Assembly (NCBI RefSeq): GCF_014648275.1
Contig: NZ_BMQU01000002.1
Location: forward strand, 124,001-188,000
DNA: 64,000 nt
Reading direction: 5' to 3'
Source: Pseudomonas laurentiana
GTDB taxonomy: Bacteria; Pseudomonadota; Gammaproteobacteria; Pseudomonadales; Pseudomonadaceae
A program made the position numbers and the translations under genes. How positions within the stretch are numbered: position 1 is the first letter of the stretch; each line of letters begins with the position of its first letter. Below the pieces are notes generated by a model, which searched no databases, was not told the origin of the DNA, and saw only the letters and a list, made by a program, of their open reading frames with translations. Shown here piece by piece: positions 1 to 64,000 of the stretch.

Positions 1-933
1 TGCAGTCGGGAGTTTTTCGCCAACACGTTTATCTACCAAGCTCATCGCGTTTGTGTTGCTGGGCCCATAGGGAATGGCTTCGACGTAATTCTTCTGTTGA
101 ACAGGCTCGCTAGCGAAAGCAATGAAGCGCTCTGCCAATTCCTTTTTCGGAGACCCTTTCACGATCGCCCAGTGGTCGAGGTCGTAAAGGCTTCCATTCC
201 ATTGCATTGCAAATGACTGGCCTTCCTCCTGGGCAGAGGTGACACGGCCGTTGTAGGCGGAGGTCATGACCACGTCACCGGCTACCAACCATTGCAGAGG
301 TTGCGCGCCGGAATCCCACCATTGGATGTTGGATTTGATTTCGTCGAGCTTTTTGAAAGCCCGTTGAATACCCGCTTCAGTGCCGAGAAGCGTGTAGAGG
401 TCTTGGTTGCTTACTCCGTCCGCAAGCAGCGCGAACTCCAGCGTGAATTTCGCTCCGCGACGAAGGCCGCGCTTACCGGGATATTTTTTTATGTCCCAGA
501 AGTCGGCCCAACCTTGCGGGCTAGTGGCTAGCTTCTTGGGATCATAGGTAAGCACAGTCGACCAGATGAAAATGCCGACGCCACAGTCGCTGACAGCGGC
601 AGGAATGAAATCCTCCTTCTTCCCTATCCGGCTCCAGTCCAAGGGCTCGAACAACCCCTCACTGCAGCCACGGATGAGCTCAGGAGATTCGACCTCCACA
701 ACATCCCAACTGGTCTTACCGGTGTCGGCCATCACCTTGATCTTAGCCATTTCGCCATTGTAGTCATCAGCCATGATGGCCGTGGCGCTCTTGGCTGTGA
801 AGGGTTTGTAGAACGCCTTCTCTTGAGCCTGGCGATTGTTCCCGCCAAAGGAAACCACGGTTAGCTTTTCAGCGGCACTCAGCGGGCCTGCAATTGTTCC
901 AAGCAAAAGTACAGCTGCGATTTTCTTATTCAT
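1..933 (-). CDS. Polyamine-type ABC transporter substrate-binding protein (C-terminus cut by window edge)
   Basis: Periplasmic solute-binding protein of the PotD/SpuD type, expected to deliver a polyamine-like or related compound to an ABC permease. Reading leftward from an ATG at 931-933 gives 311 codons with no stop. A GGAGAG ribosome site lies about 6 nt upstream. Residues 1-20 form a signal peptide (MNKKIAAVLLLGTIAGPLSA) and the mature protein begins AEKLTVVSFGG, typical of the family. Later stretches such as DVVEVESPE and VVMTSAYNGR also fit. The remaining 30 or so residues and any permease or ATPase genes lie outside the window. It is divergent from the SDR gene and shares a palindromic operator region with it. 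The exact ligand cannot be told from sequence. Confidence 0.85.
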   Translation of the reverse strand, partial: MNKKIAAVLLLGTIAGPLSAAEKLTVVSFGGNNRQAQEKAFYKPFTAKSATAIMADDYNGEMAKIKVMADTGKTSWDVVEVESPELIRGCSEGLFEPLDWSRIGKKEDFIPAAVSDCGVGIFIWSTVLTYDPKKLATSPQGWADFWDIKKYPGKRGLRRGAKFTLEFALLADGVSNQDLYTLLGTEAGIQRAFKKLDEIKSNIQWWDSGAQPLQWLVAGDVVMTSAYNGRVTSAQEEGQSFAMQWNGSLYDLDHWAIVKGSPKKELAERFIAFASEPVQQKNYVEAIPYGPSNTNAMSLVDKRVGEKLPTA

Positions 934-1060
934 GCGTCTCTCCAGGTCAGCTACGGGTCGTGGGCAGCTTTAAAGGGATGGCAGTTTTCTTGTAGTGGCA
1001 GCAATCGATCGAATGTGACGCTTCCTCCGGTGAGGACAGAGTCCATTAAACCACACAATA

Positions 1061-1078
1061 AATATGATGCATCATATT
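1061..1078. promoter_or_regulatory. Perfect 18-bp palindrome, probable GntR-family operator
   Basis: AATATGATGCATCATATT reads the same on both strands. It lies in the divergent region between the binding-protein gene (start 933) and the SDR gene (start 1119). A -10-like TACACT at 1085-1090 places the palindrome over the -35 region of the rightward promoter. FCD-type GntR proteins bind short palindromes of this kind, and such a regulator is encoded at 1921. That it is the ligand of this site is inference. Confidence 0.6.
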
Positions 1079-1118
1079 TTGCGCTACACTCGTTTTCACC
1101 AATGAGAGGGATCCCGTC

Positions 1119-1853
1119 ATGACCGATCAACGTACTCTGCTTCTCACCGGTGCGAGCCGAGGCATCGGCCACGCGACCGTGAAACATTTCAGTGCCGCGG
1201 GTTGGCGAGTCTTTACCGCTTCGAGGCAGGATCTGGGCGAAGGCTGCCCATGGGCCGAAGGGATGGCCAACCACATTCACCTCGACCTCGGGAACGTGGA
1301 GGATGTACAGCGCAGACTTCCGGAAATCAGGGAGAAGCTCGGTGGCCGACTGGATGCCCTAGTTAATAACGCAGGCATTTCACCAAAAGGCTCAGATGGG
1401 GAGCGGCTAGGGGTTTTGGAATCCGACTATTCGACCTGGCTGAACGTTTTCAATGTGAACATCTTCTCGACAGCACTGCTGGCTCAGGGGCTTTTTGAGG
1501 AGCTCAAGAGGGCAAAAGGCTCCGTTATCAACGTCACCTCCATTGCGGGTTCGCGCGTCCACCCGTTTGCAGGTGTCGCTTACGCCTGCTCGAAAGCGGC
1601 GCTATCCGCCCTGACTCGCGAGATGGCGCATGACTTCGGGCCTCACGGTGTTCGCGTAAACGCGATCGCTCCCGGGGAAATCGATACCTCCATCCTATCC
1701 GCCGGCACCGAGCTGATAGTCGAGCGATCGATTCCAATGAAACGCATGGGTAAGCCCGAGGAAGTCGCCGCACTTGTGCATTTCCTTTGCACGCACGGCG
1801 CTTCGTATGTCAATGGCGCGGAAATTCACGTAAACGGTGGGCAACATGTTTGA
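1119..1853 (+). CDS. SDR family NAD(P)-dependent oxidoreductase
   Basis: Classical short-chain dehydrogenase/reductase of 244 residues, the usual length. The nucleotide-binding motif TGASRGIG is at 10-17, NNAG at 83-86, a candidate catalytic serine at 141, and the YxxxK pair at Y155/K159. The C-terminal VNGAEIHVNGG is the normal SDR ending. The start ATG follows GAGAGG at a good distance. It probably oxidises or reduces an alcohol/ketone linked to the ligand of the divergent ABC binding protein. It is followed after 67 bp by the GntR regulator on the same strand. Substrate unknown. Confidence 0.88.
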   Translation: MTDQRTLLLTGASRGIGHATVKHFSAAGWRVFTASRQDLGEGCPWAEGMANHIHLDLGNVEDVQRRLPEIREKLGGRLDALVNNAGISPKGSDGERLGVLESDYSTWLNVFNVNIFSTALLAQGLFEELKRAKGSVINVTSIAGSRVHPFAGVAYACSKAALSALTREMAHDFGPHGVRVNAIAPGEIDTSILSAGTELIVERSIPMKRMGKPEEVAALVHFLCTHGASYVNGAEIHVNGGQHV

Positions 1854-1920
1854 GTTACTCGATAATCGCTGCCGGTAGCCTCCCCTATCCAGCCGGGCAT
1901 GTGCCGCACACGAGTACGCG

Positions 1921-2589
1921 ATGAATTACCCTATTGAGAACCTAAAACACTCCTATCTTGGCAGCGGTATCTATGGCTTGCTCCGAGAGGCTTTGATCAC
2001 CGGCCGCTTCCAGCCTAACGACCGGCTACGCATACGCGACCTTGCTGAACAATTGGGTACGAGTGTCACGCCTGTTCGGGATGCCATTCTTCAATTGGCG
2101 AAGGAGCAGGCTCTGGTTCTCAAGACACCGAGAGACATTCGCGTCCCAGTATTGACCTCCAAGCAGTACCTGGAGATTAGAAGCATTCGGCTCTCGCTCG
2201 AAGGATTGGCAGCCGAGACCGCTGCCTCGTTAGTGACCCCGCAACAATTGATGCGGCTGGAAACCTGCATTCAAAATAACCTCGCAGCGATTAAAGACAA
2301 TGACTTGACGTCAGCATTGATCTTCAATCACGAGTTTCATTTCAGCTTGACGGAAATCGCTGACATGCCGGTACTTGCCAGCCTACTGGACGGCTTGTGG
2401 ATGCGTACTGGGCCGCTCATTGCTCGCGCCTATGGAAGCTTCAACGAGCGCATGGCGATTGACCATCACTGGGATGTGCTCGACGCGCTCAAGAAACGAG
2501 ATGGCGCGGGAGCTCGCAAGGCAATCTGTAGTGACATTCTTGATGGAAGTCAGAAAATGTTGGAATACGTTCAACTTGAGCATGATTGA
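1921..2589 (+). CDS. GntR family transcriptional regulator, FCD subfamily
   Basis: 222-residue DNA-binding regulator. Residues about 15-80 form the winged helix-turn-helix (LRIRDLAEQLGTSVTPVRDA). Residues about 90-215 form the helical FCD ligand domain, with the histidine-rich segments FNHEFHFSLTEIA and IDHHWDVLDALKKRD that usually hold a metal. Such proteins normally repress a neighbouring catabolic or transport gene until a carboxylate or sugar-acid inducer binds. The perfect palindrome at 1061-1078 is the obvious candidate target. The ATG start has only a weak ribosome site, so translation may be poor or coupled. Confidence 0.88.
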   Translation: MNYPIENLKHSYLGSGIYGLLREALITGRFQPNDRLRIRDLAEQLGTSVTPVRDAILQLAKEQALVLKTPRDIRVPVLTSKQYLEIRSIRLSLEGLAAETAASLVTPQQLMRLETCIQNNLAAIKDNDLTSALIFNHEFHFSLTEIADMPVLASLLDGLWMRTGPLIARAYGSFNERMAIDHHWDVLDALKKRDGAGARKAICSDILDGSQKMLEYVQLEHD

Positions 2590-2633
2590 ACACCCTGCGT
2601 CCGTTGAGCCTGGGTTGTAGTAGTCAACTAACC

Positions 2634-2655
2634 ACGGCGGGTGCTAGCCCGCCGT
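2634..2655. terminator. GC-rich hairpin between convergent GntR gene and tRNA
   Basis: An 8-bp stem (ACGGCGGG / CCCGCCGT) with a 6-nt loop, 45 nt after the GntR stop. No T-run follows on either strand, so it is at best a weak or bidirectional terminator. Confidence 0.4.
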
Positions 2656-2742
2656 TGAAACGATGTGGCCGTTGCCAGGTGTAGCGCTGCATCAGATACC
2701 TATCGCTATCCTGCTGCGCTGGCTGCGGTCGCTAAAAACAGA

Positions 2743-2773
2743 AAACCCCTGAAACCATAGGAGTCAGGGGTTT
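2743..2773 (-). terminator. Intrinsic terminator of tRNA-Phe
   Basis: A 10-bp stem AAACCCCTGA / TCAGGGGTTT. On the minus strand it is followed by TTTTCTGTTTTT, a good U-tract. It starts 8 nt past the tRNA CCA end. Confidence 0.85.
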
Positions 2774-2781
2774 AGAAGTAG

Positions 2782-2857
2782 TGGTGCCCAGAGACGGAAT
2801 CGAACCGCCGACACGGGGATTTTCAATCCCCTGCTCTACCGACTGAGCTATCTGGGC
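2782..2857 (-). tRNA. tRNA-Phe (GAA)
   Basis: Read on the minus strand, this is a complete 76-nt cloverleaf beginning GCCCAGATAGCTCAG and ending CTCTGGGCACCA. The anticodon stem GGGGA/TCCCC encloses TTGAAAA, giving anticodon GAA (phenylalanine). The T-loop GGTTCGATTCC is intact and the 3' CCA is encoded. It sits alone with its own promoter (2867-2895) and terminator (2743-2773). I saw no repeat of its 3' end in the window, so there is no sign that an element has integrated here. Confidence 0.97.
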
Positions 2858-2866
2858 CGCAGCGGA

Positions 2867-2895
2867 ATTAAACGTTTTTACCGCTGGAGCGTCAA
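2867..2895 (-). promoter_or_regulatory. Sigma-70 promoter of tRNA-Phe
   Basis: On the minus strand, TTGACG (2890-2895), a 17-bp spacer and TTTAAT (2867-2872) lie just before the tRNA. A GC-rich discriminator follows, as in stringently controlled stable-RNA promoters. Confidence 0.75.
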
Positions 2896-3038
2896 GCACG
2901 AAATCAAAAAAAATCAATGAAATCCTATGTTTAGGATTTTCAGAAATGTGGAAAAGCCACGAAGCCATTAGCGCTAAATAAAGCTGATGCCTCTCTCGCA
3001 CGGTCGCGAACACGATGAAAAATTGAGCCTGATCAAAC

Positions 3039-3605
3039 TCAATTGAATACCCAGAGCACGCGGGTGAGCTTGTCCGTCAGGTTGGCATAACGGAAGCTGG
3101 CATGGGGTTGTAGCTGAAAACTGTCGTTTGCGTAGAGGGTCACGGGATCGCCTTCATCCAGCCAGACGGTCAGCTCACCTTCAAGCACGAAGCAGCCCTG
3201 CTCCGAACTGTCGTCCAGATATTCGTCACCACTGGTTGCCCCAGGTTCAAGGCGGCTGTCCAGCATGGAGAAGCTACCGGCTATCGTGGGCGAGACCAGG
3301 ACGTCGGTAATACCACCTCCGAAATACAGCGTACGACGTTCATGCGGACGAGTTACCCAGCTAAGGTCGCGTGGCTTATTCAGGTTGTAAAAATAGGCTG
3401 TTGATACACCGAGTGTTTCGCTAATGGCCGTCAGGTCCGCCACGGTTGGGCGCGACACACCCCGTTCAACCTGGGAAAGAAAGCCAACCGAACGACCAAT
3501 GCGTTGAGCCAGCTCGCCTAGCGTCAGGCCTTTGAATTTGCGCAAATCGCGAATAAGTATTGCCAGGCCTTCAACTTCTTCGTGCATTTTCATAATTAAA
3601 CCCAT
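3039..3605 (-). CDS. XRE-family regulator with C-terminal cupin domain (copy 1)
   Basis: 188-residue PuuR-type regulator. Residues about 14-70 form a Cro/C1 helix-turn-helix (LTLGELAQRIGRSVGFLSQ) and residues about 115-185 form a small cupin (LEPGATSGDEYLD, CFVLEGELTVWL). Proteins of this layout repress polyamine catabolism genes and release DNA on binding a polyamine. It is about 84% identical to the regulator at 7728-8294 (31 differences in 188 by hand alignment). Six of the differences fall at residues 34-45, the recognition-helix region. It lies downstream of the aminotransferase gene. A promoter/operator equal to that of copy 2 lies about 300 bp upstream, implying a long untranslated leader. 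Confidence 0.88.
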   Translation of the reverse strand: MGLIMKMHEEVEGLAILIRDLRKFKGLTLGELAQRIGRSVGFLSQVERGVSRPTVADLTAISETLGVSTAYFYNLNKPRDLSWVTRPHERRTLYFGGGITDVLVSPTIAGSFSMLDSRLEPGATSGDEYLDDSSEQGCFVLEGELTVWLDEGDPVTLYANDSFQLQPHASFRYANLTDKLTRVLWVFN

Positions 3606-3898
3606 AGATCAAAAAATTGCATGCGCTGCAAAGCCCCTTACGCTACGCCTCAAAAAGCCGATAACGCGAATGCTTGCGCCTTATTATCCAGGGCAAGGTC
3701 CAGATACGTATCAACCAGCACAGGAGCTGCCGACATTTTTGTGAAAACTGAGGGGTAGGCAGCAGAGGAGACAGGACCAAGCGCCCCTCAAAGCGCTGTG
3801 CAGAGGGCGATTCGGCAGGATGTCAGTATCGCGAGCAGCATGCTGTGAAGCGAGCTTGTGGGCCATGGTTAAGGGCAGCTGTAAAATTGTTCAAGTTA

Positions 3899-3936
3899 TT
3901 TTCATGAAAAAATACATGAATAATTTCACAAATCAA
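3899..3936 (-). promoter_or_regulatory. Promoter/operator with TTTTCATGAAAA palindrome (copy 1)
   Basis: On the minus strand, TTGATT (3931-3936), a 16-bp spacer and TATTTT (3909-3914) are followed by the 12-bp palindrome TTTTCATGAAAA at 3899-3910, which covers the -10/+1 region. Layout and most bases match 8316-8354, so both regulator genes probably answer to the same type of repressor. Confidence 0.65.
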
Positions 3937-4034
3937 GCGCACTTCGACATCAGCGTGGGCGGTGGGATCACCGAAGCGTGGCAATCAAGATCAAGGGCTG
4001 AAGGGTGTTTCATTTCAGCGGCTGAGCGTAAAGC

Positions 4035-4066
4035 GAGCACCTCGGCATGAATCTGCCGAGGTGCTC
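4035..4066 (-). terminator. Hairpin terminator after the aminotransferase gene
   Basis: A perfect 13-bp stem (GAGCACCTCGGCA / TGCCGAGGTGCTC) with a 6-nt loop begins 5 nt past the stop codon of the aminotransferase gene on the minus strand. The T-run after it is short (GCTTTACG). Confidence 0.65.
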
Positions 4067-4070
4067 TGTC

Positions 4071-5429
4071 TTAGTGGATAGCCTGATAGGTCAGGTCCAG
4101 GCACTTACGAGCCTTTTCCACCAGTTCGTCGATCTCTTCAAGGGTGATCACCAGCGGCGGTGCGATGATCATGGTGTCGCCCACAGCGCGCATGATCAGG
4201 CCGTTGTCGAAGCAATGCTGACGGCAGATCATGCCGACCCCCTTGCCTTCATAACGCGTCCGCGTGGCCTTATCCTTCACCAGCTCGATCGCTCCGAGCA
4301 TGCCCAGGCCGCGCACTTCGCCCACCAGCGGGTGGTCAGCCAGCTCACGCAGGCGGTTTTGCAGATACGGCGCGGTCACTTCGCGAACCTGCTCGATAAT
4401 CTTCTCTTCTCGCAGGATACGCAGGTTTTCCAGGCCCACCGCCGCCGCTACCGGGTGGCCGGAGTAGGTGAAGCCGTGGTTGAAGTCGCCGCCTTCGCTG
4501 ATCACCTTGGCCACTTCGTCACGCACGATCACACCGCCCATGGGGATATAACCGGACGTGAGCCCCTTGGCGATGGTCATCAGGTCGGGCTTGAGGTCGT
4601 AGTAGTCGGAGCCGAACCATTGGCCCGTGCGGCCGAAGCCACAGATTACTTCGTCGGCGACGAAGAGGATGTCGTACTTGGCGAGGATTTCCTTGACCTT
4701 CGGCCAGTAGGTTTGCGGCGGAATGATCACGCCGCCAGCGCCCTGGATCGGCTCGGCGATAAAGGCGGCAACATTGTTCTCGCCGACTTCCAGAATTTTC
4801 TTTTCCAACTGCTCGGCCGCCCATACGCCGAACTTGGCTTCGGTCATGTCGCCGCCTTCGCCGAACCAGTACGGTTGCGGGATGTGCACGATATCCGGGA
4901 TCAGGCCGCCCTGCTGGTGCATGCCGCTCATGCCGCCCAGGCCCGCGCCGGCCACGGTGGAGCCGTGGTAGCCGTTAACGCGACCGATGACCACCTTCTT
5001 CTGCGGCTTGCCTTTGAGTGCCCAGTAATGGCGCACCATACGCAATACGGTGTCGTTGCCTTCGGAGCCGGAGCCGGTGAAGAACACATGGCTCATGCCT
5101 TGCGGGGCCACATCGGCAATCGCCTTGGCCAGCTCCAGCGCGGGCGGGTGCGCGGTCTGGAAGAACAGGTTGTAGTACGGCAGTTCCTTCATCTGCCTGC
5201 TGGCCACATCGGCCAGTTCGTCACGACCGTAGCCGACGGCCACGCACCACAAGCCAGCCATGCCATCGAGAATCTTGTTGCCTTCGCTGTCCCACAGGTA
5301 CACGCCCTTCGCCGAGGTGATGATGCGCGGGCCTTTCTCGGCAAGTTGTTTGACATCGCTGAAGGGTGCTAGATGATGATCACGGCTCATCGCCTGCCAG
5401 GCCAGCGTTTGCGAATTTTTTTCACTCAT
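4071..5429 (-). CDS. Class III aminotransferase, SpuC-like (putrescine/polyamine to pyruvate)
   Basis: 452-residue PLP enzyme of the class III (omega) aminotransferase family, close in length and motifs to Pseudomonas SpuC, which moves the amino group of putrescine or related amines to pyruvate. Visible features are GSGSEGNDT (119-127, cofactor phosphate), the ADEV aspartate D259 (PLP ring nitrogen), and TIAKGLTSGY with the Schiff-base lysine K288. A GGAGAT ribosome site precedes the ATG. It is the last gene of the operon, 70 bp after the gamma-glutamyl hydrolase gene, and a hairpin follows. It could act on free polyamines or on a gamma-glutamylated intermediate, since no amine oxidase is encoded here. 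Confidence 0.9.
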   Translation of the reverse strand: MSEKNSQTLAWQAMSRDHHLAPFSDVKQLAEKGPRIITSAKGVYLWDSEGNKILDGMAGLWCVAVGYGRDELADVASRQMKELPYYNLFFQTAHPPALELAKAIADVAPQGMSHVFFTGSGSEGNDTVLRMVRHYWALKGKPQKKVVIGRVNGYHGSTVAGAGLGGMSGMHQQGGLIPDIVHIPQPYWFGEGGDMTEAKFGVWAAEQLEKKILEVGENNVAAFIAEPIQGAGGVIIPPQTYWPKVKEILAKYDILFVADEVICGFGRTGQWFGSDYYDLKPDLMTIAKGLTSGYIPMGGVIVRDEVAKVISEGGDFNHGFTYSGHPVAAAVGLENLRILREEKIIEQVREVTAPYLQNRLRELADHPLVGEVRGLGMLGAIELVKDKATRTRYEGKGVGMICRQHCFDNGLIMRAVGDTMIIAPPLVITLEEIDELVEKARKCLDLTYQAIH

Positions 5430-5499
5430 CGACTTATCTCCATCAAAATACGCAGCCGGGCTGCGGGGGCACTTTTTTTATAGTGAGAACGGCCAGTAT

Positions 5500-6273
5500 T
5501 CAGGCGGACTTCAACATCAGCTGGCGCAGTACCGAGCGTTGCCGGCAGGCTTTTCCAAATGACTGGAAGATCGTCAGGTAGTGCGGGTTTTCAAGTACCT
5601 GAAACTCCGGATGCCATTGAACGGCCAGGGCAAACCCCTTGCTGTTTTCAACCGAGATCGCTTCCACCAATCCATCCGGTGCACGTGCTTCCACCCTTAG
5701 CCCGGGCGCCAGCGCATCAATGCCCTGGCCATGTATGGAATTGACATCGATGATCGGTGGCAAGCCCATGCGGTCCATCATGCCGCCCGGCTGTATATGC
5801 ATCTTGTGGCGTGGGCCATATTGCTTTTCCATGGGCTCGTCCTTGCCTTCACGGTGGTCCATGAACAAACCGGTCTCATGAACTTTCTGGTGAAGGGTGC
5901 CTCCCAGCGCCACATTCATCTCCTGAAATCCACGGCAAATACCGAGAACCGGAACACCCGCAGCGATGGCCGCACGCATGAGCGGCAAGGTCGTGGCATC
6001 ACGCGCGGGGTCGTGACGGGTGCCCGGCGCACTGGCCGGGCCGTTGTAATGGAACGGTTCTATGTTGGACGGCGAGCCGGTAAAGATCAGCCCATCCACC
6101 AGGTCAATGATGTCGGCGGTATCCATCAGGTCGGCGAGACTGGGAATCACGATCGGCAAACCGCACGCCGCCTGGCTCGCAGCACGGGCATACTTCTCGC
6201 TGATGGTCTGGGTAGCATGCAGCTCAATTTCGCTGGTGCATGCAGTGATGCCGATAACTGGCACACGTGGCAT
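5500..6273 (-). CDS. Gamma-glutamyl-GABA hydrolase / class I glutamine amidotransferase (PuuD/SpuA-like)
   Basis: 257-residue peptidase C26 enzyme that releases glutamate from gamma-glutamyl-GABA or a similar product of the gamma-glutamylated polyamine route. The nucleophile lies in GICRGFQE (Cys113) and the His-Glu pair in QWHPEF (about 221/223). I chose the ATG at 6273 because GGAGG lies 6 nt upstream. The frame extends 13 codons further to a TTG without a good ribosome site. It follows the glutamine-synthetase-like gene and precedes the aminotransferase gene in one operon. Confidence 0.9.
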   Translation of the reverse strand: MPRVPVIGITACTSEIELHATQTISEKYARAASQAACGLPIVIPSLADLMDTADIIDLVDGLIFTGSPSNIEPFHYNGPASAPGTRHDPARDATTLPLMRAAIAAGVPVLGICRGFQEMNVALGGTLHQKVHETGLFMDHREGKDEPMEKQYGPRHKMHIQPGGMMDRMGLPPIIDVNSIHGQGIDALAPGLRVEARAPDGLVEAISVENSKGFALAVQWHPEFQVLENPHYLTIFQSFGKACRQRSVLRQLMLKSA

Positions 6274-6353
6274 ATCATCCTCCGGCAAATCAATATTTCG
6301 AGTTGTATTCAAACTTGTGGTTAGCGCGTGCGGCGTAACGTGAGCATCAGGAC

Positions 6354-7700
6354 TTACAGAAACCAGCGATACTCGCGAGCATTGATTTCATTCAGAAAAT
6401 CCAGTTGTTCCTGGCGCTTGTTTTCGCAGTAGACCATCACGAACTCACTGCCCAGCCCTTCATTGATCACCGGATGGTGACGCATGGAAGCCACTGCGCT
6501 CAGCGCGTCCTTGGGGAAATCGATGCCGCTCTTGCGGTTATCGTTCAGCGGCGCAATGGGTTCGACGCCGCGATCCAGGCCGTACTCCATCCCCGTCAGG
6601 ATGGCCGCCAGTACCAGGTACGGGTTGGCGTCGGCGCCGGCCAGCCGGTGTTCGATACGCAGGTTGCGCGGGTCGGACTCGGGAATGCGAATGCACGCAT
6701 CTCGGTCTTCAAAGCCCCAGCTCGCAAGGCTGGCAGCGTTGACCATCGCGCCGTAGCGGCGATAGGCATTGTGGTTGGGGGCGAAGATCGGCATGCAATG
6801 GGGCAGCAATTCCAGGCAACCCGCCACCGCATGGCGCAGGTTGCGCTGCTCAGAGCCTGCCAGGATGTTGTTTCCGGCCTCGTCGTACAGGCTGACATGC
6901 ACATGCATCCCGCTACCCGGGGCGTCCAGGTAAGGCTTGCTCATGAAGCTGGCGCGATAGCCGTGTTTCATCGCAACGCCGCGGGTGCTGCGACAGAACA
7001 GCGCCGACCAGTCCGCCGCACTCAGGGCATCATCGCTGTGGGAGAAGTTGATTTCGAATTGGCCTGGGCCCAGCTCCGCCGTGATGACGTTCGCCGGCAC
7101 GCCCTGCTCGTTGGCGACATCGACCATCTCGTGCAGTACCGACGAAAAACGCGACAGTCGTTCGATATGCATGTTCGGCTGGTCGTCTTCATCATCGGTC
7201 GACGTGTCGCGTGGGAATTGTGGCAGGCCGTCCTTGAGCTTGCGATCGAACAGGTAGAATTCAAGTTCGAAGGCGACCACCGGGCGTACTCCACGCCGGG
7301 CAAGGCGTTCGATCACACGGGCCAGCACTTCACGGGGCTCGAACTCGATAGGCGTCGAGGTGCCGTCCGACGTGATCAGCATCTGCGCGATCACTTCCTT
7401 TTCCCAGCGCACCGGTTTCAACGTACCGGGCACCAGGCGCCGTGATGCATCCGGGTCACCATCGGCAAAGCAATAGTCGCCAATCGTGTATAGGCCGCCC
7501 TGGGTACCCAGCAGTACACAGTTCTGAGGCAACTTCAGCGGCGCCCCTGCTGCGACTTTCTCAAGCATATCCATGGGATAGCGCTTGCCATAGAAGTGCC
7601 CGGGAATATCCAGCGCAATCAAGTCCACATAACGCACTTCAGGGTATTTCGCTCGGAAAGAGCGCACTTCAGTCAGCAGATCCGGAAAGATCGCACTCAT
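6354..7700 (-). CDS. Gamma-glutamylpolyamine synthetase (glutamine synthetase family, PuuA/SpuI-like)
   Basis: 448-residue member of the GlnA superfamily that ligates glutamate to a polyamine with ATP. Recognisable segments are the N-terminal YVDLIALDIPGHFYGKRYP, FELEFYLFD, GPGQFEINF, GSGMHVHVSLYD (catalytic HVHVS motif) and the arginine-rich NLRIEHRLAGADANPYL. The adenylylation-loop tyrosine motif of true GlnA is not apparent, and the length fits PuuA rather than GlnA (about 470). AAGGATAAGAAG precedes the ATG. The gene is 27 bp after the XRE-cupin regulator and is followed by the hydrolase and the aminotransferase. Confidence 0.9.
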   Translation of the reverse strand: MSAIFPDLLTEVRSFRAKYPEVRYVDLIALDIPGHFYGKRYPMDMLEKVAAGAPLKLPQNCVLLGTQGGLYTIGDYCFADGDPDASRRLVPGTLKPVRWEKEVIAQMLITSDGTSTPIEFEPREVLARVIERLARRGVRPVVAFELEFYLFDRKLKDGLPQFPRDTSTDDEDDQPNMHIERLSRFSSVLHEMVDVANEQGVPANVITAELGPGQFEINFSHSDDALSAADWSALFCRSTRGVAMKHGYRASFMSKPYLDAPGSGMHVHVSLYDEAGNNILAGSEQRNLRHAVAGCLELLPHCMPIFAPNHNAYRRYGAMVNAASLASWGFEDRDACIRIPESDPRNLRIEHRLAGADANPYLVLAAILTGMEYGLDRGVEPIAPLNDNRKSGIDFPKDALSAVASMRHHPVINEGLGSEFVMVYCENKRQEQLDFLNEINAREYRWFL

Positions 7701-7727
7701 CTTCTTATCCTTGTGAGGTGAACGAAT

Positions 7728-8294
7728 TCAATTGAATACCCAGAGCACGCGAGTGAGGTTGTCCGTCAGGTTGGCGTAACGGAAAAGCGTGTGGGGTTGC
7801 AGCTGGAAGCTGTCGTTTGCATGGAGTGTCACGGCGTCGCCGTCTTCCAGCCAAACCGTCAGTTCGCCTTCGAGCACTAAACAGCCCTGCTCCGAACGGT
7901 CGTTCAGGTACTGATCACCACTGGTGGCACCCGGTTCAAGACGACTGTCGAGCATGGAGAAGCCGCCAGCAATATTGGGCGAGGCCAGCACGTCGGTAAT
8001 GCCAGAGCCGAAATACAGTGTGCGCCGCTCATGGGGGCGAGTAACCCAACGGATGCCACGGGGCTTGCTAAGGTTGTAAAAGTACGCGGTCGATACACCG
8101 AGTGTTTCGCTAATCGCCGTCAGGTCCGCCACGGTCGGGCGCGAAACACCCCGTTCAACCTTGGAAAGAAAGTCATCCGAACGATCAACGCGTTCAGCCA
8201 GTTCGCCCAGTGTCAGGTTCTTGAATGTGCGCAGATCGTGAATAAAGATCGCCAGGCCTTCGACTTCTTCGTGCATCTTCATTGTCAGGGGCAT
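7728..8294 (-). CDS. XRE-family regulator with C-terminal cupin domain (copy 2), first gene of the polyamine operon
   Basis: 188-residue PuuR-type regulator with an N-terminal helix-turn-helix (LTLGELAERVDRSDDFLSK) and a C-terminal cupin. It is a close paralogue of the protein at 3039-3605. As the promoter-proximal gene of the operon it is probably autoregulated through the palindrome at 8316-8329. The ATG at 8294 lacks a good ribosome site and lies only about 30 nt past the -10 element. A second in-frame ATG four codons later (MKMHEE) is equally possible. The recognition helix differs from copy 1 at several positions, so the two may not bind with equal strength. Confidence 0.88.
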   Translation of the reverse strand: MPLTMKMHEEVEGLAIFIHDLRTFKNLTLGELAERVDRSDDFLSKVERGVSRPTVADLTAISETLGVSTAYFYNLSKPRGIRWVTRPHERRTLYFGSGITDVLASPNIAGGFSMLDSRLEPGATSGDQYLNDRSEQGCLVLEGELTVWLEDGDAVTLHANDSFQLQPHTLFRYANLTDNLTRVLWVFN

Positions 8295-8315
8295 GCCGTG
8301 AAATTATTTGAGTTA

Positions 8316-8354
8316 TTTTTCATGAAAAAATACACGAAAAATTTCACAGGTCAA
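8316..8354 (-). promoter_or_regulatory. Promoter/operator of the polyamine operon
   Basis: On the minus strand, TTGACC (8349-8354), a 16-bp spacer and TATTTT (8327-8332) are followed by the perfect 14-bp palindrome TTTTTCATGAAAAA (8316-8329) over the -10/+1 region, a classic repressor position. The same element recurs at 3899-3936. Confidence 0.7.
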
Positions 8355-8422
8355 GCCGAACGCTAAATTCGGCTGCACCATTGGTCAATGCAGGTGCTCG
8401 CCCTCGGAGCGAAATCGGTGGT

Positions 8423-8446
8423 CAGCACGATGGACAGCACGATGGA
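8423..8446. repeat. Two tandem copies of a 12-bp unit
   Basis: CAGCACGATGGA occurs twice head-to-tail and is followed by CAG of a third copy. It is non-coding and probably incidental. Confidence 0.6.
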
Positions 8447-8615
8447 CAGGTAGTACCGAGCGCTGGGTGAAGTCCAGCGCCAGCCACGCCGTTGTTCACT
8501 CCCCTGAGCGGTCGCTCAGGCCTCTGCGATCGACAAGTGCGCGCCCTCCTCCACGCGTTTTCTGACAACGCACTGCAGACCGTGGAGCTTAAGAAGCGGC
8601 GTTCTTCTCGAGTGT

Positions 8616-9650
8616 TCAATGCTTACGTTCGCCAGTCACCCGGAGGCTTCCGGGCGCTATGCCAAAAAAATCCCTAAAGCGTCGATGGAAATGTGAAATG
8701 CTGACGAAACCGGTGGCGACAGCAATTTCCCCAATCGGCCGATTACTTTGCGCAATGAGCTGCCTCGCTCGTGTCAGACGTAACTCCAGGTAATACCGAG
8801 TCGGTGTAGCCTCCATGAAACGGCAAAACCAGCGCTCCAGCTGGCGCTTTGAAATTCTGACACAGGCGGCCAGCTCATCGATCGTCAGTGGCTCTTCGAT
8901 ATTCTGGCGCATCAGCTCTAATGCCGACTTGAGCGTCTGAGGCAACGTCGGGTCTGAGTCAACGCCAATGACGGATATATCTGAAGCATCATCCGATTCG
9001 TCGCAACGCAGCACCTCCTCCACTGCGCATACCAGTTCCTGCTTGCCGGTTTGCCGCATCAACTCGAGCATCATGCGTAGCGAGCTGTTGGCGCCGGCAC
9101 AACTGATACGGCCCCGATCAAAAACGTAGGTACGGCTGGAAACACTGACGTTTGGAAACACCTCGGCCATCATCGCCCGGCCATCCGGATGAAACGCACA
9201 CTCGAATCCGTCCAGCAAATTCGCTTCCGCCAGGAAAAAAGCACCGTTCCACAATCCCCCCATTATCGCCCCCGATGAGGCGCCGGCTCGAAGCTTGCGT
9301 CGAAGCAATGGGTCACCCTGCAGTTGAACACGGAAACCTCCCGCGACAATAACGACCTCCTGATTGTCCTCTAGCTGACCCAGTTCGCAATCCGCTGAAA
9401 TGACGATGCCCAGATCGCTTATTACCTGGCGCCCCGAGATACCCACCGTCAGTATCTCGTACAGGGGTTTCTGGCTCATCAGGTTGGCAGTAACCAATGC
9501 ATCCACTGCCCCGGTGAAGGACATCATTGAGAAATTGTCCATCAGGATAAATGCCACCCGAACGGGGGTTCCCTCCGCTGCAGGCAAGGCGTCAGCATTT
9601 CGATAAGCCATGTTTTTGTTCTTGAGCACACTTTCAAATGCGTAGCGCAT
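8616..9650 (-). CDS. GlxA-family AraC transcriptional regulator with DJ-1/PfpI-like N-terminal domain
   Basis: 344 residues from the ATG at 9650, chosen because AGAGAGG lies about 5 nt upstream; the frame is open further but without a better signal. The N-terminal half is a class I amidotransferase-like ligand domain (VRVAFILMDNFSMMSFTGAVDAL, GSFFL-type segment GLWNGAFFLAEANLLDG). The C-terminal 100 residues are an AraC double helix-turn-helix (LTIDELAACVRISKRQLERW and GEIAVATGFVSISHFHRRFR). Regulators of this layout in Pseudomonas (ArgR, CdhR, GbdR types) control amino-acid, carnitine or betaine catabolism. Its target is not evident here. Confidence 0.88.
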   Translation of the reverse strand: MRYAFESVLKNKNMAYRNADALPAAEGTPVRVAFILMDNFSMMSFTGAVDALVTANLMSQKPLYEILTVGISGRQVISDLGIVISADCELGQLEDNQEVVIVAGGFRVQLQGDPLLRRKLRAGASSGAIMGGLWNGAFFLAEANLLDGFECAFHPDGRAMMAEVFPNVSVSSRTYVFDRGRISCAGANSSLRMMLELMRQTGKQELVCAVEEVLRCDESDDASDISVIGVDSDPTLPQTLKSALELMRQNIEEPLTIDELAACVRISKRQLERWFCRFMEATPTRYYLELRLTRARQLIAQSNRPIGEIAVATGFVSISHFHRRFRDFFGIAPGSLRVTGERKH

Positions 9651-10075
9651 GTGACCTCTCTGAGTGAGCAGATTTTTTAGTCTCAGCAAGCGGATCGCCA
9701 TGCGCCAATGCGGGAAAGCGACGTTGCCAGCCCCACCGCAGAGAGGGAAATCTCGATCGGGAAAGGTTGTTGAGATGGAGGTATTCAAATACCTCGGCAC
9801 CGCCGATGAATCTCGCATTTGCGCCGAATAGGAAGAGAGTAATCATCTGTGACTGATCAGGGAACATCCCCTGTAGCGCCAAGGCTAAGCGTGTCGTTAA
9901 GAAGCATATTCAAGACGTTCTTATGGGTTGATTGGCTTTACCGATCACGATAGTTGGGACGGGGCGAGAACGCTGATCGCAATCTCAGCGCTCTCGAAGC
10001 CCGTCGGTTCAACGCGTCTTGCCAAGCCAGCGAAGGTAACTGACAGCCGCCTCGCAGCGCAGGACCAGCCCGCGG
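9651..10075. other. Intergenic region, no gene seen
   Basis: 425 bp between two leftward units. It has an inverted repeat at 9965-9996 (12-bp arms with one mismatch, 8-nt loop) about 80 bp past the acyl-CoA ligase stop, which may end operon 1. The rest should hold the promoter of the GlxA-like regulator. No convincing open frame. Confidence 0.5.
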
Positions 10076-11719
10076 CTACCGGGCATGCATCTCGCGGATC
10101 AGCTTCTTGTTGATCTTGCCAACGCTGGTTTTCGGTATTTCGTCCACAAAACGCACTTGCCGTGGCACCGCCCATTTATTCAAGCTGCCACTGTCGACAA
10201 ATTGCTGCAGGTGCTGGGCAAGGGACTGCTGATCCAGTTGCACACCCGCGGCGCGGACCACCAGGGCCAACGGTTGCTCGCCCCATTGCGCATCGGCAAT
10301 CCCCACCACCGCCACCGAATCGACGTCGGGGTGCTGGCTGATCAAGCTCTCCAGCGCCACCGAGCTGATCCACTCGCCGCCCGTCTTGATCACATCCTTG
10401 ATCCGGTCGCGAATCTGTACCACACCGCGCTCATTGATGCAGCCCATGTCGCCGGTGTGCATCCAGCCGCCGGCCCATAATGCGGCGCCTTGCTCGGGCT
10501 CTTTCAGGTAACCCTGGGTAAGCCAGGGCGCGCGCACCACGACCTCACCCAGACTTTCACCGTCGTGCAGCACGTCGCGGCCCTGCTCGTCGACAATGCG
10601 CAGGTCGACCAGCGGAATCGGCACACCAGCGTTGATCCGTAGCGGCACCTGCTGCTCCATGGGCAGTGCCAGGTCTTCGGGGCTCAGACGCGTCAGGCAC
10701 AGCAGCGGACAGCTCTCGGACATTCCGTAACCGCAGTGCACCCGTATGCCTCGGGCGCTCGCCCGTGTCGCAAGGCCCTGGGTCAAGGCGCTGCCGCCAA
10801 GAAGCATTTTCCAGCCATCAAGGTTGGTCTTTCGGCCTTCTTCGCAGTCGAGCATCATCTGCAGTAAGGTCGGTACACAGTGAGAGAACGTCACCTGCTC
10901 TTCACGGAACAAGCGCACCAGTTGGTTGGGCTCATAGCGCCCGGGATAGACCTGCTTGATCCCAAGTGCAGTGGCGACATACGGCACGCCCCAGGCATGC
11001 ACATGGAACATCGGGGTAATCGGCATGTACACATCGCACGAGCGCAGCAAGGGTTCGCCCCCGCAAGCGGCGAACGTGCCCATTTCGTTGAGTGTATGCA
11101 GCACCAACTGGCGATGGGTGAAATAGACGCCCTTGGGGTTGCCGGTGGTGCCAGTGGTGTAGAACAGGGTCGCCAGCGAGTGTTCATCGAAGTCGGGGAA
11201 TTCGAACTGACTGTCGGCCGCCGCAAGCAATGCCTCGTACTCACCCAGCACAGGCAATTCCGTGACACAAGGCTCGGCGTCGCTAAAGCGGACAAAGCCC
11301 TCGACCGTCTGCAACTCACCCTGCAATTGGTCCATCAACGGCAGGAAATCATCATGCACCAGCACCAGGCGATCCTCGGCATGGTTCATGGTGTAGCGGA
11401 TCTGCTCGGCGGATAGGCGCACATTGACCGTATGCAGTACCGCACCGATCATCGGCACGGCAAAAAAACACTCCAGTGCGCGGTGGCTGTCCCAGTCGAG
11501 CAAGGCCACGGTATCGCCAGGTTTGACCCCGGCCTGCACCAGCACATTGGCCAGGCGCTGAATGCGTTCAAGCAAGGTCGTGTAGGTGTAGCGCAGCTTG
11601 TCGGCGTAGACAATTTCCTGACCGGGTTGATAGCGAACACCGGAAAGCAGCAGGCGCTTGATCAGCAGCGGATAGCTGTAGGCCCCGGGTGCCGGGGCAA
11701 TGACACGGGTGTTGATCAT
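10076..11719 (-). CDS. Medium/long-chain fatty-acid--CoA ligase (AMP-binding, AlkK-like)
   Basis: 547-residue ANL-superfamily enzyme that activates a carboxylic acid to its acyl-CoA through an acyl-AMP. The P-loop TTGTTGNPKG is at 188-197. The motifs HCGYGMSESCPL and GGWMHTGDMGCINERG follow, and the C-terminal catalytic lysine lies in PKTSVGKINKK. Length and motifs match the AlkK-type fatty acyl-CoA synthetases. I used the ATG at 11719, 11 bp after the acyl-CoA dehydrogenase stop, because the open frame upstream runs inside that gene. Last gene of operon 1, so its substrate is presumably the acid taken up or released by the upstream genes. Confidence 0.9.
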   Translation of the reverse strand: MINTRVIAPAPGAYSYPLLIKRLLLSGVRYQPGQEIVYADKLRYTYTTLLERIQRLANVLVQAGVKPGDTVALLDWDSHRALECFFAVPMIGAVLHTVNVRLSAEQIRYTMNHAEDRLVLVHDDFLPLMDQLQGELQTVEGFVRFSDAEPCVTELPVLGEYEALLAAADSQFEFPDFDEHSLATLFYTTGTTGNPKGVYFTHRQLVLHTLNEMGTFAACGGEPLLRSCDVYMPITPMFHVHAWGVPYVATALGIKQVYPGRYEPNQLVRLFREEQVTFSHCVPTLLQMMLDCEEGRKTNLDGWKMLLGGSALTQGLATRASARGIRVHCGYGMSESCPLLCLTRLSPEDLALPMEQQVPLRINAGVPIPLVDLRIVDEQGRDVLHDGESLGEVVVRAPWLTQGYLKEPEQGAALWAGGWMHTGDMGCINERGVVQIRDRIKDVIKTGGEWISSVALESLISQHPDVDSVAVVGIADAQWGEQPLALVVRAAGVQLDQQSLAQHLQQFVDSGSLNKWAVPRQVRFVDEIPKTSVGKINKKLIREMHAR

Positions 11720-11730
11720 CTCAGTGCCCT

Positions 11731-13509
11731 TCACAGTTGATCGGCGTCGAGCAGGAACAGGCTGGCACTGCCGGCTTTGACGGTGGCGCTGAGCGACTGG
11801 ATGCGTGGCAACAGACGCTCGAAATAGAACCGCGCCGTACCCAGTTTGCTGACGTAGAACCCTGATTGCTGTTCTTGCCCCAGGGCGACATCGGCCATTT
11901 GCGCCCACATGTAGGCGTACAGCGTGTAGCCGAACACATGCAGGTACTCCACCGCCGCCGCACCGATTTCCTGCGCGTTACCTTGCGCACGGTCCAGTAC
12001 CCAGGCGGTCAGTTCGTCCAGGTTCGCGACTGCGCCCAGGAGCGGCACGCTGAACTCGCCACGCGAGGGGTCGAGGGATTCGGCGAATGCCTTGATTTGC
12101 GCAGAAAGCAAGGCGTAAGTGCGGCCACCGTCGGCGACCAGTTTACGGCCCACCAGGTCCATGGCCTGAATGCCATTGGTGCCTTCGTAGATCTGTGTGA
12201 TACGGCAATCGCGAATCAACTGCTCCTGGCCCCATTCGCGAATGTAACCGTGGCCGCCAAACACCTGTTGGCCGTGGACGGTGGTTTCCAGGCCCATGTC
12301 GGTCAGGAACGCCTTGGCCACTGGCGTCAACAACGCCACTTGTGCCTCGGCACGGCTGCGCTCGGCAGGGTCTTGGCTGTACTTGGCCAGGTCCAGTTGC
12401 AGCGCAACATAAGTGGAAAACGCCCGCCCGCCTTCGTTCAGGGCTTTCATGGTCAGCAGCATGCGCCGCACGTCCGGGTGCACGATGATCGGGTCGGCAG
12501 GCTGGTCGGCTGCCGCCGGGCCCGTCGCGGAGCGGCTTTGCAGGCGCTCGCGGGCATATTCAGTGGCGTTCTGGTAAGAACGCTCGCCCAAGGCCAGGCC
12601 CTGGATGCCGACGCCCAGGCGTTCGTAGTTCATCATGGTGAACATGGCGTTCAGCCCCTTGTTCAGGTCGCCAACCAGATAGCCGACAGCGCCATCGAAG
12701 TTCATCACGCAGGTGGCCGAAGCCTTGATGCCCATCTTGTGTTCGATCGACCCACAACTGAGCGCATTGGCCTCAGCCAGTGAGCCGTCCGCCTCGACCA
12801 GCACCTTGGGCACCAGGAACAGCGAGATACCCTTGGCGCCTTGCGGCGCATCCGGCAGCTTGGCCAGCACCAGGTGGATGATGTTTTCCGTAAGGTCCTG
12901 CTCGCCACCGGTGATGAAGATCTTGGTGCCGCTGATACGGTAGCTGCCATCGACCTGCGGCTCAGCGCGGGTGCGGATCAGACCGAGGTCGGTGCCGGCA
13001 TGGGGTTCGGTCAGGCACATCGAACCGCTCCAGCGCCCTTCGTACATGGCCGGCAGGTACTGGGCTTTGAGCGCTTCGCTGGCATGATTGAGCAGCGACA
13101 GGCAGGCGCCGGCGGTCAGCATCGGGTACAGGCCAAAGGACAGGTTGGCAGCGTTGAGCATTTCCTCGACCTGGGCACCCATCACTTTGGGCATGCCCAT
13201 GCCACCATATTCCACCGCACCCGCCACACCCACCCAGCCATCCTCGGCATAGCGGCGATAGGCTTCGGCGAAGCCGTCCGGTGTGCTGACCCGTCCCTCT
13301 TCCCAGCGACAGCCCTGCTCGTCGCCGCTGCGGTTTAGCGGCGCCACCACCTGGGCGATGAGCTTGCCGGCCTGTTCGAGAATCGCCTTGGCGGTGTCGG
13401 CATCGACCTGCTCAGCCAACGCGGGAATCCTTGACCAGATGGCCGGAATGTCGAAGACCTCATTGAACAGAAAATCCATATCGCGCAAAGGTGGAAGGTA
13501 ATCAGACAT
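11731..13509 (-). CDS. Acyl-CoA dehydrogenase with C-terminal broad-range domain
   Basis: 592-residue FAD enzyme that introduces the alpha,beta double bond in an acyl-CoA. Family segments are MCLTEPHAGTDLG (FAD/substrate), GTKIFITGGEQDLTENI, NYERLGVGIQGL and the C-terminal FGGHGYIREWGQEQLIRD. IYEGTNGIQAMDL contains the position of the usual catalytic glutamate. The length near 600, with about 120 residues after the canonical domain, matches the long Pseudomonas enzymes for fatty acyl-CoAs. It overlaps the transporter gene upstream by 8 nt and is 11 bp before the ligase gene, so the three are surely co-expressed. Confidence 0.92.
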   Translation of the reverse strand: MSDYLPPLRDMDFLFNEVFDIPAIWSRIPALAEQVDADTAKAILEQAGKLIAQVVAPLNRSGDEQGCRWEEGRVSTPDGFAEAYRRYAEDGWVGVAGAVEYGGMGMPKVMGAQVEEMLNAANLSFGLYPMLTAGACLSLLNHASEALKAQYLPAMYEGRWSGSMCLTEPHAGTDLGLIRTRAEPQVDGSYRISGTKIFITGGEQDLTENIIHLVLAKLPDAPQGAKGISLFLVPKVLVEADGSLAEANALSCGSIEHKMGIKASATCVMNFDGAVGYLVGDLNKGLNAMFTMMNYERLGVGIQGLALGERSYQNATEYARERLQSRSATGPAAADQPADPIIVHPDVRRMLLTMKALNEGGRAFSTYVALQLDLAKYSQDPAERSRAEAQVALLTPVAKAFLTDMGLETTVHGQQVFGGHGYIREWGQEQLIRDCRITQIYEGTNGIQAMDLVGRKLVADGGRTYALLSAQIKAFAESLDPSRGEFSVPLLGAVANLDELTAWVLDRAQGNAQEIGAAAVEYLHVFGYTLYAYMWAQMADVALGQEQQSGFYVSKLGTARFYFERLLPRIQSLSATVKAGSASLFLLDADQL

Positions 13510-15976
13510 TTTGCGAACACTCGATTTCTTGGGTGGTGTGTTTTATCCGGTCGTCAGCGACGGTGCCGGGAGCGGTAACCTGGGCCTTGTTGCCAGGCAG
13601 GAGGAAATACGACAGCGCCGGAATCAGGATCAGCGCACCGAGCATGTTCCACAGGAACATGAAGGTCAGCAGGATGCCCATGTCAGCCTGGAACTTGATC
13701 GGCGACCAGGCCCAACCCACAACCCCGGCAGCCAGGGTGATGCCGACCAGGCCGACGACACGGCCTGTAAAGGCCACGGCATTTTCATAAGCCTCGGACA
13801 GCGGCATGCCTTTACGCTGGTAGTGCAACTGGACGCTGAGCAGGTACAGCGCATAGTCGACGCCGATCCCCACGCCCAGGGCGATTACCGGCAAGGTGGC
13901 GACCTTGACACCGATGCCCATCATCACCATCAGCGCCTCGCACAACACCGAGGTGAGCATCAGCGGTACAACCGCCACCAGGGTTGCGCGCCAGCTGCGG
14001 AAGGTAATCAGGCAGAACACCGTGACTGCCAGGTAAACCAGCAACAGCATGGTACGGTTGGCGTCACGCACGACGATGTTGGTCGCCGCTTCAATACCGG
14101 CGCTGCCAGCGGCCAGGAGGAACTGGCGGTCTTCACTGCTGTTAGCCGCGGCAAAGCGCTCGGCCACCGCGACCACTTCGTCCAGGGTGTCGGCTTTGTG
14201 GTCCTTGAGGTAGGCGATCACCGGCATCAGCGAGCAGTCGTTGTTGAACAGCTCCGGGGCGTTGACCGAGGCCTGTTGCGCGGCATAATTGAGCACATCC
14301 TGATTGCGCTGGATGCTGTTGAGCTTGGGGTTGCCTTCGTAGGTGCCGGCCGTGATCTGGCGCACGGCGTTGGTCAACGACAGCGTGGTCTGTACCCCGG
14401 CATGTTGTTGCAGCTCCCAGGCCAGGCGGTCGGCGAGCACCAGGGTCTGGTAGCGCAGGCAACCTTCTGGAGCGGTTTTGATCATCACTGCGAAGGTGTC
14501 GCTGGACAGCGCGTAATGGCCGGTAATGTAGGCATTGTCACGGTTGTAACGTGAATCGGCGTGCAATTCCGGAGCGCCGCTGTCGAGGTCACCAATCTTC
14601 AGTTGCAGGCTCAGGGCAAAGCCCCCCGCCCCCAGGACCGCAGCCACCAGCAAGGCCGCCGTCGCCCATTTACCTGTAGTAAACCGATCGAGCAGGTCCC
14701 AGAGCTTGCCGAAGCCACGATGTTCGGCGGCCCGCGAGTCGATGCGCAAGGCGCGCTCGGCGGCTTTGCGACCGACGCCGACATAGGACAGCGCCACCGG
14801 CATCAGCAGCAACGAAGTGAAGATCAACACCGCCACGCCGATACTCGCGGTGATTGCCAGGTCCTTGATCACCGGGATATCGATCAGCATCAGCACGGCA
14901 AAGCCCACCGCATCGGCAAGCAGTGCAGTGACACCGGCCACGAACAAGCGGCGGAACGTGTAGCGAGCGGCTACCTGGCGATGGGTACCGCGACCGATGT
15001 CCTGCATGATGCCGTTCATTTTTTGCGCGGCGTGCGACACGCCGATCGCGAAGATCAGAAACGGCACCAGGATCGAATAAGGGTCGATGGCATAGCCCAG
15101 CCAGGCGACGATACCCAGTTGCCAGACCACCGCCGTCAGTGAGCACAGCACCACCAGCAACGTACTGCGCACACAACGGGTGTAGAGGTAGATGATCACC
15201 AGCGTGGTCAGCACCGCCAGGGCAAAGAACAGCATGACCTGAATCAGCCCGTCGATCAGATCGCCCATCAGCTTGGCAAAGCCGATCACATGAATCTTGT
15301 ATGTGCCCTGCGCTTCGTACTGGCTGCGCAGTTGTTCAAGTTTCTGCGAGAACGCGTGATAGTCGATACCACGACCAGTCGCCGAATCCTGGTCCAGCAG
15401 CGGCACGATCAGCATGCTTGATTTGAAGTCGCGGGCGACCAGGCTGCCGACGATATTGGCGCGCTCGATGTTCTCGCGCAGTTGCTCGATGTCGGCCGCC
15501 GATCCCTGGTAGCTGTCGGGCATGACCGGCCCGCCCTGGAAACCCTCTTCGGTGACTTCGGTCCAGCGTACCGACGGGCTCCACAGGGACTTCATCCAGG
15601 CGCGGTCGACGCCCTGGCTGAGGAACAGCTCATCGTTGATTTGCCGAAGGTTCTGCAAATACGCCGGATCGAAGATGTCGCCCTGGGCGTTTTCCACCAC
15701 CACGCGCAATGAGTTGCCCAGGCCACGCAACGACTGTCGGTTGTCCAGGTAGTTCTGAATATAGGGGTGGCTCTGCGGAATCATCTTCTCGAAGCTGGGG
15801 CGCAGTTCCAGGCGAGTCATGGCCATGAACCCCAGCACCAGGGTCGCCAGCAGCATCAGCAGCATGAACGGCAGTCGGTGATTGAACACCAGGCGTTCCA
15901 GCCAGTTGCCGGAGCGGGTGTCGAATTCGCTCAGGGTGCGGATCACCGGCAAGGTGTCTTGTTGGATGTTGGCCAT
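13502..15976 (-). CDS. MMPL/RND family transporter
   Basis: 824-residue inner-membrane protein with two repeats of one membrane helix, a large periplasmic loop and a five-helix cluster. The first helix is at about 34-55 (LPFMLLMLLATLVLGFMAM). The second half begins near 430 (WATAALLVAAVLGAGGFAL). The acidic and glycine-rich motif VIALGVGIGVDYALYLL marks the hydrophobe/amphiphile exporter (HAE-2, MMPL) group, which moves lipids or other hydrophobic molecules using proton flow. Beside DUF1302, DUF1329 and acyl-CoA genes it probably handles a hydrophobic carboxylic acid or ester; direction (import or export) cannot be judged. Partner membrane-fusion and TolC-like proteins are absent. Confidence 0.9.
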   Translation of the reverse strand: MANIQQDTLPVIRTLSEFDTRSGNWLERLVFNHRLPFMLLMLLATLVLGFMAMTRLELRPSFEKMIPQSHPYIQNYLDNRQSLRGLGNSLRVVVENAQGDIFDPAYLQNLRQINDELFLSQGVDRAWMKSLWSPSVRWTEVTEEGFQGGPVMPDSYQGSAADIEQLRENIERANIVGSLVARDFKSSMLIVPLLDQDSATGRGIDYHAFSQKLEQLRSQYEAQGTYKIHVIGFAKLMGDLIDGLIQVMLFFALAVLTTLVIIYLYTRCVRSTLLVVLCSLTAVVWQLGIVAWLGYAIDPYSILVPFLIFAIGVSHAAQKMNGIMQDIGRGTHRQVAARYTFRRLFVAGVTALLADAVGFAVLMLIDIPVIKDLAITASIGVAVLIFTSLLLMPVALSYVGVGRKAAERALRIDSRAAEHRGFGKLWDLLDRFTTGKWATAALLVAAVLGAGGFALSLQLKIGDLDSGAPELHADSRYNRDNAYITGHYALSSDTFAVMIKTAPEGCLRYQTLVLADRLAWELQQHAGVQTTLSLTNAVRQITAGTYEGNPKLNSIQRNQDVLNYAAQQASVNAPELFNNDCSLMPVIAYLKDHKADTLDEVVAVAERFAAANSSEDRQFLLAAGSAGIEAATNIVVRDANRTMLLLVYLAVTVFCLITFRSWRATLVAVVPLMLTSVLCEALMVMMGIGVKVATLPVIALGVGIGVDYALYLLSVQLHYQRKGMPLSEAYENAVAFTGRVVGLVGITLAAGVVGWAWSPIKFQADMGILLTFMFLWNMLGALILIPALSYFLLPGNKAQVTAPGTVADDRIKHTTQEIECSQNV

Positions 15977-16006
15977 CAGGTTGTTCTCTTGTTATGGGGA
16001 CGGCAG

Positions 16007-17074
16007 TTATTCAACGGCGAGTGTGCGTACGCCACGCTCACCCACCAGCACCAACTCGGTCGCGGCATCGAATGCCGCCGCGCTTATCGGCGTGCGTGCC
16101 GTTTGCCGGACCTGGGCGAAACTGGCACCGTCGTCGCGGCTGAGCAGCACATGCCCGGCCTGGCTCAACAGCCACAGCTGTCCGGCGCGGTCCAGGCTGG
16201 CTGCGGTGATGCTATTGGCGAGGCCGGTGCTCACCGGCTGCCAATGCTGGCCGCCATCGGTGCTGCGCAGCACATGACCACGCAGGCCATAGACCAAGAG
16301 CACCCCCGGCTTGCCGACGGCGCCAAAGAACGTACCGTTGTAAGGCGTGACCAGCCGGGTGAAGCGCTGGCCATCGGCGTCAAGTTTGAGCAGCAAACCC
16401 TGTTCCCCGGTGATGTACAGCGCGCCGTCGACGCTGGCCAGGCTGGTCAGGTGCAGGCCTTGCGGGTTGTCGCTACGCTCCAGCCACGGCGTCCAGTGCT
16501 GCCCGCCGTCGCGGGTGTGCAGCAGCAGGTTGAAGACGCCGACAGCGAAGCCGTTTTGCTCGTCAGCGAACCAGACATCCAGAAACGGTTTGTCGGCGCC
16601 TTCTTGCACCAGCCGTTCAGCTTCCGCGATCAGCGCTGGCCAACGTTCGTCCTCCGGTGCGGCCTGAGCCTGGGCACGGTAGTAGGCCAGCACCTGTTCG
16701 CCCAGCACGCGCCCGTCCAGTTGTTTTTGCCAGCTCACACCGCCATCGCGGCTGTGCAAGATCACGCCGTCATTACCCACTGCCCAGCCCTGCTCGGCGC
16801 TGGGGAAACTCACGGCATTGAGGTCGGCACTGGCTGGCACGCTGGCCTGCTGCCAATGGCCGCCGTTGTCATCGGAATACAGAATGTGCCCACGCGGGCC
16901 GACAGCCACCAGATGCGCGCCGACGTTGGTGACATCACGCAACGGACTGACCGTTGCCAAGGCGCTGGGCATGGCCGGCAGATCCAGCACATCCAGGTAA
17001 GATGCGGCCTGTGCCGCCCCTTGAAGGGCGGTCCACGTCAGCATCAACGCGGTACAGCGCTTGAGAAAATACAT
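16007..17074 (-). CDS. YCF48-type beta-propeller protein, exported
   Basis: 355 residues with an N-terminal signal peptide (MYFLKRCTALMLTWTALQGAAQA). It then has repeated BNR/Asp-box units such as YSDDNGGHW, HSRDGGVSW, HTRDGGQHW, RSTDGGQHW and LSRDDGASF, which form a six- or seven-bladed propeller related to photosystem assembly factor YCF48. GGAGGAG precedes the ATG. It sits 30 bp before the RND gene and 98 bp after the DUF1329 gene. YCF48-like proteins recur beside RND/DUF1302/DUF1329 genes in Pseudomonas. A periplasmic chaperone or scaffold role for the transport complex is inference. Confidence 0.85.
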   Translation of the reverse strand: MYFLKRCTALMLTWTALQGAAQAASYLDVLDLPAMPSALATVSPLRDVTNVGAHLVAVGPRGHILYSDDNGGHWQQASVPASADLNAVSFPSAEQGWAVGNDGVILHSRDGGVSWQKQLDGRVLGEQVLAYYRAQAQAAPEDERWPALIAEAERLVQEGADKPFLDVWFADEQNGFAVGVFNLLLHTRDGGQHWTPWLERSDNPQGLHLTSLASVDGALYITGEQGLLLKLDADGQRFTRLVTPYNGTFFGAVGKPGVLLVYGLRGHVLRSTDGGQHWQPVSTGLANSITAASLDRAGQLWLLSQAGHVLLSRDDGASFAQVRQTARTPISAAAFDAATELVLVGERGVRTLAVE

Positions 17075-17172
17075 ACCGGCTCCTCCGGATCGCCGCTGCA
17101 CGCAGCAGGCTGCTCAACAAACAATCCGGCACCCAGGTGCGATGCCGGAGCGTACCTACCTTGCGGGCGGGC

Positions 17173-18531
17173 TCAGCGAATGCCGGCGCCAGCCAGGGAC
17201 TCGGGCGACCACTGGGTCTTGGACAGCGGCTCGATGTAGCGAATGCCCCCGTAAGCACCGACCACGCCATTGAGGTTGTAGGTGCCGCCGATCAGGTCGT
17301 AGATCATGAAGGGCGTAGCGTCCGGGGTCTGTTTGTCATAGCTCTGGCTGAGGAAGGCGAACGAGCCACGGTATAGCTGACCACGGGCGTCATACTGATC
17401 GGAGGCCAAAGCGATCCAGCTGTCCTCATCGAGGTAGAAGCGGCGCTTGTGGTAGATGTGGCGAGCACCGTCCTTGAGCTTGCCCTCGACGACCCACACG
17501 CGATGCTTTTCCCACCGCACGAACTGCGGCGCCAGATGATTGGGGGTGATGAGCTGCTTGATGTCGGTGCTGTAGGTGAGCTTGTAGGTGTTGTAGGGCA
17601 CATACATTTCCTGTTTGCCCACCAGGGTCCAGTCGTAACGGTCCAGGGCGCCATTGAAGACAAACACGTCATCATAGGTACCCGAGCCCGAGGTACCGGG
17701 GTTGGGCGTGTCGTAGGCCAGGTTCGGCGCGAGCTTCACCCGGCGCTGCCCCGGCAGGTACTGCCAGGCGCTACGTGGCTGCACCAACGGGTTGGCGGCG
17801 TCGCGCAGCATCATCGCTTCGCCGGCACGCCGGGCGGGCGCGGTGTACACCAGCTTCATCTGGTAGTAGGTGTCTTTGGCACCGATGGTTTTGCTCATGT
17901 CCTCGTAGATCGGGTAGCTGATGTTGGCTTGACCTGTGGTCGACAGGGTTGGCACACCCGCGGAATCGACGTTCCAGGAGTCGTACTTGGCCGCCATGCT
18001 CACGCCCTGATAGCGCAGGAGGAAGTTCCACATGGCCTCGGCACCGCTCTGCGGGATCGGAAACGGAATCCCCGGCAGCACATTTTGAACGGCCGATCCG
18101 CCTTCCTGGCTGTGCGCGCCAACGGCATTTTTCGCCGTGTTGTCCAGTACAGACTGAGGCAGCGCGACGGTGCGATGGGTCGGATAGACATCAACCGAAA
18201 AGGTCGGAAAGCGCTTGAGCAGCTCCTGGGTGGTAGCCGTCAGTTGGCCTTTGTACTGATCAGCATTCTTGCCATTGATGACCAGCAGCGGCTTTTCGTC
18301 GGCAAACGGGTCGGGGCGCATGCTGTCGCCGTTCTTGAAGCCCGCCGGTGGGGTGACCAGCCCGCCCTGATAGGCGGGAATGGAGCCGTCGGCATTGGCG
18401 GCGCTTTCCGCGCCGATACGGGTCAGGCTGGTGCCAAGGCGGGCTGCCTGGTCACTGGATACAGCGGCCTGGGCGGACTGGATAGCTGCCAGCGACAAAC
18501 AGGTGGCCAACAGGGTGTGCATGTAGTTCAT
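17173..18531 (-). CDS. DUF1329 domain-containing protein, exported
   Basis: 452 residues with a signal peptide (MNYMHTLLATCLSLAAIQSAQA). The mature body is typical of DUF1329: IPAYQGGLVTPPAGFKNGD, GIPFPIPQSGAEAMWN, RRVKLAPNLAYDTPNP, KHRVWVVEGKLKDGARH and RRFYLDEDSWIALASDQYD. The fold is LolB/LppX-like, suggesting periplasmic binding of a hydrophobic ligand. It is 41 bp after the DUF1302 gene, its usual partner. An ATG three codons later would also serve. Function in family: implicated in hydrophobic substrate handling, but the ligand is unknown. Confidence 0.88.
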   Translation of the reverse strand: MNYMHTLLATCLSLAAIQSAQAAVSSDQAARLGTSLTRIGAESAANADGSIPAYQGGLVTPPAGFKNGDSMRPDPFADEKPLLVINGKNADQYKGQLTATTQELLKRFPTFSVDVYPTHRTVALPQSVLDNTAKNAVGAHSQEGGSAVQNVLPGIPFPIPQSGAEAMWNFLLRYQGVSMAAKYDSWNVDSAGVPTLSTTGQANISYPIYEDMSKTIGAKDTYYQMKLVYTAPARRAGEAMMLRDAANPLVQPRSAWQYLPGQRRVKLAPNLAYDTPNPGTSGSGTYDDVFVFNGALDRYDWTLVGKQEMYVPYNTYKLTYSTDIKQLITPNHLAPQFVRWEKHRVWVVEGKLKDGARHIYHKRRFYLDEDSWIALASDQYDARGQLYRGSFAFLSQSYDKQTPDATPFMIYDLIGGTYNLNGVVGAYGGIRYIEPLSKTQWSPESLAGAGIR

Positions 18532-18572
18532 GGTTATGGTTTTCCTGCGTGATGTCTGAAGGAAGACGCAAC

Positions 18573-20528
18573 TCAAAAAGTGGTTTTGACGGTCAGGTAC
18601 AGCGCGCCACGGTCCTCAGTGGTGGCGCCGCCACCGGAGAAGGAGGCATAGCCTGCGCCGTAGCAGGTGTAATCCTGCTCGCGGTCCAGGGCATTGGGCG
18701 TCGTGCCATCGGTCTGGCCGTTGTTGCACGACTGCGACTTGCCGAAGCTGTCGACGTACTTGAGGTCGACGAAATACTGGTTGTAAACCGCGGCGCTGAC
18801 GCCCACCGCGTAGTTGCCGGTGTCCTCGGCGCCGCCGCCCTGCACCGGCGAGACGCCATCGAGACCGACGTTGACCGAAAGCGGCATGCTCAGGTCGACA
18901 CCGGGCATGACCTGGTACCAGGTTGGGGTGAAGTTGACGGCAATGCCCCAGTTGTCACGGGTCGGTTTGTCGATCCCGCGGTAGCTGCTCTTGCCCTTGT
19001 ACAAGGCCTCGTTGTGGCCATCGAGCTTGAGCAAGTTGCTGTAGAACAGCTCGCCCAACAGGGTCGCGCTATCGAACAGCGGCGTATCGGCGATGGTCAT
19101 CAGGCCGTTGAGGGTCCAGTGCAGTGTCTGGCCGGTGGCACTCAGACCATCACCATCACTGGGCACGTCGTAGACCACGCCACTGCTGGGCAGGCGCGGT
19201 GGCAACAGGCCGAAGCCACCGCCCAGCCCGCCTTGGCCCGGCGCACTGACGATGGCCGGAATGCTCGCCAACGGCATGTGGTGGCGAATGTTCAGGTCGC
19301 TGCCGACACTGATGCCGGCCACGTCTTTGGACAGACTCAGGCCATAGATATCGATGTTATCGGCATAGGCAAACTGGTAAGTGGCGCTTTGCAGCGAATT
19401 GTAAAGGTTGCCGACCGCGCCCTGAGGACCGGCAGGTGGATTGCCGAACGGGCCACGGGACACTGTCAGGCCACGGGTATCCAGCCAGGCTTGCGGAAGG
19501 ATTTCCGAGGTTTTGCGGTAGTAGAAGCCCAAAGTACCGCCCAGCCATTCAGGCGACCACTTGGCCATCACGCCCCAGTCGCCGCGCTTGTCCGGGGTCA
19601 GGTCGTGACCACGGCGGATGCTGGTCAGCGCACCGCGCACCGGGATCAGCCCGGGCGTGCCGGTATGGCCCAGGAGGAAACTGTGAGCACCCTCACCCAC
19701 CACATCGGAGCCGCCATAATAGGTGCCCGCTTCCGGCAACCGGGCGGCATCCCAATCGAAGAAGTACTGCGCGCCGAGGGTCAGTTCCGGGTTCACCAGA
19801 AACGACGTCGACAGCTGATTGCGGGGTACGAACAGCTCCTTGGCCTCTGTACCAGGCGACGCCGCCAGCTTGGCCAGGTCCAGACCGGACTGACCATAGC
19901 TGAGCGAGTGCACCGGATTGAGCAAGGTCTCGCCCCAGAACAGGTTGTGCTGGCCCAGTTTGCCGCTCAGTTGCGAACTCTCGCCAACCTCAGTACTCAT
20001 GAACACAAACGCATCGAGCACTTCGCCAGACGGGCCGCTGTAGTAACGTTGGGCATAGTTGCTCAGGTGCGGGCTACCCAACGGGGTGCCGGTACCAGGC
20101 AAACCATTGAGGCTCGGGTTGATGCCGGAACTGTTGCCATTGCCGTTGACGAACGGGTTGGAGTTGGAACCGGTGTTGTCGTAAGCCTTGTCATACCAAC
20201 TGGCAGCACTGACACGAAAGCCCATGTTGCCCTGGTAGATCACGTCCAGCTCGGTCAGCAGGTCGACACGGTTGGTGATGTTGGTACCGGCCTTGCGGAA
20301 GTTGTAATCGCCGTCGTTGTTGTTCGGCGTCGCCAGCATGCGCTTGTCGGCGTTTTCGGTGCGTACGCCGTAGTTGTACTTGACGGTATTGTCCAGGCGC
20401 ACGGCCCAGTCTTCGTTACCGGTATCGACTTCGAACGCCTGAGCGCCAGGCAGCGCGAGCAAACTGATGGCACAGACCAGCAGACGGCGCTGCGACGGCA
20501 CAGCGCAATGAGTGCGGTGTTTTGGCAT
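18573..20528 (-). CDS. DUF1302 domain-containing outer-membrane protein
   Basis: 651 residues with a signal peptide (core VCAISLLALPGAQA). The rest is a strand-rich, glycine/asparagine-rich body ending in aromatic TVKTTF, as expected for a beta-barrel inserted by BAM. DUF1302 landmarks are the early WAVRLDNTVKYNYGVR, the central GKLGQHNLFWGETLL and the late NWGIAVNFTPTWYQV. It pairs with DUF1329 downstream. I take it as an outer-membrane channel or binding protein for the hydrophobic substrate of operon 1. GGAGTC lies upstream of the ATG at 20528. The open frame extends 25 codons further with no ribosome site. Confidence 0.88.
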   Translation of the reverse strand: MPKHRTHCAVPSQRRLLVCAISLLALPGAQAFEVDTGNEDWAVRLDNTVKYNYGVRTENADKRMLATPNNNDGDYNFRKAGTNITNRVDLLTELDVIYQGNMGFRVSAASWYDKAYDNTGSNSNPFVNGNGNSSGINPSLNGLPGTGTPLGSPHLSNYAQRYYSGPSGEVLDAFVFMSTEVGESSQLSGKLGQHNLFWGETLLNPVHSLSYGQSGLDLAKLAASPGTEAKELFVPRNQLSTSFLVNPELTLGAQYFFDWDAARLPEAGTYYGGSDVVGEGAHSFLLGHTGTPGLIPVRGALTSIRRGHDLTPDKRGDWGVMAKWSPEWLGGTLGFYYRKTSEILPQAWLDTRGLTVSRGPFGNPPAGPQGAVGNLYNSLQSATYQFAYADNIDIYGLSLSKDVAGISVGSDLNIRHHMPLASIPAIVSAPGQGGLGGGFGLLPPRLPSSGVVYDVPSDGDGLSATGQTLHWTLNGLMTIADTPLFDSATLLGELFYSNLLKLDGHNEALYKGKSSYRGIDKPTRDNWGIAVNFTPTWYQVMPGVDLSMPLSVNVGLDGVSPVQGGGAEDTGNYAVGVSAAVYNQYFVDLKYVDSFGKSQSCNNGQTDGTTPNALDREQDYTCYGAGYASFSGGGATTEDRGALYLTVKTTF

Positions 20529-20615
20529 TGCGATGACTCCACGTATTGTTATTTTTGTTATCGCCGCCCGACTTGTGCGGGCGTTGGTCAAGCGTCCATG
20601 CATTACTGCAGGGTT

Positions 20616-21182
20616 TTAACAGTCGAGGATCTGAATGAAGGTTTCGGCCTGAGGCCAGGGACCGAACCCGGCAGCCGGGTTCAAATGACCGACCGCGCCC
20701 AGCAATTCCAGGTCGCTGCCCCAGCCTTCGGCCATGGCGGTAACTGCCTCGAGGCTGGCCAGGTGATCGTTGCTGCTGGCGGCAACAATGCTGGGGAACG
20801 GCAATGGCGTGATCGGCAGCGGCGCCCAGCCGTTGGCGCGCAGGGTGTCCGGCCGTGGGTAAGCTGCAGGCCATTGAGCGTTCAGGTCAGGTGGCGCCGC
20901 GAGCAACGCGCCTTTGATCGGCCGGTCATAGCGTGCAGCCCAATGGGCGACCATCAATACACCGGCACTGTGCGCCACCAGCACAACGTCGCCGTCGATC
21001 TGTTCCAGTTCGCGCTGGATCGCTTCGACCCGGGCGTTGCAGTCCAGGCCGTTGACCTGCAGTGGTGGTACCGCGCGGACATTGGCCAGGCGCGCCTGGA
21101 GCAGGGTCTGCCAATGCTCGGCGACATGGTCGCGCAGGCCAGGGACAATCAGGACGGTAGCGGCGGTATGCAATCTTTCCAT
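20616..21182 (-). CDS. Alpha/beta hydrolase of the RBBP9/YdeN family
   Basis: 188-residue serine hydrolase and first gene of operon 1. The N-terminal TVLIVPGLRDHVAEHWQTLL is the family signature. The nucleophile serine lies in VAHSAGVL, the acid in ASSNDHLAS and the histidine in GAVGHLNPAAGFGPW. In a fatty-acid-like operon it might free an acid from an ester or thioester. The start chosen is the ATG at 21182 (GCATAGGTGCC upstream). Its promoter lies at 21241-21304 and carries the operator shared with operon 2. Confidence 0.85.
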   Translation of the reverse strand: MERLHTAATVLIVPGLRDHVAEHWQTLLQARLANVRAVPPLQVNGLDCNARVEAIQRELEQIDGDVVLVAHSAGVLMVAHWAARYDRPIKGALLAAPPDLNAQWPAAYPRPDTLRANGWAPLPITPLPFPSIVAASSNDHLASLEAVTAMAEGWGSDLELLGAVGHLNPAAGFGPWPQAETFIQILDC

Positions 21183-21240
21183 GTCGGCACCTATGCTCAA
21201 GGCAGTCAGCTCGGCAAGTCAGTCGAGCGCTTCGAGACTC

Positions 21241-21304
21241 ACAGTAATCACCCCTCCCCCTGGGTGCTTTACATTGAACGTCAGTGACTTCACATTTGAT
21301 GACA
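21241..21304 (-). promoter_or_regulatory. Operon 1 promoter with tandem AraC-type operator
   Basis: Plus-strand coordinates: strong half CACATTTGATGACA at 21291-21304, weaker half TACATTGAACGTCA at 21270-21283 (9 of 14 equal, same orientation, 21-bp phase). The 8-mer GGGTGCTT follows at 21262-21269, and the complement of TACTGT, a -10-like hexamer, is at 21241-21246. The same order and exact spacing recur upstream of operon 2 (28997-29060). Two direct repeats phased by two helical turns next to the -35 region are typical of AraC-family activators. Confidence 0.7.
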
Positions 21305-21374
21305 CGGGCACCGGCAGGCGTCCGCTACGACTGAGCAGTGGACCGTGTGCTCAGGTTGAGGAGCGGAAATCGGC

Positions 21375-21403
21375 TTTTCATTTGATGACACTCAGGCTAT
21401 AAA
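21375..21403 (+). promoter_or_regulatory. araC-type gene promoter with a single operator box
   Basis: TTTTCA (21375-21380), a 17-bp spacer and TATAAA (21398-21403). The box TTCATTTGATGACA (21377-21390), identical to the strong half upstream of operon 2, covers the -35 region. Autorepression is the natural reading. I see only a poor second half next to it. Confidence 0.6.
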
Positions 21404-21443
21404 AAGCGACCCGCCGCAGAAGCGGGGCACCTAATGAGAATGC

Positions 21444-22469
21444 GTGGAAAACAATAAAATGACCGCCCTCGTCCGTGCTGCAAGCTTGACCAATTACCTC
21501 GAAGTGTCGCGCCATGTGGGGTTGAACCCTCATGCCTTGCTGGCTCAGGTCGGTCTGAGTGCCGCGCTGCTGGATGATCCCAACCAACGTATTGCCGTCT
21601 CGAGCGTGATCACCCTGCTGGAGGAGTCGGCGCGGGTCAGTGGCTGTGAAACCTTCGGCTTGCGTATGGCCGAATTGCGTCAGTTATCGGACTTTGGCGA
21701 GATCAGCCTGCTGCTCAGTCATCAGCGCACGCTGCGTGATGCCTTGCAGGTCATCGTGCAGTACCGGCATTTGCTCAATGACGCGCTGGCGATCCATATC
21801 GAAGACGCTGGCAAGACGGTGATCATTCGTGAAGAAGTGGTCAGCGACCTGCCGCGCGGCAGTCGTCAGGCCACGGAGCTTGCGATCGGGGTCATGCGTC
21901 GCCTGTGTGCGGCTGTATTGGGGGCGCACTGGCACCCGATCAGTGCCAACTTCACCCACAGCACTCCGGCTGACCTTGCGATTCATCGGCGGGTTCTTGG
22001 CTGCAAACTGGTGTTCGGCAGTGAGTTCAATGGCATCGTCTGCCCTGCTGCCGACCTGGATGCGGCCAATCCGCTGGCCAATGAGGCCATGGCACGGCTG
22101 GCCCAGCGTTATCTGGATACGCTGCAGGCCGGGGGCAAGTTGTCGCTGGAGCTGGAGATGCGCAAGACCATTTATTTGTTGTTGCCTATGGGACGGGCCA
22201 CTATCGAGCAAGTGGCGCAGACTCAGGGGATGAATGTGCGTACCTTGCAGCGGCGGCTCGAAGAGTGTGGCGCGACGTTCAGCGATTTGATCAATGGGGT
22301 GCGACGGGATCTGGTGATTCGCTATCTGGAGAATCCCAGTTACTCGTTGGGGCGTATTGCGGATATGTTGGGTTACTCGATGCCCAGTTCGTTCACTCGC
22401 TGGTTTATTGCGCAGTTCGGGATGCCACCGGCTGCGTGGCGGGTGCAGTATGGGGTTCAGCAGCGTTGA
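21444..22469 (+). CDS. AraC-family regulator with arabinose-binding-like N-domain (OruR/ArgR-like type)
   Basis: 341 residues. The first 200 form the 'Arabinose_bd' type sensor (LVRAASLTNYLEVSRHVGLNP, FGLRMAELRQLSDFGEISLL). Residues about 235-335 form the AraC DNA-binding domain, with two helix-turn-helices (TIEQVAQTQGMNVRTLQRRL and LGRIADMLGYSMPSSFTRWF). The frame starts at a GTG (21444); an ATG five codons later is equally likely, and neither has a strong ribosome site. It is divergent from operon 1, and its predicted box also occurs in front of operon 2. It is therefore the likely activator of both operons. The inducer should be the substrate or an intermediate. Confidence 0.9.
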   Translation: MENNKMTALVRAASLTNYLEVSRHVGLNPHALLAQVGLSAALLDDPNQRIAVSSVITLLEESARVSGCETFGLRMAELRQLSDFGEISLLLSHQRTLRDALQVIVQYRHLLNDALAIHIEDAGKTVIIREEVVSDLPRGSRQATELAIGVMRRLCAAVLGAHWHPISANFTHSTPADLAIHRRVLGCKLVFGSEFNGIVCPAADLDAANPLANEAMARLAQRYLDTLQAGGKLSLELEMRKTIYLLLPMGRATIEQVAQTQGMNVRTLQRRLEECGATFSDLINGVRRDLVIRYLENPSYSLGRIADMLGYSMPSSFTRWFIAQFGMPPAAWRVQYGVQQR

Positions 22470-22579
22470 GGCTTGGGGCGTTGACGGTTGGGGCTTGATG
22501 GTTGTGAGCATACCCGTTTGCGGCGGCGCTTAATCACCCTTGGCAAATGGATATGCCCCCAAATCCGAGGGCCTGCCCC

Positions 22580-23590
22580 TTACAACCCCCAATGCATCAA
22601 TGCCAACACCAGCAGCACCAGAAACACTGTCTCCCCCACCATCAACGCAATGGGCTTGAACCCAACCTTGGCCAGTTCCTTGAGCTGCGTCTTCATCCCC
22701 AGGGCACTGATCGCCACCACCAGACACCAGCGCGACAGATCATTAACCCCACCCTGGACCACAGCAGGCACCCACCCCGTACTGTTCAAACAGGCCAGCA
22801 ACACAAACCCCACCGCAAACCAGGGCAACAGTGGCGGCCGCTGTCCAGAGGCATCATCCCCCGCCCGCCGGGTAATCATCGCCGCACAGACAATCACCGG
22901 CAGCAACATTGCCACCCGCATCAGCTTGACCACCGTGGCAATGTCCCCCGTCTCGGTGGACATGCTATACCCCGCCCCCACCACCTGCGCCACATCATGA
23001 ATAGTGGCGCCGAGGAACACCCCGGCTTGCGGTGGTGACAGCTGCAACCCATCAGCAATCATCGGATAGAGGATCATCGCCAGGGTCGACAGCGCCGAAA
23101 CGCCGATCACCGTGAACAGCGTCGCATGCTCCTTCTGCCGGTGCGCAGGCAACGCCGCAGCCAGCGCCAACGCCGCCGACGCCCCACAGATCGCCGTCGC
23201 GCCGCCCGTCAGCATGCCAAACAGCCGATTGAACCCCATGGCCTTGGCCACCACCATCGACACACCAATGGTCACCACCACAATAATGACCACCAGCACC
23301 ACCGGCTTCCAGCCAAGGCTGGCAATCTGCTCCAGAGTAATACGCATGCCCAGCAGCGCCACCCCGACACGCAGCACCGTGCGTGCGGTGAATTCAATCC
23401 CGGCCTTGCAGCTGCCGTCGGCAGAGAGAAAGTTCAACGCCATGCCCAGCAACAGGGCAAATAACATCACCGGCGCATCGTAATGCTCACTGAGAAAACT
23501 CGCCGCACCTGCCGCGATCAGGCTCACGACAAAACCAGGCGATAGCGCTCGCACCCGGTTGTTAACGGCGGCAATTGCCATGGTGCTCAT
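22580..23590 (-). CDS. YeiH-family putative sulfate/anion exporter
   Basis: 336-residue integral membrane protein of UPF0324/YeiH with about 10 helices. Family segments are ALLLGMALNFLS, GVALLGMRITLEQIASLGW, GGATAICGASAALALAAALP, GVFLGATIHDVAQVVGAGY and the C-terminal ALGMKTQLKELAKVGFKPI. Members are annotated as putative sulfate exporters; proof is thin. It is the last gene of operon 2 and overlaps the Rieske gene by 4 nt. If the annotation holds, it hints that inorganic sulfate or sulfite is released by the pathway. Convergent with the AraC-type gene, 110 bp away. Confidence 0.85.
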   Translation of the reverse strand: MSTMAIAAVNNRVRALSPGFVVSLIAAGAASFLSEHYDAPVMLFALLLGMALNFLSADGSCKAGIEFTARTVLRVGVALLGMRITLEQIASLGWKPVVLVVIIVVVTIGVSMVVAKAMGFNRLFGMLTGGATAICGASAALALAAALPAHRQKEHATLFTVIGVSALSTLAMILYPMIADGLQLSPPQAGVFLGATIHDVAQVVGAGYSMSTETGDIATVVKLMRVAMLLPVIVCAAMITRRAGDDASGQRPPLLPWFAVGFVLLACLNSTGWVPAVVQGGVNDLSRWCLVVAISALGMKTQLKELAKVGFKPIALMVGETVFLVLLVLALMHWGL

Positions 23591-23913
23591 TGGACGGACT
23601 CCTCGGACTCGATCACGATAAACAGCTCCTCGCCCTGACGCTCAACCGGGTAACGGGCAACCTTGAGCTGGGTGGAATTGAGCAGATAACCACTGGCCAG
23701 GTCGAAGCGCAGGCCATGCGCGCAACACTGAATCACCCGCCCTTCCAGGCGCCCGGCACACAAAGACGCGCCCTGATGCGGGCAGCTGTCGTCGATGGCA
23801 TAAAACTGGTCGGCGACATTGAACAGTGCCAGGCTCTTGTTCTCGAAGGTCAGCAGCACACGGCTGCCGCGAGCCGGCACCTTGGCCAGCGGCACGGGGT
23901 ATCGATAACTCAT
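23587..23913 (-). CDS. Small Rieske [2Fe-2S] protein
   Basis: 108-residue soluble Rieske ferredoxin. The cluster ligands are seen in CPHQGASL and CCAHGLRFD (C-x-H ... C-x-x-H), the normal spacing for bis-Cys bis-His ligation. It lacks an oxygenase catalytic domain, so it is an electron carrier for a partner enzyme or a NirD-like accessory subunit. It overlaps both neighbours by 4 nt (FrnE-like upstream, YeiH downstream), so it is translated with them. No Rieske oxygenase is encoded in the window, so its partner is unclear; the TauD-type dioxygenase does not normally need a ferredoxin. Confidence 0.9.
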   Translation of the reverse strand: MSYRYPVPLAKVPARGSRVLLTFENKSLALFNVADQFYAIDDSCPHQGASLCAGRLEGRVIQCCAHGLRFDLASGYLLNSTQLKVARYPVERQGEELFIVIESEESVQ

Positions 23914-24563
23914 GCCAGTGCCACCGGGTCCAGTGCTTCACGCATGACGTCGAGTAGCACCTCGGCAGGATGAGCGCCGCTCACCACCCGCTGTCGGTTG
24001 AACCGAAAACAAGGCACACCCTCGCTTGCAGAGTCGTTGGCGCCGAGAAATGGGCTGGCATCACCACGCAGGCAATCAGCGACCTGTGCAGGACTCAAGC
24101 CACAGTCCTGGGCGATACGTAACAGGGTGATCGGATCGCCCAAGTCCTTGCCTTGCTGAAAGTAGGCCGCAAACAAGTTCGCCAGCAAGGCTTCGGCCTC
24201 TGCCGACTTGCCCAATGCCACAGCGCGTTGCAGCAAGCGATGGGCGTCGGCGGTATTGGGCATACGACTGATACGGGAAAAATCAATGCTTACACCAGCG
24301 GCGTCAGCGACCGCACGCACCTGAGCCTGACGCTGACGCACCGCATCCTCGCTGCCCAAACGCTTGCGGTAGAACGCCTCGAACGGCTGCCCTGTCCTGG
24401 CCATATCCGGCAGCAATTGCACCCCCCACCAGCGCAGGTTGACCTCAACTTCAGGCTGCTCAAGACGCAACTGTTCAAGCGCACGCTGCAGATGGCGCTG
24501 GCCGATCAGGCACCAGGGACAGATGAAGTCGAAAAATACGTCAATGGATAACGTTTGTTTCAC
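23910..24563 (-). CDS. DsbA-family oxidoreductase, FrnE-like
   Basis: 217-residue thioredoxin-fold protein with CPWC at 15-18 in FFDFICPWCLIG and a cis-proline region near GVPCFRFNR. No signal peptide, so cytoplasmic. The family covers FrnE disulfide oxidoreductases and 2-hydroxychromene-2-carboxylate isomerases; an intact CxxC favours a thiol redox or glutathione-related role. It begins with GTG inside the GTGA overlap with the MFS stop and ends in a 4-nt overlap with the Rieske gene. Confidence 0.88.
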   Translation of the reverse strand: MKQTLSIDVFFDFICPWCLIGQRHLQRALEQLRLEQPEVEVNLRWWGVQLLPDMARTGQPFEAFYRKRLGSEDAVRQRQAQVRAVADAAGVSIDFSRISRMPNTADAHRLLQRAVALGKSAEAEALLANLFAAYFQQGKDLGDPITLLRIAQDCGLSPAQVADCLRGDASPFLGANDSASEGVPCFRFNRQRVVSGAHPAEVLLDVMREALDPVALA

Positions 24564-25879
24564 GGTTTTACCTCTTGAATTCGACCCGCGTCAGGTACTG
24601 GTTGCACCTGCCCTTCCAGGCGAGCCATGTCGCTGTGGTAGTGACGCTTGCCAATAAAGAACACCGCCGCTGCGCCGATGCTGATCAGCGGCACACACTG
24701 GAACGCGGCATGCAGGCCGATGAAATCGGAAACCCGGCCGGTAATCAGCGGCCCGGTCGCCAGGCCCAACAGGTTGTTGAACAGGGTCAGGGTGGCGAAG
24801 GCGGTGCCATGCACCGAATGATGGGTCAGGTTGGCGACCATGGCGCTGGACGGCCCGTTGGTGCCGACGGCAATCATCATGCCCAGGCAGATCAGCACCA
24901 ATTGCACAGTGCCCGAGGGCAGCGCAAAAGCCACCGACAACAGCAGGCAACTACCCAGGCAATAACCGATCGCCAGGCTGATTTTACGGTCCGGGCGCTG
25001 ACGCCCCAGGCGGTCGCAGAGCATCGCGCAGAGGATCGTGCCGATGCCGCTGCACAACACGATAATCGCGGCGACGACTCCCGCCTGGTCGGTGCCCATG
25101 GCGTAGTAGCGGTTCAGGTAGCTGGGCATCCACACGATCACAGTGCCACCCACGAACAATTGCAGGCCGCTGGCAACATAAGCAGCGATTACCGAACGGC
25201 TGCTATATAAGGTACGCAACGGGCGGGTTACCTTGCAGGGTGCCATCGAGCGCGGCGGCGAGATCCTCGCCTCTTTGACCAGCAGTGGATACAACAACGC
25301 CAGCATCAGGCCAAAAAGCGCCATGCCAGCAAATGCCCAGCGCCAGCCCAGATGCTGGGCCATTACCCCACCCAGGGCCATGCCCAGCACCGAGCCGAAC
25401 ATGCCACCGGCCATGAAGGCACCGGCCAAGGTTGCGCGCATGTCGCGTGGAAAAACCGCGACCACCACGGCGATGCCGACGCTGCCATAAGCGGCTTCGC
25501 CAACACCCACCAGAAAACGGGCGATAAACATCTGCGGGTAATTTTCCGCGAGGGCGCAACCCAGGGTTGCCAGGCTCCAGAGCACTGCCATCAGCACCAG
25601 GCTTTTGACCCGGCCAAAGCGGTCGGCCAGCAGCGAAAGCGGAAAGGTCAGCAGCCCGACCATCAGCGCAACGATGCCGCTGAGCAGGCCGAGCTGGCTG
25701 TCGCTCAGCGCCCATTCACTCTTGAGCAGGGGGAATACCGCGTTGAGCACCTGGCGCGACATGTAGTCGGAAATCAGCAGGCCAAAGGTCAAGGCGAAGA
25801 CAATCCAGGCATAACGCCGTGGAATGCCACGTGAAGTGTCGGCACCATCATCTGCGGCGCTGGCGATATAAGCGGCCAT
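24560..25879 (-). CDS. MFS transporter
   Basis: 439-residue inner-membrane carrier with about 12 helices and the MFS motif between helices 2 and 3 (LLADRFGRVKSLVLM), echoed in the second half (LCDRLGRQRPDRK). Family position is near the metabolite:H+ symporters used for aromatic or organic acids. The start at 25879 follows GAGGAGG; the longer open frame upstream is not supported by a ribosome site. Probably imports the substrate or an intermediate of operon 2. It lies 109 bp after the BKACE gene and overlaps the FrnE-like gene by 4 nt. Confidence 0.88.
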   Translation of the reverse strand: MAAYIASAADDGADTSRGIPRRYAWIVFALTFGLLISDYMSRQVLNAVFPLLKSEWALSDSQLGLLSGIVALMVGLLTFPLSLLADRFGRVKSLVLMAVLWSLATLGCALAENYPQMFIARFLVGVGEAAYGSVGIAVVVAVFPRDMRATLAGAFMAGGMFGSVLGMALGGVMAQHLGWRWAFAGMALFGLMLALLYPLLVKEARISPPRSMAPCKVTRPLRTLYSSRSVIAAYVASGLQLFVGGTVIVWMPSYLNRYYAMGTDQAGVVAAIIVLCSGIGTILCAMLCDRLGRQRPDRKISLAIGYCLGSCLLLSVAFALPSGTVQLVLICLGMMIAVGTNGPSSAMVANLTHHSVHGTAFATLTLFNNLLGLATGPLITGRVSDFIGLHAAFQCVPLISIGAAAVFFIGKRHYHSDMARLEGQVQPVPDAGRIQEVKP

Positions 25880-25988
25880 GCTGCCTCCTCTGTTGTCTGG
25901 CGTAAGTCTTGTTGTTATCAAAAGCCTGACTAACAGCGCTGTGGGCTGGAGTGGGTCGGCACTGCCGTCACAGGCCGACCCTGTCCGG

Positions 25989-27041
25989 TCAGCCGCGCTG
26001 TGGCACACCCTTATGGCCCGGCAGGCGATTGGGCGCCATTCCGTTGGCGTTGAGTGTTTCTTCGATACTGCTGTACTGCTGGCCGATGCGGTAAATGGCA
26101 CGGGCTTCTTTGCCGTTGGCAATCTCGCGTCCCAGTTCATGGGCAACCCGCACGGTCTGCTGGATCTGCTGCACCGAGGTGAAGCGCTTGCCGTGGTGAT
26201 CGATGATGGTGTCTTCGTTGCCGCAACGTGGATGCAAGCCCATGGCCAGCGCCATGGTGTTGAACGGCAGCACGTTCTTGAGCAGCGATTCTGCAGTCAA
26301 GGTGCAGCCATCCGGCGCGCGGTGAATGAAGTTGAAGAAGTTGAACGGGTTGGGGCCGTCGAAGCCGCCACCGATACCGATCCAGGTCAGGTTCAGCGGC
26401 CCCATGTAATCGCCGCGGCGCACGATGCGCTCAAGGGTTTCCAGAGCATGCATGCCCGTCAGCTGGAAGTGCGGCTGGATGTTACTCGCCTGCAGGCGGC
26501 GCAGATGTTCGCGGACCCAGGCAGGCCCGGCCGGTACGGTCATTTCACTGTAGGCGGCCTGAATCGCCGGGTTGGCCAGGGAGGTGCCTTCCAGGTACTC
26601 CGGATACAGCAACTCCATGATGTTCATTTGCGTGGTGTTGATCGCCACGGTCACCTGGTCAGGCTTGGGCGTGAGCTCAGCGAGCATGTGGCGGGTATCG
26701 TCAGACAGCCATTTGGCCGCTTCGCCATCGTTTTCAGGGGCGAAGGAAATCGAACCGCCTACCTGGATAATCATGTCCGGCACGGCTTCGCGCACGCCGG
26801 CGATCAGTTCGTTGAATTTGGACAGGCGTTTGGAGCCTTTGCCATCGAGTTCACGCACATGCAGGTGAAGCACGGTGGCGCCCGCTTCATAGCAGTCAAC
26901 CGCCTTCTGGACCTGCTCATCCATGGTCAGCGGAATGTCTTCGGGAAAGTCCTCAGGCATCCATTCCGGGCCATAAGGGGCGACGGTGATCACCACCTTT
27001 TCCATGTTTTCCGGGTGCAACGAATCGTCGAAGAATTGCAT
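25989..27041 (-). CDS. BKACE family beta-keto acid cleavage enzyme (DUF849)
   Basis: 350-residue zinc enzyme of the 3-keto-5-aminohexanoate cleavage family. Members condense a beta-keto acid with acetyl-CoA and release acetoacetate plus a new acyl-CoA. Zinc ligands H59 and H61 lie in ATVLHLHVRE. The glycine-rich WIGIGGGFDGPNPF and the later GLHPRCGNEDTI carry further ligands and the CoA region. A good GAGGACG ribosome site precedes the ATG at 27041, although MEKVVITVAP 12 codons in is where most relatives begin. It is preceded by a TauD-type dioxygenase gene and followed by a transporter gene, so it may cleave the keto acid the pathway produces. Substrate cannot be assigned. Confidence 0.88.
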   Translation of the reverse strand: MQFFDDSLHPENMEKVVITVAPYGPEWMPEDFPEDIPLTMDEQVQKAVDCYEAGATVLHLHVRELDGKGSKRLSKFNELIAGVREAVPDMIIQVGGSISFAPENDGEAAKWLSDDTRHMLAELTPKPDQVTVAINTTQMNIMELLYPEYLEGTSLANPAIQAAYSEMTVPAGPAWVREHLRRLQASNIQPHFQLTGMHALETLERIVRRGDYMGPLNLTWIGIGGGFDGPNPFNFFNFIHRAPDGCTLTAESLLKNVLPFNTMALAMGLHPRCGNEDTIIDHHGKRFTSVQQIQQTVRVAHELGREIANGKEARAIYRIGQQYSSIEETLNANGMAPNRLPGHKGVPQRG

Positions 27042-27099
27042 GCTGTCGTCCTCGGTCTTGTTATTGTCTTGTGCCCGCTGTGCAGCGGATGGCTAATGC

Positions 27100-27948
27100 T
27101 CAGAAAGTACGGTCGCCCTTGATCCCGGCACGCTCCATCTTGCGATGGCAGGCCGGGTAATCCATGACCGCGTAGTGCTGGGTGCTGCGGTTATCCCAAA
27201 TAGCGATGCTGTTGGGCTTCCAGCGCCAGCGCACCTGGTATTCGGGCAGGTACGCCTGGCTGATCAGATAGCGCAGCAGATCGCCTGCCCCCGGGTTGGC
27301 GTCCTGGCCAAAACGCACCCGCTGTGGGGTGTGGTAGTTGGTGAAGTGAGTGGTAAAGGCGTTGACGAACAGCACCTGCTCCCCGGTTTCCGGGTGGGTG
27401 CGTACCACCGGGTGCTCGGCGTCGGGGAACTGGGCTTTGAGCGCCAGGCGTTTTTCCATCGGCATCGCCGCGCCAAAGCTGGCTTCGATGCTATGCCGGG
27501 CGCGCAGGCCTTCGATCTTCCGCTTCACCTCATCCGGCAGGTTCTGGTAGGCCAGCACCATGTTCGCCCACTGGGTGTCACCGCCTACCGGGGGGCACTC
27601 CACACAGCGCAGCACGCACCCCATGGGTGGCGCTTCGCGCCAGGTGGCATCGGTATGCCAGGCATTCTCGTAGCGGTCGGCGGGTTGGTCCGGGCGCTTG
27701 TAGATCTGCACCAGCCCCGGGTGCTCCGGGTCGCTGCCTGCTACAGGGTGGTCCTCCAGCTCACCGAATCGCCGGGCGAAGGCCACGTGCTCGGCGCGGC
27801 TGATGTCCTGGTTACGCAAGAACAGCACCCGGTGTTTGAGTAATTGCGCACGGAGCTGGTCGAACAGGTCGTCATCGTGCACCGCATCTGCCAGGTTAAC
27901 CCCGGACACCTCAGCGCCGATGGCGCAGGTCAATTGTTCGATGTGCAT
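27100..27948 (-). CDS. TauD/TfdA-family Fe(II)/2-oxoglutarate dioxygenase
   Basis: 282-residue cupin-fold dioxygenase that couples 2-oxoglutarate decarboxylation to hydroxylation of a substrate. The iron ligands are H98 and D100 (AWHTDATW) and H258 (STQHYAVMDY). CPPVGGDTQWANM is the usual 2-oxoglutarate-side segment, and R269 or R273 likely binds its carboxylate. The family includes taurine (TauD), alkylsulfate (AtsK) and phenoxyacid (TfdA) enzymes. The start at 27948 follows GAGGGCTGTAGC and leaves 13 bp to the upstream oxidoreductase gene; the longer frame is spurious. Near a YeiH-type exporter, a C-S or C-O bond cleaving role is attractive but unproven. Confidence 0.9.
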   Translation of the reverse strand: MHIEQLTCAIGAEVSGVNLADAVHDDDLFDQLRAQLLKHRVLFLRNQDISRAEHVAFARRFGELEDHPVAGSDPEHPGLVQIYKRPDQPADRYENAWHTDATWREAPPMGCVLRCVECPPVGGDTQWANMVLAYQNLPDEVKRKIEGLRARHSIEASFGAAMPMEKRLALKAQFPDAEHPVVRTHPETGEQVLFVNAFTTHFTNYHTPQRVRFGQDANPGAGDLLRYLISQAYLPEYQVRWRWKPNSIAIWDNRSTQHYAVMDYPACHRKMERAGIKGDRTF

Positions 27949-27961
27949 GCTACAGCCCTCT

Positions 27962-28942
27962 TCAGATGACGAAGATCGACGAACCGGTAGTTTTGCGTGC
28001 TTCCAGGTCACGGTGCGCCTGGACTGCATCGTGCAGGGCGTAGTGCTGGTTGATTTCAATCTTGATGCGGCCGCTGCTGACGTGATCGAACAGCTCACCG
28101 GCAAGGTCGGCCTTCTCTGCAGGGTCTGCGATATAGTCAGCCAGCGCCGGGCGGGTCAGGTGCAGCGAGCCTTTCATCGCCAGGATCTGTGGATCGAACG
28201 GCGGGATGGTGCCGGAGGCCGTGCCGACGCAGACCATCAGGCCGCGGCGCTTGAGCGCGTCGAGCGAGGCCATGAAGGTGTTCTTGCCGACGCTGTCGAA
28301 CACCACATTGACGCCCAGCCCATCGGTCAGCTCGCGTACGCGCTTGGCCACATCTTCGTGGCTGTAGTTGATGGTGTGGGTGCAGCCATGGGCCTTGGCC
28401 ACTTCTGCCTTGGCCTCGGTGGACACGGTGCCGATCACGTTAATGCCGAGCAGTCGCGCCCACTGCGAAACGATCAGGCCAACCCCCCCGGCGGCAGCGT
28501 GCAACAGGATCGTATCGCCGGGTTTGAAGTCATACAGGCGGCGCATCAGGTAGGCCGAGGTCAGGCCGCGCATGGTCATCGCCGCTGCGGTTTCAAAAGC
28601 GATGGTTTCCGGCAGCTTGATCAGCGCCGCTGCGCCGATCAGACGGTCGGTGCAATAGGCGCCCAGGGTGTTGAGAAAACCGGTGTAGGTCACACGATCA
28701 CCGACCGCCACATTGGTCACGCCCTCGCCGACGGCTTGCACTACCCCGGCCGCTTCCACGCCCATGCCGTTAGGCATCGGAATCGGATAAGTACCGTTAC
28801 GGAAGTAGGTGTCGGCGTAGTTCAGGCCAACCGCAACCTGGCGCAGACGGACGTGCCCCGGGCCGGGCTCGCCGACCTCGGCGTCTTCATAGCGCAATAC
28901 CTCGGGACCACCGGTTTCATAGAAACGTACGACTTTGGCCAT
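27962..28942 (-). CDS. Quinone oxidoreductase, zeta-crystallin/QorA type
   Basis: 326-residue MDR-superfamily NADPH oxidoreductase without catalytic zinc. Markers are the GroES-like N-domain (GLNYADTYFRNGTYP, GVEAAGVVQAVGEGV), the nucleotide motif HAAAGGVGLIVSQWA and the C-terminal GRIKIEINQHYALHDAVQAH. It reduces quinones or enones one or two electrons at a time. First gene of operon 2, with GGAGTG before the ATG at 28942. The promoter with the tandem operator is at 28997-29060. Confidence 0.9.
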   Translation of the reverse strand: MAKVVRFYETGGPEVLRYEDAEVGEPGPGHVRLRQVAVGLNYADTYFRNGTYPIPMPNGMGVEAAGVVQAVGEGVTNVAVGDRVTYTGFLNTLGAYCTDRLIGAAALIKLPETIAFETAAAMTMRGLTSAYLMRRLYDFKPGDTILLHAAAGGVGLIVSQWARLLGINVIGTVSTEAKAEVAKAHGCTHTINYSHEDVAKRVRELTDGLGVNVVFDSVGKNTFMASLDALKRRGLMVCVGTASGTIPPFDPQILAMKGSLHLTRPALADYIADPAEKADLAGELFDHVSSGRIKIEINQHYALHDAVQAHRDLEARKTTGSSIFVI

Positions 28943-28996
28943 GCTTGTCACTCCAATCATCCATTCGGACGCGTTGCGTCTGTTCTTGTTGATTGG

Positions 28997-29060
28997 ACTC
29001 TAAGCGCTACGCGGTGAGGGTGCTTCTCATCGGACGACAAGGTGTTTTCATTTGATGACA
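28997..29060 (-). promoter_or_regulatory. Operon 2 promoter with tandem AraC-type operator
   Basis: Strong half TTCATTTGATGACA at 29047-29060, weaker half CTCATCGGACGACA at 29026-29039 (10 of 14 equal, 21-bp phase). The 8-mer GGGTGCTT follows at 29018-29025, and the complement of TAGAGT, a -10-like hexamer, is at 28997-29002. From the outer edge of the strong half to the -10 the distance is 58 bp, exactly as at operon 1. Confidence 0.7.
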
Positions 29061-29156
29061 CCACGTGCGGAGCTGGTCGCCTGCCATTGACGTGCACCTT
29101 CGGCCAAGCGCTGAATCTCTCGCGTATTACTCTGCTCAATGCCTTTGATCAGCACG

Positions 29157-29765
29157 TCAAAGCACGCTGTAGATCTCAGAAATCACCTGCATCGTCGCCT
29201 CTTCGATCGCTCCCTCATTACGGCATAGCACCCAGCCGTGATCTGCAATCGCTCGCTCGAACGCCCTGGTAGAAGCAACATGTTCTTCCAGCTTATGCAT
29301 CACCGTACTGCTCAGCCCACGCGATCGTGCCGCTGCCCTCGCCCATGAAACATCAGGGGCGGTGACAACACCGACATGCAGGTCTGGCACTCGCACGTTC
29401 CGATCAATGTTCAACTGTAGAATTTCTGCAAACGGGACTATCCGGCGAAACGCGGCATCAGACGGGTACCAGCGATCGATCAAGATGATGCTGCCCGGCG
29501 GCTGTTTGGTCAGCACGTGCTGGGAAATCCAGGTACGGCTATCAGCAAGGCGCTCACAAACCCCCAACTCCAAATCCCGGTCAGGATTTCTGACGAGTTT
29601 GTTGACGAGGGCCATTGTTTCCCCCCTGTAGGGATCGCTTTTTTTCTCGCAAAGTCGGATCACCTTTTTGTTGTCCGCCCGCAGCACTTTCGTAACGGCT
29701 TCCAACAGTGTGGTTTTGCCGGTTCCCTTGGGCCCATCTAGAGAAACAAATAGCGGACGATTCAT
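29157..29765 (-). CDS. Thymidylate-kinase-like P-loop nucleotide kinase, orphan
   Basis: 202-residue kinase of the dTMP kinase/deoxynucleoside kinase group. The Walker A GPKGTGKTT is at 11-19, DRWYPSD is the nucleotide-binding DR motif, and RAAARSRGLSS is a probable lid. It is not housekeeping Tmk: sequence outside the motifs diverges and the usual holB neighbour is missing. GGAAGC precedes the ATG. It lies alone between operon 2 and a LysR gene, in the same direction. A phage-defence, mobile-element or nucleotide-salvage role is possible; none is shown. Confidence 0.75.
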   Translation of the reverse strand: MNRPLFVSLDGPKGTGKTTLLEAVTKVLRADNKKVIRLCEKKSDPYRGETMALVNKLVRNPDRDLELGVCERLADSRTWISQHVLTKQPPGSIILIDRWYPSDAAFRRIVPFAEILQLNIDRNVRVPDLHVGVVTAPDVSWARAAARSRGLSSTVMHKLEEHVASTRAFERAIADHGWVLCRNEGAIEEATMQVISEIYSVL

Positions 29766-29974
29766 GCTTCCAATAACGATTGATGTACGGTTTCTTTGCT
29801 CGGTTCGTTCGCTGTAGCCGCTGGGCGCGACTTCGCGAATCGAGTGGAGGGATCTATATGCACAGACGCAGCGTCATCTTACCCCGGCCTCACTGCCAGC
29901 GCTCAACCCCCATCACCCGTTCATCGACGACGTATCGCACCTGTCTGGTCAATGACCCGTTGCTGGACGGCATT

Positions 29975-30874
29975 TCAAATTGCCCACGAGGGTGAATCAA
30001 ACCGCTCGCCCAAGAAGCTGATCAACGCTCGGACTTTTGCAGCCAGGTGCTTACGTGTTGGGTAGACCGCGTAGATGCCTAACTCGATAGATCGGTAAGC
30101 CGGCAAAATCTCGACCAAACGGCCTGTCCGGATATCATCGGCGACCATAAAACTCGGCTGCAGTGAAATTCCGCCTCCGCTGAGGGTAATGCTGCGGCAG
30201 GTGTCACCGTTATTGCACCGAACCGTAGACTGTGTTCTTACCGTTTCTTGCCCATTAGGTCCATCGAACGTCCAGTCGCTCCCGCTTGCGAAATTGGTGT
30301 AAGCCACCACACCGTGTTGTGTCAGGTCCTGAAGTGTTTCGATGGGCGCATGAGCATCCAGGTAGGAAGGCGCAGCACAGAGACACATGCGAGTGCTGGA
30401 CAACCGTCGCCCAACCAAGGAAGAGCTTTCCATCCGTGCGATGCGGATAGCCACGTCGAATCCCTCTTCTACCAGGTCTACGATCCTGTCATTAAGGCTG
30501 ATGTCCAACTGTACCTGTGGGTAGGCCCTCATGAAATCTGCCCATATTGGCGCAAGGTGCAAGACGCCAAAACTCACCGGGGCATTGATTCTGAGCAATC
30601 CAGTTGCTTCCGGCGCTGTTGACGACACGGCTTCTTCAGCCTCATGCATCAACACCAGAACATCCTTGGCCTGCTCATAGAACTGCCGGCCAGCGTCGGT
30701 CAGGGAAAGCCGCCGTGTCGTGCGATGCAGTAACCGCGCGCCCAACCGCTCCTCTAACGCGCTCACATAACGAGAAATCGCGGCTTTGGACATTTCCAGA
30801 GGTTCAGCGGCGCCTATGAAGTTTCCCTTCTCAACCACGGTGCAGAACACCTGCATCTCGAGAGCGCGATCCAT
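29975..30874 (-). CDS. LysR-family transcriptional regulator
   Basis: 299 residues from the ATG at 30874. The N-terminal winged helix (residues about 1-60: LEMQVFCTVVEKGNFIGAAE, ISRYVSALEERLGARLLHRT) is followed by the periplasmic-binding-protein-like effector domain (LLRINAPVSFGVLHLAPIWADF). An 11-codon extension upstream has no ribosome site. It is divergent from an esterase gene and from the 3' remnant of a ring-cleavage dioxygenase gene (30947-31129). LysR genes commonly control the gene they face, so the original target may have been partly deleted. Confidence 0.9.
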   Translation of the reverse strand: MDRALEMQVFCTVVEKGNFIGAAEPLEMSKAAISRYVSALEERLGARLLHRTTRRLSLTDAGRQFYEQAKDVLVLMHEAEEAVSSTAPEATGLLRINAPVSFGVLHLAPIWADFMRAYPQVQLDISLNDRIVDLVEEGFDVAIRIARMESSSLVGRRLSSTRMCLCAAPSYLDAHAPIETLQDLTQHGVVAYTNFASGSDWTFDGPNGQETVRTQSTVRCNNGDTCRSITLSGGGISLQPSFMVADDIRTGRLVEILPAYRSIELGIYAVYPTRKHLAAKVRALISFLGERFDSPSWAI

Positions 30875-30946
30875 GACTGTCTCACTTACTGGAACTGTAA
30901 GTCGCATTTGAGCTTATTTATCTCAGATCGACAATCTTTAAACTGA

Positions 30947-31129
30947 ACTCATCGAGGCGCAAACCCACACAGCGCTGAGCATTTCCTTCCGCTGCTGATC
31001 GCATTGGGAGCCGCTGGTGAGCGTTACGAAACACGTGTATTGGAAGGTGGAATCACGTATGGGGTGCTGGCAATGGACCGCTGCCTGCTTGACACGGATG
31101 AGGGAGCCCTCTCCGCCAACCGTCACTGA
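30947..31129 (+). pseudogene. 3' remnant of a DODA-type extradiol dioxygenase (LigB superfamily)
   Basis: Between LysR and the esterase the plus strand reads open for 60 codons to a TGA at 31127. It includes NPHSAEHFLPLLIALGAAGE and then YGVLAMDRCLL. This matches the C-terminus of DODA/YgiD-type class III ring-cleaving dioxygenases, whose 'HP..EHFLPLLVALGA' segment carries an active-site histidine. An in-frame stop at 30944 and the missing 200 residues show that only the tail remains. It starts right after the LysR promoter area, consistent with an internal deletion. Confidence 0.7.
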
Positions 31130-31147
31130 ATAAAGGCAACAACTTCA

Positions 31148-31822
31148 ATGAAAAATCTAAACAGTTTCACAGGCGCCCTACGCCAGCAGGAAACCGGCAT
31201 CGTCTTTCGCAGTCGTGATCAATCCTCACCGCCCAGGGCTCGTGTGCTCCTGCTCCATGGCGTGGGCGCTAACGAAGAAAATCTGGCAAGCGTGGCGGCA
31301 ACGCTCCCAGAGGCGCTTGAGGTACTGTTGCTCCGCGGCCCCATTCAGGTTGGTCCCCAAGGTTACGCGTGGTATCAGGTCAACTTCACCAGCAATGGGC
31401 CCGCATTCAGCTTTGAGCAAGCGGACAACAGCCGTCAATTGCTATGCCAGTTCATTCAAGCGCTTCCACCACTGCCAACAGTGGTCGCGGGTTTCAGCCA
31501 AGGTGGAATCATGAGTTCAAGCGTTGGGGTAACAGAGCCGGAATTGGTGAAAGGCTTTGCCATCCTGAGCGGGCGGATGCTGAGGGAGCTAGCGCCTCAC
31601 ATTGCGCCGCGCGAACGATTCAAAGACATTTCAGCGTTTATTGCCCATGGTCGACGAGATGGCGTCTTGCCGATCGACTGGGCAAAAGAAGCAGATGCCT
31701 GGTTAGACAGCATCGGCGTCCCACATCAGACGCATTACTACGACATGGCCCATGAAATTGCACCCGCTGAGCTCGATGATTTCTCTCAATGGCTGAGCAA
31801 CACATTGCAACTTTCCAACTAA
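31148..31822 (+). CDS. Phospholipase/carboxylesterase family alpha/beta hydrolase
   Basis: 224-residue serine hydrolase of the carboxylesterase/dienelactone-hydrolase-like group. VLLLHGVGANEENL gives the oxyanion region, GFSQGG holds the nucleophile S117, AHGRRDGVLPID the aspartate, and the histidine lies near DMAHEI. It follows the dioxygenase remnant by 18 bp, so it was probably second in a LysR-controlled operon. Ribosome site weak (AAGG far upstream). Natural substrate unknown. Confidence 0.88.
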   Translation: MKNLNSFTGALRQQETGIVFRSRDQSSPPRARVLLLHGVGANEENLASVAATLPEALEVLLLRGPIQVGPQGYAWYQVNFTSNGPAFSFEQADNSRQLLCQFIQALPPLPTVVAGFSQGGIMSSSVGVTEPELVKGFAILSGRMLRELAPHIAPRERFKDISAFIAHGRRDGVLPIDWAKEADAWLDSIGVPHQTHYYDMAHEIAPAELDDFSQWLSNTLQLSN

Positions 31823-32072
31823 ATAATGTTCACGTCGGATGGTGGCGCTCTTGGGTGATGGCGCCTCTGCCGTTAAACCCTCCCCACGCTAACGCCCCCT
31901 CCGAGGCGCTGGACGTCAAGTCCAAGGCGTCCTCATATACAGATTGCTCGAATAGCGCGGAGCTATGCGCATATCCTGTACCTCTACCCTAACCGCTATG
32001 AACGTGCGATGAGCATACCCTCGCGGTGAAACCTCCCCCCTCGATGCCTACCCTTGACCGGTGACCTAAAAA
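31823..32072. other. Intergenic region, nothing recognised
   Basis: 250 bp with short CT-rich stretches and no convincing gene, hairpin or promoter. It separates the esterase and cupin genes, so they may not be one operon. Confidence 0.4.
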
Positions 32073-32555
32073 ATGAACGGCACTGCAGAGCCCGCTCCTA
32101 TCAATGCAACCGATGCCCCGACGCGCATTCGCCCTAGCCATTACCCGGAACCATTCGCCGCGCTCATGACTGGACGCACGAAACGGCCATTGGGTGATCT
32201 ATTCAACATCAAGAATTTTGGCGTGAACCTGATCCACCTGCCCCCTGGGAGCGTCTCGGCGCTACACCATGCCCACTCGCGACAGGATGAATTCATATAT
32301 GTCGTAGAAGGTCACCCAACCCTGTTTCGCGGAAACGACATCTTTGAGCTTGCTCCGGGGATGGTCGTTGGCTTTCCCAGCGCAGGGCTTGCACACCACC
32401 TGGAGAATCGATCAGGCGTCGACTGCGTCATCCTTGAAGTCGGCGACCGTAGCGCTGGGGACAGCGTGACCTACCCCTCTGACGATTTACAGGCCGTTGC
32501 GGGGCCTGACGGGAACTGGCAGTTCCAGCATAAAGATGGCAAACCGTACGAGTGA
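32073..32555 (+). CDS. Cupin-domain protein
   Basis: 160 residues forming one double-stranded beta-helix. Motif 1 is LPPGSVSALHHAHSRQDEFIYVVEG (metal ligands in HHAHSRQDE) and motif 2 contains PAGLAHHLENRSG-like residues around FPSAGLAHHLEN. Small cupins of this kind bind a metal and either bind or isomerise sugars, or serve as accessory proteins. Its head (IRPSHYPEPFAALMTGRTKR) is common in Pseudomonas proteins next to amino-acid or aromatic genes. Function not assigned. GGTGA precedes the ATG. Confidence 0.85.
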   Translation: MNGTAEPAPINATDAPTRIRPSHYPEPFAALMTGRTKRPLGDLFNIKNFGVNLIHLPPGSVSALHHAHSRQDEFIYVVEGHPTLFRGNDIFELAPGMVVGFPSAGLAHHLENRSGVDCVILEVGDRSAGDSVTYPSDDLQAVAGPDGNWQFQHKDGKPYE

Positions 32556-32587
32556 CCCATCGCGATCCCCGGGTTTGCATGGCACGG

Positions 32588-32758
32588 AAACTAATCCATG
32601 GCTTCGTTTATTGAGGCTCAGCGCAGCAGCCGTAAAAATCGAAGCTATGATTTAGTTTTAACCAAATGTCCTGCTTAACCCATAAAAACGAAAGCAAGAC
32701 TTAGTTTTCCTTGACTTCATGGGGTTCGGTCACATAATCGAAGTCATAGCTTCGTTTT
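32588..32758. promoter_or_regulatory. hipBA control region: four evenly spaced operator dyads and a promoter
   Basis: Imperfect dyads lie at 32588-32609, 32635-32659, 32685-32708 and 32736-32758. Each is built from half-sites resembling AAAACGAAGC or AAAACTAAGTC facing each other. Centre-to-centre distances are about 48.5, 49.5 and 50.5 bp. A promoter TTGACT (32711-32716), 16-bp spacer and CATAAT (32733-32738) lies between the last two dyads, with the -10 inside dyad 4. This suits cooperative repression by the HipB/HipA complex. Confidence 0.65.
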
Positions 32759-32787
32759 CACTGACCGCCAGACAGGTTGACCACTCC

Positions 32788-33015
32788 ATGAGCGCGCTCG
32801 TACAGATCCATACCCCCGACGACTTGGGGAAGGCGGTACGCAAGGTTCGAAAGGCCCAAGGCATCACTCAGTCAGATCTGGCATTGATCGCTGGGAAAAG
32901 CCACGTCCTGCTGAGAGATATAGAAAAGGGAAAAGGCACGGTCTCTCTCGCAAGCGTGCTGCTCGTGATGCAGGAACTGGGCATCCGGCTCTACATGGAT
33001 ATACCCGGAAAATGA
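32788..33015 (+). CDS. hipB: HipB-like XRE-family antitoxin
   Basis: 75-residue helix-turn-helix protein (LGKAVRKVRKAQGITQSDLA ... GKSHVLLRDIEKGKGTVSL) that represses its operon and neutralises the HipA kinase. I start it at the ATG at 32788. The frame is open back to 32719, but that would run through the promoter and operator dyad. The stop overlaps the hipA start (ATGA). Length fits the short HipB antitoxins. Confidence 0.88.
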   Translation: MSALVQIHTPDDLGKAVRKVRKAQGITQSDLALIAGKSHVLLRDIEKGKGTVSLASVLLVMQELGIRLYMDIPGK

Positions 33016-34265
33016 GAACACTTGAGGTTGTAATCAATGCGACTCACGTCGCGACCTTGAGCGATAACGCGGGCATCTGGAGCCTGGAATACAGCCCGGA
33101 ATGGATATCCAGCGCCGATGGTTACGACTTGTCGCCCGCGTTGGCAAGAGCAAAGGGCCTTATCGTTGATGGCTCTTCAGAACGCCCTGTTCAGTGGTTT
33201 TTCGACAACTTGCTCCCAGAGGAACAGGCGCGCTCATTACTGGCCAGCGATGCAAAAATCGAATTTGCAGATGCCTTTGGCCTGCTTGGCTATTACGGGG
33301 CAGAGTCCGCCGGTGCGGTTACGTTGCTTCATGACCCTCACCTGCCTCCGGATGGTGGGCTGAGGCCTCTCCCCGATGCCGAGCTGAGCGAAAGGATTCG
33401 GAATTTGCCACGTGTCGCGCTGACCACCGGGGCTCCTAAGCGCATGTCGCTGGCCGGCGCACAGCACAAGCTTCCCGTTGTGCTGGAAAATGGACGTCTG
33501 TTTGAACCGATAGGCAGTACGCCCTCAACCCATATCCTCAAGCCTGACCACTCGCAGCGCGATCTGTACGACGCAACTGCCGTCAACGAGTGGTTTGTAA
33601 TGACGATTGCCAAGGAAGTAAAACTGGGTGTCCCGGCCGTGTACATGCGTCGTGTGCCTGAGTCGGTGTACCTGATTGAGCGGTTTGACCGCCAACGGGT
33701 AAACAATCGGCTGATGCGGGAGCATGTGTTGGACGCCTGCCAGATCCTGGGGTTGGACAAGAGCTTCAAGTATCAGCAAGCGACCGCTGAAACGTTGCGG
33801 AAAATCCTTGATCTTGTGCGTAACGTTGCGCAGACGCGGATACAGTTGTTCAAGTGGTTGGTGTTCAACATCCTGGTTGGCAACAATGACGCCCACCTGA
33901 AGAATCTCTCATTTTTCGTGCGCGCTGATGCGTACTACCTGGCCCCTCACTATGACCTCTTGTGCACCGCGATCTATGGCGAGTCTGCAGCACCTTGGCT
34001 AGAGGCAGAGCTGGTCTGGAAACCAGAGGGTATTCGTACCCATGCGGAAGTCACCAAGGCCAGTGTGATCAGCCTGGGTGAAGCCATTGGTCTGAACAAA
34101 GCGATCGGAACCAAGATTATCAATGAGCTGACCGAGGGGGTGAGCAACGCTGCCAGTAACATCCTGGATGAGTATGCACCGACAATGAATGCCGGCGAGA
34201 GCAGGCTTGTCAGGCGAATCGTTCATGGTGTGATAGCTGACATGACAAGGAGGCTGAGGGATTGA
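33012..34265 (+). CDS. hipA: HipA-family toxin serine/threonine kinase
   Basis: 417-residue toxin of the HipA family, whose E. coli member inhibits growth by phosphorylating glutamyl-tRNA synthetase. The N-terminal 'couple_hipA' domain (about 1-105, VQWFFDNLLPEEQARSLL) precedes the kinase core: TGAPKRMSLAGAQHKLPV (nucleotide loop), STHILKPDH (ATP lysine), YLIERFDRQ, the catalytic NNDAHLKN (291-298) and the metal-binding YDLL. All key residues appear intact. It overlaps hipB by 4 nt. Regulation is through the dyads at 32588-32758. Confidence 0.92.
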   Translation: MRTLEVVINATHVATLSDNAGIWSLEYSPEWISSADGYDLSPALARAKGLIVDGSSERPVQWFFDNLLPEEQARSLLASDAKIEFADAFGLLGYYGAESAGAVTLLHDPHLPPDGGLRPLPDAELSERIRNLPRVALTTGAPKRMSLAGAQHKLPVVLENGRLFEPIGSTPSTHILKPDHSQRDLYDATAVNEWFVMTIAKEVKLGVPAVYMRRVPESVYLIERFDRQRVNNRLMREHVLDACQILGLDKSFKYQQATAETLRKILDLVRNVAQTRIQLFKWLVFNILVGNNDAHLKNLSFFVRADAYYLAPHYDLLCTAIYGESAAPWLEAELVWKPEGIRTHAEVTKASVISLGEAIGLNKAIGTKIINELTEGVSNAASNILDEYAPTMNAGESRLVRRIVHGVIADMTRRLRD

Positions 34266-34342
34266 TCAGCGCTCGAGGGTGGCTGTACTGCCACCCCCTC
34301 CCTCTGAACTGACACTGCGTGCTCGTTGGCTGGCGCCCGTTA

Positions 34343-34369
34343 CCCCAAAGCCCCCATGGTGCTTTGGGG
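34343..34369. terminator. Hairpin between convergent hipA and YcaO genes
   Basis: A 9-bp stem CCCCAAAGC / GCTTTGGGG with a 9-nt loop. A further CTTTGGGG copy at about 34380-34387 could pair alternatively. No clear T-run on either strand; probably a bidirectional terminator of modest strength. Confidence 0.45.
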
Positions 34370-34394
34370 TTCAAGCGGCTTTGGGGTTAGCCGG

Positions 34395-36599
34395 CTAAAG
34401 GGATGCAGCCACGGCATTGGCCCGTGCCATGTGCAGCTTTTTGTAGCTCTCGATGAGCCGCAGGTGCCTATCGAGGCCCTCCAGTTTCATGCTCGTCGGC
34501 GTTAAACCGAAGAAGCGTACGCTACCGTCCACTGAGCCCAGCACTGCGTCCATACGCGGGTTGCCAAACATCCGGCGGAAATTGACCTCGTAATCGTCCA
34601 GTTCCAGCTCGTCATCCAGCAGCACCTCCAGCACCACATTCAAGGCCTGGTAAAACAACCCGCGCTCGACGGTGTTGTCGTTGTACTGCAGGAACGCTTC
34701 CACCAGCTCTTTCGTTTCCTCGAACCGCTGCAAAGCGAGATAAATCAGTAACTTCAATTCGAGAATCGTTAACTGACCCCACGCCGTATTGTCGTCAAAC
34801 TCAATGCCGATCAATGTGGTTATGTCGGTGTAATCATCGAGCTCACTGTCTTCCAAACGCTCGACCAGGGCCTCCAGGCCTGCTTCATCCAGACGATGAA
34901 TGTTCAGGATATCGGCACGGAAGAACAGGGCCTTGTTGGTGTTGTCCCAGATCAAGTCCTCCACGGGATAAATTTCCGAATAATCCGGTACCAGAATACG
35001 GCAGGCGGTGGCACCTAAATGCTCATAGGTTGCCATGTACACTTCTTTGCCCATGTCCTCGAGAATGCCGAACAACGTCGCGGCTTCATCGGCATTGGCG
35101 TTTTCACCCTGGCTCGAAAAATCCCACTCAACAAACTCGAAATCAGCTTTGGCACTGAAAAAGCGCCACGACACCACGCCGCTGGAATCGATGAAGTGCT
35201 CAACAAAGTTATTCGGCTCAGTCACCGCATTACTTTCGAAGGTGGGTTGAGGCAAATCGTTCAGGCCTTCAAAACTGCGGCCCTGCAGCAGCTCCGTAAG
35301 GCTGCGTTCCAACGCCACCTCAAGGCTTGGATGCGCGCCGAACGAAGCGAAGACGCCACCCGTGCGCGGGTTCATCAAGGTCACGCACATCACTGGGAAC
35401 TGTCCACCCAGCGAGGCATCTTTTACCAGCACCGGAAAGCCCTGCTCTTCCAGCCCCTGGATACCGGCCAGAATGCCTGGGTATTTTGCCAGCACCTCGT
35501 CCGGCACATCAGGCAGTGCGATTTCACCTTCCAGAATTTCGCGTTTTACCGCGCGCTCGAAGATTTCCGACAGGCATTGCACCTGCGCCTCGGCCAGCGT
35601 ATTACCGGCACTCATGCCGTTGCTGAGGAACAGGTTTTCGACCAGGTTGGACGGAAAATACACCACTTCGCCATCGGACTGGCGAACATAGGGCAGCGAA
35701 CAGATGCCACGCTCTACATTACCGGAGTTGGTATCGTACAAGTGTGAGCCACGCAACTCGCCTTCGGGGTTGTAAACCTGCAGGCAGTACTCGTCGAGAA
35801 TGCCCACTGGCAACGCATCTTTACGGCCAGGCTTGAACCAACGCTCGTTCGGGTAATGCACAAACGGCGCATTGGCGATGTCCTCACCCCAAAACTGATC
35901 GTTGTAGAAGAAGTTGCAATTGAGCCGCTCGATGAATTCACCCAACGCCGACGCCAATGCACCTTCTTTGGTCGCGCCCTTGCCATTGGTAAAGCACATG
36001 GGCGACTGCGCATCGCGAATATGCAGCGACCACACATTGGGAACGATATTACGCCACGAGGCAATTTCAATCTTCATGCCCAAGTCGGCCAAAATGCCTG
36101 ACATGTTGGCGATGGTTTGCTCCAGCGGCAGGTCCTTGCCAGCAATATAAGTGCTTGTGTCTGAACCCGAATTCAGCATCAGCAACGCCTGAGCGTCGGC
36201 ATCCAGGTTATCGACCTCTTCAATCACAAACTCAGGCCCCGTTTGCACTACCTTCTTCACCGTGCAACGGTCAATCGAGCGCAAAATGCCCTGACGGTCT
36301 TTTTCGGAGATATCGGCTGGCAACTCGACCTGGATCTTGAAAATCTGGTTATAGCGGTCTTCCGGGTCAACAATATTGTTCTGCGACAGGCGGATGTTTT
36401 CAGTGGGGATATTGCGTGTATTGCAATACACCTTCACAAAATAAGCCGCACACAACGCCGATGAAGCCAGAAAGTAATCGAACGGACCCGGTGCCGACCC
36501 GTCGCCCTTATAGCGAATCGGCTGATCTGCCACCACGGTGAAGTCATCAAACTTGGCTTCAAGCCGAAGATTGTCGAGAAAGTTGACCTTGATTTCCAT
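34395..36599 (-). CDS. OsmC-domain / YcaO-domain fusion protein
   Basis: 734 residues. The first about 135 form an OsmC-like domain (VVADQPIRYKGDGSAPGPFD, SSALCAAYFVKVYCNTRN). The rest is a YcaO domain (TKEGALASALGEFIERLNCN, SNGMSAGNTLAEAQVQCLSEIFERAVK, GVFASFGAHPSLEVALERSL). YcaO proteins use ATP to activate amide backbones; E. coli YcaO is linked to the RimO-dependent methylthiolation of ribosomal protein S12. This fused form is common in Pseudomonas. No peptide precursor or azoline-forming partner is nearby, so a housekeeping YcaO role is more likely than natural-product synthesis. Confidence 0.88.
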   Translation of the reverse strand: MEIKVNFLDNLRLEAKFDDFTVVADQPIRYKGDGSAPGPFDYFLASSALCAAYFVKVYCNTRNIPTENIRLSQNNIVDPEDRYNQIFKIQVELPADISEKDRQGILRSIDRCTVKKVVQTGPEFVIEEVDNLDADAQALLMLNSGSDTSTYIAGKDLPLEQTIANMSGILADLGMKIEIASWRNIVPNVWSLHIRDAQSPMCFTNGKGATKEGALASALGEFIERLNCNFFYNDQFWGEDIANAPFVHYPNERWFKPGRKDALPVGILDEYCLQVYNPEGELRGSHLYDTNSGNVERGICSLPYVRQSDGEVVYFPSNLVENLFLSNGMSAGNTLAEAQVQCLSEIFERAVKREILEGEIALPDVPDEVLAKYPGILAGIQGLEEQGFPVLVKDASLGGQFPVMCVTLMNPRTGGVFASFGAHPSLEVALERSLTELLQGRSFEGLNDLPQPTFESNAVTEPNNFVEHFIDSSGVVSWRFFSAKADFEFVEWDFSSQGENANADEAATLFGILEDMGKEVYMATYEHLGATACRILVPDYSEIYPVEDLIWDNTNKALFFRADILNIHRLDEAGLEALVERLEDSELDDYTDITTLIGIEFDDNTAWGQLTILELKLLIYLALQRFEETKELVEAFLQYNDNTVERGLFYQALNVVLEVLLDDELELDDYEVNFRRMFGNPRMDAVLGSVDGSVRFFGLTPTSMKLEGLDRHLRLIESYKKLHMARANAVAASL

Positions 36600-36822
36600 G
36601 CGGGATTACCAGAATAACGAGCAAATAAAGTGGTCGCCATTATCCGGTTTTTCAGCGGGAAGTCTTGTGCTTTCAGCAATGGCTGACCAGCAGTAGATCA
36701 GCTTGCTGGACGTCCCGAGCCGGATGAGCCAGGGACTTGAGCGTGCCTGTCGTCCCCTCGCCGGATCGTTGCCCACATGGGTGGCAAGCGACGATTGTGG
36801 GGGCGAAGACGGCTGCAGACGC

Positions 36823-39063
36823 TTACCAGTTGTAGGACACAGAGGTGGAGAGCATGCGCGGGTAACCGTAGTTGCAGCGGAACTCGGTGCCTTGGCAGGT
36901 GGCATAGTTGTTGTCGAGCAGGTTCTTGGCGTTCAACTGCAAACGCCAGTTTTCCAGGTCGTAATGCACCATGGCGTCCACCAGGGCATAGGCCGGAATA
37001 TCCAGCTTGTTGGCGTCGTCGCCATAGCTGGAGCCGACATAGCGCACGCCCGCACCAAAGCCCAGGCCTTTGATATCGCCGTTCCTGAAAGTGTAATCCG
37101 CCCAGACCGAGGCCATTTTCTCCGGCACGTTGTACGGCCGGTTGCCTTCAACGTTGGTGTCCTTGGTGATCTCGACCTTGTTGTAGGTCAGGCTGGTAAT
37201 CACGTTGAACGATTCGGTGATGCTGGCAAGGGCTTCCAGCTCGACGCCGCGAGACTGGACCTCACCAATCTGGACCTGCCGCTGGCCGCTCGGGTCAGTT
37301 GGATCGGGGGTCGGAACGTCCTTCTTGCGCACGTCGAACAACGACAGCGTCACCGAGCTGTTGGAGCCCTTGGGCTGGTACTTGATACCCAGCTCATGTT
37401 GCTCGCCCGTGGTCGGCTTCATGAGGTCGGTGGTCAGGCCCACGTTGGGTGCAAATGATTGGGAATAGCTGTAGTAAGGCGCCAGACCGTTATCAGCCAG
37501 ATACACAACGCCCGCACGGTAGGTTGCCTTGCGGTCGTTGCGCTGATGGGTACCCGCTGCGTTGCTCGCGGTCGCGTAGGCACCGGTACCGCCTTCGCTG
37601 TCCTGGTTCACGCGCGCCCAGTCAACCCGGCCGCTCAAGGTAAAGGCAAACTTGTCTACCTTGAAATGATCCTGGGTGTAGATACCCAACTGGCGCACCT
37701 TGCTGACCACGTCGTTGGAGGTCGCCAGGTCGCTCGGTGTCCACTTGCCATAGACGGGGTCATAGAAATTGAAAGGCTTCGGATCACCGCCCGGGCTGCC
37801 CTGGTTGAAGATGTCGTAGGTGGTGTACTGCAGGTCACCGCCCATTGTAACGTTGTGCTCGACAGGGCCGGTGTTGAAATTCGCATGGACCTGGTTGTCC
37901 AGTGCCCAGCCGGTGACCGTGGTCTTGGAAGTCAACGCACCACGGTAACCCTGGGCAAAGTCGCCGGGCGCCAAGTCTGCCGTTGGTGCCGGGTTGTAAT
38001 AGCCCAGGCCGTAAATGGACTTGTAGTCCAGGGACAAATGGCGGTAGCGGAAATTCTGCTTGAAGCTCCAGACATCATTGAACACATGATCGAAGGCGTA
38101 ACCGATGCTTTCCTGATCGCGATCGAAGTGGTCGAAGTCCGGCTCGCCAGCGAACAGGTCGCTGTCGTAACGCCCCAACGGGTTGGATTTGACCGTGCCC
38201 TGGTAGGGCAGATACTGGAACACCGACCCCAGGCGCTCGTGCTGGACCTGAGCGAGGACCGTCAGCGAAGTGTTGTCGTCGATATTCCAGGTCAGCGCCG
38301 GGGCAATGAACCAGCTCTCTTCGTCCACATGATCGATCTGCGTGGAGCCGTCCTTTATCTGCGCAGTCAGACGCCCCAGGAACCGGCCCTCGTCATCCAG
38401 CTTGCCGCCGATGTCGAACGCACCGACTTTCTTGTCGTAGCTGCCGTACTCGGCCCGGATCTCGCGGATGGGCGCCTCGGTCGGACGCTTGCTGACCTGG
38501 TTGACCAGACCGCCCGGCGAACTTTGACCAAACAGCACGGAGCTGGGGCCACGCACCACTTCAACACGTTCAAGGCTGTAAGGGTCGACACGCCACATGC
38601 CATAGTTACGGTTCAGCAGGTTCAAGCCATCGAGAAACAGGCCATCGTTGGACTGGTCGAAACCACGGATGTAGATATAGTCGTTGCGGTTATCGGCACC
38701 GAACGGCTCGGCGTTTACCCCTGCGGTGTAACGCAGGGCTTCGCTGAGGTTTTGTGCATTCTGTGCATTCATCTGCTTGCGCGTGACCACCGTAACCGAC
38801 TGCGGGTTTTCGATCAGCGGCACGTTGCTCTTGGTGATGCCCTGCGCTTGAGTGGCGACATAACCGGTGTCTTCCACGGCCTTGGCCTCCACTGCCGAAG
38901 GCGCCAACTCGACATACGTCCCGGAACCGGTATCGGCTGCGTTCTGTGCGTAAGCCCCCTCCATCGGCAACAGCGAGCTCAACGCCGTCACAGCCCCCAG
39001 CCCTAGCCACTGTGACGAGAATGCACCCGCACCGAGTTTCCCTGCACTAAACCCCAATTTCAT
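36823..39063 (-). CDS. TonB-dependent siderophore receptor, FhuA-like
   Basis: 746-residue outer-membrane receptor for an iron-siderophore complex. After an N-terminal export signal (core ending MEGAYA) comes the plug domain (IENPQSVTVVTRKQMNAQNA, RGFDQSNDGLFLDGL, VEVVRGPSSVLFGQSSPGGL) and then a barrel of alternating strands ending in SVSYNW with C-terminal tryptophan. The late cysteine pair (ATCQGTEFRCNYGYPR) is characteristic of the FhuA/FoxA hydroxamate receptors. A Fur-like box lies 44 bp upstream of the start. Ligand not assignable; a hydroxamate such as ferrichrome or ferrioxamine is the best guess. Confidence 0.9.
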   Translation of the reverse strand: MKLGFSAGKLGAGAFSSQWLGLGAVTALSSLLPMEGAYAQNAADTGSGTYVELAPSAVEAKAVEDTGYVATQAQGITKSNVPLIENPQSVTVVTRKQMNAQNAQNLSEALRYTAGVNAEPFGADNRNDYIYIRGFDQSNDGLFLDGLNLLNRNYGMWRVDPYSLERVEVVRGPSSVLFGQSSPGGLVNQVSKRPTEAPIREIRAEYGSYDKKVGAFDIGGKLDDEGRFLGRLTAQIKDGSTQIDHVDEESWFIAPALTWNIDDNTSLTVLAQVQHERLGSVFQYLPYQGTVKSNPLGRYDSDLFAGEPDFDHFDRDQESIGYAFDHVFNDVWSFKQNFRYRHLSLDYKSIYGLGYYNPAPTADLAPGDFAQGYRGALTSKTTVTGWALDNQVHANFNTGPVEHNVTMGGDLQYTTYDIFNQGSPGGDPKPFNFYDPVYGKWTPSDLATSNDVVSKVRQLGIYTQDHFKVDKFAFTLSGRVDWARVNQDSEGGTGAYATASNAAGTHQRNDRKATYRAGVVYLADNGLAPYYSYSQSFAPNVGLTTDLMKPTTGEQHELGIKYQPKGSNSSVTLSLFDVRKKDVPTPDPTDPSGQRQVQIGEVQSRGVELEALASITESFNVITSLTYNKVEITKDTNVEGNRPYNVPEKMASVWADYTFRNGDIKGLGFGAGVRYVGSSYGDDANKLDIPAYALVDAMVHYDLENWRLQLNAKNLLDNNYATCQGTEFRCNYGYPRMLSTSVSYNW

Positions 39064-39400
39064 GACGCGCCCCGCTCCCTGTAAACGTTGCTGACCATCC
39101 TTTGTTGCGAATGGTTTACATTTGCAAGACTAGCAGGAAGCACTATCACCACGCAAACCTGTAGGAAGGATCCGAAACGAAAACGCTATCCAGGGGGGCA
39201 GCCCTGGCCCTTCGGGTGGCAATGCTGAGCCATCGGGGCCAGTGGCGACATGGGGCAGACAGAAACGGTCGAGTTGACGAGGACCTACGTCAAGGGGGCG
39301 ACCAGGCACCTTGCGCAGCGCGAAACCACGCAAGGTTATGGGTTGTCGGCTTTGGCGATTTCAACCAGGCGCTAAAAATGATCGTTTCACGCCTCGCTTT
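39064..39400. other. Intergenic region upstream of the FhuA-like receptor
   Basis: 337 bp. It holds the Fur-like box (39107-39125) and otherwise GC-rich sequence with no supported gene. The minus-strand open frame at 39130-39333 is proline/glycine-rich and looks spurious. Confidence 0.5.
39107..39125 (-). promoter_or_regulatory. Fur-box-like sequence
   Basis: GCAAATGTAAACCATTCGC (minus strand) agrees with the 19-bp Fur consensus at 12 positions and is itself partly palindromic. It is placed correctly for iron repression of the receptor gene. Confidence 0.45.
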
Positions 39401-39643
39401 TTAGGCTCTATACAAAAAGAGATGTCGCAGACACCGCATGGAACAAGCCAACGAAACCATGGTGGCGTAACTTTTCGCGAGTTTGTCAAAGCGCGTCACG
39501 ATCCGGCGGTTCTCTTTCAGCCAGCCAAACAAGCGCTCGATAATGTGGCGCTGTCGGTACTTGGGCCGGTCAAACAGCCTCGGCAAGCCAGGTTTGGTAC
39601 ATTTCGGGATCTCGTTTACCGTCCTTGTCCTTCGTCGCATCAA
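39401..39643 (-). pseudogene. C-terminal remnant of an IS5-family transposase
   Basis: About 80 codons ending TAA at 39401. GLPRLFDRPKYRQRHIIERL, then FGWLKENRRIVTRFDKLAKS and CLRHLFLYRA, match the last third of IS5-group DDE transposases, including the catalytic glutamate of the 'IER.F..LK..RRI.TRYDKLA' block. The upstream two thirds and both end repeats are missing, so this is a dead fragment marking past rearrangement at the edge of the AT-rich patch. Confidence 0.8.
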
Positions 39644-39714
39644 CCTCCGTGCCTTGGCGCAACATCAATCCAAGATTACTCAGAACTACCCACAAGAATG
39701 GAGGCGTTTAAAAT

Positions 39715-40344
39715 CTATGAGCTCATATATTTTTTCACATAGGATGCTACATCTCTTTTTACCCGACGAGCTTTATTTTCACTCGTCCAGAATGGCAAGA
39801 ACTGTAAAACCAAGACATCATTCTGTCTTAGGTAGTTTTCGGTATAAGTCAAGTGATTTATGCTTGGCTGAAAATGTCCAGACGAACCTGATAGCACCTG
39901 CACAACGCCATTTGTAGCAACAATTGTTCCTGCGGATATTGGCCAAGATTTCCCCAGTAGCGATGAATGCTTGATTCCATCTGGATCATCACTTGTCTCC
40001 ACGCCAAACATATCACCACTTTGATCTTGTATAAACTTAAATCTACCATCTTCCCTTGTTGTCAGCGGAAAACCTTTATAGTAAAGCCTTCCATTTATTA
40101 TGGTAATACGGTACTGATCTCTTACGGCCGTAAGATTCATAAATTTACGATTTTTATTCTGAAGCATGTCCTCTAAAGCTTCTTGTTTTACCATTCTGAG
40201 TGGAGATAACTCAGATAGAGGGATTGCGATTCTGCCTGTTGAATCCGATCGATAGAGATCCGCACCTAACGCTCCTCGCCTGCTTTGTAGTCTATTCAAA
40301 ACAAATACCCCTTTCTCACTTAACAGCCGATCGAAATCTTGCAA
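39715..40344 (-). pseudogene. Broken AT-rich gene, uncharacterised (possible secreted-effector tail)
   Basis: The frame is open for 209 codons from a TTG at 40344 and continues 13 codons further upstream to an in-frame TAG at 40384, with no ATG or ribosome site near the front. It therefore looks like the 3' part of a longer protein. It is basic at the end (NKARRVKRDVASYVKKYMSS) and contains VLSGSSGHFQPSINHL. An 'SGH(F/Y)xP' segment of this kind is, as I recall, found near the end of some large toxins and T6SS-linked proteins; that is a weak cue. Composition is far more AT-rich than the T6SS genes beside it, suggesting transfer. Function unknown. Confidence 0.5.
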
Positions 40345-40651
40345 ATATATAGTTGTTTTTAGTTCGCCACTTCTATACAGACCTACTCATCTCCGATCTC
40401 ATTCATCCGACATCGGACAAGAAGTCGTACAACAGTGCCATACCCAAGCAATACGCACCCTTAAAATCAAACACAAACTGGCGTGCTTTAGGTGATATCA
40501 CATCACGAAAATGCCTATCCGGACTCCTTTAAAAACACAATTCACAAACACTCAGTTCCATCTGACGCATTCGGAGATCACTCAACTACTTGCACAGCAT
40601 TTAATTAAGCACAATTGCGCACACTCACTTCGCAACATTTATTTAAAATCA
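40345..40651. other. AT-rich intergenic patch with a short coding relic
   Basis: 307 bp. On the minus strand a frame of about 40 codons ending TGA at 40404 encodes ARQFVFDFKGAYCLGMALLY near its end. It begins just after a stop, has no start codon or partner, and looks like the tail of a lost gene. About 30 bp of it resemble the 3' end of tssM (near 41433-41462). No other gene seen. Confidence 0.4.
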
Positions 40652-41197
40652 CTAGCTATAACGCGTACCAGGAAAATTTTTATTGATCGATCCGCGCACA
40701 ATTTTTAGCTTTCCATCGTTACTACCACCTACAATTGTCTTGAATCCAAAACTATAAAGCAGCGCTCCTGTTGGCGCAGCCAACCAAGCATAGCGAATAC
40801 CAAAGACATCCAAGGTATCTTGTGTACGTTTCAACCAAGGCCCTTTACCAACATGGCAGGACTGAAACTTAATCACACCGACTTCACGCAGGCCGTACTC
40901 ATGCAGCTTCCTGAATAAATCAGCACAAGAAATCTCAGCAAGCCCATTCTGTTCATTCCCATGACTAATAATATCAAGCCGGTCATTCAACGTCATGTCA
41001 GCCAGAAAATTTTTAGGGCACTCATTTAACGAGTAAAGATCCATGGTTTTCTTAGGGTCGTAATGTTTTGACAAGTAACGATGTTCCAACCCCTTATAGG
41101 GATATGCAAGAACCGTCTTTATTTTCCCATGCCCCCACCGCCCCTCATTCCACAACTTTACATGTGCATATGCATCCACTAGCGCATTTCTGATCAT
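40652..41197 (-). CDS. Putative clan-CD (C80/C11-like) cysteine peptidase, candidate T6SS effector
   Basis: 181 residues from an ATG preceded by GGTGG. Two blocks resemble the catalytic centre of clan-CD cysteine peptidases (clostripain, RTX CPD and caspase fold): a hydrophobic strand ending in His-Gly (LDIISHGNEQNG) and, about 40 residues later, a strand ending in Ser-Cys (GVIKFQSCHVGKG). GIRYAWLAAPTGALLYSFG would follow the catalytic strand. It lacks a signal peptide, is much more AT-rich than its neighbours and lies 109 bp past tssM in the same direction. The family call rests on these two motifs only. It could be a free effector or the C-terminal domain of a former larger toxin. Confidence 0.55.
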   Translation of the reverse strand: MIRNALVDAYAHVKLWNEGRWGHGKIKTVLAYPYKGLEHRYLSKHYDPKKTMDLYSLNECPKNFLADMTLNDRLDIISHGNEQNGLAEISCADLFRKLHEYGLREVGVIKFQSCHVGKGPWLKRTQDTLDVFGIRYAWLAAPTGALLYSFGFKTIVGGSNDGKLKIVRGSINKNFPGTRYS

Positions 41198-41306
41198 AAA
41201 CCCACCATACCTATACAATTACAAATTAACTTTCACAAACACACCACCTCAATAAAAAATTATTGAGTATTCCTTAAATATAAGAGCCTGCCTCTCTCAC
41301 CAGAGA

Positions 41307-44300
41307 TCAGACTTTTATCGACTCGACCACCGTTTCAACAACCGCACAATCAAACCGCCTCATCCCCTGACTATCAAACGGCGCACCCACCCGACTAACG
41401 CGCACCTGCACGTGCACTTCGTTTCCTTCGAAATCAAATACCAACTGGCGTGTTTCAGGATCTTGGGTAGGCATTTGCCGCGCCTGGTCGATCAGGCGAA
41501 ACCAGGCCCAGGGCCCTGTGCTCTTGCGGATCAGGGTGCGGCCATCGAGCAGCGTCACGGTGGCCCGAATTTCGCTGCCCAGGGCTTTGCCCGGCCATTC
41601 GAATAGCGCCGAACCCAACGGCCCGTGGCTGTAGTTCAACCGCGTACCGTCGTAGTCCAGGGAGAAACTGGCGATGCGCTCGCTCATCAGCAGTGGGCTG
41701 AGTTCGTAGGTCACCTGTGCCTGGGGCTGGCCGTTCGGAAAAAAGCTGTTGCGCAACTGGCTGGCGTGCTCCAGGGAGGCTAGCAGCGGTGCGCTGATGC
41801 GGCCCAGCGAGGCACCCTCGCTCAAGCGCCAGGGGCGTGAGTGGGTATCCAGTTGGCCGTCCAGGTGCTGGTCCATAAAACGTTGCAGCACGCCGTCAGC
41901 GGCAAACAGCCGATTGAAGTCCTCCAGCGCTACCTGGGTGTCCGCATCACCGTCGAACGGGTAACGGCCGCTCAACGCCCGCTCACAAAACGGGGAAACC
42001 TCACTGGCCCATGAGTGCTCAAGAACATGCCGGGTCTGTTGTTGCACGTGTTGCTGCCCGACCTCGACCACGTCCAGCAGCACGGGCTGTACCAGCAAGG
42101 GGAGTTGCTCGACCTCCTCCCTCAGCCGTTGCAAGGCATCCGTGGCGTCAATCGGTAGGCCCTGGCGGGCGCCACGCTGGCTGGCATCAATGAACAAGGC
42201 GGTGTCCTTCAAGGCACTCAGCAATTGTTCGGAAGTGCTGGCCGGTGCGGCTGCCGTCAGCCATTGATGCAGGGGCTTGAAATGTTGAGTCACCGGGTGG
42301 ACGGGTGGCGCAAGTGCGGGAGTGGGCGGCGTCAGCCCGACACGCTGCTGTACCTGCTCGCCTTTCTGTACGGCGAGCTCCAGCAAGCCTTGTGACGGCA
42401 GCAAGGACGACAGCTGTGTATGCCGCGCCGCACCGCGCAACAGTTCCAGCAGCGGCGAGTCGGCTTGTGCCACGTGCAGCAGCCTGCGGGGCAAATGCTC
42501 TGTCTGGTCCAGGCCGGCGATCTGCAAGTCGTCGAAAAACGCCTCCCACTGCTCGATGTAGGCCTGATGGTAGAGGGCGAGCACCTCGTCCTTGATCGGC
42601 TTGATCGCCAGCACGTCAGCCTGCCCCATCAGCCGCCGCTCCTGAACCAGCTCAACGGCCAGCAATGGTTCAATCAGCGTGCTGAACCGCCGATGCCCTT
42701 CCACGGTGTACAACCCAGGCACCCCGCGTGTTTGGGACTCGCCGCTGCGTTTGGTGAACAGCAGCAAGCCGCCTGCGCCCAGTACAGAGGCGATGCTGAA
42801 TTCGCGCAGCGTGCGCTCATCCAGTCGCTCAAGCAGCTGCCGGTACAAGCGCTGAGCCACAGGCTCGGCCGCCAACTGGTTACGCGCCTGTTCGATGAGC
42901 GCCGGGTCCAGCGGCAGGGGCGCGGACTGCGCCAGGCGCTTGAACAACGGCTGCAGATGCTCATCCAACTGCTGACGTTGCGGTTCGTTCAGGCCGACCC
43001 CGGTGCGAGACGCATTGGCATACCATTCGCCCAGCGCTTGCGCATCAAAGCGCCCTTCACCGCCGAGCATCAGGTACAGCGACAGGCTCTGGCGCAACGC
43101 TGCTTCGCTGAGGGTTTGAGCACTCCGCAGGCTGTCCTGTAACCGGTGCAGCAGGTCGACCAGTACCCGCTGCTCGAGGGCTTTGGCATAGGCCTGTGCA
43201 GCATGCTGCTGCAGGTGCCGACCGGTCGTCCAGGGCAGCCAGCCTCGGTCGAGCATTCGGGCAATATGGGCCAACCGATCAAGATGCCGCAACGAACTGC
43301 CATCCAGTACCGTCGTGCTCGCTTGGCTCGACGCCTGCTGCAATGCCGCAATCTGTTGATCGACGTATTCCAGGCGGCGGGTCTGATCGCGGTGCATGCT
43401 GAGTAACAGCACGCCGATCATCAGGCTAAACGCCGGGACCAGGTAGTGCGCACGCGGCCTGCACCAGGCCAACGCCAGGCGCATTGGCGTGCGCAGCCGA
43501 CCCGGCCGCCGGCAGGTGTGCAAGGCCCGCAACAAGACCGGGGCTGGCGATTCGACCGTGGCCGGTTGGGCGCTGAAGCGCACAGACTGCAAGGCCACTT
43601 GGGCAATGCCACGCTCCTGCGCCAGGGCCGTTTCCAGAACCGTCTGCAAACTGATGGACAGGGCGCGCCACATGGGCGTAAAGCCGAACAGCATGGAACG
43701 CACCTGAACATCCGGCTCGCGCTGAAGGCGCTCAAGTTCACTGCTGTCCAGTTCGGCGATCAGGCCCCTCATACGCTGGCCGAGGGTCGCGAGCAGTTCC
43801 CGGTTGCGCAGTGCCGGCGGAAACTCAAGGCTCAGTTCGCGCTGGTCTGCCGCCAGCCATGCCAGCGACTCAGTGTATCCAGGCAACTGCTCGCAGCCAC
43901 TCATAATGATTTGCACCGGCAGCGCGTGACCAAAGCGGCTGGCCAGCTCTTCAAGGCGCGCACGGAGTATCAGGGCCAACTGATCGCGTTCGGCAGCCCT
44001 CGCCTTCTGCAACTGTACGGCTGGCAGTACCAGTACAATGCCTCGTGGCAGTCGGCCGCAAACCGCTGCCTGTTTGAGCTCATCGAGCAACAGGCGCCAC
44101 AGCTTCGCCTGCTCGGCTTGCGCCTGATTCACCAGGCTGCCGTTGATATCGAACAGTGCAAAACCGCTGACTGTGGTGCAGCGCAGGTCCTCATCGGCAT
44201 TGCCGGTCAGGCCAAGCAGCGGCCCCTTGTCGAGCCCTGCCGGCCCAACCAGAAAGAATCCCGGCAACGTGCCGCCGGCCCGCTGAAACCAGGCATGCAG

Positions 44301-44588
44301 ACGTTCACGCAACGCCCGTTCGCGCTCCGAGCAGGTATCGACCGGTGCGGTGTCCAACGATGGCGTAGGGTCGACCTCCTTTGCGCGCCGACGCCAACGC
44401 AACCTCAGCACCAGCGCTACAAGGGCCAGCCCGATGCACAGCAGCAGACGCGCCCACACGCTGGCCAGGGGCACGTAACCGTCCACGGCGAGGCGCTGGC
44501 CATGCATCAGGACCAGATACATCACACAGACAAGGCCCAGCAGCGCCGGAGCGGCTCGCAGCAAGTATTTCAAGGCGCGCAGTAGCAT
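41307..44588 (-). CDS. tssM: T6SS inner-membrane protein TssM (IcmF)
   Basis: 1093-residue core of the T6SS membrane complex, bridging inner membrane to TssJ. Two N-terminal membrane helices (about 8-30 and 42-62) are followed by a cytoplasmic domain and a third helix near 378-396 (YLVPAFSLMIGVLLLSMH). The large periplasmic IcmF and DUF1215/C-terminal domains come next (RLNYSHGPLGSALFEWPGKA). The Walker A-like segment VGPAGLDKGPLLGL lacks the serine/threonine after lysine, so ATP binding is doubtful, as in a subset of TssM proteins. Last gene of the cluster, 47 bp after tssL. Confidence 0.93.
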   Translation of the reverse strand: MLLRALKYLLRAAPALLGLVCVMYLVLMHGQRLAVDGYVPLASVWARLLLCIGLALVALVLRLRWRRRAKEVDPTPSLDTAPVDTCSERERALRERLHAWFQRAGGTLPGFFLVGPAGLDKGPLLGLTGNADEDLRCTTVSGFALFDINGSLVNQAQAEQAKLWRLLLDELKQAAVCGRLPRGIVLVLPAVQLQKARAAERDQLALILRARLEELASRFGHALPVQIIMSGCEQLPGYTESLAWLAADQRELSLEFPPALRNRELLATLGQRMRGLIAELDSSELERLQREPDVQVRSMLFGFTPMWRALSISLQTVLETALAQERGIAQVALQSVRFSAQPATVESPAPVLLRALHTCRRPGRLRTPMRLALAWCRPRAHYLVPAFSLMIGVLLLSMHRDQTRRLEYVDQQIAALQQASSQASTTVLDGSSLRHLDRLAHIARMLDRGWLPWTTGRHLQQHAAQAYAKALEQRVLVDLLHRLQDSLRSAQTLSEAALRQSLSLYLMLGGEGRFDAQALGEWYANASRTGVGLNEPQRQQLDEHLQPLFKRLAQSAPLPLDPALIEQARNQLAAEPVAQRLYRQLLERLDERTLREFSIASVLGAGGLLLFTKRSGESQTRGVPGLYTVEGHRRFSTLIEPLLAVELVQERRLMGQADVLAIKPIKDEVLALYHQAYIEQWEAFFDDLQIAGLDQTEHLPRRLLHVAQADSPLLELLRGAARHTQLSSLLPSQGLLELAVQKGEQVQQRVGLTPPTPALAPPVHPVTQHFKPLHQWLTAAAPASTSEQLLSALKDTALFIDASQRGARQGLPIDATDALQRLREEVEQLPLLVQPVLLDVVEVGQQHVQQQTRHVLEHSWASEVSPFCERALSGRYPFDGDADTQVALEDFNRLFAADGVLQRFMDQHLDGQLDTHSRPWRLSEGASLGRISAPLLASLEHASQLRNSFFPNGQPQAQVTYELSPLLMSERIASFSLDYDGTRLNYSHGPLGSALFEWPGKALGSEIRATVTLLDGRTLIRKSTGPWAWFRLIDQARQMPTQDPETRQLVFDFEGNEVHVQVRVSRVGAPFDSQGMRRFDCAVVETVVESIKV

Positions 44589-44635
44589 GGCAGCAACATC
44601 CGCAAGTAAAAAGGTGTAGGGAAGTACCGTCTCGG

Positions 44636-45850
44636 TCAGCCTTCCGCGGGGTACGCGAAAATCTCCACGCGGCGATTACGCGCTCGGTTATCCGGGCTGT
44701 CGTTGGCAAACAATGGCTCCAGCTCGCCCCGCCCCTCGGCGGTGTAGCGCTGCGGGTCAATGTCATTGCCCACCAGTGCGCGAAGCACCGTCTCAGCGCG
44801 GGCCAGCGACAACGCCTGATTGGAAACCAGGTGCGTCGCCACTGGCGTGTCGTCACTGTGGCCAATCACATTGATGTGTACCGGCCACTGTTCCAGCGCT
44901 GCGGCAATGCGCTTCAACACCGGCTGGTAAAGGGACGCCACTTCGCTACCACCAGCAGCGAACAAGCCGGAGGAGCTGATCGTGATGCGCACGCCAAGGC
45001 CGTCTTCAAGCAGGTACAGGCGCCCTGCCCGAACGTCCGCGGAAAGCTCCAGTGCCAACTGCTGTGCCAGGCTGTTCAGCGGGGCCTGTTCCAACGCTTG
45101 CAGGCGAACCAGGGTTTGGTAGGAGCGGCTTTCCAGGTGATAGGCCAGGCCGGCCGCCAGCAACACCAACAATGCCCCGCACCCCCACCAGACAACGCGA
45201 CGACGACGTGTGAAGCGGCCGATAGGCCAGGCGCGCACCTGTTCTTCCAGATGCACCGTGGGCACGTAGCCGCGCTGCATGCGAATCGTTTCGAACAGAT
45301 GGTTGCGGCGCATCGCAAGTGCCGCACGGCCTTCACTCTGAATGCGGTAGCGGCCTTCCAGGCCGAGCGCCAGGCACAGGTACATCACCTCCAGCAGCGG
45401 AAGGTTCTCCTGGGGTTTCAGTTCTGCGGCATCGAGGTAGCCAAAGAAGCCATCTCCACCCGACGTCTGGCCATGGAAGATCATCAACAGGCTGTGTTTC
45501 GACCACTCACCCCGGCCCCATTCAGCGCTGGAAATGGTTTCATCGAGCAACGTGCAAATCGCATATTGGGCGCGCTCGACCATGTTGATCGACACGCCGT
45601 CATCCACCGCCTTTCGGTGGAAGGTACGCATCTGGGTAACGAGGTGCGCCCGCAAATCATCAAGGTCAGGCGCATGCTCGAGGCTGCGCAGCAGCACGAC
45701 CTCATAAAGCAGGTCGCTGGCGTGCAGGCCGAGCCCTTCGCTACTCAGCGGCGGCAAGGCTTCGAGCGGCTGCTCTGTGGGTGCTGGCAATGCAGGTGCC
45801 CCCCAGCGCGCCTTGACGGTTGCAAGTGGGGTCCAAAAACGACGTTTCAT
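44636..45850 (-). CDS. tssL: T6SS protein TssL with C-terminal OmpA-like domain
   Basis: 404 residues. The N-terminal DotU/IcmH domain (about 50-215, LRAHLVTQMRTFHRKAVDD, CTLLDETISSAEWGRGEWS) is cytoplasmic. One membrane helix follows (VVWWGCGALLVLLAAGLAY), then a periplasmic OmpA-like peptidoglycan-binding domain (INVIGHSDDTPVATHLVSNQ ... NRARNRRVEIFAYP). This 'specialised' TssL anchors the TssJLM complex to the wall directly, without a separate TagL. AAGGAACC precedes the ATG, which overlaps the tssK stop by 4 nt. Confidence 0.93.
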   Translation of the reverse strand: MKRRFWTPLATVKARWGAPALPAPTEQPLEALPPLSSEGLGLHASDLLYEVVLLRSLEHAPDLDDLRAHLVTQMRTFHRKAVDDGVSINMVERAQYAICTLLDETISSAEWGRGEWSKHSLLMIFHGQTSGGDGFFGYLDAAELKPQENLPLLEVMYLCLALGLEGRYRIQSEGRAALAMRRNHLFETIRMQRGYVPTVHLEEQVRAWPIGRFTRRRRVVWWGCGALLVLLAAGLAYHLESRSYQTLVRLQALEQAPLNSLAQQLALELSADVRAGRLYLLEDGLGVRITISSSGLFAAGGSEVASLYQPVLKRIAAALEQWPVHINVIGHSDDTPVATHLVSNQALSLARAETVLRALVGNDIDPQRYTAEGRGELEPLFANDSPDNRARNRRVEIFAYPAEG

Positions 45851-47187
45851 TGAGGTTCCTTGATCGCCCAGAAGGCCAGCTGCAAGCCAGGAAAATCACC
45901 GGCCAGGTGGAGGCCGAAACCTGCGCTGCTCCTGAGTTCCTGCCACAGCGGGTTATCGCTTTGAAGTTCGAAATAGCTAAAGCCGGCGTAGTACGGCAGT
46001 TCACGCGGGGCGGCGGGCAGGACACAAACGTTGATCCCCGGTAGCTGCAGGTCGACGAGATCGGCGACACGTTCGGTCGGCCCGATTTTCAGACAGGTCG
46101 GGAACACCTTGCGCAGCTCGTCATCGGGCACCTGGGCCCGTACTGCCAGTACAAAGCGGGCGGAACCATACAGGCTCGAGTCCAGCACGGCCGCAAAACG
46201 AATGCCGTGCTCACGATCATTCAAGACCAGTGGCACCACATCGGTTCCGGCCTGCGCGCTCAGGATATGGGCCAGGTCGGTCATGACCGGATCGAAACTG
46301 TCCGCAAGCCGATCATGCCGGTACACCGGATAGGATTTAGGTCGCTTGCTGGTTTCAGAGAAAATCGCCAACTCACCGGCCAGCGCGACCAGTTCGCGGT
46401 ACAGGGCCTCGGGATGCAAGCCGGGGTAGCTGGCCAGGTGGGCAAGTAGGGTCTCGGCTCGGTTGATGGTCTGCAGCATCAGAAAATGGTGGACCTCTGC
46501 GATCCCACCCAGCCCGGGCACGCCCATGTTGGTCGCCAGCATGTAACCGCGCTGCCGGACCCGGCCCAGGAAGTCATCGACAAACGCCACCAAGCGCGGC
46601 GCTGAACGCCAGCTCAAGACCGGTGCGATAAACGTCTCATCAAGGCTGAGTTGGCCACCGGAACTGCGTTCGAGCACTCGGGCAACATCCAGGTACACGT
46701 GTGACTGGGCAACGTCCTGCCGACGAGCCAGTCGCAGGTTGAGTCGGGCGAGCTGCACGGTTGCCTCTGCCGCGTCATCAGCCGTGTTGTCCCGTACATT
46801 GGCCTCAAGCAGATGGTAGCGCGACAGGCTGTCCGGGCCAGGCTCACGCTCGACGTCGATGTGTGAAACGCCGGTCATGGGCAGGGCCAACACCACGTCC
46901 AGCCCTCTTGCCCCCTCCGGGACCACAAAGCTGGCGCGCGCCAGCGCCTGGCTATCCAGATTGAACAGCGTGCCGTCCGGTAGCACACCCGCACACTCGA
47001 GCAGATGGATTCGCCCCAGAAGCAGTTGCGCCGGGTCAAGCTTCAGGGCGGTGAACCCCCAGACGTTCGCCTGAACCGCTTGCAGCCCCTGAACCAGTTG
47101 CCCTCGCAGGTAGCGCTGTTGTTGTTGGAAATGCTGCGGCTGGAGGAACATGCCTTCCGACCAGACAACGCTGTCATTGCTGAACAT
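45847..47187 (-). CDS. tssK: T6SS baseplate protein TssK
   Basis: 446 residues, the normal TssK length. The N-terminal VVWSEGMFLQPQHFQQQQRY is diagnostic. TssK trimers link the baseplate to the TssL/TssM membrane complex. It overlaps tssJ by 14 nt and tssL by 4 nt, and AGAGGAC lies before the ATG. Confidence 0.95.
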   Translation of the reverse strand: MFSNDSVVWSEGMFLQPQHFQQQQRYLRGQLVQGLQAVQANVWGFTALKLDPAQLLLGRIHLLECAGVLPDGTLFNLDSQALARASFVVPEGARGLDVVLALPMTGVSHIDVEREPGPDSLSRYHLLEANVRDNTADDAAEATVQLARLNLRLARRQDVAQSHVYLDVARVLERSSGGQLSLDETFIAPVLSWRSAPRLVAFVDDFLGRVRQRGYMLATNMGVPGLGGIAEVHHFLMLQTINRAETLLAHLASYPGLHPEALYRELVALAGELAIFSETSKRPKSYPVYRHDRLADSFDPVMTDLAHILSAQAGTDVVPLVLNDREHGIRFAAVLDSSLYGSARFVLAVRAQVPDDELRKVFPTCLKIGPTERVADLVDLQLPGINVCVLPAAPRELPYYAGFSYFELQSDNPLWQELRSSAGFGLHLAGDFPGLQLAFWAIKEPQ

Positions 47188-47713
47188 GGGTTGAGTCCTC
47201 TTGTAGTGGAATGGCCTGGATCGATACCACGTCCCGCCCCAGGCTTACCCTCAATGCCTCGGGGCTTTGGGCCTGAAAGACGTCTACCGCGCGCCATTGG
47301 GCGTTATCCAGGTCGCGGTACTCCGCAACGACACCCACCAGCCGCGTCTGCGGATGGGGTACGAACAGGTGTTTTCGCCATTCACCGGGGCTCACCTGAA
47401 ACGTCTCGCGCGCTAGCCAGGCAGCGTCCACCGGCGGCTCGTCACCATCGGCCAGGCGCGACAAGTCGGCCTTGAGGAACGTTCTGGCGTCACTCAACTG
47501 GTAGAGCGTAAGGACGATAGGTGATGGGCGACCATGGAGGTTCGGGTTGACGTCAAGCGCCGCGACAATGTCCACGCGCTTTCGCGGGTCGAGCGGCAAA
47601 GGCGCTTGAAACCAACTGAGCACCTGGCAGCCCTGCAGCATGCCCACGGCCATCAGCAGTACGCCATGGCGCAGTGCGCGCCGTACGCACACGGCGCTAT
47701 CAATCGCGGCCAT
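47174..47713 (-). CDS. tssJ: T6SS outer-membrane lipoprotein TssJ
   Basis: About 180 residues from the ATG at 47713. A positive N-region and hydrophobic core lead to a lipobox MLQGC with the lipidated cysteine at 29. The mature part has the TssJ beta-sandwich signatures (VDIVAALDVNPNLHGRPSPI, LTLYQLSDARTFLKADL). It anchors TssM to the outer membrane. The start lies inside the last codons of vgrG (14-nt overlap). A longer open frame upstream runs within vgrG and is not used. Confidence 0.9.
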   Translation of the reverse strand: MAAIDSAVCVRRALRHGVLLMAVGMLQGCQVLSWFQAPLPLDPRKRVDIVAALDVNPNLHGRPSPIVLTLYQLSDARTFLKADLSRLADGDEPPVDAAWLARETFQVSPGEWRKHLFVPHPQTRLVGVVAEYRDLDNAQWRAVDVFQAQSPEALRVSLGRDVVSIQAIPLQEDSTHVQQ

Positions 47714-49775
47714 CGTCGGCGTCCTTCGGGGCTTTGGCTTTTTTGGCTTTTTGGGGTTTTTTAAGTGTCGGCGCCTCTGCAGACGCCGAGCTGCTCTCCC
47801 CACCGCCGTTGATGTCGACCTTGCCTTTACCGTCGATGGTCACTACCGCGCCATTGATTGCAACGCCCTTGGGGCCTAACTCCAGCGTGCTGGCGCCAGC
47901 TTTCAGCACGAGCGTCTGACCGGCTTCAAGGGTGATCGTCTGATTGCCCTTGAGGTCGATACTGCTGGCACCCAGCTTGAACTTGCCGCCAACCCGGGTA
48001 TCGCTGTCCGCTGCAACGTCCAGCGATTGGCCCCCGCCCAACTTGACCTGATGATCAGCGCCAACGTCCAGCGAACAACTGCCTTTCACTTCGCTGATAT
48101 GCTCGCCACCGACGTCGAGGGAGTAGTCGGCGCCGACCCGACCGTTAAGCTCACCCTCAATGTGCTCATGTGCGTCTTTCATCACCTGGCGGTAGGCATC
48201 GCCCCCCACCTTCTGATGAAAGTCATTACCGATGCGTTCAAACGCATCGTTACGTACGGTGATGTCCTGGTTGCGCCCCGCGTGAAACAGCAACTGCTCG
48301 GCGCCGTCCTTGTCTTCGAAACGCAATTCGTTATAGACATCCTCGGCACCCAGCGACTGGCTTTTGATCCCACTGCGGGCGACCTGCGCGGGTAACGTGT
48401 AAGGTGGGCGCATGCCACCGTTATAGAGGCTGCCGGTTACCAGCGGACGGTCCGGATTGCCGTCAAGAAATTCCACGACCACCTCTTGACCGATACGCGG
48501 CAGGAAAACCGCCCCCCAGCGCTGCCCGGCCAAGGGTTGCGCGACGCGCACCCAGCATGAGCAATTCTCGTTACGCTGGTCGCCACGGTCCCAGTGAAAC
48601 TGCACCTTGATCCGCCCGAACTCATCGACCCACAGTTGCTCACCTGCCTTGCCGACGACGAACGCAGTCTGCGGGCCAGCAATCTTCGGTCGTGGGGTCT
48701 CGCGTTTGGCGCGGTAGCGGGCATCGCTGCGGATGGCCACGATCTGACAGCTGAAATGTGGGCCGCTGACACCATAGGTCGAGGCCATGCAGGTCGCCTG
48801 AACATGGGCCCGCACGATCAGGTACTGGGTGTTCTGGCTATGCTCCGGATGCCCCTCCAGGGTGAAGCAGGCCCCCGGCAGCAGATAAGGCGCGCTGCCT
48901 GTTGCATGGACCCAGTGCTGTTCAGCATTCAGTGCCTGGACCTGGACCTTGGTCGCCGCCTCACCCGCCGCGGCATCATTGAAGCGCCCAGGATAGTGGT
49001 AGTGCTCATAGGTGGCGTGATCGTGAGCCATGGCAATGGACGCCTCGGCAGCGAGTACACTCGCTTCACGGCTGTTTGCCTTGGTGAAGTCAAAATCAAC
49101 GGCACTCACCCGACCGCTGCATAGCACGTGCTTCGGCACCCACTCGCAGAAACGATCGAAATCATCAGGTGTTCCCGCACCCAGTTGAAACACCTGATTG
49201 CCTTCAAGCGGCTTGTGCTCACTCATGGCGTCAGTGATCACCAGGCGGTGCCCTTCGACGGTGTGCCGGAAAAAATAGTAAAGCCCGGCCTCCTCCATCA
49301 GACGACTGACAAACGCGAAATCGGGCTCTGCGAACTGCACGCAGTACTCCAACGCCGGGTAGTTTTCAGTGGCTGCCCATTCCACTTCTCCCGGATACGC
49401 CTCCAGCACGTCCTTGAGCACTTCAAGCACTGACTTGTTTTGAAAGATCCGGCAATTGCTGGCGCAGGTCGTAAACCATAGCCAAGGACGCAGGAGAAAC
49501 TCATAGCACGGCAGTTGGCCCTGGTCCGCGACACGGCGAAAGCCACAGATATGGCCATGCAGAACACGTGCAGGCGTTTCACGTTCATAGGCCAGCGTGA
49601 CGGCAAGCGGCTGTCCCAACCAATCGTCCGCCTTCAGTTCCCCCCCGGGGCTCAGGGCCTTGACGGCATATTCAAACAATTGGCTCAGGCCCTCGCTGCC
49701 ATCCAGGCCAGCGAACAACAGCGCACTGGAACCTGGTGGCCCGGCGAAGGAACAAGATGCTGGAGAAGCGTTCAT
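47700..49775 (-). CDS. vgrG: T6SS spike protein VgrG (TssI)
   Basis: 691 residues. The gp27-like head (FEYAVKALSPGGELKADDWL, YEFLLRPWLWFTTCASNCRI, QNKSVLEVLKDVLEAY) is followed by the gp5 OB-fold (DEFGRIKVQFHWDRGDQ, NCSCWVRVAQPLAGQRWGAV) and a beta-helix needle of repeated V-G-G/D-V-G units. A lysine-rich tail (KKPQKAKKAK) ends the protein. There is no fused toxin domain. The start at 49775 is 13 bp past the PAAR-like stop. Confidence 0.94.
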   Translation of the reverse strand: MNASPASCSFAGPPGSSALLFAGLDGSEGLSQLFEYAVKALSPGGELKADDWLGQPLAVTLAYERETPARVLHGHICGFRRVADQGQLPCYEFLLRPWLWFTTCASNCRIFQNKSVLEVLKDVLEAYPGEVEWAATENYPALEYCVQFAEPDFAFVSRLMEEAGLYYFFRHTVEGHRLVITDAMSEHKPLEGNQVFQLGAGTPDDFDRFCEWVPKHVLCSGRVSAVDFDFTKANSREASVLAAEASIAMAHDHATYEHYHYPGRFNDAAAGEAATKVQVQALNAEQHWVHATGSAPYLLPGACFTLEGHPEHSQNTQYLIVRAHVQATCMASTYGVSGPHFSCQIVAIRSDARYRAKRETPRPKIAGPQTAFVVGKAGEQLWVDEFGRIKVQFHWDRGDQRNENCSCWVRVAQPLAGQRWGAVFLPRIGQEVVVEFLDGNPDRPLVTGSLYNGGMRPPYTLPAQVARSGIKSQSLGAEDVYNELRFEDKDGAEQLLFHAGRNQDITVRNDAFERIGNDFHQKVGGDAYRQVMKDAHEHIEGELNGRVGADYSLDVGGEHISEVKGSCSLDVGADHQVKLGGGQSLDVAADSDTRVGGKFKLGASSIDLKGNQTITLEAGQTLVLKAGASTLELGPKGVAINGAVVTIDGKGKVDINGGGESSSASAEAPTLKKPQKAKKAKAPKDADDGRD

Positions 49776-49788
49776 CGCGTAGGGCCCC

Positions 49789-50178
49789 TCAGGCAATCAT
49801 GGTCTTGCGGGTACCGGGCTGATCGATCTTGATCACGCCCCCCCAGTTGCACAGGCAGGTGCATTGACCATGCAGTGCTGGCTGCCCGGCGATGTGGGTC
49901 TTGGCCGCGCCGGGCGTCCAGGGCGAGGCTGTGGCCGGTATGCAGGGCATTGGCGTGAGTACTCCCATCGCCGCAGAGGTGGCGGCGGAGACCGTTGGAT
50001 TGGCCATCGATCGGCACACGCCGAAAGGAGCGATATTGGCCATGGGTTTGTGATCCATGATGGTGGCGGCGGGCTGGCCTTCAACGCTGCAGCGGTTTAC
50101 CGGTAATACGGTCAACTTCGCAGGCGCAGCCCCGAATGAACACCGTAATAGCGCCCCCATTACAACTTGCTCTGGCAC
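49789..50178 (-). CDS. PAAR-like protein (DUF4280), VgrG tip
   Basis: 129-residue PAAR-like tip protein of the DUF4280 type. It begins with GTG (GGAGGG 6 nt upstream) and MPEQVVMGALLRCSFG, the usual DUF4280 opening. MDHKPMANIAPFGVCRSMAN and a cysteine-rich end (GQCTCLCNWGGVI) follow. It should cap the VgrG spike and may carry cargo; no toxin extension is present. First gene of the PAAR-vgrG-tssJKLM group, with 334 bp of non-coding DNA upstream, so this group probably has its own promoter. Confidence 0.88.
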   Translation of the reverse strand: MPEQVVMGALLRCSFGAAPAKLTVLPVNRCSVEGQPAATIMDHKPMANIAPFGVCRSMANPTVSAATSAAMGVLTPMPCIPATASPWTPGAAKTHIAGQPALHGQCTCLCNWGGVIKIDQPGTRKTMIA

Positions 50179-50512
50179 AGCAAACCCTCCGCTGAATAAT
50201 TGGTTACGTTGTGCGGCAACCGATGCCGATGAAAACTTGATGCGGTATTTTGACTAAAACTACGAAGCGTAAAATAGGAAATTTCCGAGAAGTGCTAGGG
50301 AAATTCGGACGACCTTATTATCGATCCACACAGTTGATGACAAACCCACTTCAGCTATTCATCGGCCGAACCCAAGGGCTGACACGCAGAACATACAAAT
50401 GCCTCGCGCCCATGAAGTTTCCTGAGCGCGTTGCGTATTAATAAAGAGACAAATAGGCGCCTAAGGTTTAAACAATCAACCTTTGAACCTAGCCGCCAGA
50501 TGACATACGGTC
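50179..50512. other. Intergenic region inside the T6SS cluster
   Basis: 334 bp, more AT-rich than the flanking genes. No hairpin with a T-run was found after clpV. It likely holds a promoter for the PAAR-vgrG-tssJKLM half. A 63-codon plus-strand frame from a TTG at 50250 is basic but has no ribosome site and is not called. Confidence 0.5.
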
Positions 50513-53140
50513 TCAGCCCTTGGCGAAGTCGTACACAACCCCGTCTTCGTTAACTGACACACGCACACGCCCCGGCACCGCCTGGTTTTTTTCACCCAGC
50601 AAGAATGCACGACTTAGTTGTGGTAAAAGCCCATTCGTCAAAATGGCGTCAACCATGCGCCCACCGCTCTGTACATCGGTGCACTGGCTGACGATGTAAT
50701 CCACGAGCGCTGCGTCGTAGTGCAGCGGTACTTGATAACGCTGTTGCACGCACTGAACAACGCGTTGAAGTTGCATCTCAACAATACGGGCCAGCATGTT
50801 GCCGTTAAGCGGGAAGTAAGGAATAGCGACCAGGCGACCCAGTAGCGCAGGTGGAAACACGCGCAGCAGTTCCGGCTTGAGCAACTGTTCAAGGTCCTGG
50901 TCCGTTTCGCCGCCTTGCAAGTTGAACAGCACTTCAGAACCGACATTGGTGGTCATCAGGATCAAGGTATTGCGAAAATCAATGACCCGCCCCTCTCCGT
51001 CCTCCATCCAGCCCTTGTCAAACACCTGGAAGAACACTTCGTGGACATCAGGGTGAGCCTTTTCAATCTCGTCGAGCAGGATCACGCAGTGCGGCCGACG
51101 CCGCACGGCTTCCGTCAACACCCCCCCTTCACCGTAGCCGACATACCCCGGCGGCGCGCCTTTCAGCGAAGCAACAGTGTGGGGTTCCTGGTACTCACTC
51201 ATATTGATCGTCACCAGGTTGTGTTCACCGCCATAGAGCAGTTCTGCCAGGGCCAGGGCGGTTTCAGTCTTGCCGACACCCGATGGACCGGCGAGCAGGA
51301 ACACCCCGACTGGCTTGCCTGGATGGTCAAGCCCTGCACGGGAGGTCTGGATTCGACGGGCAATAGCCTCCATTGCATGGGACTGGCCAATGACCCGCTC
51401 ACCCAGGTTGTCGGCGAGATCAAGAAGGGTGTCGATTTCATTGCGCTGCAGGGTACCGACCGGAATGCCGGTCCAGCCTTGCAGGACATTGGCCACCGAC
51501 TGCGCGTCGACATCCGCCAACACCAGCGCGGGCGCCTCGGATTGAGCCGCCTGCAAGCGCTTTTGCAGCGCTTCGGTTCGTTCCAGAAAGGCCCTCTGGA
51601 GTTCGGCCTGCTCAGCGGTGGACTCAGGCTGCTCTGTACGCAGACGCTCACGCAATTGCTGGAGCTCGCCCACCCAGGAGGTTTCCGTATGCCACCGTTT
51701 TTCCAGCGCGGCGCTGTATTGCTGCTCGTCACGCAATTGCTGCTCAAGACGCTGCACGCGCTCGGGATCGAGCCGCCCAATGGCATTTTCCGTTTGTACC
51801 ACCAGCTTTTCCGCGCGCAGATTTGCGATGCGCTCGCGGCTGTCGGCCAGCAGTGCCGGAATCGACTGCTGGCTGATGCCCACCCGCGCACAGGCCGTAT
51901 CCAACAGGCTGATGGCTTTATCCGGAAGTTGACGATCCGGCAAGTAACGGTGTGAGAGGTGAACGGCAGCCCGCACTGCCTCATCAAGGATCTGCACCTG
52001 ATGGTGGCGCTGCAACGTAGGCAGCACACTGCGCAACATGTTGACCGCAACGTCCGGGCTCGGCTCGTCTACCCGTAGCACCTGAAAACGTCGCTTGAGG
52101 GCAGGGTCTTTCTCGATGTGCTTTTTGTACTCGCTCCAGGTGGTGGCTCCGATCGTGCGAAGCTTACCCCGCGCCAGCATCGGCTTGAGCAGGTTGGCCG
52201 CATCGCCAGTACCGGCCTGCCCCCCCGCGCCGACCAGGGTGTGCACTTCATCGATGAACAGCAGGGTCGGTTGCGTGGCCGCCTGTACCTCATCGACCAC
52301 CTGGCGCAGGCGCTGCTCGAACTCGCCCTTGACGCTGGCCCCGGCCTGCAACAAGCCAATATCCAATGCCAGCACCCGCGCCCCAATAAACGCTTCAGGC
52401 ACGTCGCCCGCAACGATTCGCTGGGCAAAGCCTTCGACCACAGCGGTTTTCCCGACACCCGCTTCACCGGCCAACAACGGGTTGTTCTGGCGTCGGCGCA
52501 TCAGAATATCAATGAGCTGACGAACCTCTTCATTACGCCCCAGCACAGGGTCGAGCGTGCCAAGCCGCGCCTGCTCGGTGAGGTCACTGGTGTACCGGTG
52601 CAGTGCGCTCGATGATCCACTGGACGCCTCAGGTGGTGGCCCGTCGCTGGACGCCACCGGTTGCTCGGGTGAACGCTGGACAATCTCGTTGAACTGTTCG
52701 AGCAGCATTTCACGGTTGATCTTCTCGAACTCCCGGGACATCGCGAACAACGTGTGCCGCAAGCTCCCGGTGCCCAGCACACCGAGCAACAAGTGACCGC
52801 TGCGGATTTTCCGCGCATCCAACTGCAAAGCGCCGTACAACCAGCCCCGCTCCATGGCTTCATCCAACTGAGCAGAAAGGTCGACCACCGAGGACGCCTG
52901 TGCGGGCAGGCGGTCAAGGGCACTGATCAGATCGCGGGAAAGCGTGCCCGCGTCCAGATCAAAGCGCTCATTGATTCGTTGCAAATCGGAGTCTGGCTGT
53001 TGCAGCACTTGCTGGAACCAATGCACCAGTTCAACGTATGGGTTGCCTCGAACGCGGCACAAGGTCGTGGCGGACTCCATCGCCTGGTAAGCCAAGGTGT
53101 CAAGCTTTCCAAAAAGCTTGGCGCGGCTGATGTCAGTCAT
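50513..53140 (-). CDS. clpV: T6SS ATPase ClpV (TssH)
   Basis: 875-residue AAA+ unfoldase that disassembles contracted TssB/TssC sheaths. It has a Clp N-domain (1-160), the first ATPase with Walker A GEAGVGKTA (225-233) and Walker B LLFIDEVHTL, a coiled-coil middle region (about 430-560, rich in Glu/Gln/Leu) and the second ATPase with GPSGVGKTET (about 612-621) and CVILLDEIEKAH. It overlaps tssG by 8 nt. Confidence 0.95.
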   Translation of the reverse strand: MTDISRAKLFGKLDTLAYQAMESATTLCRVRGNPYVELVHWFQQVLQQPDSDLQRINERFDLDAGTLSRDLISALDRLPAQASSVVDLSAQLDEAMERGWLYGALQLDARKIRSGHLLLGVLGTGSLRHTLFAMSREFEKINREMLLEQFNEIVQRSPEQPVASSDGPPPEASSGSSSALHRYTSDLTEQARLGTLDPVLGRNEEVRQLIDILMRRRQNNPLLAGEAGVGKTAVVEGFAQRIVAGDVPEAFIGARVLALDIGLLQAGASVKGEFEQRLRQVVDEVQAATQPTLLFIDEVHTLVGAGGQAGTGDAANLLKPMLARGKLRTIGATTWSEYKKHIEKDPALKRRFQVLRVDEPSPDVAVNMLRSVLPTLQRHHQVQILDEAVRAAVHLSHRYLPDRQLPDKAISLLDTACARVGISQQSIPALLADSRERIANLRAEKLVVQTENAIGRLDPERVQRLEQQLRDEQQYSAALEKRWHTETSWVGELQQLRERLRTEQPESTAEQAELQRAFLERTEALQKRLQAAQSEAPALVLADVDAQSVANVLQGWTGIPVGTLQRNEIDTLLDLADNLGERVIGQSHAMEAIARRIQTSRAGLDHPGKPVGVFLLAGPSGVGKTETALALAELLYGGEHNLVTINMSEYQEPHTVASLKGAPPGYVGYGEGGVLTEAVRRRPHCVILLDEIEKAHPDVHEVFFQVFDKGWMEDGEGRVIDFRNTLILMTTNVGSEVLFNLQGGETDQDLEQLLKPELLRVFPPALLGRLVAIPYFPLNGNMLARIVEMQLQRVVQCVQQRYQVPLHYDAALVDYIVSQCTDVQSGGRMVDAILTNGLLPQLSRAFLLGEKNQAVPGRVRVSVNEDGVVYDFAKG

Positions 53141-54122
53141 TGCGCAGTTCCTGTTGTAGTCGTTGGATACGGGCCGGGGTCAAGACACAGGCACGTGGTT
53201 GAGTTGCAGGCCGGTTAGCGGATAACCAAGTGGCCAAGCCAAGGGGAAGAGGGCTTCCAAGGCATAGGTGGGTGTTGGCACAGGGTGCGAGCAGCAGTTG
53301 CACATCCCACTCGAAGCCGCACCCCAGGTAGTCGTCGACCAGCCGGGCCAGCTCGCGAAACGCGACGGTACCCGGCAGAAATCGCTTCAGGTCAGTCAGC
53401 GAAAGCGGCCCGAGTATCACGCGTACGCTGTGCTGGACATTCCACACCCGGCGCCCGAGCAAGGCTCGCTGGCCCAGACGCGCGGCCTCGGTGCCGGCCC
53501 CTAGCTGCAGTTGATCTTCAACCGCCAGCGCGCTGAGGCGCCCATACCACTGACGCAGCGTGATGGGCACTTGCAGGCGGTCGCGCAGCAACGTCAACAG
53601 GCCATCGGCGCTGCGTCGTTGGTCCAGGTACTGGCTGGCGTAATAGTGTTCGCTACGCGGAACGAACGCTTGCACATACTCGCGAAACCGGTCCTGCTCG
53701 GGGCGGTCTGCGCAGACGACCGGGCGCGTCATCGCCCAGCTGCGATACAGCAGGCTCAACAAGCGGTGATGAAAAATGTCCAGAAAGGCAGACAGTACCC
53801 CGTCGTTGTGGTTGATCTGACGGGACAACGCCTCTTCGCAAAAGGGCAGCGGCATCGGGCCATTGACCCCGGTCAGGCCAAAAAATGTCACCTGCAGCCG
53901 GGGCGGCATCCCCTCGCGCAGTTGCAGGTTGCGCAACATGGCCGGCTCGAAGGCCAGGGAAACAGCCTGCCCCAGGCGCACCGAATCCTGCCGCAGGTGC
54001 TCCGATGTGCCCAGGCGCGGGTGTTGTGGGTGAAGTGCATCCAGGCAGCGCAGCGCACTGAAGAAATCAAAACGCCAGGCCTGATGCTGCAATTGCATCC
54101 AAGGGCTCAGAGGGTCATGCAT
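53133..54122 (-). CDS. tssG: T6SS baseplate protein TssG
   Basis: 329 residues, VasB/TssG family. Landmarks are FDFFSALRCLDALHPQHPRL, VTFFGLTGVNGPMPLPFCEE, and the later VQHSVRVILGPLSLTDLKRF. It forms the baseplate wedge with TssE, TssF and TssK. It overlaps tssF by 16 nt and clpV by 8 nt. Confidence 0.93.
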   Translation of the reverse strand: MHDPLSPWMQLQHQAWRFDFFSALRCLDALHPQHPRLGTSEHLRQDSVRLGQAVSLAFEPAMLRNLQLREGMPPRLQVTFFGLTGVNGPMPLPFCEEALSRQINHNDGVLSAFLDIFHHRLLSLLYRSWAMTRPVVCADRPEQDRFREYVQAFVPRSEHYYASQYLDQRRSADGLLTLLRDRLQVPITLRQWYGRLSALAVEDQLQLGAGTEAARLGQRALLGRRVWNVQHSVRVILGPLSLTDLKRFLPGTVAFRELARLVDDYLGCGFEWDVQLLLAPCANTHLCLGSPLPLGLATWLSANRPATQPRACVLTPARIQRLQQELRND

Positions 54123-55987
54123 TGGCTACTCCTCACCGGCCAACGCATGATCATGCCCCGCCCCACGGTGTACAACACGGTCTGGGTAAACGCGTTGATC
54201 GCCGCGTAGCGAGCGAAAAACACGTCCAGCACGGCACCAAATGCGAAGGCACCGATGCCTTCGCAAGCGGCATCATCAAGGGTCAAATGCAATTGCAAAC
54301 CCCGCCCAAAGGCCACCGGTCCCTTGCCGGGTAGCCGCTGCGTCAGAACGGTGGTGCGCAACGAGACAATGCCATCCAGTAGCCGCTGCAGAACGGCATC
54401 GTCGGCGGCGATGTAGAGCGACAACAGTTCACGCAAGCCTTGCGCGCCGGCGTGTCCGTCGTCATTGGCCAGCGGCAGGTAATTGCGTGACAAATGTTGA
54501 ATCGCGCGCCAGGGCCCCTCGCCTGAAACCGGTACGGACAGCGGCGTCGACGGCCCGGCCACCCGGCGAATCGCCAGCACCGGAGCACTGGCATCAAGCA
54601 CAAAATCGGTATTGCCCTTGCCAAAGCCAATGTGCATTGGCACATCGCGGTTCGAGCAGAGCACTTCGGCCGCCAATTGATGCAGGTCGGGCCGATGGGG
54701 CGGGTGCTGGGGATCCACCACAGAAATCGACAGGTCGCTGCCTACATAGGGCTGCCTGCCACCCAGCGCAGTAGCTCGCGGGCGACTGGACGCCCGGTGC
54801 ACTTGAAAAAAGCCGCTGCCAGCAGCGTCAGCCAGTCGCGCTTGCGGCGAGTACAACGGAACAAAGCGCTGGCGCTCGCGGCTGCCACTAAAGTAGCCGT
54901 GCACCTCAAGTACCTGATGAACCTCATGGTTCAAGGGATTTGCCTGATCGACCAGTAGCGGAATCTCTGGTTTGTGCTGTAAGAGGTTGATGCGATCGGT
55001 ACGCTTGCGGAACAGGTTCTCTACCGGCGCACAGAACAAACTGAAGTATGAACGGTCAAGCCCGAGGGGTAAGGGATTGGACAGTGGCGCCAACACAATC
55101 AGCAATTCCAGGCCGTCGTGGTCACAACGGCGCACGGCTGGCCCTAACCCGGACAGGTTGATAAAACGCTGACCTTCGGGAAAGGCCAGGAAACGCCTGA
55201 GCAACGCAAAGCCGGCGTGCCCACTGGCGCCCCGTACAGGTTCATGCGTGTCGGCTGCGCGCTCAAGATTGGCCTGAGTGATGCACCCAGGCTCGATGAA
55301 TTCGCTCCAGGTCGGGGTTGCCTCCGACGGCCTCGCCAGAACGCCCACTGCCCGCGAGAGCAACGCTTCATGCACCGCCAATGCCTGCGTCCCCGCCCCG
55401 CCCAGGTACAGGCACAACTCCTCCAGGGCGAGCTGCTTGAACGTGACTTTCGTGGTGGTGCGCAACCGCAAACGCAGGGCCGAATACGCCTGGCCGGCAA
55501 ACTGGCCTGGCAAGTCCGATAGCAGGCTAGCACTGGCCAGGTAGTCGGCAGACTCGATCTGCACCGGCCACAGGGTGACGGGTTGAGTACTGCGCCAATC
55601 GCAACGTACGGTACGCCCGTCGAGCTCGGCCATGGCACTCAATGCAGTGCTGGCGGGCAGGCAGAAGCCGTTAAGCAAGCTGCCCTGGTGTTTATCCGGC
55701 GTAAACTGCACCACCGCCATGGACGGCAGTGGCATCAACGATTGAGGCTGAACCTGCTCCAGCAGATTACGGGTGAACTGCGGGAACTCAGATTCCATCT
55801 GCAGTTGAATGCGAGCAGTCAGAAAGCCCAGCCCCTCAAGCAGACGCTCGACACTGGGGTCATGGCTGTGTTGTGCGTCCAGGCCAATGTGGCTTGCCAC
55901 CTTTGGGTAGTCCTTGGCAAATTCGGCAGCCCCTTCTCGCAGGAACTGCAATTCGCGCTCGTACAGGCGCAGCAGTCGCTCATCCAT
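54107..55987 (-). CDS. tssF: T6SS baseplate protein TssF
   Basis: 626 residues from the ATG at 55987, which follows CAGGGGGCTGC. It opens MDERLLRLYERELQFLREGA, the diagnostic TssF start, and continues with PKVASHIGLD and VERLLEGLGFLTARIQLQME. The frame is open for 67 more codons upstream inside tssE, which is not credible as coding. It overlaps tssE by 8 nt and tssG by 16 nt. Confidence 0.93.
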   Translation of the reverse strand: MDERLLRLYERELQFLREGAAEFAKDYPKVASHIGLDAQHSHDPSVERLLEGLGFLTARIQLQMESEFPQFTRNLLEQVQPQSLMPLPSMAVVQFTPDKHQGSLLNGFCLPASTALSAMAELDGRTVRCDWRSTQPVTLWPVQIESADYLASASLLSDLPGQFAGQAYSALRLRLRTTTKVTFKQLALEELCLYLGGAGTQALAVHEALLSRAVGVLARPSEATPTWSEFIEPGCITQANLERAADTHEPVRGASGHAGFALLRRFLAFPEGQRFINLSGLGPAVRRCDHDGLELLIVLAPLSNPLPLGLDRSYFSLFCAPVENLFRKRTDRINLLQHKPEIPLLVDQANPLNHEVHQVLEVHGYFSGSRERQRFVPLYSPQARLADAAGSGFFQVHRASSRPRATALGGRQPYVGSDLSISVVDPQHPPHRPDLHQLAAEVLCSNRDVPMHIGFGKGNTDFVLDASAPVLAIRRVAGPSTPLSVPVSGEGPWRAIQHLSRNYLPLANDDGHAGAQGLRELLSLYIAADDAVLQRLLDGIVSLRTTVLTQRLPGKGPVAFGRGLQLHLTLDDAACEGIGAFAFGAVLDVFFARYAAINAFTQTVLYTVGRGMIMRWPVRSSQCMTL

Positions 55988-56468
55988 GCAGCCCCCTGCC
56001 AGGGGCGGTGTCGATATGCACCGCTCCACTTTGGGTATTCCAGACGGAACGAAAGGTGAACGGGTGAGCGACATCGGCATCACGCAGATGCCCTTCAATG
56101 ACGATCTGTATTTCAAACAGCGGGGTTTCAGTGCGGCTGACCCAGGAAACCTGCAAGCTATGGCGAATGATCCTGGGCTCGTAAGCAAGGATAGCGTGAC
56201 GAATGTGCTTCACCAGAACCTCCGGAGACAGGCTGGAAAGTGTTTTCCCCGCAATGCTGCCAATCCCGTAGTTCAGTACAGAGCGAGAGACGTAGGGCGT
56301 TTTGCCGAGATCCAGCGCACTGGCAAGCCCGCAGGTGTTTAGCAATGCGCTCAGATCTTCGCGCAAACGGGACAGTTGCCCGCCCTTGCTTGCCGTGGCG
56401 TTTTGAGAGCCCGCAGCATGGAAGTTGAAACTTAAACGTTCCAGCAAGGTAGGGGTGCGGCTATTCAT
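55980..56468 (-). CDS. tssE: T6SS baseplate protein TssE (gp25-like)
   Basis: 162 residues. It opens TPTLLERLSFNF and has LREDLSALLNTCGLASALDL, with the gp25/lysozyme-like core (VLNYGIGSIAGKTLSSLSPE, IRHAILAYEPRI). It nucleates sheath assembly in the baseplate. It follows hcp after 79 bp. Confidence 0.93.
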   Translation of the reverse strand: MNSRTPTLLERLSFNFHAAGSQNATASKGGQLSRLREDLSALLNTCGLASALDLGKTPYVSRSVLNYGIGSIAGKTLSSLSPEVLVKHIRHAILAYEPRIIRHSLQVSWVSRTETPLFEIQIVIEGHLRDADVAHPFTFRSVWNTQSGAVHIDTAPGRGLHG

Positions 56469-56547
56469 GGGTAGGCCTGATCGTAAACACTACACGCTCA
56501 AGGTGAACCCACAATCGGTGTTCACCTTGGGAGTGCCGAACGCGCTA

Positions 56548-57030
56548 TTACGCGGCGGATGCAGTGTTAGTAATTAAGTTGTACTCTTTACTCACGCTGC
56601 CTTTTGAGGTGCCACCGTCAAAATTTGTATAATCGTATTTAATTTTTGAAAAATTCAGTGAGATGTGCTCCGAAGGGCGATTGCCACTTGAGCATTGCGT
56701 GGAGAAAGAACTGACAATGGGCTCGGCCACCTCAAACGTCAGCAGATTTTGTGGCTTATCATTCGCGCCTGCAGCTTGCACGACTGCAATAGTCGCTTTC
56801 TTGAACGCCTTGCCAATTTTGGCCTGAATGAAAAATTCCGGCGATGTTTTGTCTGCGCCTTTCGTCAACATCAGCTCAGAAACATAAGGATTGCTGATGT
56901 CACGATCATCGCCCTGCACCTGAATGTTTCGCGAGGAACTAATTGCGTAAGTTTCAAACTCAACCCAATCCTCATACCCCTTGACTTTAGAGCTACCTTT
57001 AATTTCCGGGTCAAATTTCATTAAGATCAT
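56548..57030 (-). CDS. hcp: T6SS tube protein Hcp (TssD)
   Basis: 160 residues, one Hcp1-like domain (MILMKFDPEIKGSSKVKGYE, EFFIQAKIGKAFKKATIAVV, SLNFSKIKYDYTNFDG-type end). It stacks as hexamers to form the inner tube and can chaperone small effectors. The GAGGAG ribosome site 6 nt before the ATG is the strongest in the cluster, fitting high demand. The gene is more AT-rich than its neighbours. Confidence 0.94.
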   Translation of the reverse strand: MILMKFDPEIKGSSKVKGYEDWVEFETYAISSSRNIQVQGDDRDISNPYVSELMLTKGADKTSPEFFIQAKIGKAFKKATIAVVQAAGANDKPQNLLTFEVAEPIVSSFSTQCSSGNRPSEHISLNFSKIKYDYTNFDGGTSKGSVSKEYNLITNTASAA

Positions 57031-57068
57031 AGGTTTCTCCTCGTTTATAAAATATAATCACGAACGCT

Positions 57069-58559
57069 TTACGCTTTGACAGACGGCAACGTCGACACCA
57101 AACGCAATGAAACAGTCAAGCCTTCCAACTGATAGTGTGGGCGCAAGAAAAACTTTGCCCGATAGAACCCTGGGTTTGCCTCATCCTCTTCGACTGTCAC
57201 TTCGGCAGCCGCGAGTGGTTTACGCGCTTTATCGATGTCCGTGGCGGTTGCCGGGTTCAGGTCGACATAACGGTTGATCCAACTATTCAGCCAGACCTCT
57301 ATATCCGCACGCTCTTTGAACGAGCCGATCTTGTCGCGCACGATGCACTTCAAGTAGTGGGCAAAGCGGCACGTGGCGAACAGGTAGGGCAAGCGCGCTG
57401 CCAGTTGTGCGTTCGAGGTGGCATCGGAATCGTCGTATTGCTGCGGGCTGTGCAGCGACTGCGCACCGATAAACGCCGCCACCGACGTGTGCTTGCAATG
57501 AACCAGTGGCATGAACCCGTTGTTCGCCAGTTCCAGTTCACGACGATCACTGATGGCGATTTCCGTTGGGCAGGTCATGTCGACGCCGCCGTCCTCACTC
57601 GGGTAGGTGTGCACAGGCAGGCCGCTGATAGCACCACCCGACTCGATACCGCGAATCTGCGAACACCAGCCAAACTGCTTGAACGACTGGTTGATGTTCA
57701 GGCCCATGGCATAGGCCGCATTCACCCAGAGGTAATTGCTGGAATCGCCCTGCGTCACTTCTTCAAAGTTGAAATCTTCCACGGGTGCGGTTTTCGCACC
57801 GTAAGGAATACGCCCGAGGAAACGTGGCAGTGTCAGGCCCACATAACGGGAGTCTTCTGCGTTGCGAAAGTTACGCCACGCCGCATGCTCAGGGGTCTGG
57901 AAGATCTTGCTCAGGTCCCGTGGGTTGGCCAGCTCCTGCCAGGAGTCCATCAGCAGCGCGCCAGGGTCCGCAGCACTGATCAAGGGCGCATGTGCCGCCG
58001 CTGCAATCTTGGCCATGGACGACAGCAACTCGACATCCGGCGGGCTGTTGTCAAAGTAGTAGTCGGCAATCAGCGCACCGAAGGGTTCACCACCAAACTG
58101 GCCGTACTCATGTTCATAAATCTTTTTGAACAACGGGCTTTGGTCCCAGGCGGCGCCTTTGAACTTTTTCAGCTCACGGGCCAGTTCGACCTTGGAAACG
58201 TTGAAGAAGCGTATCTTCAGTTTCTCGTCGGTCTCGGTATTGCTCACCAGGTAGTGCAAGCCACGCCAGGCCGACTCCAGTTGCTGGAAGTCCTGATGAT
58301 GCAGGATGGCGTTGATCTGGCTCGACAACTTGGCGTCAATCGCGGCGATCAATGCCTCGATGGTACTCAGCGTGTCGTCGGCGATCAGGTGCGTAGCACT
58401 CAGCGCCTGCTCGGCCAGGGTCTGCACAGCCGTCTGCAGCGCTTCACTGGCCCTTTCACTGCGCGGCTTGAACTCGCGTTGCAGCAGGCTGCCGAAACTG
58501 TCGGTGGCCTCGGTGGTCAACTGGGGCTCAGCGACCTGTATTTGTTCAGTTGCAGCCAT
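57069..58559 (-). CDS. tssC: T6SS contractile sheath large subunit TssC (VipB)
   Basis: 496 residues. Diagnostic segments are LESAWRGLHYLVSNTETDEK, FGALIADYYFDNSPPDVELL, WRNFRNAEDSRYVGLTLPRF and the C-terminal NPGFYRAKFFLRPHYQLEGL. It forms the sheath with TssB, encoded 12 bp upstream. Confidence 0.95.
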   Translation of the reverse strand: MAATEQIQVAEPQLTTEATDSFGSLLQREFKPRSERASEALQTAVQTLAEQALSATHLIADDTLSTIEALIAAIDAKLSSQINAILHHQDFQQLESAWRGLHYLVSNTETDEKLKIRFFNVSKVELARELKKFKGAAWDQSPLFKKIYEHEYGQFGGEPFGALIADYYFDNSPPDVELLSSMAKIAAAAHAPLISAADPGALLMDSWQELANPRDLSKIFQTPEHAAWRNFRNAEDSRYVGLTLPRFLGRIPYGAKTAPVEDFNFEEVTQGDSSNYLWVNAAYAMGLNINQSFKQFGWCSQIRGIESGGAISGLPVHTYPSEDGGVDMTCPTEIAISDRRELELANNGFMPLVHCKHTSVAAFIGAQSLHSPQQYDDSDATSNAQLAARLPYLFATCRFAHYLKCIVRDKIGSFKERADIEVWLNSWINRYVDLNPATATDIDKARKPLAAAEVTVEEDEANPGFYRAKFFLRPHYQLEGLTVSLRLVSTLPSVKA

Positions 58560-58571
58560 GGCTGGCTTACC

Positions 58572-59084
58572 TCATTCAGGGGTTTGGGCGGGAGACTTCG
58601 CTTGGGCGAGCAACGCGCTCATGAGCGCAGGGTCCTGGAGCAACTGCGCGACCAACTGCTCAGCGCCACTTTTGCCATCCATGTACGTCAACAAGTTGGA
58701 GAGCTGATTACGCGCCTCCAGCAACTTGCTCAGGGGCTCGACATTGCGCGCAATAGCGCCTGGGCTGAAATCGCCCATGTTCTTGATGTCCAGATTGACC
58801 GACAACTGGCCTTCACCGGTCAGTTCATTCTTGACATTGAACTTCAACGACGGCGCAATGGCGTTCATGCGCTCATCAAAGTTATCAATGTCAATTTCAA
58901 GAAACTTCCGGTCCGCCACGGATGGCAAACCCGCCGTGTTGGCGCCCGACAAATTCGTCAATACACCGTTAACAAACGGAAGCTCTACTGTTTTTTCTGC
59001 GCCGTAGAGTTCGACGTCGTAATCAATCTGGACACGCGGCGCACGGTTACGACCAATAAACTTTTGACCACTGTTACTCGACAT
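58572..59084 (-). CDS. tssB: T6SS contractile sheath small subunit TssB (VipA)
   Basis: 170 residues. NRAPRVQIDYDVELYGAEKT and the later FLEIDIDNFDERMNAIAPSL are the family signatures. The short tail KSPAQTPE ends it. Paired with tssC, 12 bp downstream, and 30 bp after tssA. Confidence 0.95.
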   Translation of the reverse strand: MSSNSGQKFIGRNRAPRVQIDYDVELYGAEKTVELPFVNGVLTNLSGANTAGLPSVADRKFLEIDIDNFDERMNAIAPSLKFNVKNELTGEGQLSVNLDIKNMGDFSPGAIARNVEPLSKLLEARNQLSNLLTYMDGKSGAEQLVAQLLQDPALMSALLAQAKSPAQTPE

Positions 59085-59114
59085 GACACCACCTCAACTA
59101 AAAAACCTAGACCT

Positions 59115-60122
59115 TCAATCTTCCTGAGCGCCGGCGAGCGCGCGCATATCGTCGATACTTGACGGCGCAAGTTCAGCGATTATTTCCAGAAAATCTTTAC
59201 CCGCCAGGCGACGAACTCTGCGAACCAGCATGGGAATCGGACTACTGGGTTCATGAAGGCTGTAATACGCTTCGATCGCTTCAAGTGCGATGACGACCTC
59301 CTCTCTGGAGGAAAACGCTTTTGAACCAGCATATTGAGCCACACCAACGTGGTGTACCGGCCGCTCTTCTATCCGCTCAATGACGTTCGCCGATAGCGTG
59401 TTACGCAACCGACTGTCAACGACCTGAATCCATTGCTGCAAAAGCTGAACCAGTGTCTGCAACGGCGAAACAGCAGCCAGACCCGTGTGCTCATCCAGGC
59501 ACTGGCCGATATCAACCAACAACCGCTTGATGCGCTTCAGTACACCCAGGCCGCGCATTAAATCAGCAGAGCATATTGGCTCTATCAAGCCCGTTAAGCG
59601 CACCAGGCATTCGTCACGCTCACAGGACTCGTTAGTACTTGCAATCAACGCCAGGTCAGAACAACAGAGGCTGTCCCCATCTACCGTACGCGCAAGCACT
59701 TCGCGTCGCAGCCTGGCAACCACGGTCGACGGCACCGCAAGCTCCGCCAATGCATTGATCCTTACCAGCGGGTCAAATTGATCGTCGGCGCTCAGCCGGG
59801 GATACACGCCCTCCCAACGCGCTTGAAGTAAAAAAGCCACCAATTGCAAGCCATTGGCAAAGCCAACCAGCCCTTCCCGCTCAAGCCACGCCCGGGCCAG
59901 ACAAACAGCCACGCGAAGATCGTGTGTACGCTTGAATAAACTGATGCACCGCGCCTCGATGGAAATCCAGTCAATCGGCTCCGGCACATGGACATAGTCG
60001 CCATATTGCGACTCTTCCCGTGCCGTAACTTGATTGATCAGCTCCAGAAATTCAGGGTCATATTCAAGATGTTCACCACACCCTTCACGGGCAAGCGCAG
60101 CAATGTAATCATCCACATTCAT
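59115..60122 (-). CDS. tssA: T6SS cap/baseplate protein TssA
   Basis: 335 residues with the ImpA N-terminal domain (EPIDWISIEARCISLFKRTH, VCLARAWLEREGLVGFANGL). The C-terminal part is short, of the TssA type that caps the growing sheath. AGAGGC precedes the ATG. It is the first gene of the cluster; the promoter must lie in the 337-bp divergent region shared with ridA. Confidence 0.9.
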   Translation of the reverse strand: MNVDDYIAALAREGCGEHLEYDPEFLELINQVTAREESQYGDYVHVPEPIDWISIEARCISLFKRTHDLRVAVCLARAWLEREGLVGFANGLQLVAFLLQARWEGVYPRLSADDQFDPLVRINALAELAVPSTVVARLRREVLARTVDGDSLCCSDLALIASTNESCERDECLVRLTGLIEPICSADLMRGLGVLKRIKRLLVDIGQCLDEHTGLAAVSPLQTLVQLLQQWIQVVDSRLRNTLSANVIERIEERPVHHVGVAQYAGSKAFSSREEVVIALEAIEAYYSLHEPSSPIPMLVRRVRRLAGKDFLEIIAELAPSSIDDMRALAGAQED

Positions 60123-60459
60123 CTAATAGCCTCTCGCACCACACTTCAGCCTCGCAACCTGTCAACCCGGCATACAACGTCACTACCGTGTGTTTAAAGT
60201 TGCTTCGTGCATATTCAAACTGTTGGTGTTTGCTGGCGGGGGCTATTGTGCTGATCTGCTGAAGCCATGAAAGTAGGATGGATCCCCGGAAGAATGTAGG
60301 ACCATTCTTACAGCACACGGAAATCGTTACCCTGTTGACCTCAGGCCGAAAACGCTTATCGATGAATACAAGCCCCTTCACCTGGGCTTAAACTGCATGC
60401 TCATGGCGTCGTGCCTCGTCACGACCGCCACCCCCTTACGCCCTCACACAAGAGATCTC
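60123..60459. other. Divergent intergenic region, T6SS / RidA
   Basis: 337 bp with no gene. It should hold the T6SS promoter (leftward) and that of ridA-rlhA (rightward). One dyad is seen at 60290-60309. I could not find a convincing sigma-54 site on the T6SS side. Confidence 0.5.
60290..60309. promoter_or_regulatory. Inverted repeat AAGAATG-N6-CATTCTT
   Basis: Perfect 7-bp arms with a 6-bp centre, midway between tssA and ridA. A 20-bp dyad of this size suits a dimeric repressor; none is encoded nearby, so its role is open. Confidence 0.35.
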
Positions 60460-60840
60460 ATGGCAAACCACGACCTCACCTTCCTTCCCGACCCCGATCC
60501 GGAATCCATCTCATCTGACGTCGCCAGTTTCGCTGGCGTGCTGGTCTCCACGCAGATCCCTACCCGCGCTGACGGCAGCCTGGAACTGGGTGGCATCATC
60601 GAGCAGAGCGAATGCACCCTGCAGGCACTCAAGGTCGCGCTGGAGCGCGCAGGCAGTTCCATGGACCGTGTCATGCACCTGACCATCTACCTTACCGACA
60701 TGGCCGACCGTGCCGCATTCAATGAGGTCTACCAGCGCTTTTTCGCCAAGCCCTGGCCGGTGCGCGCGGCTATCGGCGTGGCCGCCCTTGCCGTTGAAGG
60801 CATGCGTGTGGAAGTCACTGCGATGGCGGCCAAGGGCTAA
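60460..60840 (+). CDS. RidA family protein (reactive intermediate deaminase)
   Basis: 126-residue YjgF/YER057c/UK114 protein that hydrolyses reactive enamines/imines or acts as a related accessory. Family segments are FAGVLVSTQIPTRADGSLEL, GIIEQSECTLQALKVALERA and VMHLTIYLTDMADRAAFNEV. The catalytic arginine of true RidA appears in the WPVRAAIGVAALA region. I start at the ATG at 60460 (AAGAGATCTC upstream); 21 extra codons upstream are not supported. Confidence 0.88.
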   Translation: MANHDLTFLPDPDPESISSDVASFAGVLVSTQIPTRADGSLELGGIIEQSECTLQALKVALERAGSSMDRVMHLTIYLTDMADRAAFNEVYQRFFAKPWPVRAAIGVAALAVEGMRVEVTAMAAKG

Positions 60841-60963
60841 GATCGCACCCTCCATCCGGCGGCCGCACTCGACGAGCGGTCGCCACCGGGCAGCAGATGG
60901 GTGCCGGTCAAGCGTTGAACGGCTACAATGCGCGCCTTGACCGTGACAAACGACCAGAAAAAC

Positions 60964-62964
60964 ATGTCCTTGCCCAAGCATCACCTAGAATTGCTCAGCC
61001 CCGCCCGCGATGTCGCCATTGCCCGCGAGGCTATCCTGCATGGCGCCGACGCCGTGTACATTGGCGGCCCGAGCTTCGGCGCCCGCCACAATGCCTGCAA
61101 CGAGGTCGGTGAAATCGCCCAGTTGGTGGAATTCGCCCGCCGCTACCACGCCCGGGTATTCACCACCCTCAACACGATCCTGCACGACAATGAGCTGGAG
61201 CCGGCACGCAAGCTGATCCACCAACTGTACGATGCCGGTGTCGACGCGCTGATTGTCCAGGACCTGGGCGTGATGGAACTGGACATCCCGCCGATTGAAC
61301 TGCACGCCAGCACCCAGACCGATATCCGCACCCTGGAACGAGCAAAGTTCCTCGACCAGGCTGGGTTCTCACAACTGGTACTGGCCCGCGAGCTGAACCT
61401 CAGCGAAATCCGCGCCATCGCCGACGAGACCGACGCCGCGATTGAGTTCTTTATTCACGGCGCGCTGTGTGTGGCGTTTTCTGGCCAATGCAACATTTCC
61501 CATGCACAAACCGGCCGCAGCGCCAACCGGGGCGACTGCTCCCAGGCCTGTCGCCTGCCCTACACCCTGAAGGACGATCAGGGGCGTGTGGTCGCCTATG
61601 AGAAGCACCTGTTGTCGATGAAGGACAATAACCAGAGCGCCAACATTCGTGCACTGGTGGAGGCCGGCGTACGCTCGTTCAAGATCGAAGGGCGCTACAA
61701 GGACATGGGCTACGTGAAGAACATCACCGCCTATTACCGTCAGCGCCTGGACGATGTCCTTGAAGACCGCCCGGACCTGGCCCGCGCCTCCAGCGGCCGT
61801 ACTGCGCACTTCTTCGTGCCTGATCCAGACAAGACCTTCCACCGCGGCAGTACCGACTACTTCGTCAGCGATCGCAAGATCGATATCGGCGCGTTTGACT
61901 CACCCACCTTCACCGGCTTGCCGGTGGGCGTCGTGGAGAAGGTCGGCAAGCGTGACCTGCAGGTGGTTACCCATGAGCCGTTGTCCAACGGCGACGGCCT
62001 GAATGTGCTGGTCAAACGCGAGGTGGTGGGCTTTCGCGCCAACATCGCCGAAGCCAAGGGCGAGTTTGAAGACGACGGCGAAAAGCGCTACCGCTACCGC
62101 GTCGAACCCAACGAAATGCCCGAGGGGCTGCACCTGTTGCGGCCAGGCCACCCACTCAGCCGCAACCTGGACCACAACTGGCAACAGGCACTGCTCAAGA
62201 CCTCTGCCGAGCGAAGGGTCGGCCTTGCCTGGCTCGCGCGCCTGCGCGAGGATCGCCTGGAGCTGACCGCCACCAGTGAAGAAGGTATCACTGCCAGCGT
62301 CGCGCTGGACGGCCCATTCGGCCTGGCCAACAAGCCGGAACAGGCCCTGGAGCAATTGCACGACCTGCTTGGCCAGTTGGGTACCACCCAGTACCACGCC
62401 ACGGCGATCAAGCTGGATGCACCCCAGGCGTATTTCATCCCCAACTCGCAGCTCAAGGCGTTACGCCGCGAAGTCATCGATGCGCTGACCGAGGCCCGTA
62501 TCAACGCCCACCCACGTGGCGGCCGCAAAGCCGAGACCAACCCGCCACCGGTGTACCCGGAGGCGCACCTGTCGTTCCTGGCCAACGTCTACAACCAGAA
62601 GGCTCGCGATTTCTATCACCGTCATGGCGTGAAGCTGATCGACGCAGCCTTTGAGGCCCACGAGGAAACCGGCGAGGTGCCGGTGATGATCACCAAGCAC
62701 TGCCTGCGGTTCTCCTTCAACCTCTGCCCCAAGCAGGCCAAGGGCGTCACCGGTGTGCGCACCAAGGTCGCGCCAATGCAACTGGTGCACGGTGATGAGG
62801 TGCTGACGCTGAAGTTCGACTGCAAGCCTTGCGAAATGCACGTCATCGGCAAGATCAAGGGCCACATTCTTGGCCTGCCGCAACCGGGCAGCGTGGTTGA
62901 GCAGGTCGTAGGCCATATCAGCCCTGAAGACCTGCTGAAGACCATTCCTCGCGCGCCTCATTGA
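60964..62964 (+). CDS. rlhA: U32-family 23S rRNA 5-hydroxycytidine C2501 synthase
   Basis: 666-residue U32 'peptidase' family protein, length matching E. coli RlhA (YdcP, about 650) rather than the shorter TrhP. The core (ELLSPARDVAIAREAILHGA, IELHASTQTDIRTLERAKFL) carries the iron-sulfur cysteines C169, C176, C192 and C196 in C-x6-C-x15-C-x3-C. The C-terminal half has the DUF3656 extension and a second Cys group (CLRFSFNLCPKQ, FDCKPCEMHV). RlhA hydroxylates C2501 of 23S rRNA using prephenate-derived chemistry. The ATG at 60964 (MSLPKHHLELLSP) matches relatives; another ATG lies 12 codons upstream. Confidence 0.88.
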   Translation: MSLPKHHLELLSPARDVAIAREAILHGADAVYIGGPSFGARHNACNEVGEIAQLVEFARRYHARVFTTLNTILHDNELEPARKLIHQLYDAGVDALIVQDLGVMELDIPPIELHASTQTDIRTLERAKFLDQAGFSQLVLARELNLSEIRAIADETDAAIEFFIHGALCVAFSGQCNISHAQTGRSANRGDCSQACRLPYTLKDDQGRVVAYEKHLLSMKDNNQSANIRALVEAGVRSFKIEGRYKDMGYVKNITAYYRQRLDDVLEDRPDLARASSGRTAHFFVPDPDKTFHRGSTDYFVSDRKIDIGAFDSPTFTGLPVGVVEKVGKRDLQVVTHEPLSNGDGLNVLVKREVVGFRANIAEAKGEFEDDGEKRYRYRVEPNEMPEGLHLLRPGHPLSRNLDHNWQQALLKTSAERRVGLAWLARLREDRLELTATSEEGITASVALDGPFGLANKPEQALEQLHDLLGQLGTTQYHATAIKLDAPQAYFIPNSQLKALRREVIDALTEARINAHPRGGRKAETNPPPVYPEAHLSFLANVYNQKARDFYHRHGVKLIDAAFEAHEETGEVPVMITKHCLRFSFNLCPKQAKGVTGVRTKVAPMQLVHGDEVLTLKFDCKPCEMHVIGKIKGHILGLPQPGSVVEQVVGHISPEDLLKTIPRAPH

Positions 62965-63023
62965 GTCATGGCCGAGCGCTCTTCATACAGCGCTCAAGGC
63001 AAATCGCCAAACGCTTGCACCCC

Positions 63024-63059
63024 ACAACAGGGCCCTTGGTTTTCCAAGGGCCCTGTTGT
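63024..63059. terminator. Long perfect hairpin after rlhA
   Basis: A 16-bp perfect stem (ACAACAGGGCCCTTGG / CCAAGGGCCCTGTTGT) with a TTTT loop, 59 nt past the rlhA stop. No T-run follows, but the stem is strong enough to end or block transcription. Confidence 0.7.
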
Positions 63060-63119
63060 CATTCATGGACCTTGCCGACGAGAACGCGTGTATCAGGAAA
63101 ATACACTTTGAATGTTAAC

Positions 63120-63138
63120 GATAATTACTATTATTATC
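63120..63138 (+). promoter_or_regulatory. Fur box upstream of the TonB receptor gene
   Basis: GATAATTACTATTATTATC matches the 19-bp Fur consensus at 15 positions. It lies 45 bp before the receptor ATG, the expected place for iron repression. Confidence 0.75.
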
Positions 63139-63183
63139 GCGCCTTCAAATTGCTGCCACTCGCCTCCAAGGATCGCGCCTTCC

Positions 63184-64000
63184 ATGCGTCGCACGTTCGT
63201 TTCGCTATGCCTGCTCCATGCTGTCACCCCTACCGCCTGGGCTGATCCTGTCAATGAAACCGAGCCGCCGTTGGTCGAGCTGCAAGCCCTGAGTATCAAT
63301 GCCGACGCCACGGATACCGAACGCGCTGACGGCCCGGTGCAAGGCTATCGTGCAACCCGCTCGGCCAGTGCGACGCGCACCGATACGGCCCTGCATGAAA
63401 CCCCGCAATCCGTCAGCGTAGTGCCACGCGATGTGCTTGAAGACACCGGCTCGACCCGATTGCAGGATGCCCTGGACTACGCGGGCGGCGTTGGCCGAGC
63501 CAACAACTTCGGCGGCCAGGGCTTGACCACCTTTACTGTCCGGGGCTTTACCACCGGCGAGTTCTACCGCAACGGTTTTCCTATCAACCGCGGCTACCCG
63601 AACGCCCCCGATGCCAACACTGTCGAGCGGCTGGAGGTGTTACGCGGCCCGGCTACCAGCGTGTATGGTCGTGGCGATCCCGGCGGCACCTTCAACGTGG
63701 TCAGCAAACAGCCGCAGGCTGAGCAGAAGGTGACTGTCGGCAGCCAGATCGACGACCAAGGCATGCACCGCGCCACCCTCGATGCTACGGGTGCGCTCAA
63801 CCAGGAAGGCTCTCTGGCGTACCGTTTGAACGTGCTGGGCGAAGGTGGCGAAAGCTTCCGTGACGATGTCGAGAGTGAGCGTTACAACGTCGCCCCGGTG
63901 CTGAGCTGGCAGGTCAACGAGACCACACGGATCGTTTTCGAGGGTGACTTCATGCGCAACAACCATCCGCTCGACCGTGGCCTGACGCGCTACGCCACGC
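63184..64000 (+). CDS. TonB-dependent siderophore receptor (C-terminus cut by window edge)
   Basis: 272 codons are visible, open to the window end. The signal peptide MRRTFVSLCLLHAVTPTAWA is followed by the TonB-box area, then the plug: HETPQSVSVVPRDVLEDTGS, LTTFTVRGFTTGEFYRNGFP and RLEVLRGPATSVYGRGDPGG. The barrel begins after about residue 180. The ATG follows AAGGATCGC. With the Fur box upstream it should be iron-regulated. Siderophore unknown; the plug resembles the catecholate/mixed-type receptors as much as the FhuA type. Confidence 0.9.
   Translation, partial: MRRTFVSLCLLHAVTPTAWADPVNETEPPLVELQALSINADATDTERADGPVQGYRATRSASATRTDTALHETPQSVSVVPRDVLEDTGSTRLQDALDYAGGVGRANNFGGQGLTTFTVRGFTTGEFYRNGFPINRGYPNAPDANTVERLEVLRGPATSVYGRGDPGGTFNVVSKQPQAEQKVTVGSQIDDQGMHRATLDATGALNQEGSLAYRLNVLGEGGESFRDDVESERYNVAPVLSWQVNETTRIVFEGDFMRNNHPLDRGLTRYAT

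Follow-up and report, generated by a model that had tools for sequence, protein, structure and literature searches.

Two operons in a stretch of Pseudomonas laurentiana DNA (64 kb, hereafter the window; genome size, 5.2 Mb) carry similar promoter elements, raising the question of whether one regulator controls both, and which compound their products act upon. Our best reading, inferred from sequence comparison with related genomes, is that one AraC-family regulator drives both operons and represses itself. Predicted genes and sites are given in Table 1.

Table 1. Predicted genes and regulatory sites in the window
Feature	Position	Strand	Remarks
GbdR-like AraC protein	8616-9818		Beside end of operon 1
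Operon 1, acyl-CoA ligase	10076..11908	-	Homology from residue 77; true start probably near 11.7 kb
Operon 1, acyl-CoA dehydrogenase	11731..13509	-	PF12806 C-terminus
Operon 1, MMPL-type RND transporter	13502..15976	-	
Operon 1, YCF48/BNR-repeat protein	16007..17101	-	
Operon 1, DUF1329/LolA-like periplasmic-type protein	17173..18576	-	
Operon 1, DUF1302 outer-membrane-type protein	18573..20603	-	
Operon 1 gene 1, RBBP9-type serine hydrolase (PF06821)	20616..21200	-	Likely ATG 21182 (placed by eye)
Operon 1 predicted -10, TACTGT	21241..21246	-	Hexamer starts 58 bp from operator start
Operon 1 operator	21266..21304	-	18-bp half 1 21304-21287, half 2 21283-21266; 21-bp period
Single half-site TGTCATCAAATGAAAAGC	21373..21390	-	Over AraC-gene core promoter
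AraC-gene predicted -10, TATAAA	21398-21403	+	
AraC/XylS-family regulator	21444..22469	+	PF12625 (Arabinose_bd) and HTH_18; divergent from operon 1
Operon 2, YeiH-type carrier (PF03601)	22580..23590	-	
Operon 2, Rieske ferredoxin	23587..23913	-	
Operon 2, DsbA-like thioredoxin-fold protein	23910..24563	-	
Operon 2, MFS transporter	24560..26146	-	True start probably farther downstream
Operon 2, beta-keto acid cleavage enzyme (BKACE, PF05853)	25989..27041	-	
Operon 2, TauD-family Fe(II)/2-oxoglutarate dioxygenase	27100..28104	-	Homology from residue 53
Operon 2 gene 1, NADPH:quinone-reductase-like MDR enzyme	27962..28960	-	Likely ATG 28942 (placed by eye)
Operon 2 predicted -10, TAGAGT	28997..29002	-	Hexamer starts 58 bp from outer edge
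Operon 2 operator	29022..29060	-	Half 1 29060-29043, half 2 29039-29022

Operator architecture and a putative autorepressed gene

The window holds three exact copies of TGTCATCAAATG, each lying on the minus strand, with 5' ends at 21304, 21390, and 29060. With up to one mismatch, ATTTGATGACA matched four times within the 64 kb, compared with 0.65 matches expected, and none of 100 shuffles reached four. Across the whole genome, TCATTTGATGACA (≤1 mismatch) had four matches, comprising the three known sites and one on another contig, versus one for the reversed-pattern control; the fourth match was rejected because it lies inside a predicted 228-aa ORF. Each operator is 39 bp long and consists of two 18-bp direct repeats at a 21-bp period. 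Scanning the 5.2-Mb genome with the full operator pattern (≤3 mismatches) returned two occurrences only, which are the promoters of operons 1 and 2. The 64-bp promoter stretches of the two operons share 41 identical positions, whereas the best 64-mer match among 2,000 simulated sequence pairs of the same dinucleotide make-up was 37.

A preliminary description of the locus had reported repeats 21 bp apart with 9/14 and 10/14 matches between halves, and these figures are exact in the window (over 18 bp, identity is 12/18 in both operators). Its 58-bp distance from the outer edge to the -10 was reproduced at both promoters (TACTGT and TAGAGT), and the distance of 85 bp given to the first genes applies to the proximal operator edge and the likely ATGs (about 84 and 80 bp). 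It had further contrasted a strong with a weaker half; both halves are conserved, and the second has a consensus of its own. The 8-mer GGGTGCTT was discarded as a separate element, as repeat 2 ends with its four bases AAGC and the trailing ACCC was found in only 18/75 (operon 1) and 21/57 (operon 2) of relatives' sites. The -35 slot of operon 1 is AAGCAC, of which 4 bp are overlapped by half 2. The proposed promoters were absent from the output of a sigma-70 consensus scan of positions 20900-29400, which found two promoters versus 2.3 expected by chance.

The product of the gene at 21444 belongs to the PF12625-type AraC/XylS proteins (PF12625, 162.3 bits, cut-off 27.6; HTH_18, 63.3 bits, cut-off 33.6). 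As described previously, a strong half covers the -35 of this gene: the single half-site spans the predicted -35 TTTTCA (21375-21380) and extends over 10 bp of spacer sequence. The operon promoters have the architecture of class II AraC-type promoters, namely direct repeats of ~21 bp, an overlap with the -35, and a fixed -10 distance. An operator over the gene's own core promoter, as in autorepressed genes, was found in the window and in 49 of the 66 relatives' loci scored (half-site score ≥8, a cut-off of our own choice). These 66 came from 80 loci, leaving out nine with a gap >900 bp and five without an operon-1 site. The half-site was degraded (score <8) in 17/66 loci, mostly P. fluorescens-type; in the wrong orientation, 2/66 loci reached a score of ≥8. 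Among laboratory soil strains with the regulon, P. capeferrum WCS358 has a half-site score of 12.2, and the half-site of P. fluorescens FW300-N2E3 is degraded. TATA followed exactly 7 bp behind the half-site in 42 of the 49 good loci and was missing there in 7/49; the distance from half-site to start codon varied from 29 to 168. Given the 17 low-scoring half-sites and the seven good ones without TATA, autorepression may not be general.

We infer that an AraC protein with a probably hydrophobic inducer would bind the two 18-bp repeats, 21 bp apart, on one face of the DNA. A 4-bp overlap between the promoter-proximal repeat and the weak -35 would let the protein replace the -35 contact (class II activation), the -10 keeping a constant distance of 58 bp. 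On the single half-site over the -35 and spacer of its own gene, the same protein would exclude RNA polymerase and thereby cause autorepression.

Conservation of the operators and linkage to the AraC gene

Comparison of relatives gives strong support, showing both the conservation of the predicted operators and their linkage to the AraC gene. Among 399 sampled genomes of the genus, the operator (≤3 mismatches) was present in 79/79 with an AraC orthologue (E ≤1e-100) and in 5/320 without, and the reversed-pattern control gave 0 in every row; part of this co-occurrence is co-inheritance, because the AraC gene and both operons are linked. One of the five operator-bearing genomes without an orthologue has the AraC gene split into two pieces that overlap in different frames; two others keep fragments of the clusters. 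The number of sites per genome rises with AraC paralogues (median 4.5 versus 2, in 14 and 65 genomes). Fisher tests of operator/AraC co-occurrence and of paralogues against sites treat related genomes as independent.

In a second survey, of named AraC loci (the best 80 of 205 relatives, oriented by tblastn), the operator lies ahead of the first gene of operon 1 in 75/77 and of operon 2 in 57/59, so the repeats are conserved upstream of orthologous operons. Several of these loci come from genomes also in the 399-genome survey, and the two surveys therefore overlap. Over the 1.6 Mb of these 80 loci, the pattern had 138 matches at ≤3 mismatches and 141 at ≤4, compared with 0 for the reversed-pattern control at ≤5. 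The -10 hexamer TAnnnT, which is outside the search pattern, starts at +58 for 125 of the 132 sites; the remaining seven have it at +59 (operon 1, 69/75 and six; operon 2, 56/57 and one). Operator columns hold 1.57 and 1.60 bits of information versus 0.15 and 0.16 upstream, and self-identity peaks at 21 bp, both partly by construction because the sites were found with the pattern. Two Aeromonas loci have an altered gene order, with a site (one or two mismatches) ahead of the DUF1302 gene. One comparison used 18 regions chosen by hand, which are not a random sample.

The genome holds only two full operator copies, as might be expected if the shared elements reflected a recent promoter duplication or chance and no common regulation. 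We regard this as highly improbable, since half 2 starts in an operon-specific manner in relatives (TGA in 71/75 operon-1 sites, TGT in 56/57 operon-2 sites), the flanks upstream of the operators have diverged, and 0/2000 simulated pairs reached 41/64. Another regulator could also read the operators, such as the GbdR-like AraC-family protein adjoining the cluster. Its orthologue (E ≤1e-100; 50 of the 399 genomes tried) was found in only 6/30 operator-bearing genomes and 1/20 lacking the operator, whereas at the same threshold the 21444-type AraC was found in 79/84 operator-bearing genomes, and the half-site lies on the 21444 gene's own promoter. The GbdR-like protein was rejected as the regulator on these counts, and we give this reading only a slim chance.

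Gene content, sorAB, and the predicted substrate

In relatives, the operator also stands ahead of unlinked sorAB sulfite dehydrogenase genes and other genes; the preliminary description, which had read positions 10-29 kb as a single regulon, is thus too narrow for these organisms. Loci of sorA were read in 30 of 34 sorA-bearing genomes. At ≥80% identity, the operator was found at unlinked sorA in 20/22 genomes with the AraC gene, the other two carrying sorA without it, and in 0/4 without the AraC gene, one of which is only 78% complete. The remaining four loci (62-65% identity) had no operator. In one relative, SorA (NF052245, 658.2 versus cut-off 600) and SorB (NF052246, 111 versus 93) exceeded their NCBIfam cut-offs; no sorA match was found in the window's own genome. 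What is new here is that sorAB joins the predicted operator set in relatives, a membership shown by the sequence comparison.

The YeiH-type protein of operon 2 passed the PF03601 cut-off (247.4 bits) and fell below that of TIGR00698, the model for YeiH putative sulfate exporters (162 versus 232.6 bits). Likewise, its TauD-type protein passed the Pfam TauD cut-off (224.1 bits) and stayed below the taurine dioxygenase model NF007104 (PRK09553; 253 versus 313 bits). Aligned with E. coli TauD (E=4e-55), it keeps the sulfonate-binding residues H70 and R270 and has alanine in place of Y73, which contacts the amine of taurine. The operator at sorAB, the TauD-type dioxygenase, and the YeiH-type carrier together suggest organosulfonate catabolism, pointing to a sulfur-containing, probably greasy substrate. 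Pfam analysis of seven Aeromonas flank ORFs revealed no other enzyme for desulfonation; in addition to the ligase, it recognized genes of the homogentisate-pathway type and genes for a pseudouridine synthase, HAD, and CoA-transferase.

In the proposed route, a hydrophobic compound would be imported via the DUF1302/DUF1329/YCF48/RND proteins, and the serine hydrolase, acyl-CoA ligase, and acyl-CoA dehydrogenase would activate and oxidize it. The TauD-type dioxygenase would remove the sulfonate, and sulfite would be exported by the YeiH-type carrier or, in relatives, oxidized by SorAB. Among the scanned proteins, neither an enoyl-CoA hydratase nor a hydroxyacyl-CoA dehydrogenase was recognized, and the route is hence incomplete. 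Taken as a whole, the statement that the AraC protein (21444-22469) is a local activator of both operons and an autorepressor, serving a hydrophobic organosulfonate route, seems to us slightly favored. A narrower version is rather unlikely: the regulon would encode an undescribed route for a hydrophobic carboxylic acid sulfonated at the beta-carbon. By oxidizing the carbon of the C-S bond to a keto group, the TauD-type enzyme would release sulfite and leave a beta-keto acid, which the adjacent BKACE would cleave, using acetyl-CoA, to acetoacetate and an acyl-CoA. One AraC protein that senses the lipid-like substrate would co-control uptake, cleavage, and distant sulfite oxidation.

A serious competitor, to which we assign roughly one chance in three, keeps the regulator and operators as described and replaces the substrate with a hydrophobic carbon source free of sulfonate (a terpenoid, lipid, or surfactant ester), the TauD-type protein being a plain hydroxylase or ether-cleaving enzyme. 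Available excerpts describe DUF1302, DUF1329, COG4447-type (YCF48-like), and RND-type members in AmeABCD of Castellaniella defragrans, involved in monoterpene use (PMC6394551), and in PP_0765/PP_0766/PP_2018/PP_2019 of P. putida, involved in Tween 20 use (PMC10866462). These members, which also occur here, are tied to hydrophobic substrates there; the excerpts associate them neither with the AraC operator described here nor with genes for BKACE or TauD. The own genome's lack of a sorA match agrees with a sulfonate-free substrate, as does the class II PHA-synthase-like (PhaC-like) gene that carries the operator in relatives, which is no pointer to sulfonates. Against this stand the operator at sorA in 20 of the 22 AraC-bearing sorA genomes read and the YeiH-type gene in operon 2, both of which argue for sulfite release.

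Known systems and implications

The 21444 product scored below the NCBIfam equivalog cut-offs of QhpR (NF049968, 188.8 versus 250 bits) and, by far, of GliR (NF050186, 122.4 versus 570 bits). Among solved proteins, VirS is the best match to the 21444 product, along almost the full length of the latter (E=1e-30). The target genes of QhpR and VirS differ from operons 1 and 2, and nothing on QhpR binding was found in the openly licensed literature. The TauD/SorAB systems are comparable in having a TauD-family member and, in a relative, a SorA above its cut-off; they differ in that the operon-2 protein falls under the taurine dioxygenase cut-off and its own genome lacks a sorA match.

As far as the consulted portions of the papers describe, SphR of P. 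aeruginosa is an AraC-family sphingosine sensor that uses two direct repeats, each beginning TGNCC and separated by 6-8 bp (PMC3900636). Its regulon (sphA, sphBCD, cerN) is likewise small and spread over separate transcripts, with the AraC-family gene divergent from one for a predicted porin and with an operator of two direct repeats that begin with TGNC and have a period of about 21-23 bp (PMC3900636, PMC5150637); the half-site consensus after TGNC and the target genes differ, and the inducer of SphR is known. GliR (PA3027), from the same species, is similarly an AraC-type regulator with a divergent lipid-metabolism operon and one motif that overlaps the -35, whereas its motifs, in the portions consulted, YYGGCGHTDTYSGMC and GGAYAWCGCCG, do not resemble the operator here (PMC8151288).

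This regulon and its substrate were not found in print in the openly licensed literature. Judging by titles, no relevant bacterial paper contained the motif text TGTCATCAAAT, and none of the matches listed for BKACE/AraC, TauD/BKACE/DUF1302, or sulfonate/sulfite-dehydrogenase literature concerned it. The regulon appears newly found and of an already known kind, with a proposed chemistry. It provides a predicted operator, regulator, and target list for a gene set without a substrate found in print, under an AraC regulator carried by roughly one in five of the genus genomes sampled (79/399). Through the unlinked sorAB genes, hydrophobic transport of the DUF1302/DUF1329 type would be connected with sulfite release, so that the substrate could be searched for with an operator reporter instead of by guessing.

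Direct-repeat operators at the two operons

Rereading of the window sequence bore out all coordinates of the preliminary description. On the minus strand, read 5' to 3', both promoters carry TGTCATCAAATG..., a weaker second copy exactly 21 bp further on, and a hexamer TAnnnT whose distance from the operator start is 58 bp. An 18-bp repeat unit describes the operator better, and the 8-mer previously described as a separate element behind the second half therefore dissolves, its AAGC being the end of repeat 2. If the spacer is 17 bp, the -35 slot reads AAGCAC and shares 4 bp with repeat 2. The two 64-bp stretches agree at 41 positions (maximum of 37 among 2000 simulated pairs), and the strong 13-mer, allowing up to one mismatch, has four matches in the 5.2-Mb genome (reversed control: 1), three of them here and the fourth inside a predicted ORF. 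The proposed promoters were not among the output of a plain sigma-70 consensus scan, which is expected if they are activator-dependent but offers no support either.

Both operons run in the same direction, and spacing and gene order indicate that each gene run is probably one transcript. None of the cluster proteins reached the cut-off of the QhpR, GliR, taurine-dioxygenase or YeiH models, and these names thus denote likenesses only.

Features of the cluster and of related loci (window coordinates unless a locus is named)
Feature	Position	Strand	Remarks
Operon 1	~21182 down to 10076	minus	start codon placed by eye; RBBP9-type serine hydrolase, DUF1302, DUF1329, YCF48-like, MMPL/RND transporter, acyl-CoA dehydrogenase, acyl-CoA ligase
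Operon 2	~28942 down to 22580	minus	start codon placed by eye; quinone-reductase-like MDR enzyme, TauD-family dioxygenase, BKACE, MFS transporter, DsbA-like, Rieske ferredoxin, YeiH-type carrier
AraC-family gene	21444-22469	plus	between both operons; PF12625 + HTH_18
Single half-site	21390-21373		spans predicted -35 TTTTCA and ten spacer bases ahead of TATAAA
GbdR-like AraC/DJ-1 regulator gene	8616-9818		just past end of operon 1
Thymidylate-kinase-like P-loop gene	29157-29765		upstream of operon 2
ORF resembling the thymidylate-kinase-like gene	L186:7662-8279		543 bp behind operator match
Class II PHA-synthase-like gene	L179:6827-8620		behind 3-mismatch operator

Conservation of the operator and its link to the AraC gene

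An AraC orthologue (E ≤1e-100, a threshold chosen for this analysis) occurs in 79 of 399 genomes of the genus (Pseudomonas) and the 39-bp operator pattern, with up to three mismatches, in 84, while the backwards-read control pattern scored 0 in every row. The operator is present in 79/79 AraC genomes versus 5/320 without the orthologue, in a sample drawn from a larger group and with statistical tests that treat genomes as independent. The five AraC-less operator genomes seem to hold what is left of a cluster since lost. In G390, the AraC gene is split into two pieces that overlap in different frames and adjoin its operators; behind the operator of G135 stand the quinone-reductase gene and part of the TauD gene, and G301 retains fragments from the quinone-reductase and ligase genes. 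In G228 and G108, the 3 kb surrounding the site showed no cluster gene, nor did 13 kb in the case of G228. Both operators of G390 still match the pattern with zero mismatches (L152, L157, L169).

The preliminary description was to be refuted if the repeats were not conserved upstream of orthologous operons, and they proved to be conserved among the best 80 of 205 AraC relatives (of these, 77 carry the title Pseudomonas, 1 Pseudomonadales and 2 Aeromonas; the set overlaps in part with the 399-genome sample). A site with up to four mismatches precedes the serine-hydrolase gene in 75 of the 77 loci having that gene; for the quinone-reductase gene, the figure is 57 of 59. The misses are two Aeromonas loci, both with 5-mismatch versions, for operon 1, and L119 and L121 for operon 2; no serine-hydrolase match was found in L114, L119 or L139, the last also without other cluster genes. 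Across the 1.6 Mb of these 80 loci, the pattern matched 138, 141 and 145 times at up to three, four and five mismatches, and the reversed pattern not once at up to five. Information content is 1.57 and 1.60 bits in the operator columns (operons 1 and 2) versus 0.15 and 0.16 in the 30 bp upstream, and the repeats are most self-identical at an offset of 21 bp (11.4 and 12.0 of 18; ≤7.7 at other offsets from 17 to 26), figures partly raised by site-finding with the pattern. The -10 spacing escapes such inflation because the element lies outside the search pattern: TAnnnT stands at +58 in 69/75 operon 1 and 56/57 operon 2 sites, the remainder at +59. Since half 2 keeps a separate signature at each promoter in relatives (TGA versus TGT), neither promoter is a recent copy of the other. 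In the Aeromonas loci (L142, L146), the cluster is rearranged, with an operator before DUF1302 and a weaker one before the serine hydrolase; horizontal transfer is possible. Homogentisate-type genes lie near the cluster in L142.

Operator sites beyond the cluster

Of 253 sites counted from the 399-genome pattern table, 18 hand-picked ones were read with 11-14 kb around them. Behind them lie sorAB (8), PHA-synthase-like genes (3), a DUF1329 paralogue (2) and, once each, a BKACE paralogue, an acyl-CoA ligase gene (G288) and the G135 relic, with nothing recognisable around the operator in L185 and the site in L186 left unassigned; family-library runs covered one SorA and one PHA-synthase-like protein and Pfam runs two SorB-like proteins, the rest being judged by likeness. 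ORFs similar to the L179 PHA-synthase-like gene also follow 3-mismatch operators in L180 and L181. An operator without mismatch immediately precedes the ligase gene (L183, G288:C29; 76% identity), whose contig is not that of the G288 AraC locus; an acyl-CoA dehydrogenase gene lies close by on the upstream side. The thymidylate-kinase-like ORFs near operators in the window and L186 may be coincidence.

The sulfite dehydrogenase gene sorA occurs in 34/399 genomes, with no match at E ≤1e-20 in the window's own genome. Loci were read in 30 of the 34, 26 of them at ≥80% identity, and among these an operator precedes sorA in 20/22 genomes with AraC versus 0/4 without, a small control arm; the exceptions are G367 (copy read) and G015. 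Because sorA stands apart from the cluster and the AraC-free genomes' orthologue serves as control, this association makes the best case for a regulon that acts in trans. The GbdR-like regulator was rejected as operator reader: among 50 genomes tried, its orthologue occurs in seven (6/30 operator genomes, 1/20 others), a distribution that does not track the operator.

The regulator's own promoter and a proposed mechanism

As previously described, a strong half-site covers the predicted -35 of the AraC gene. The best half-site match reaches a score of at least 8 in 49/66 scored loci, against 2 when matched in the wrong orientation, and 42 of these 49 have a TATA at a distance of exactly 7 bp behind it (absent in L121-L124, L126, L133 and L135). 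Start-codon distance varies from 29 to 168 at this fixed TATA spacing, hence the half-site forms part of the promoter. Of the 17 loci that score lower, mostly of P. fluorescens type, 14 keep TATA 7 bp after the best match, which would fit decay of the half-site at its original position; this degradation argues against general autorepression.

SphR is described as binding two direct repeats that begin with TGNCC, and binding is enhanced by sphingosine (PMC3900636; PMC5150637); two direct repeats form the operator here too. Following that precedent, a hydrophobic inducer would bind the PF12625 domain, and the AraC protein would occupy both repeats, replace the -35 contact and switch on both operons. 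The lone half-site at its own promoter would limit AraC synthesis. Related gene sets elsewhere are described as serving monoterpenes and Tween 20 (PMC6394551, PMC10866462) and, in Betaproteobacteria, a DUF1302/PF07044/COG1033/COG4447 set has been assigned to aromatic-compound regulons with a possible tolerance function (PMC6449761). We hold the regulator-operator part of this explanation to be very probable. Sulfite release is suggested by the combination of operator-linked sorAB with a TauD-type enzyme and a YeiH-type carrier, and the whole explanation, sulfonate included, is slightly favoured.
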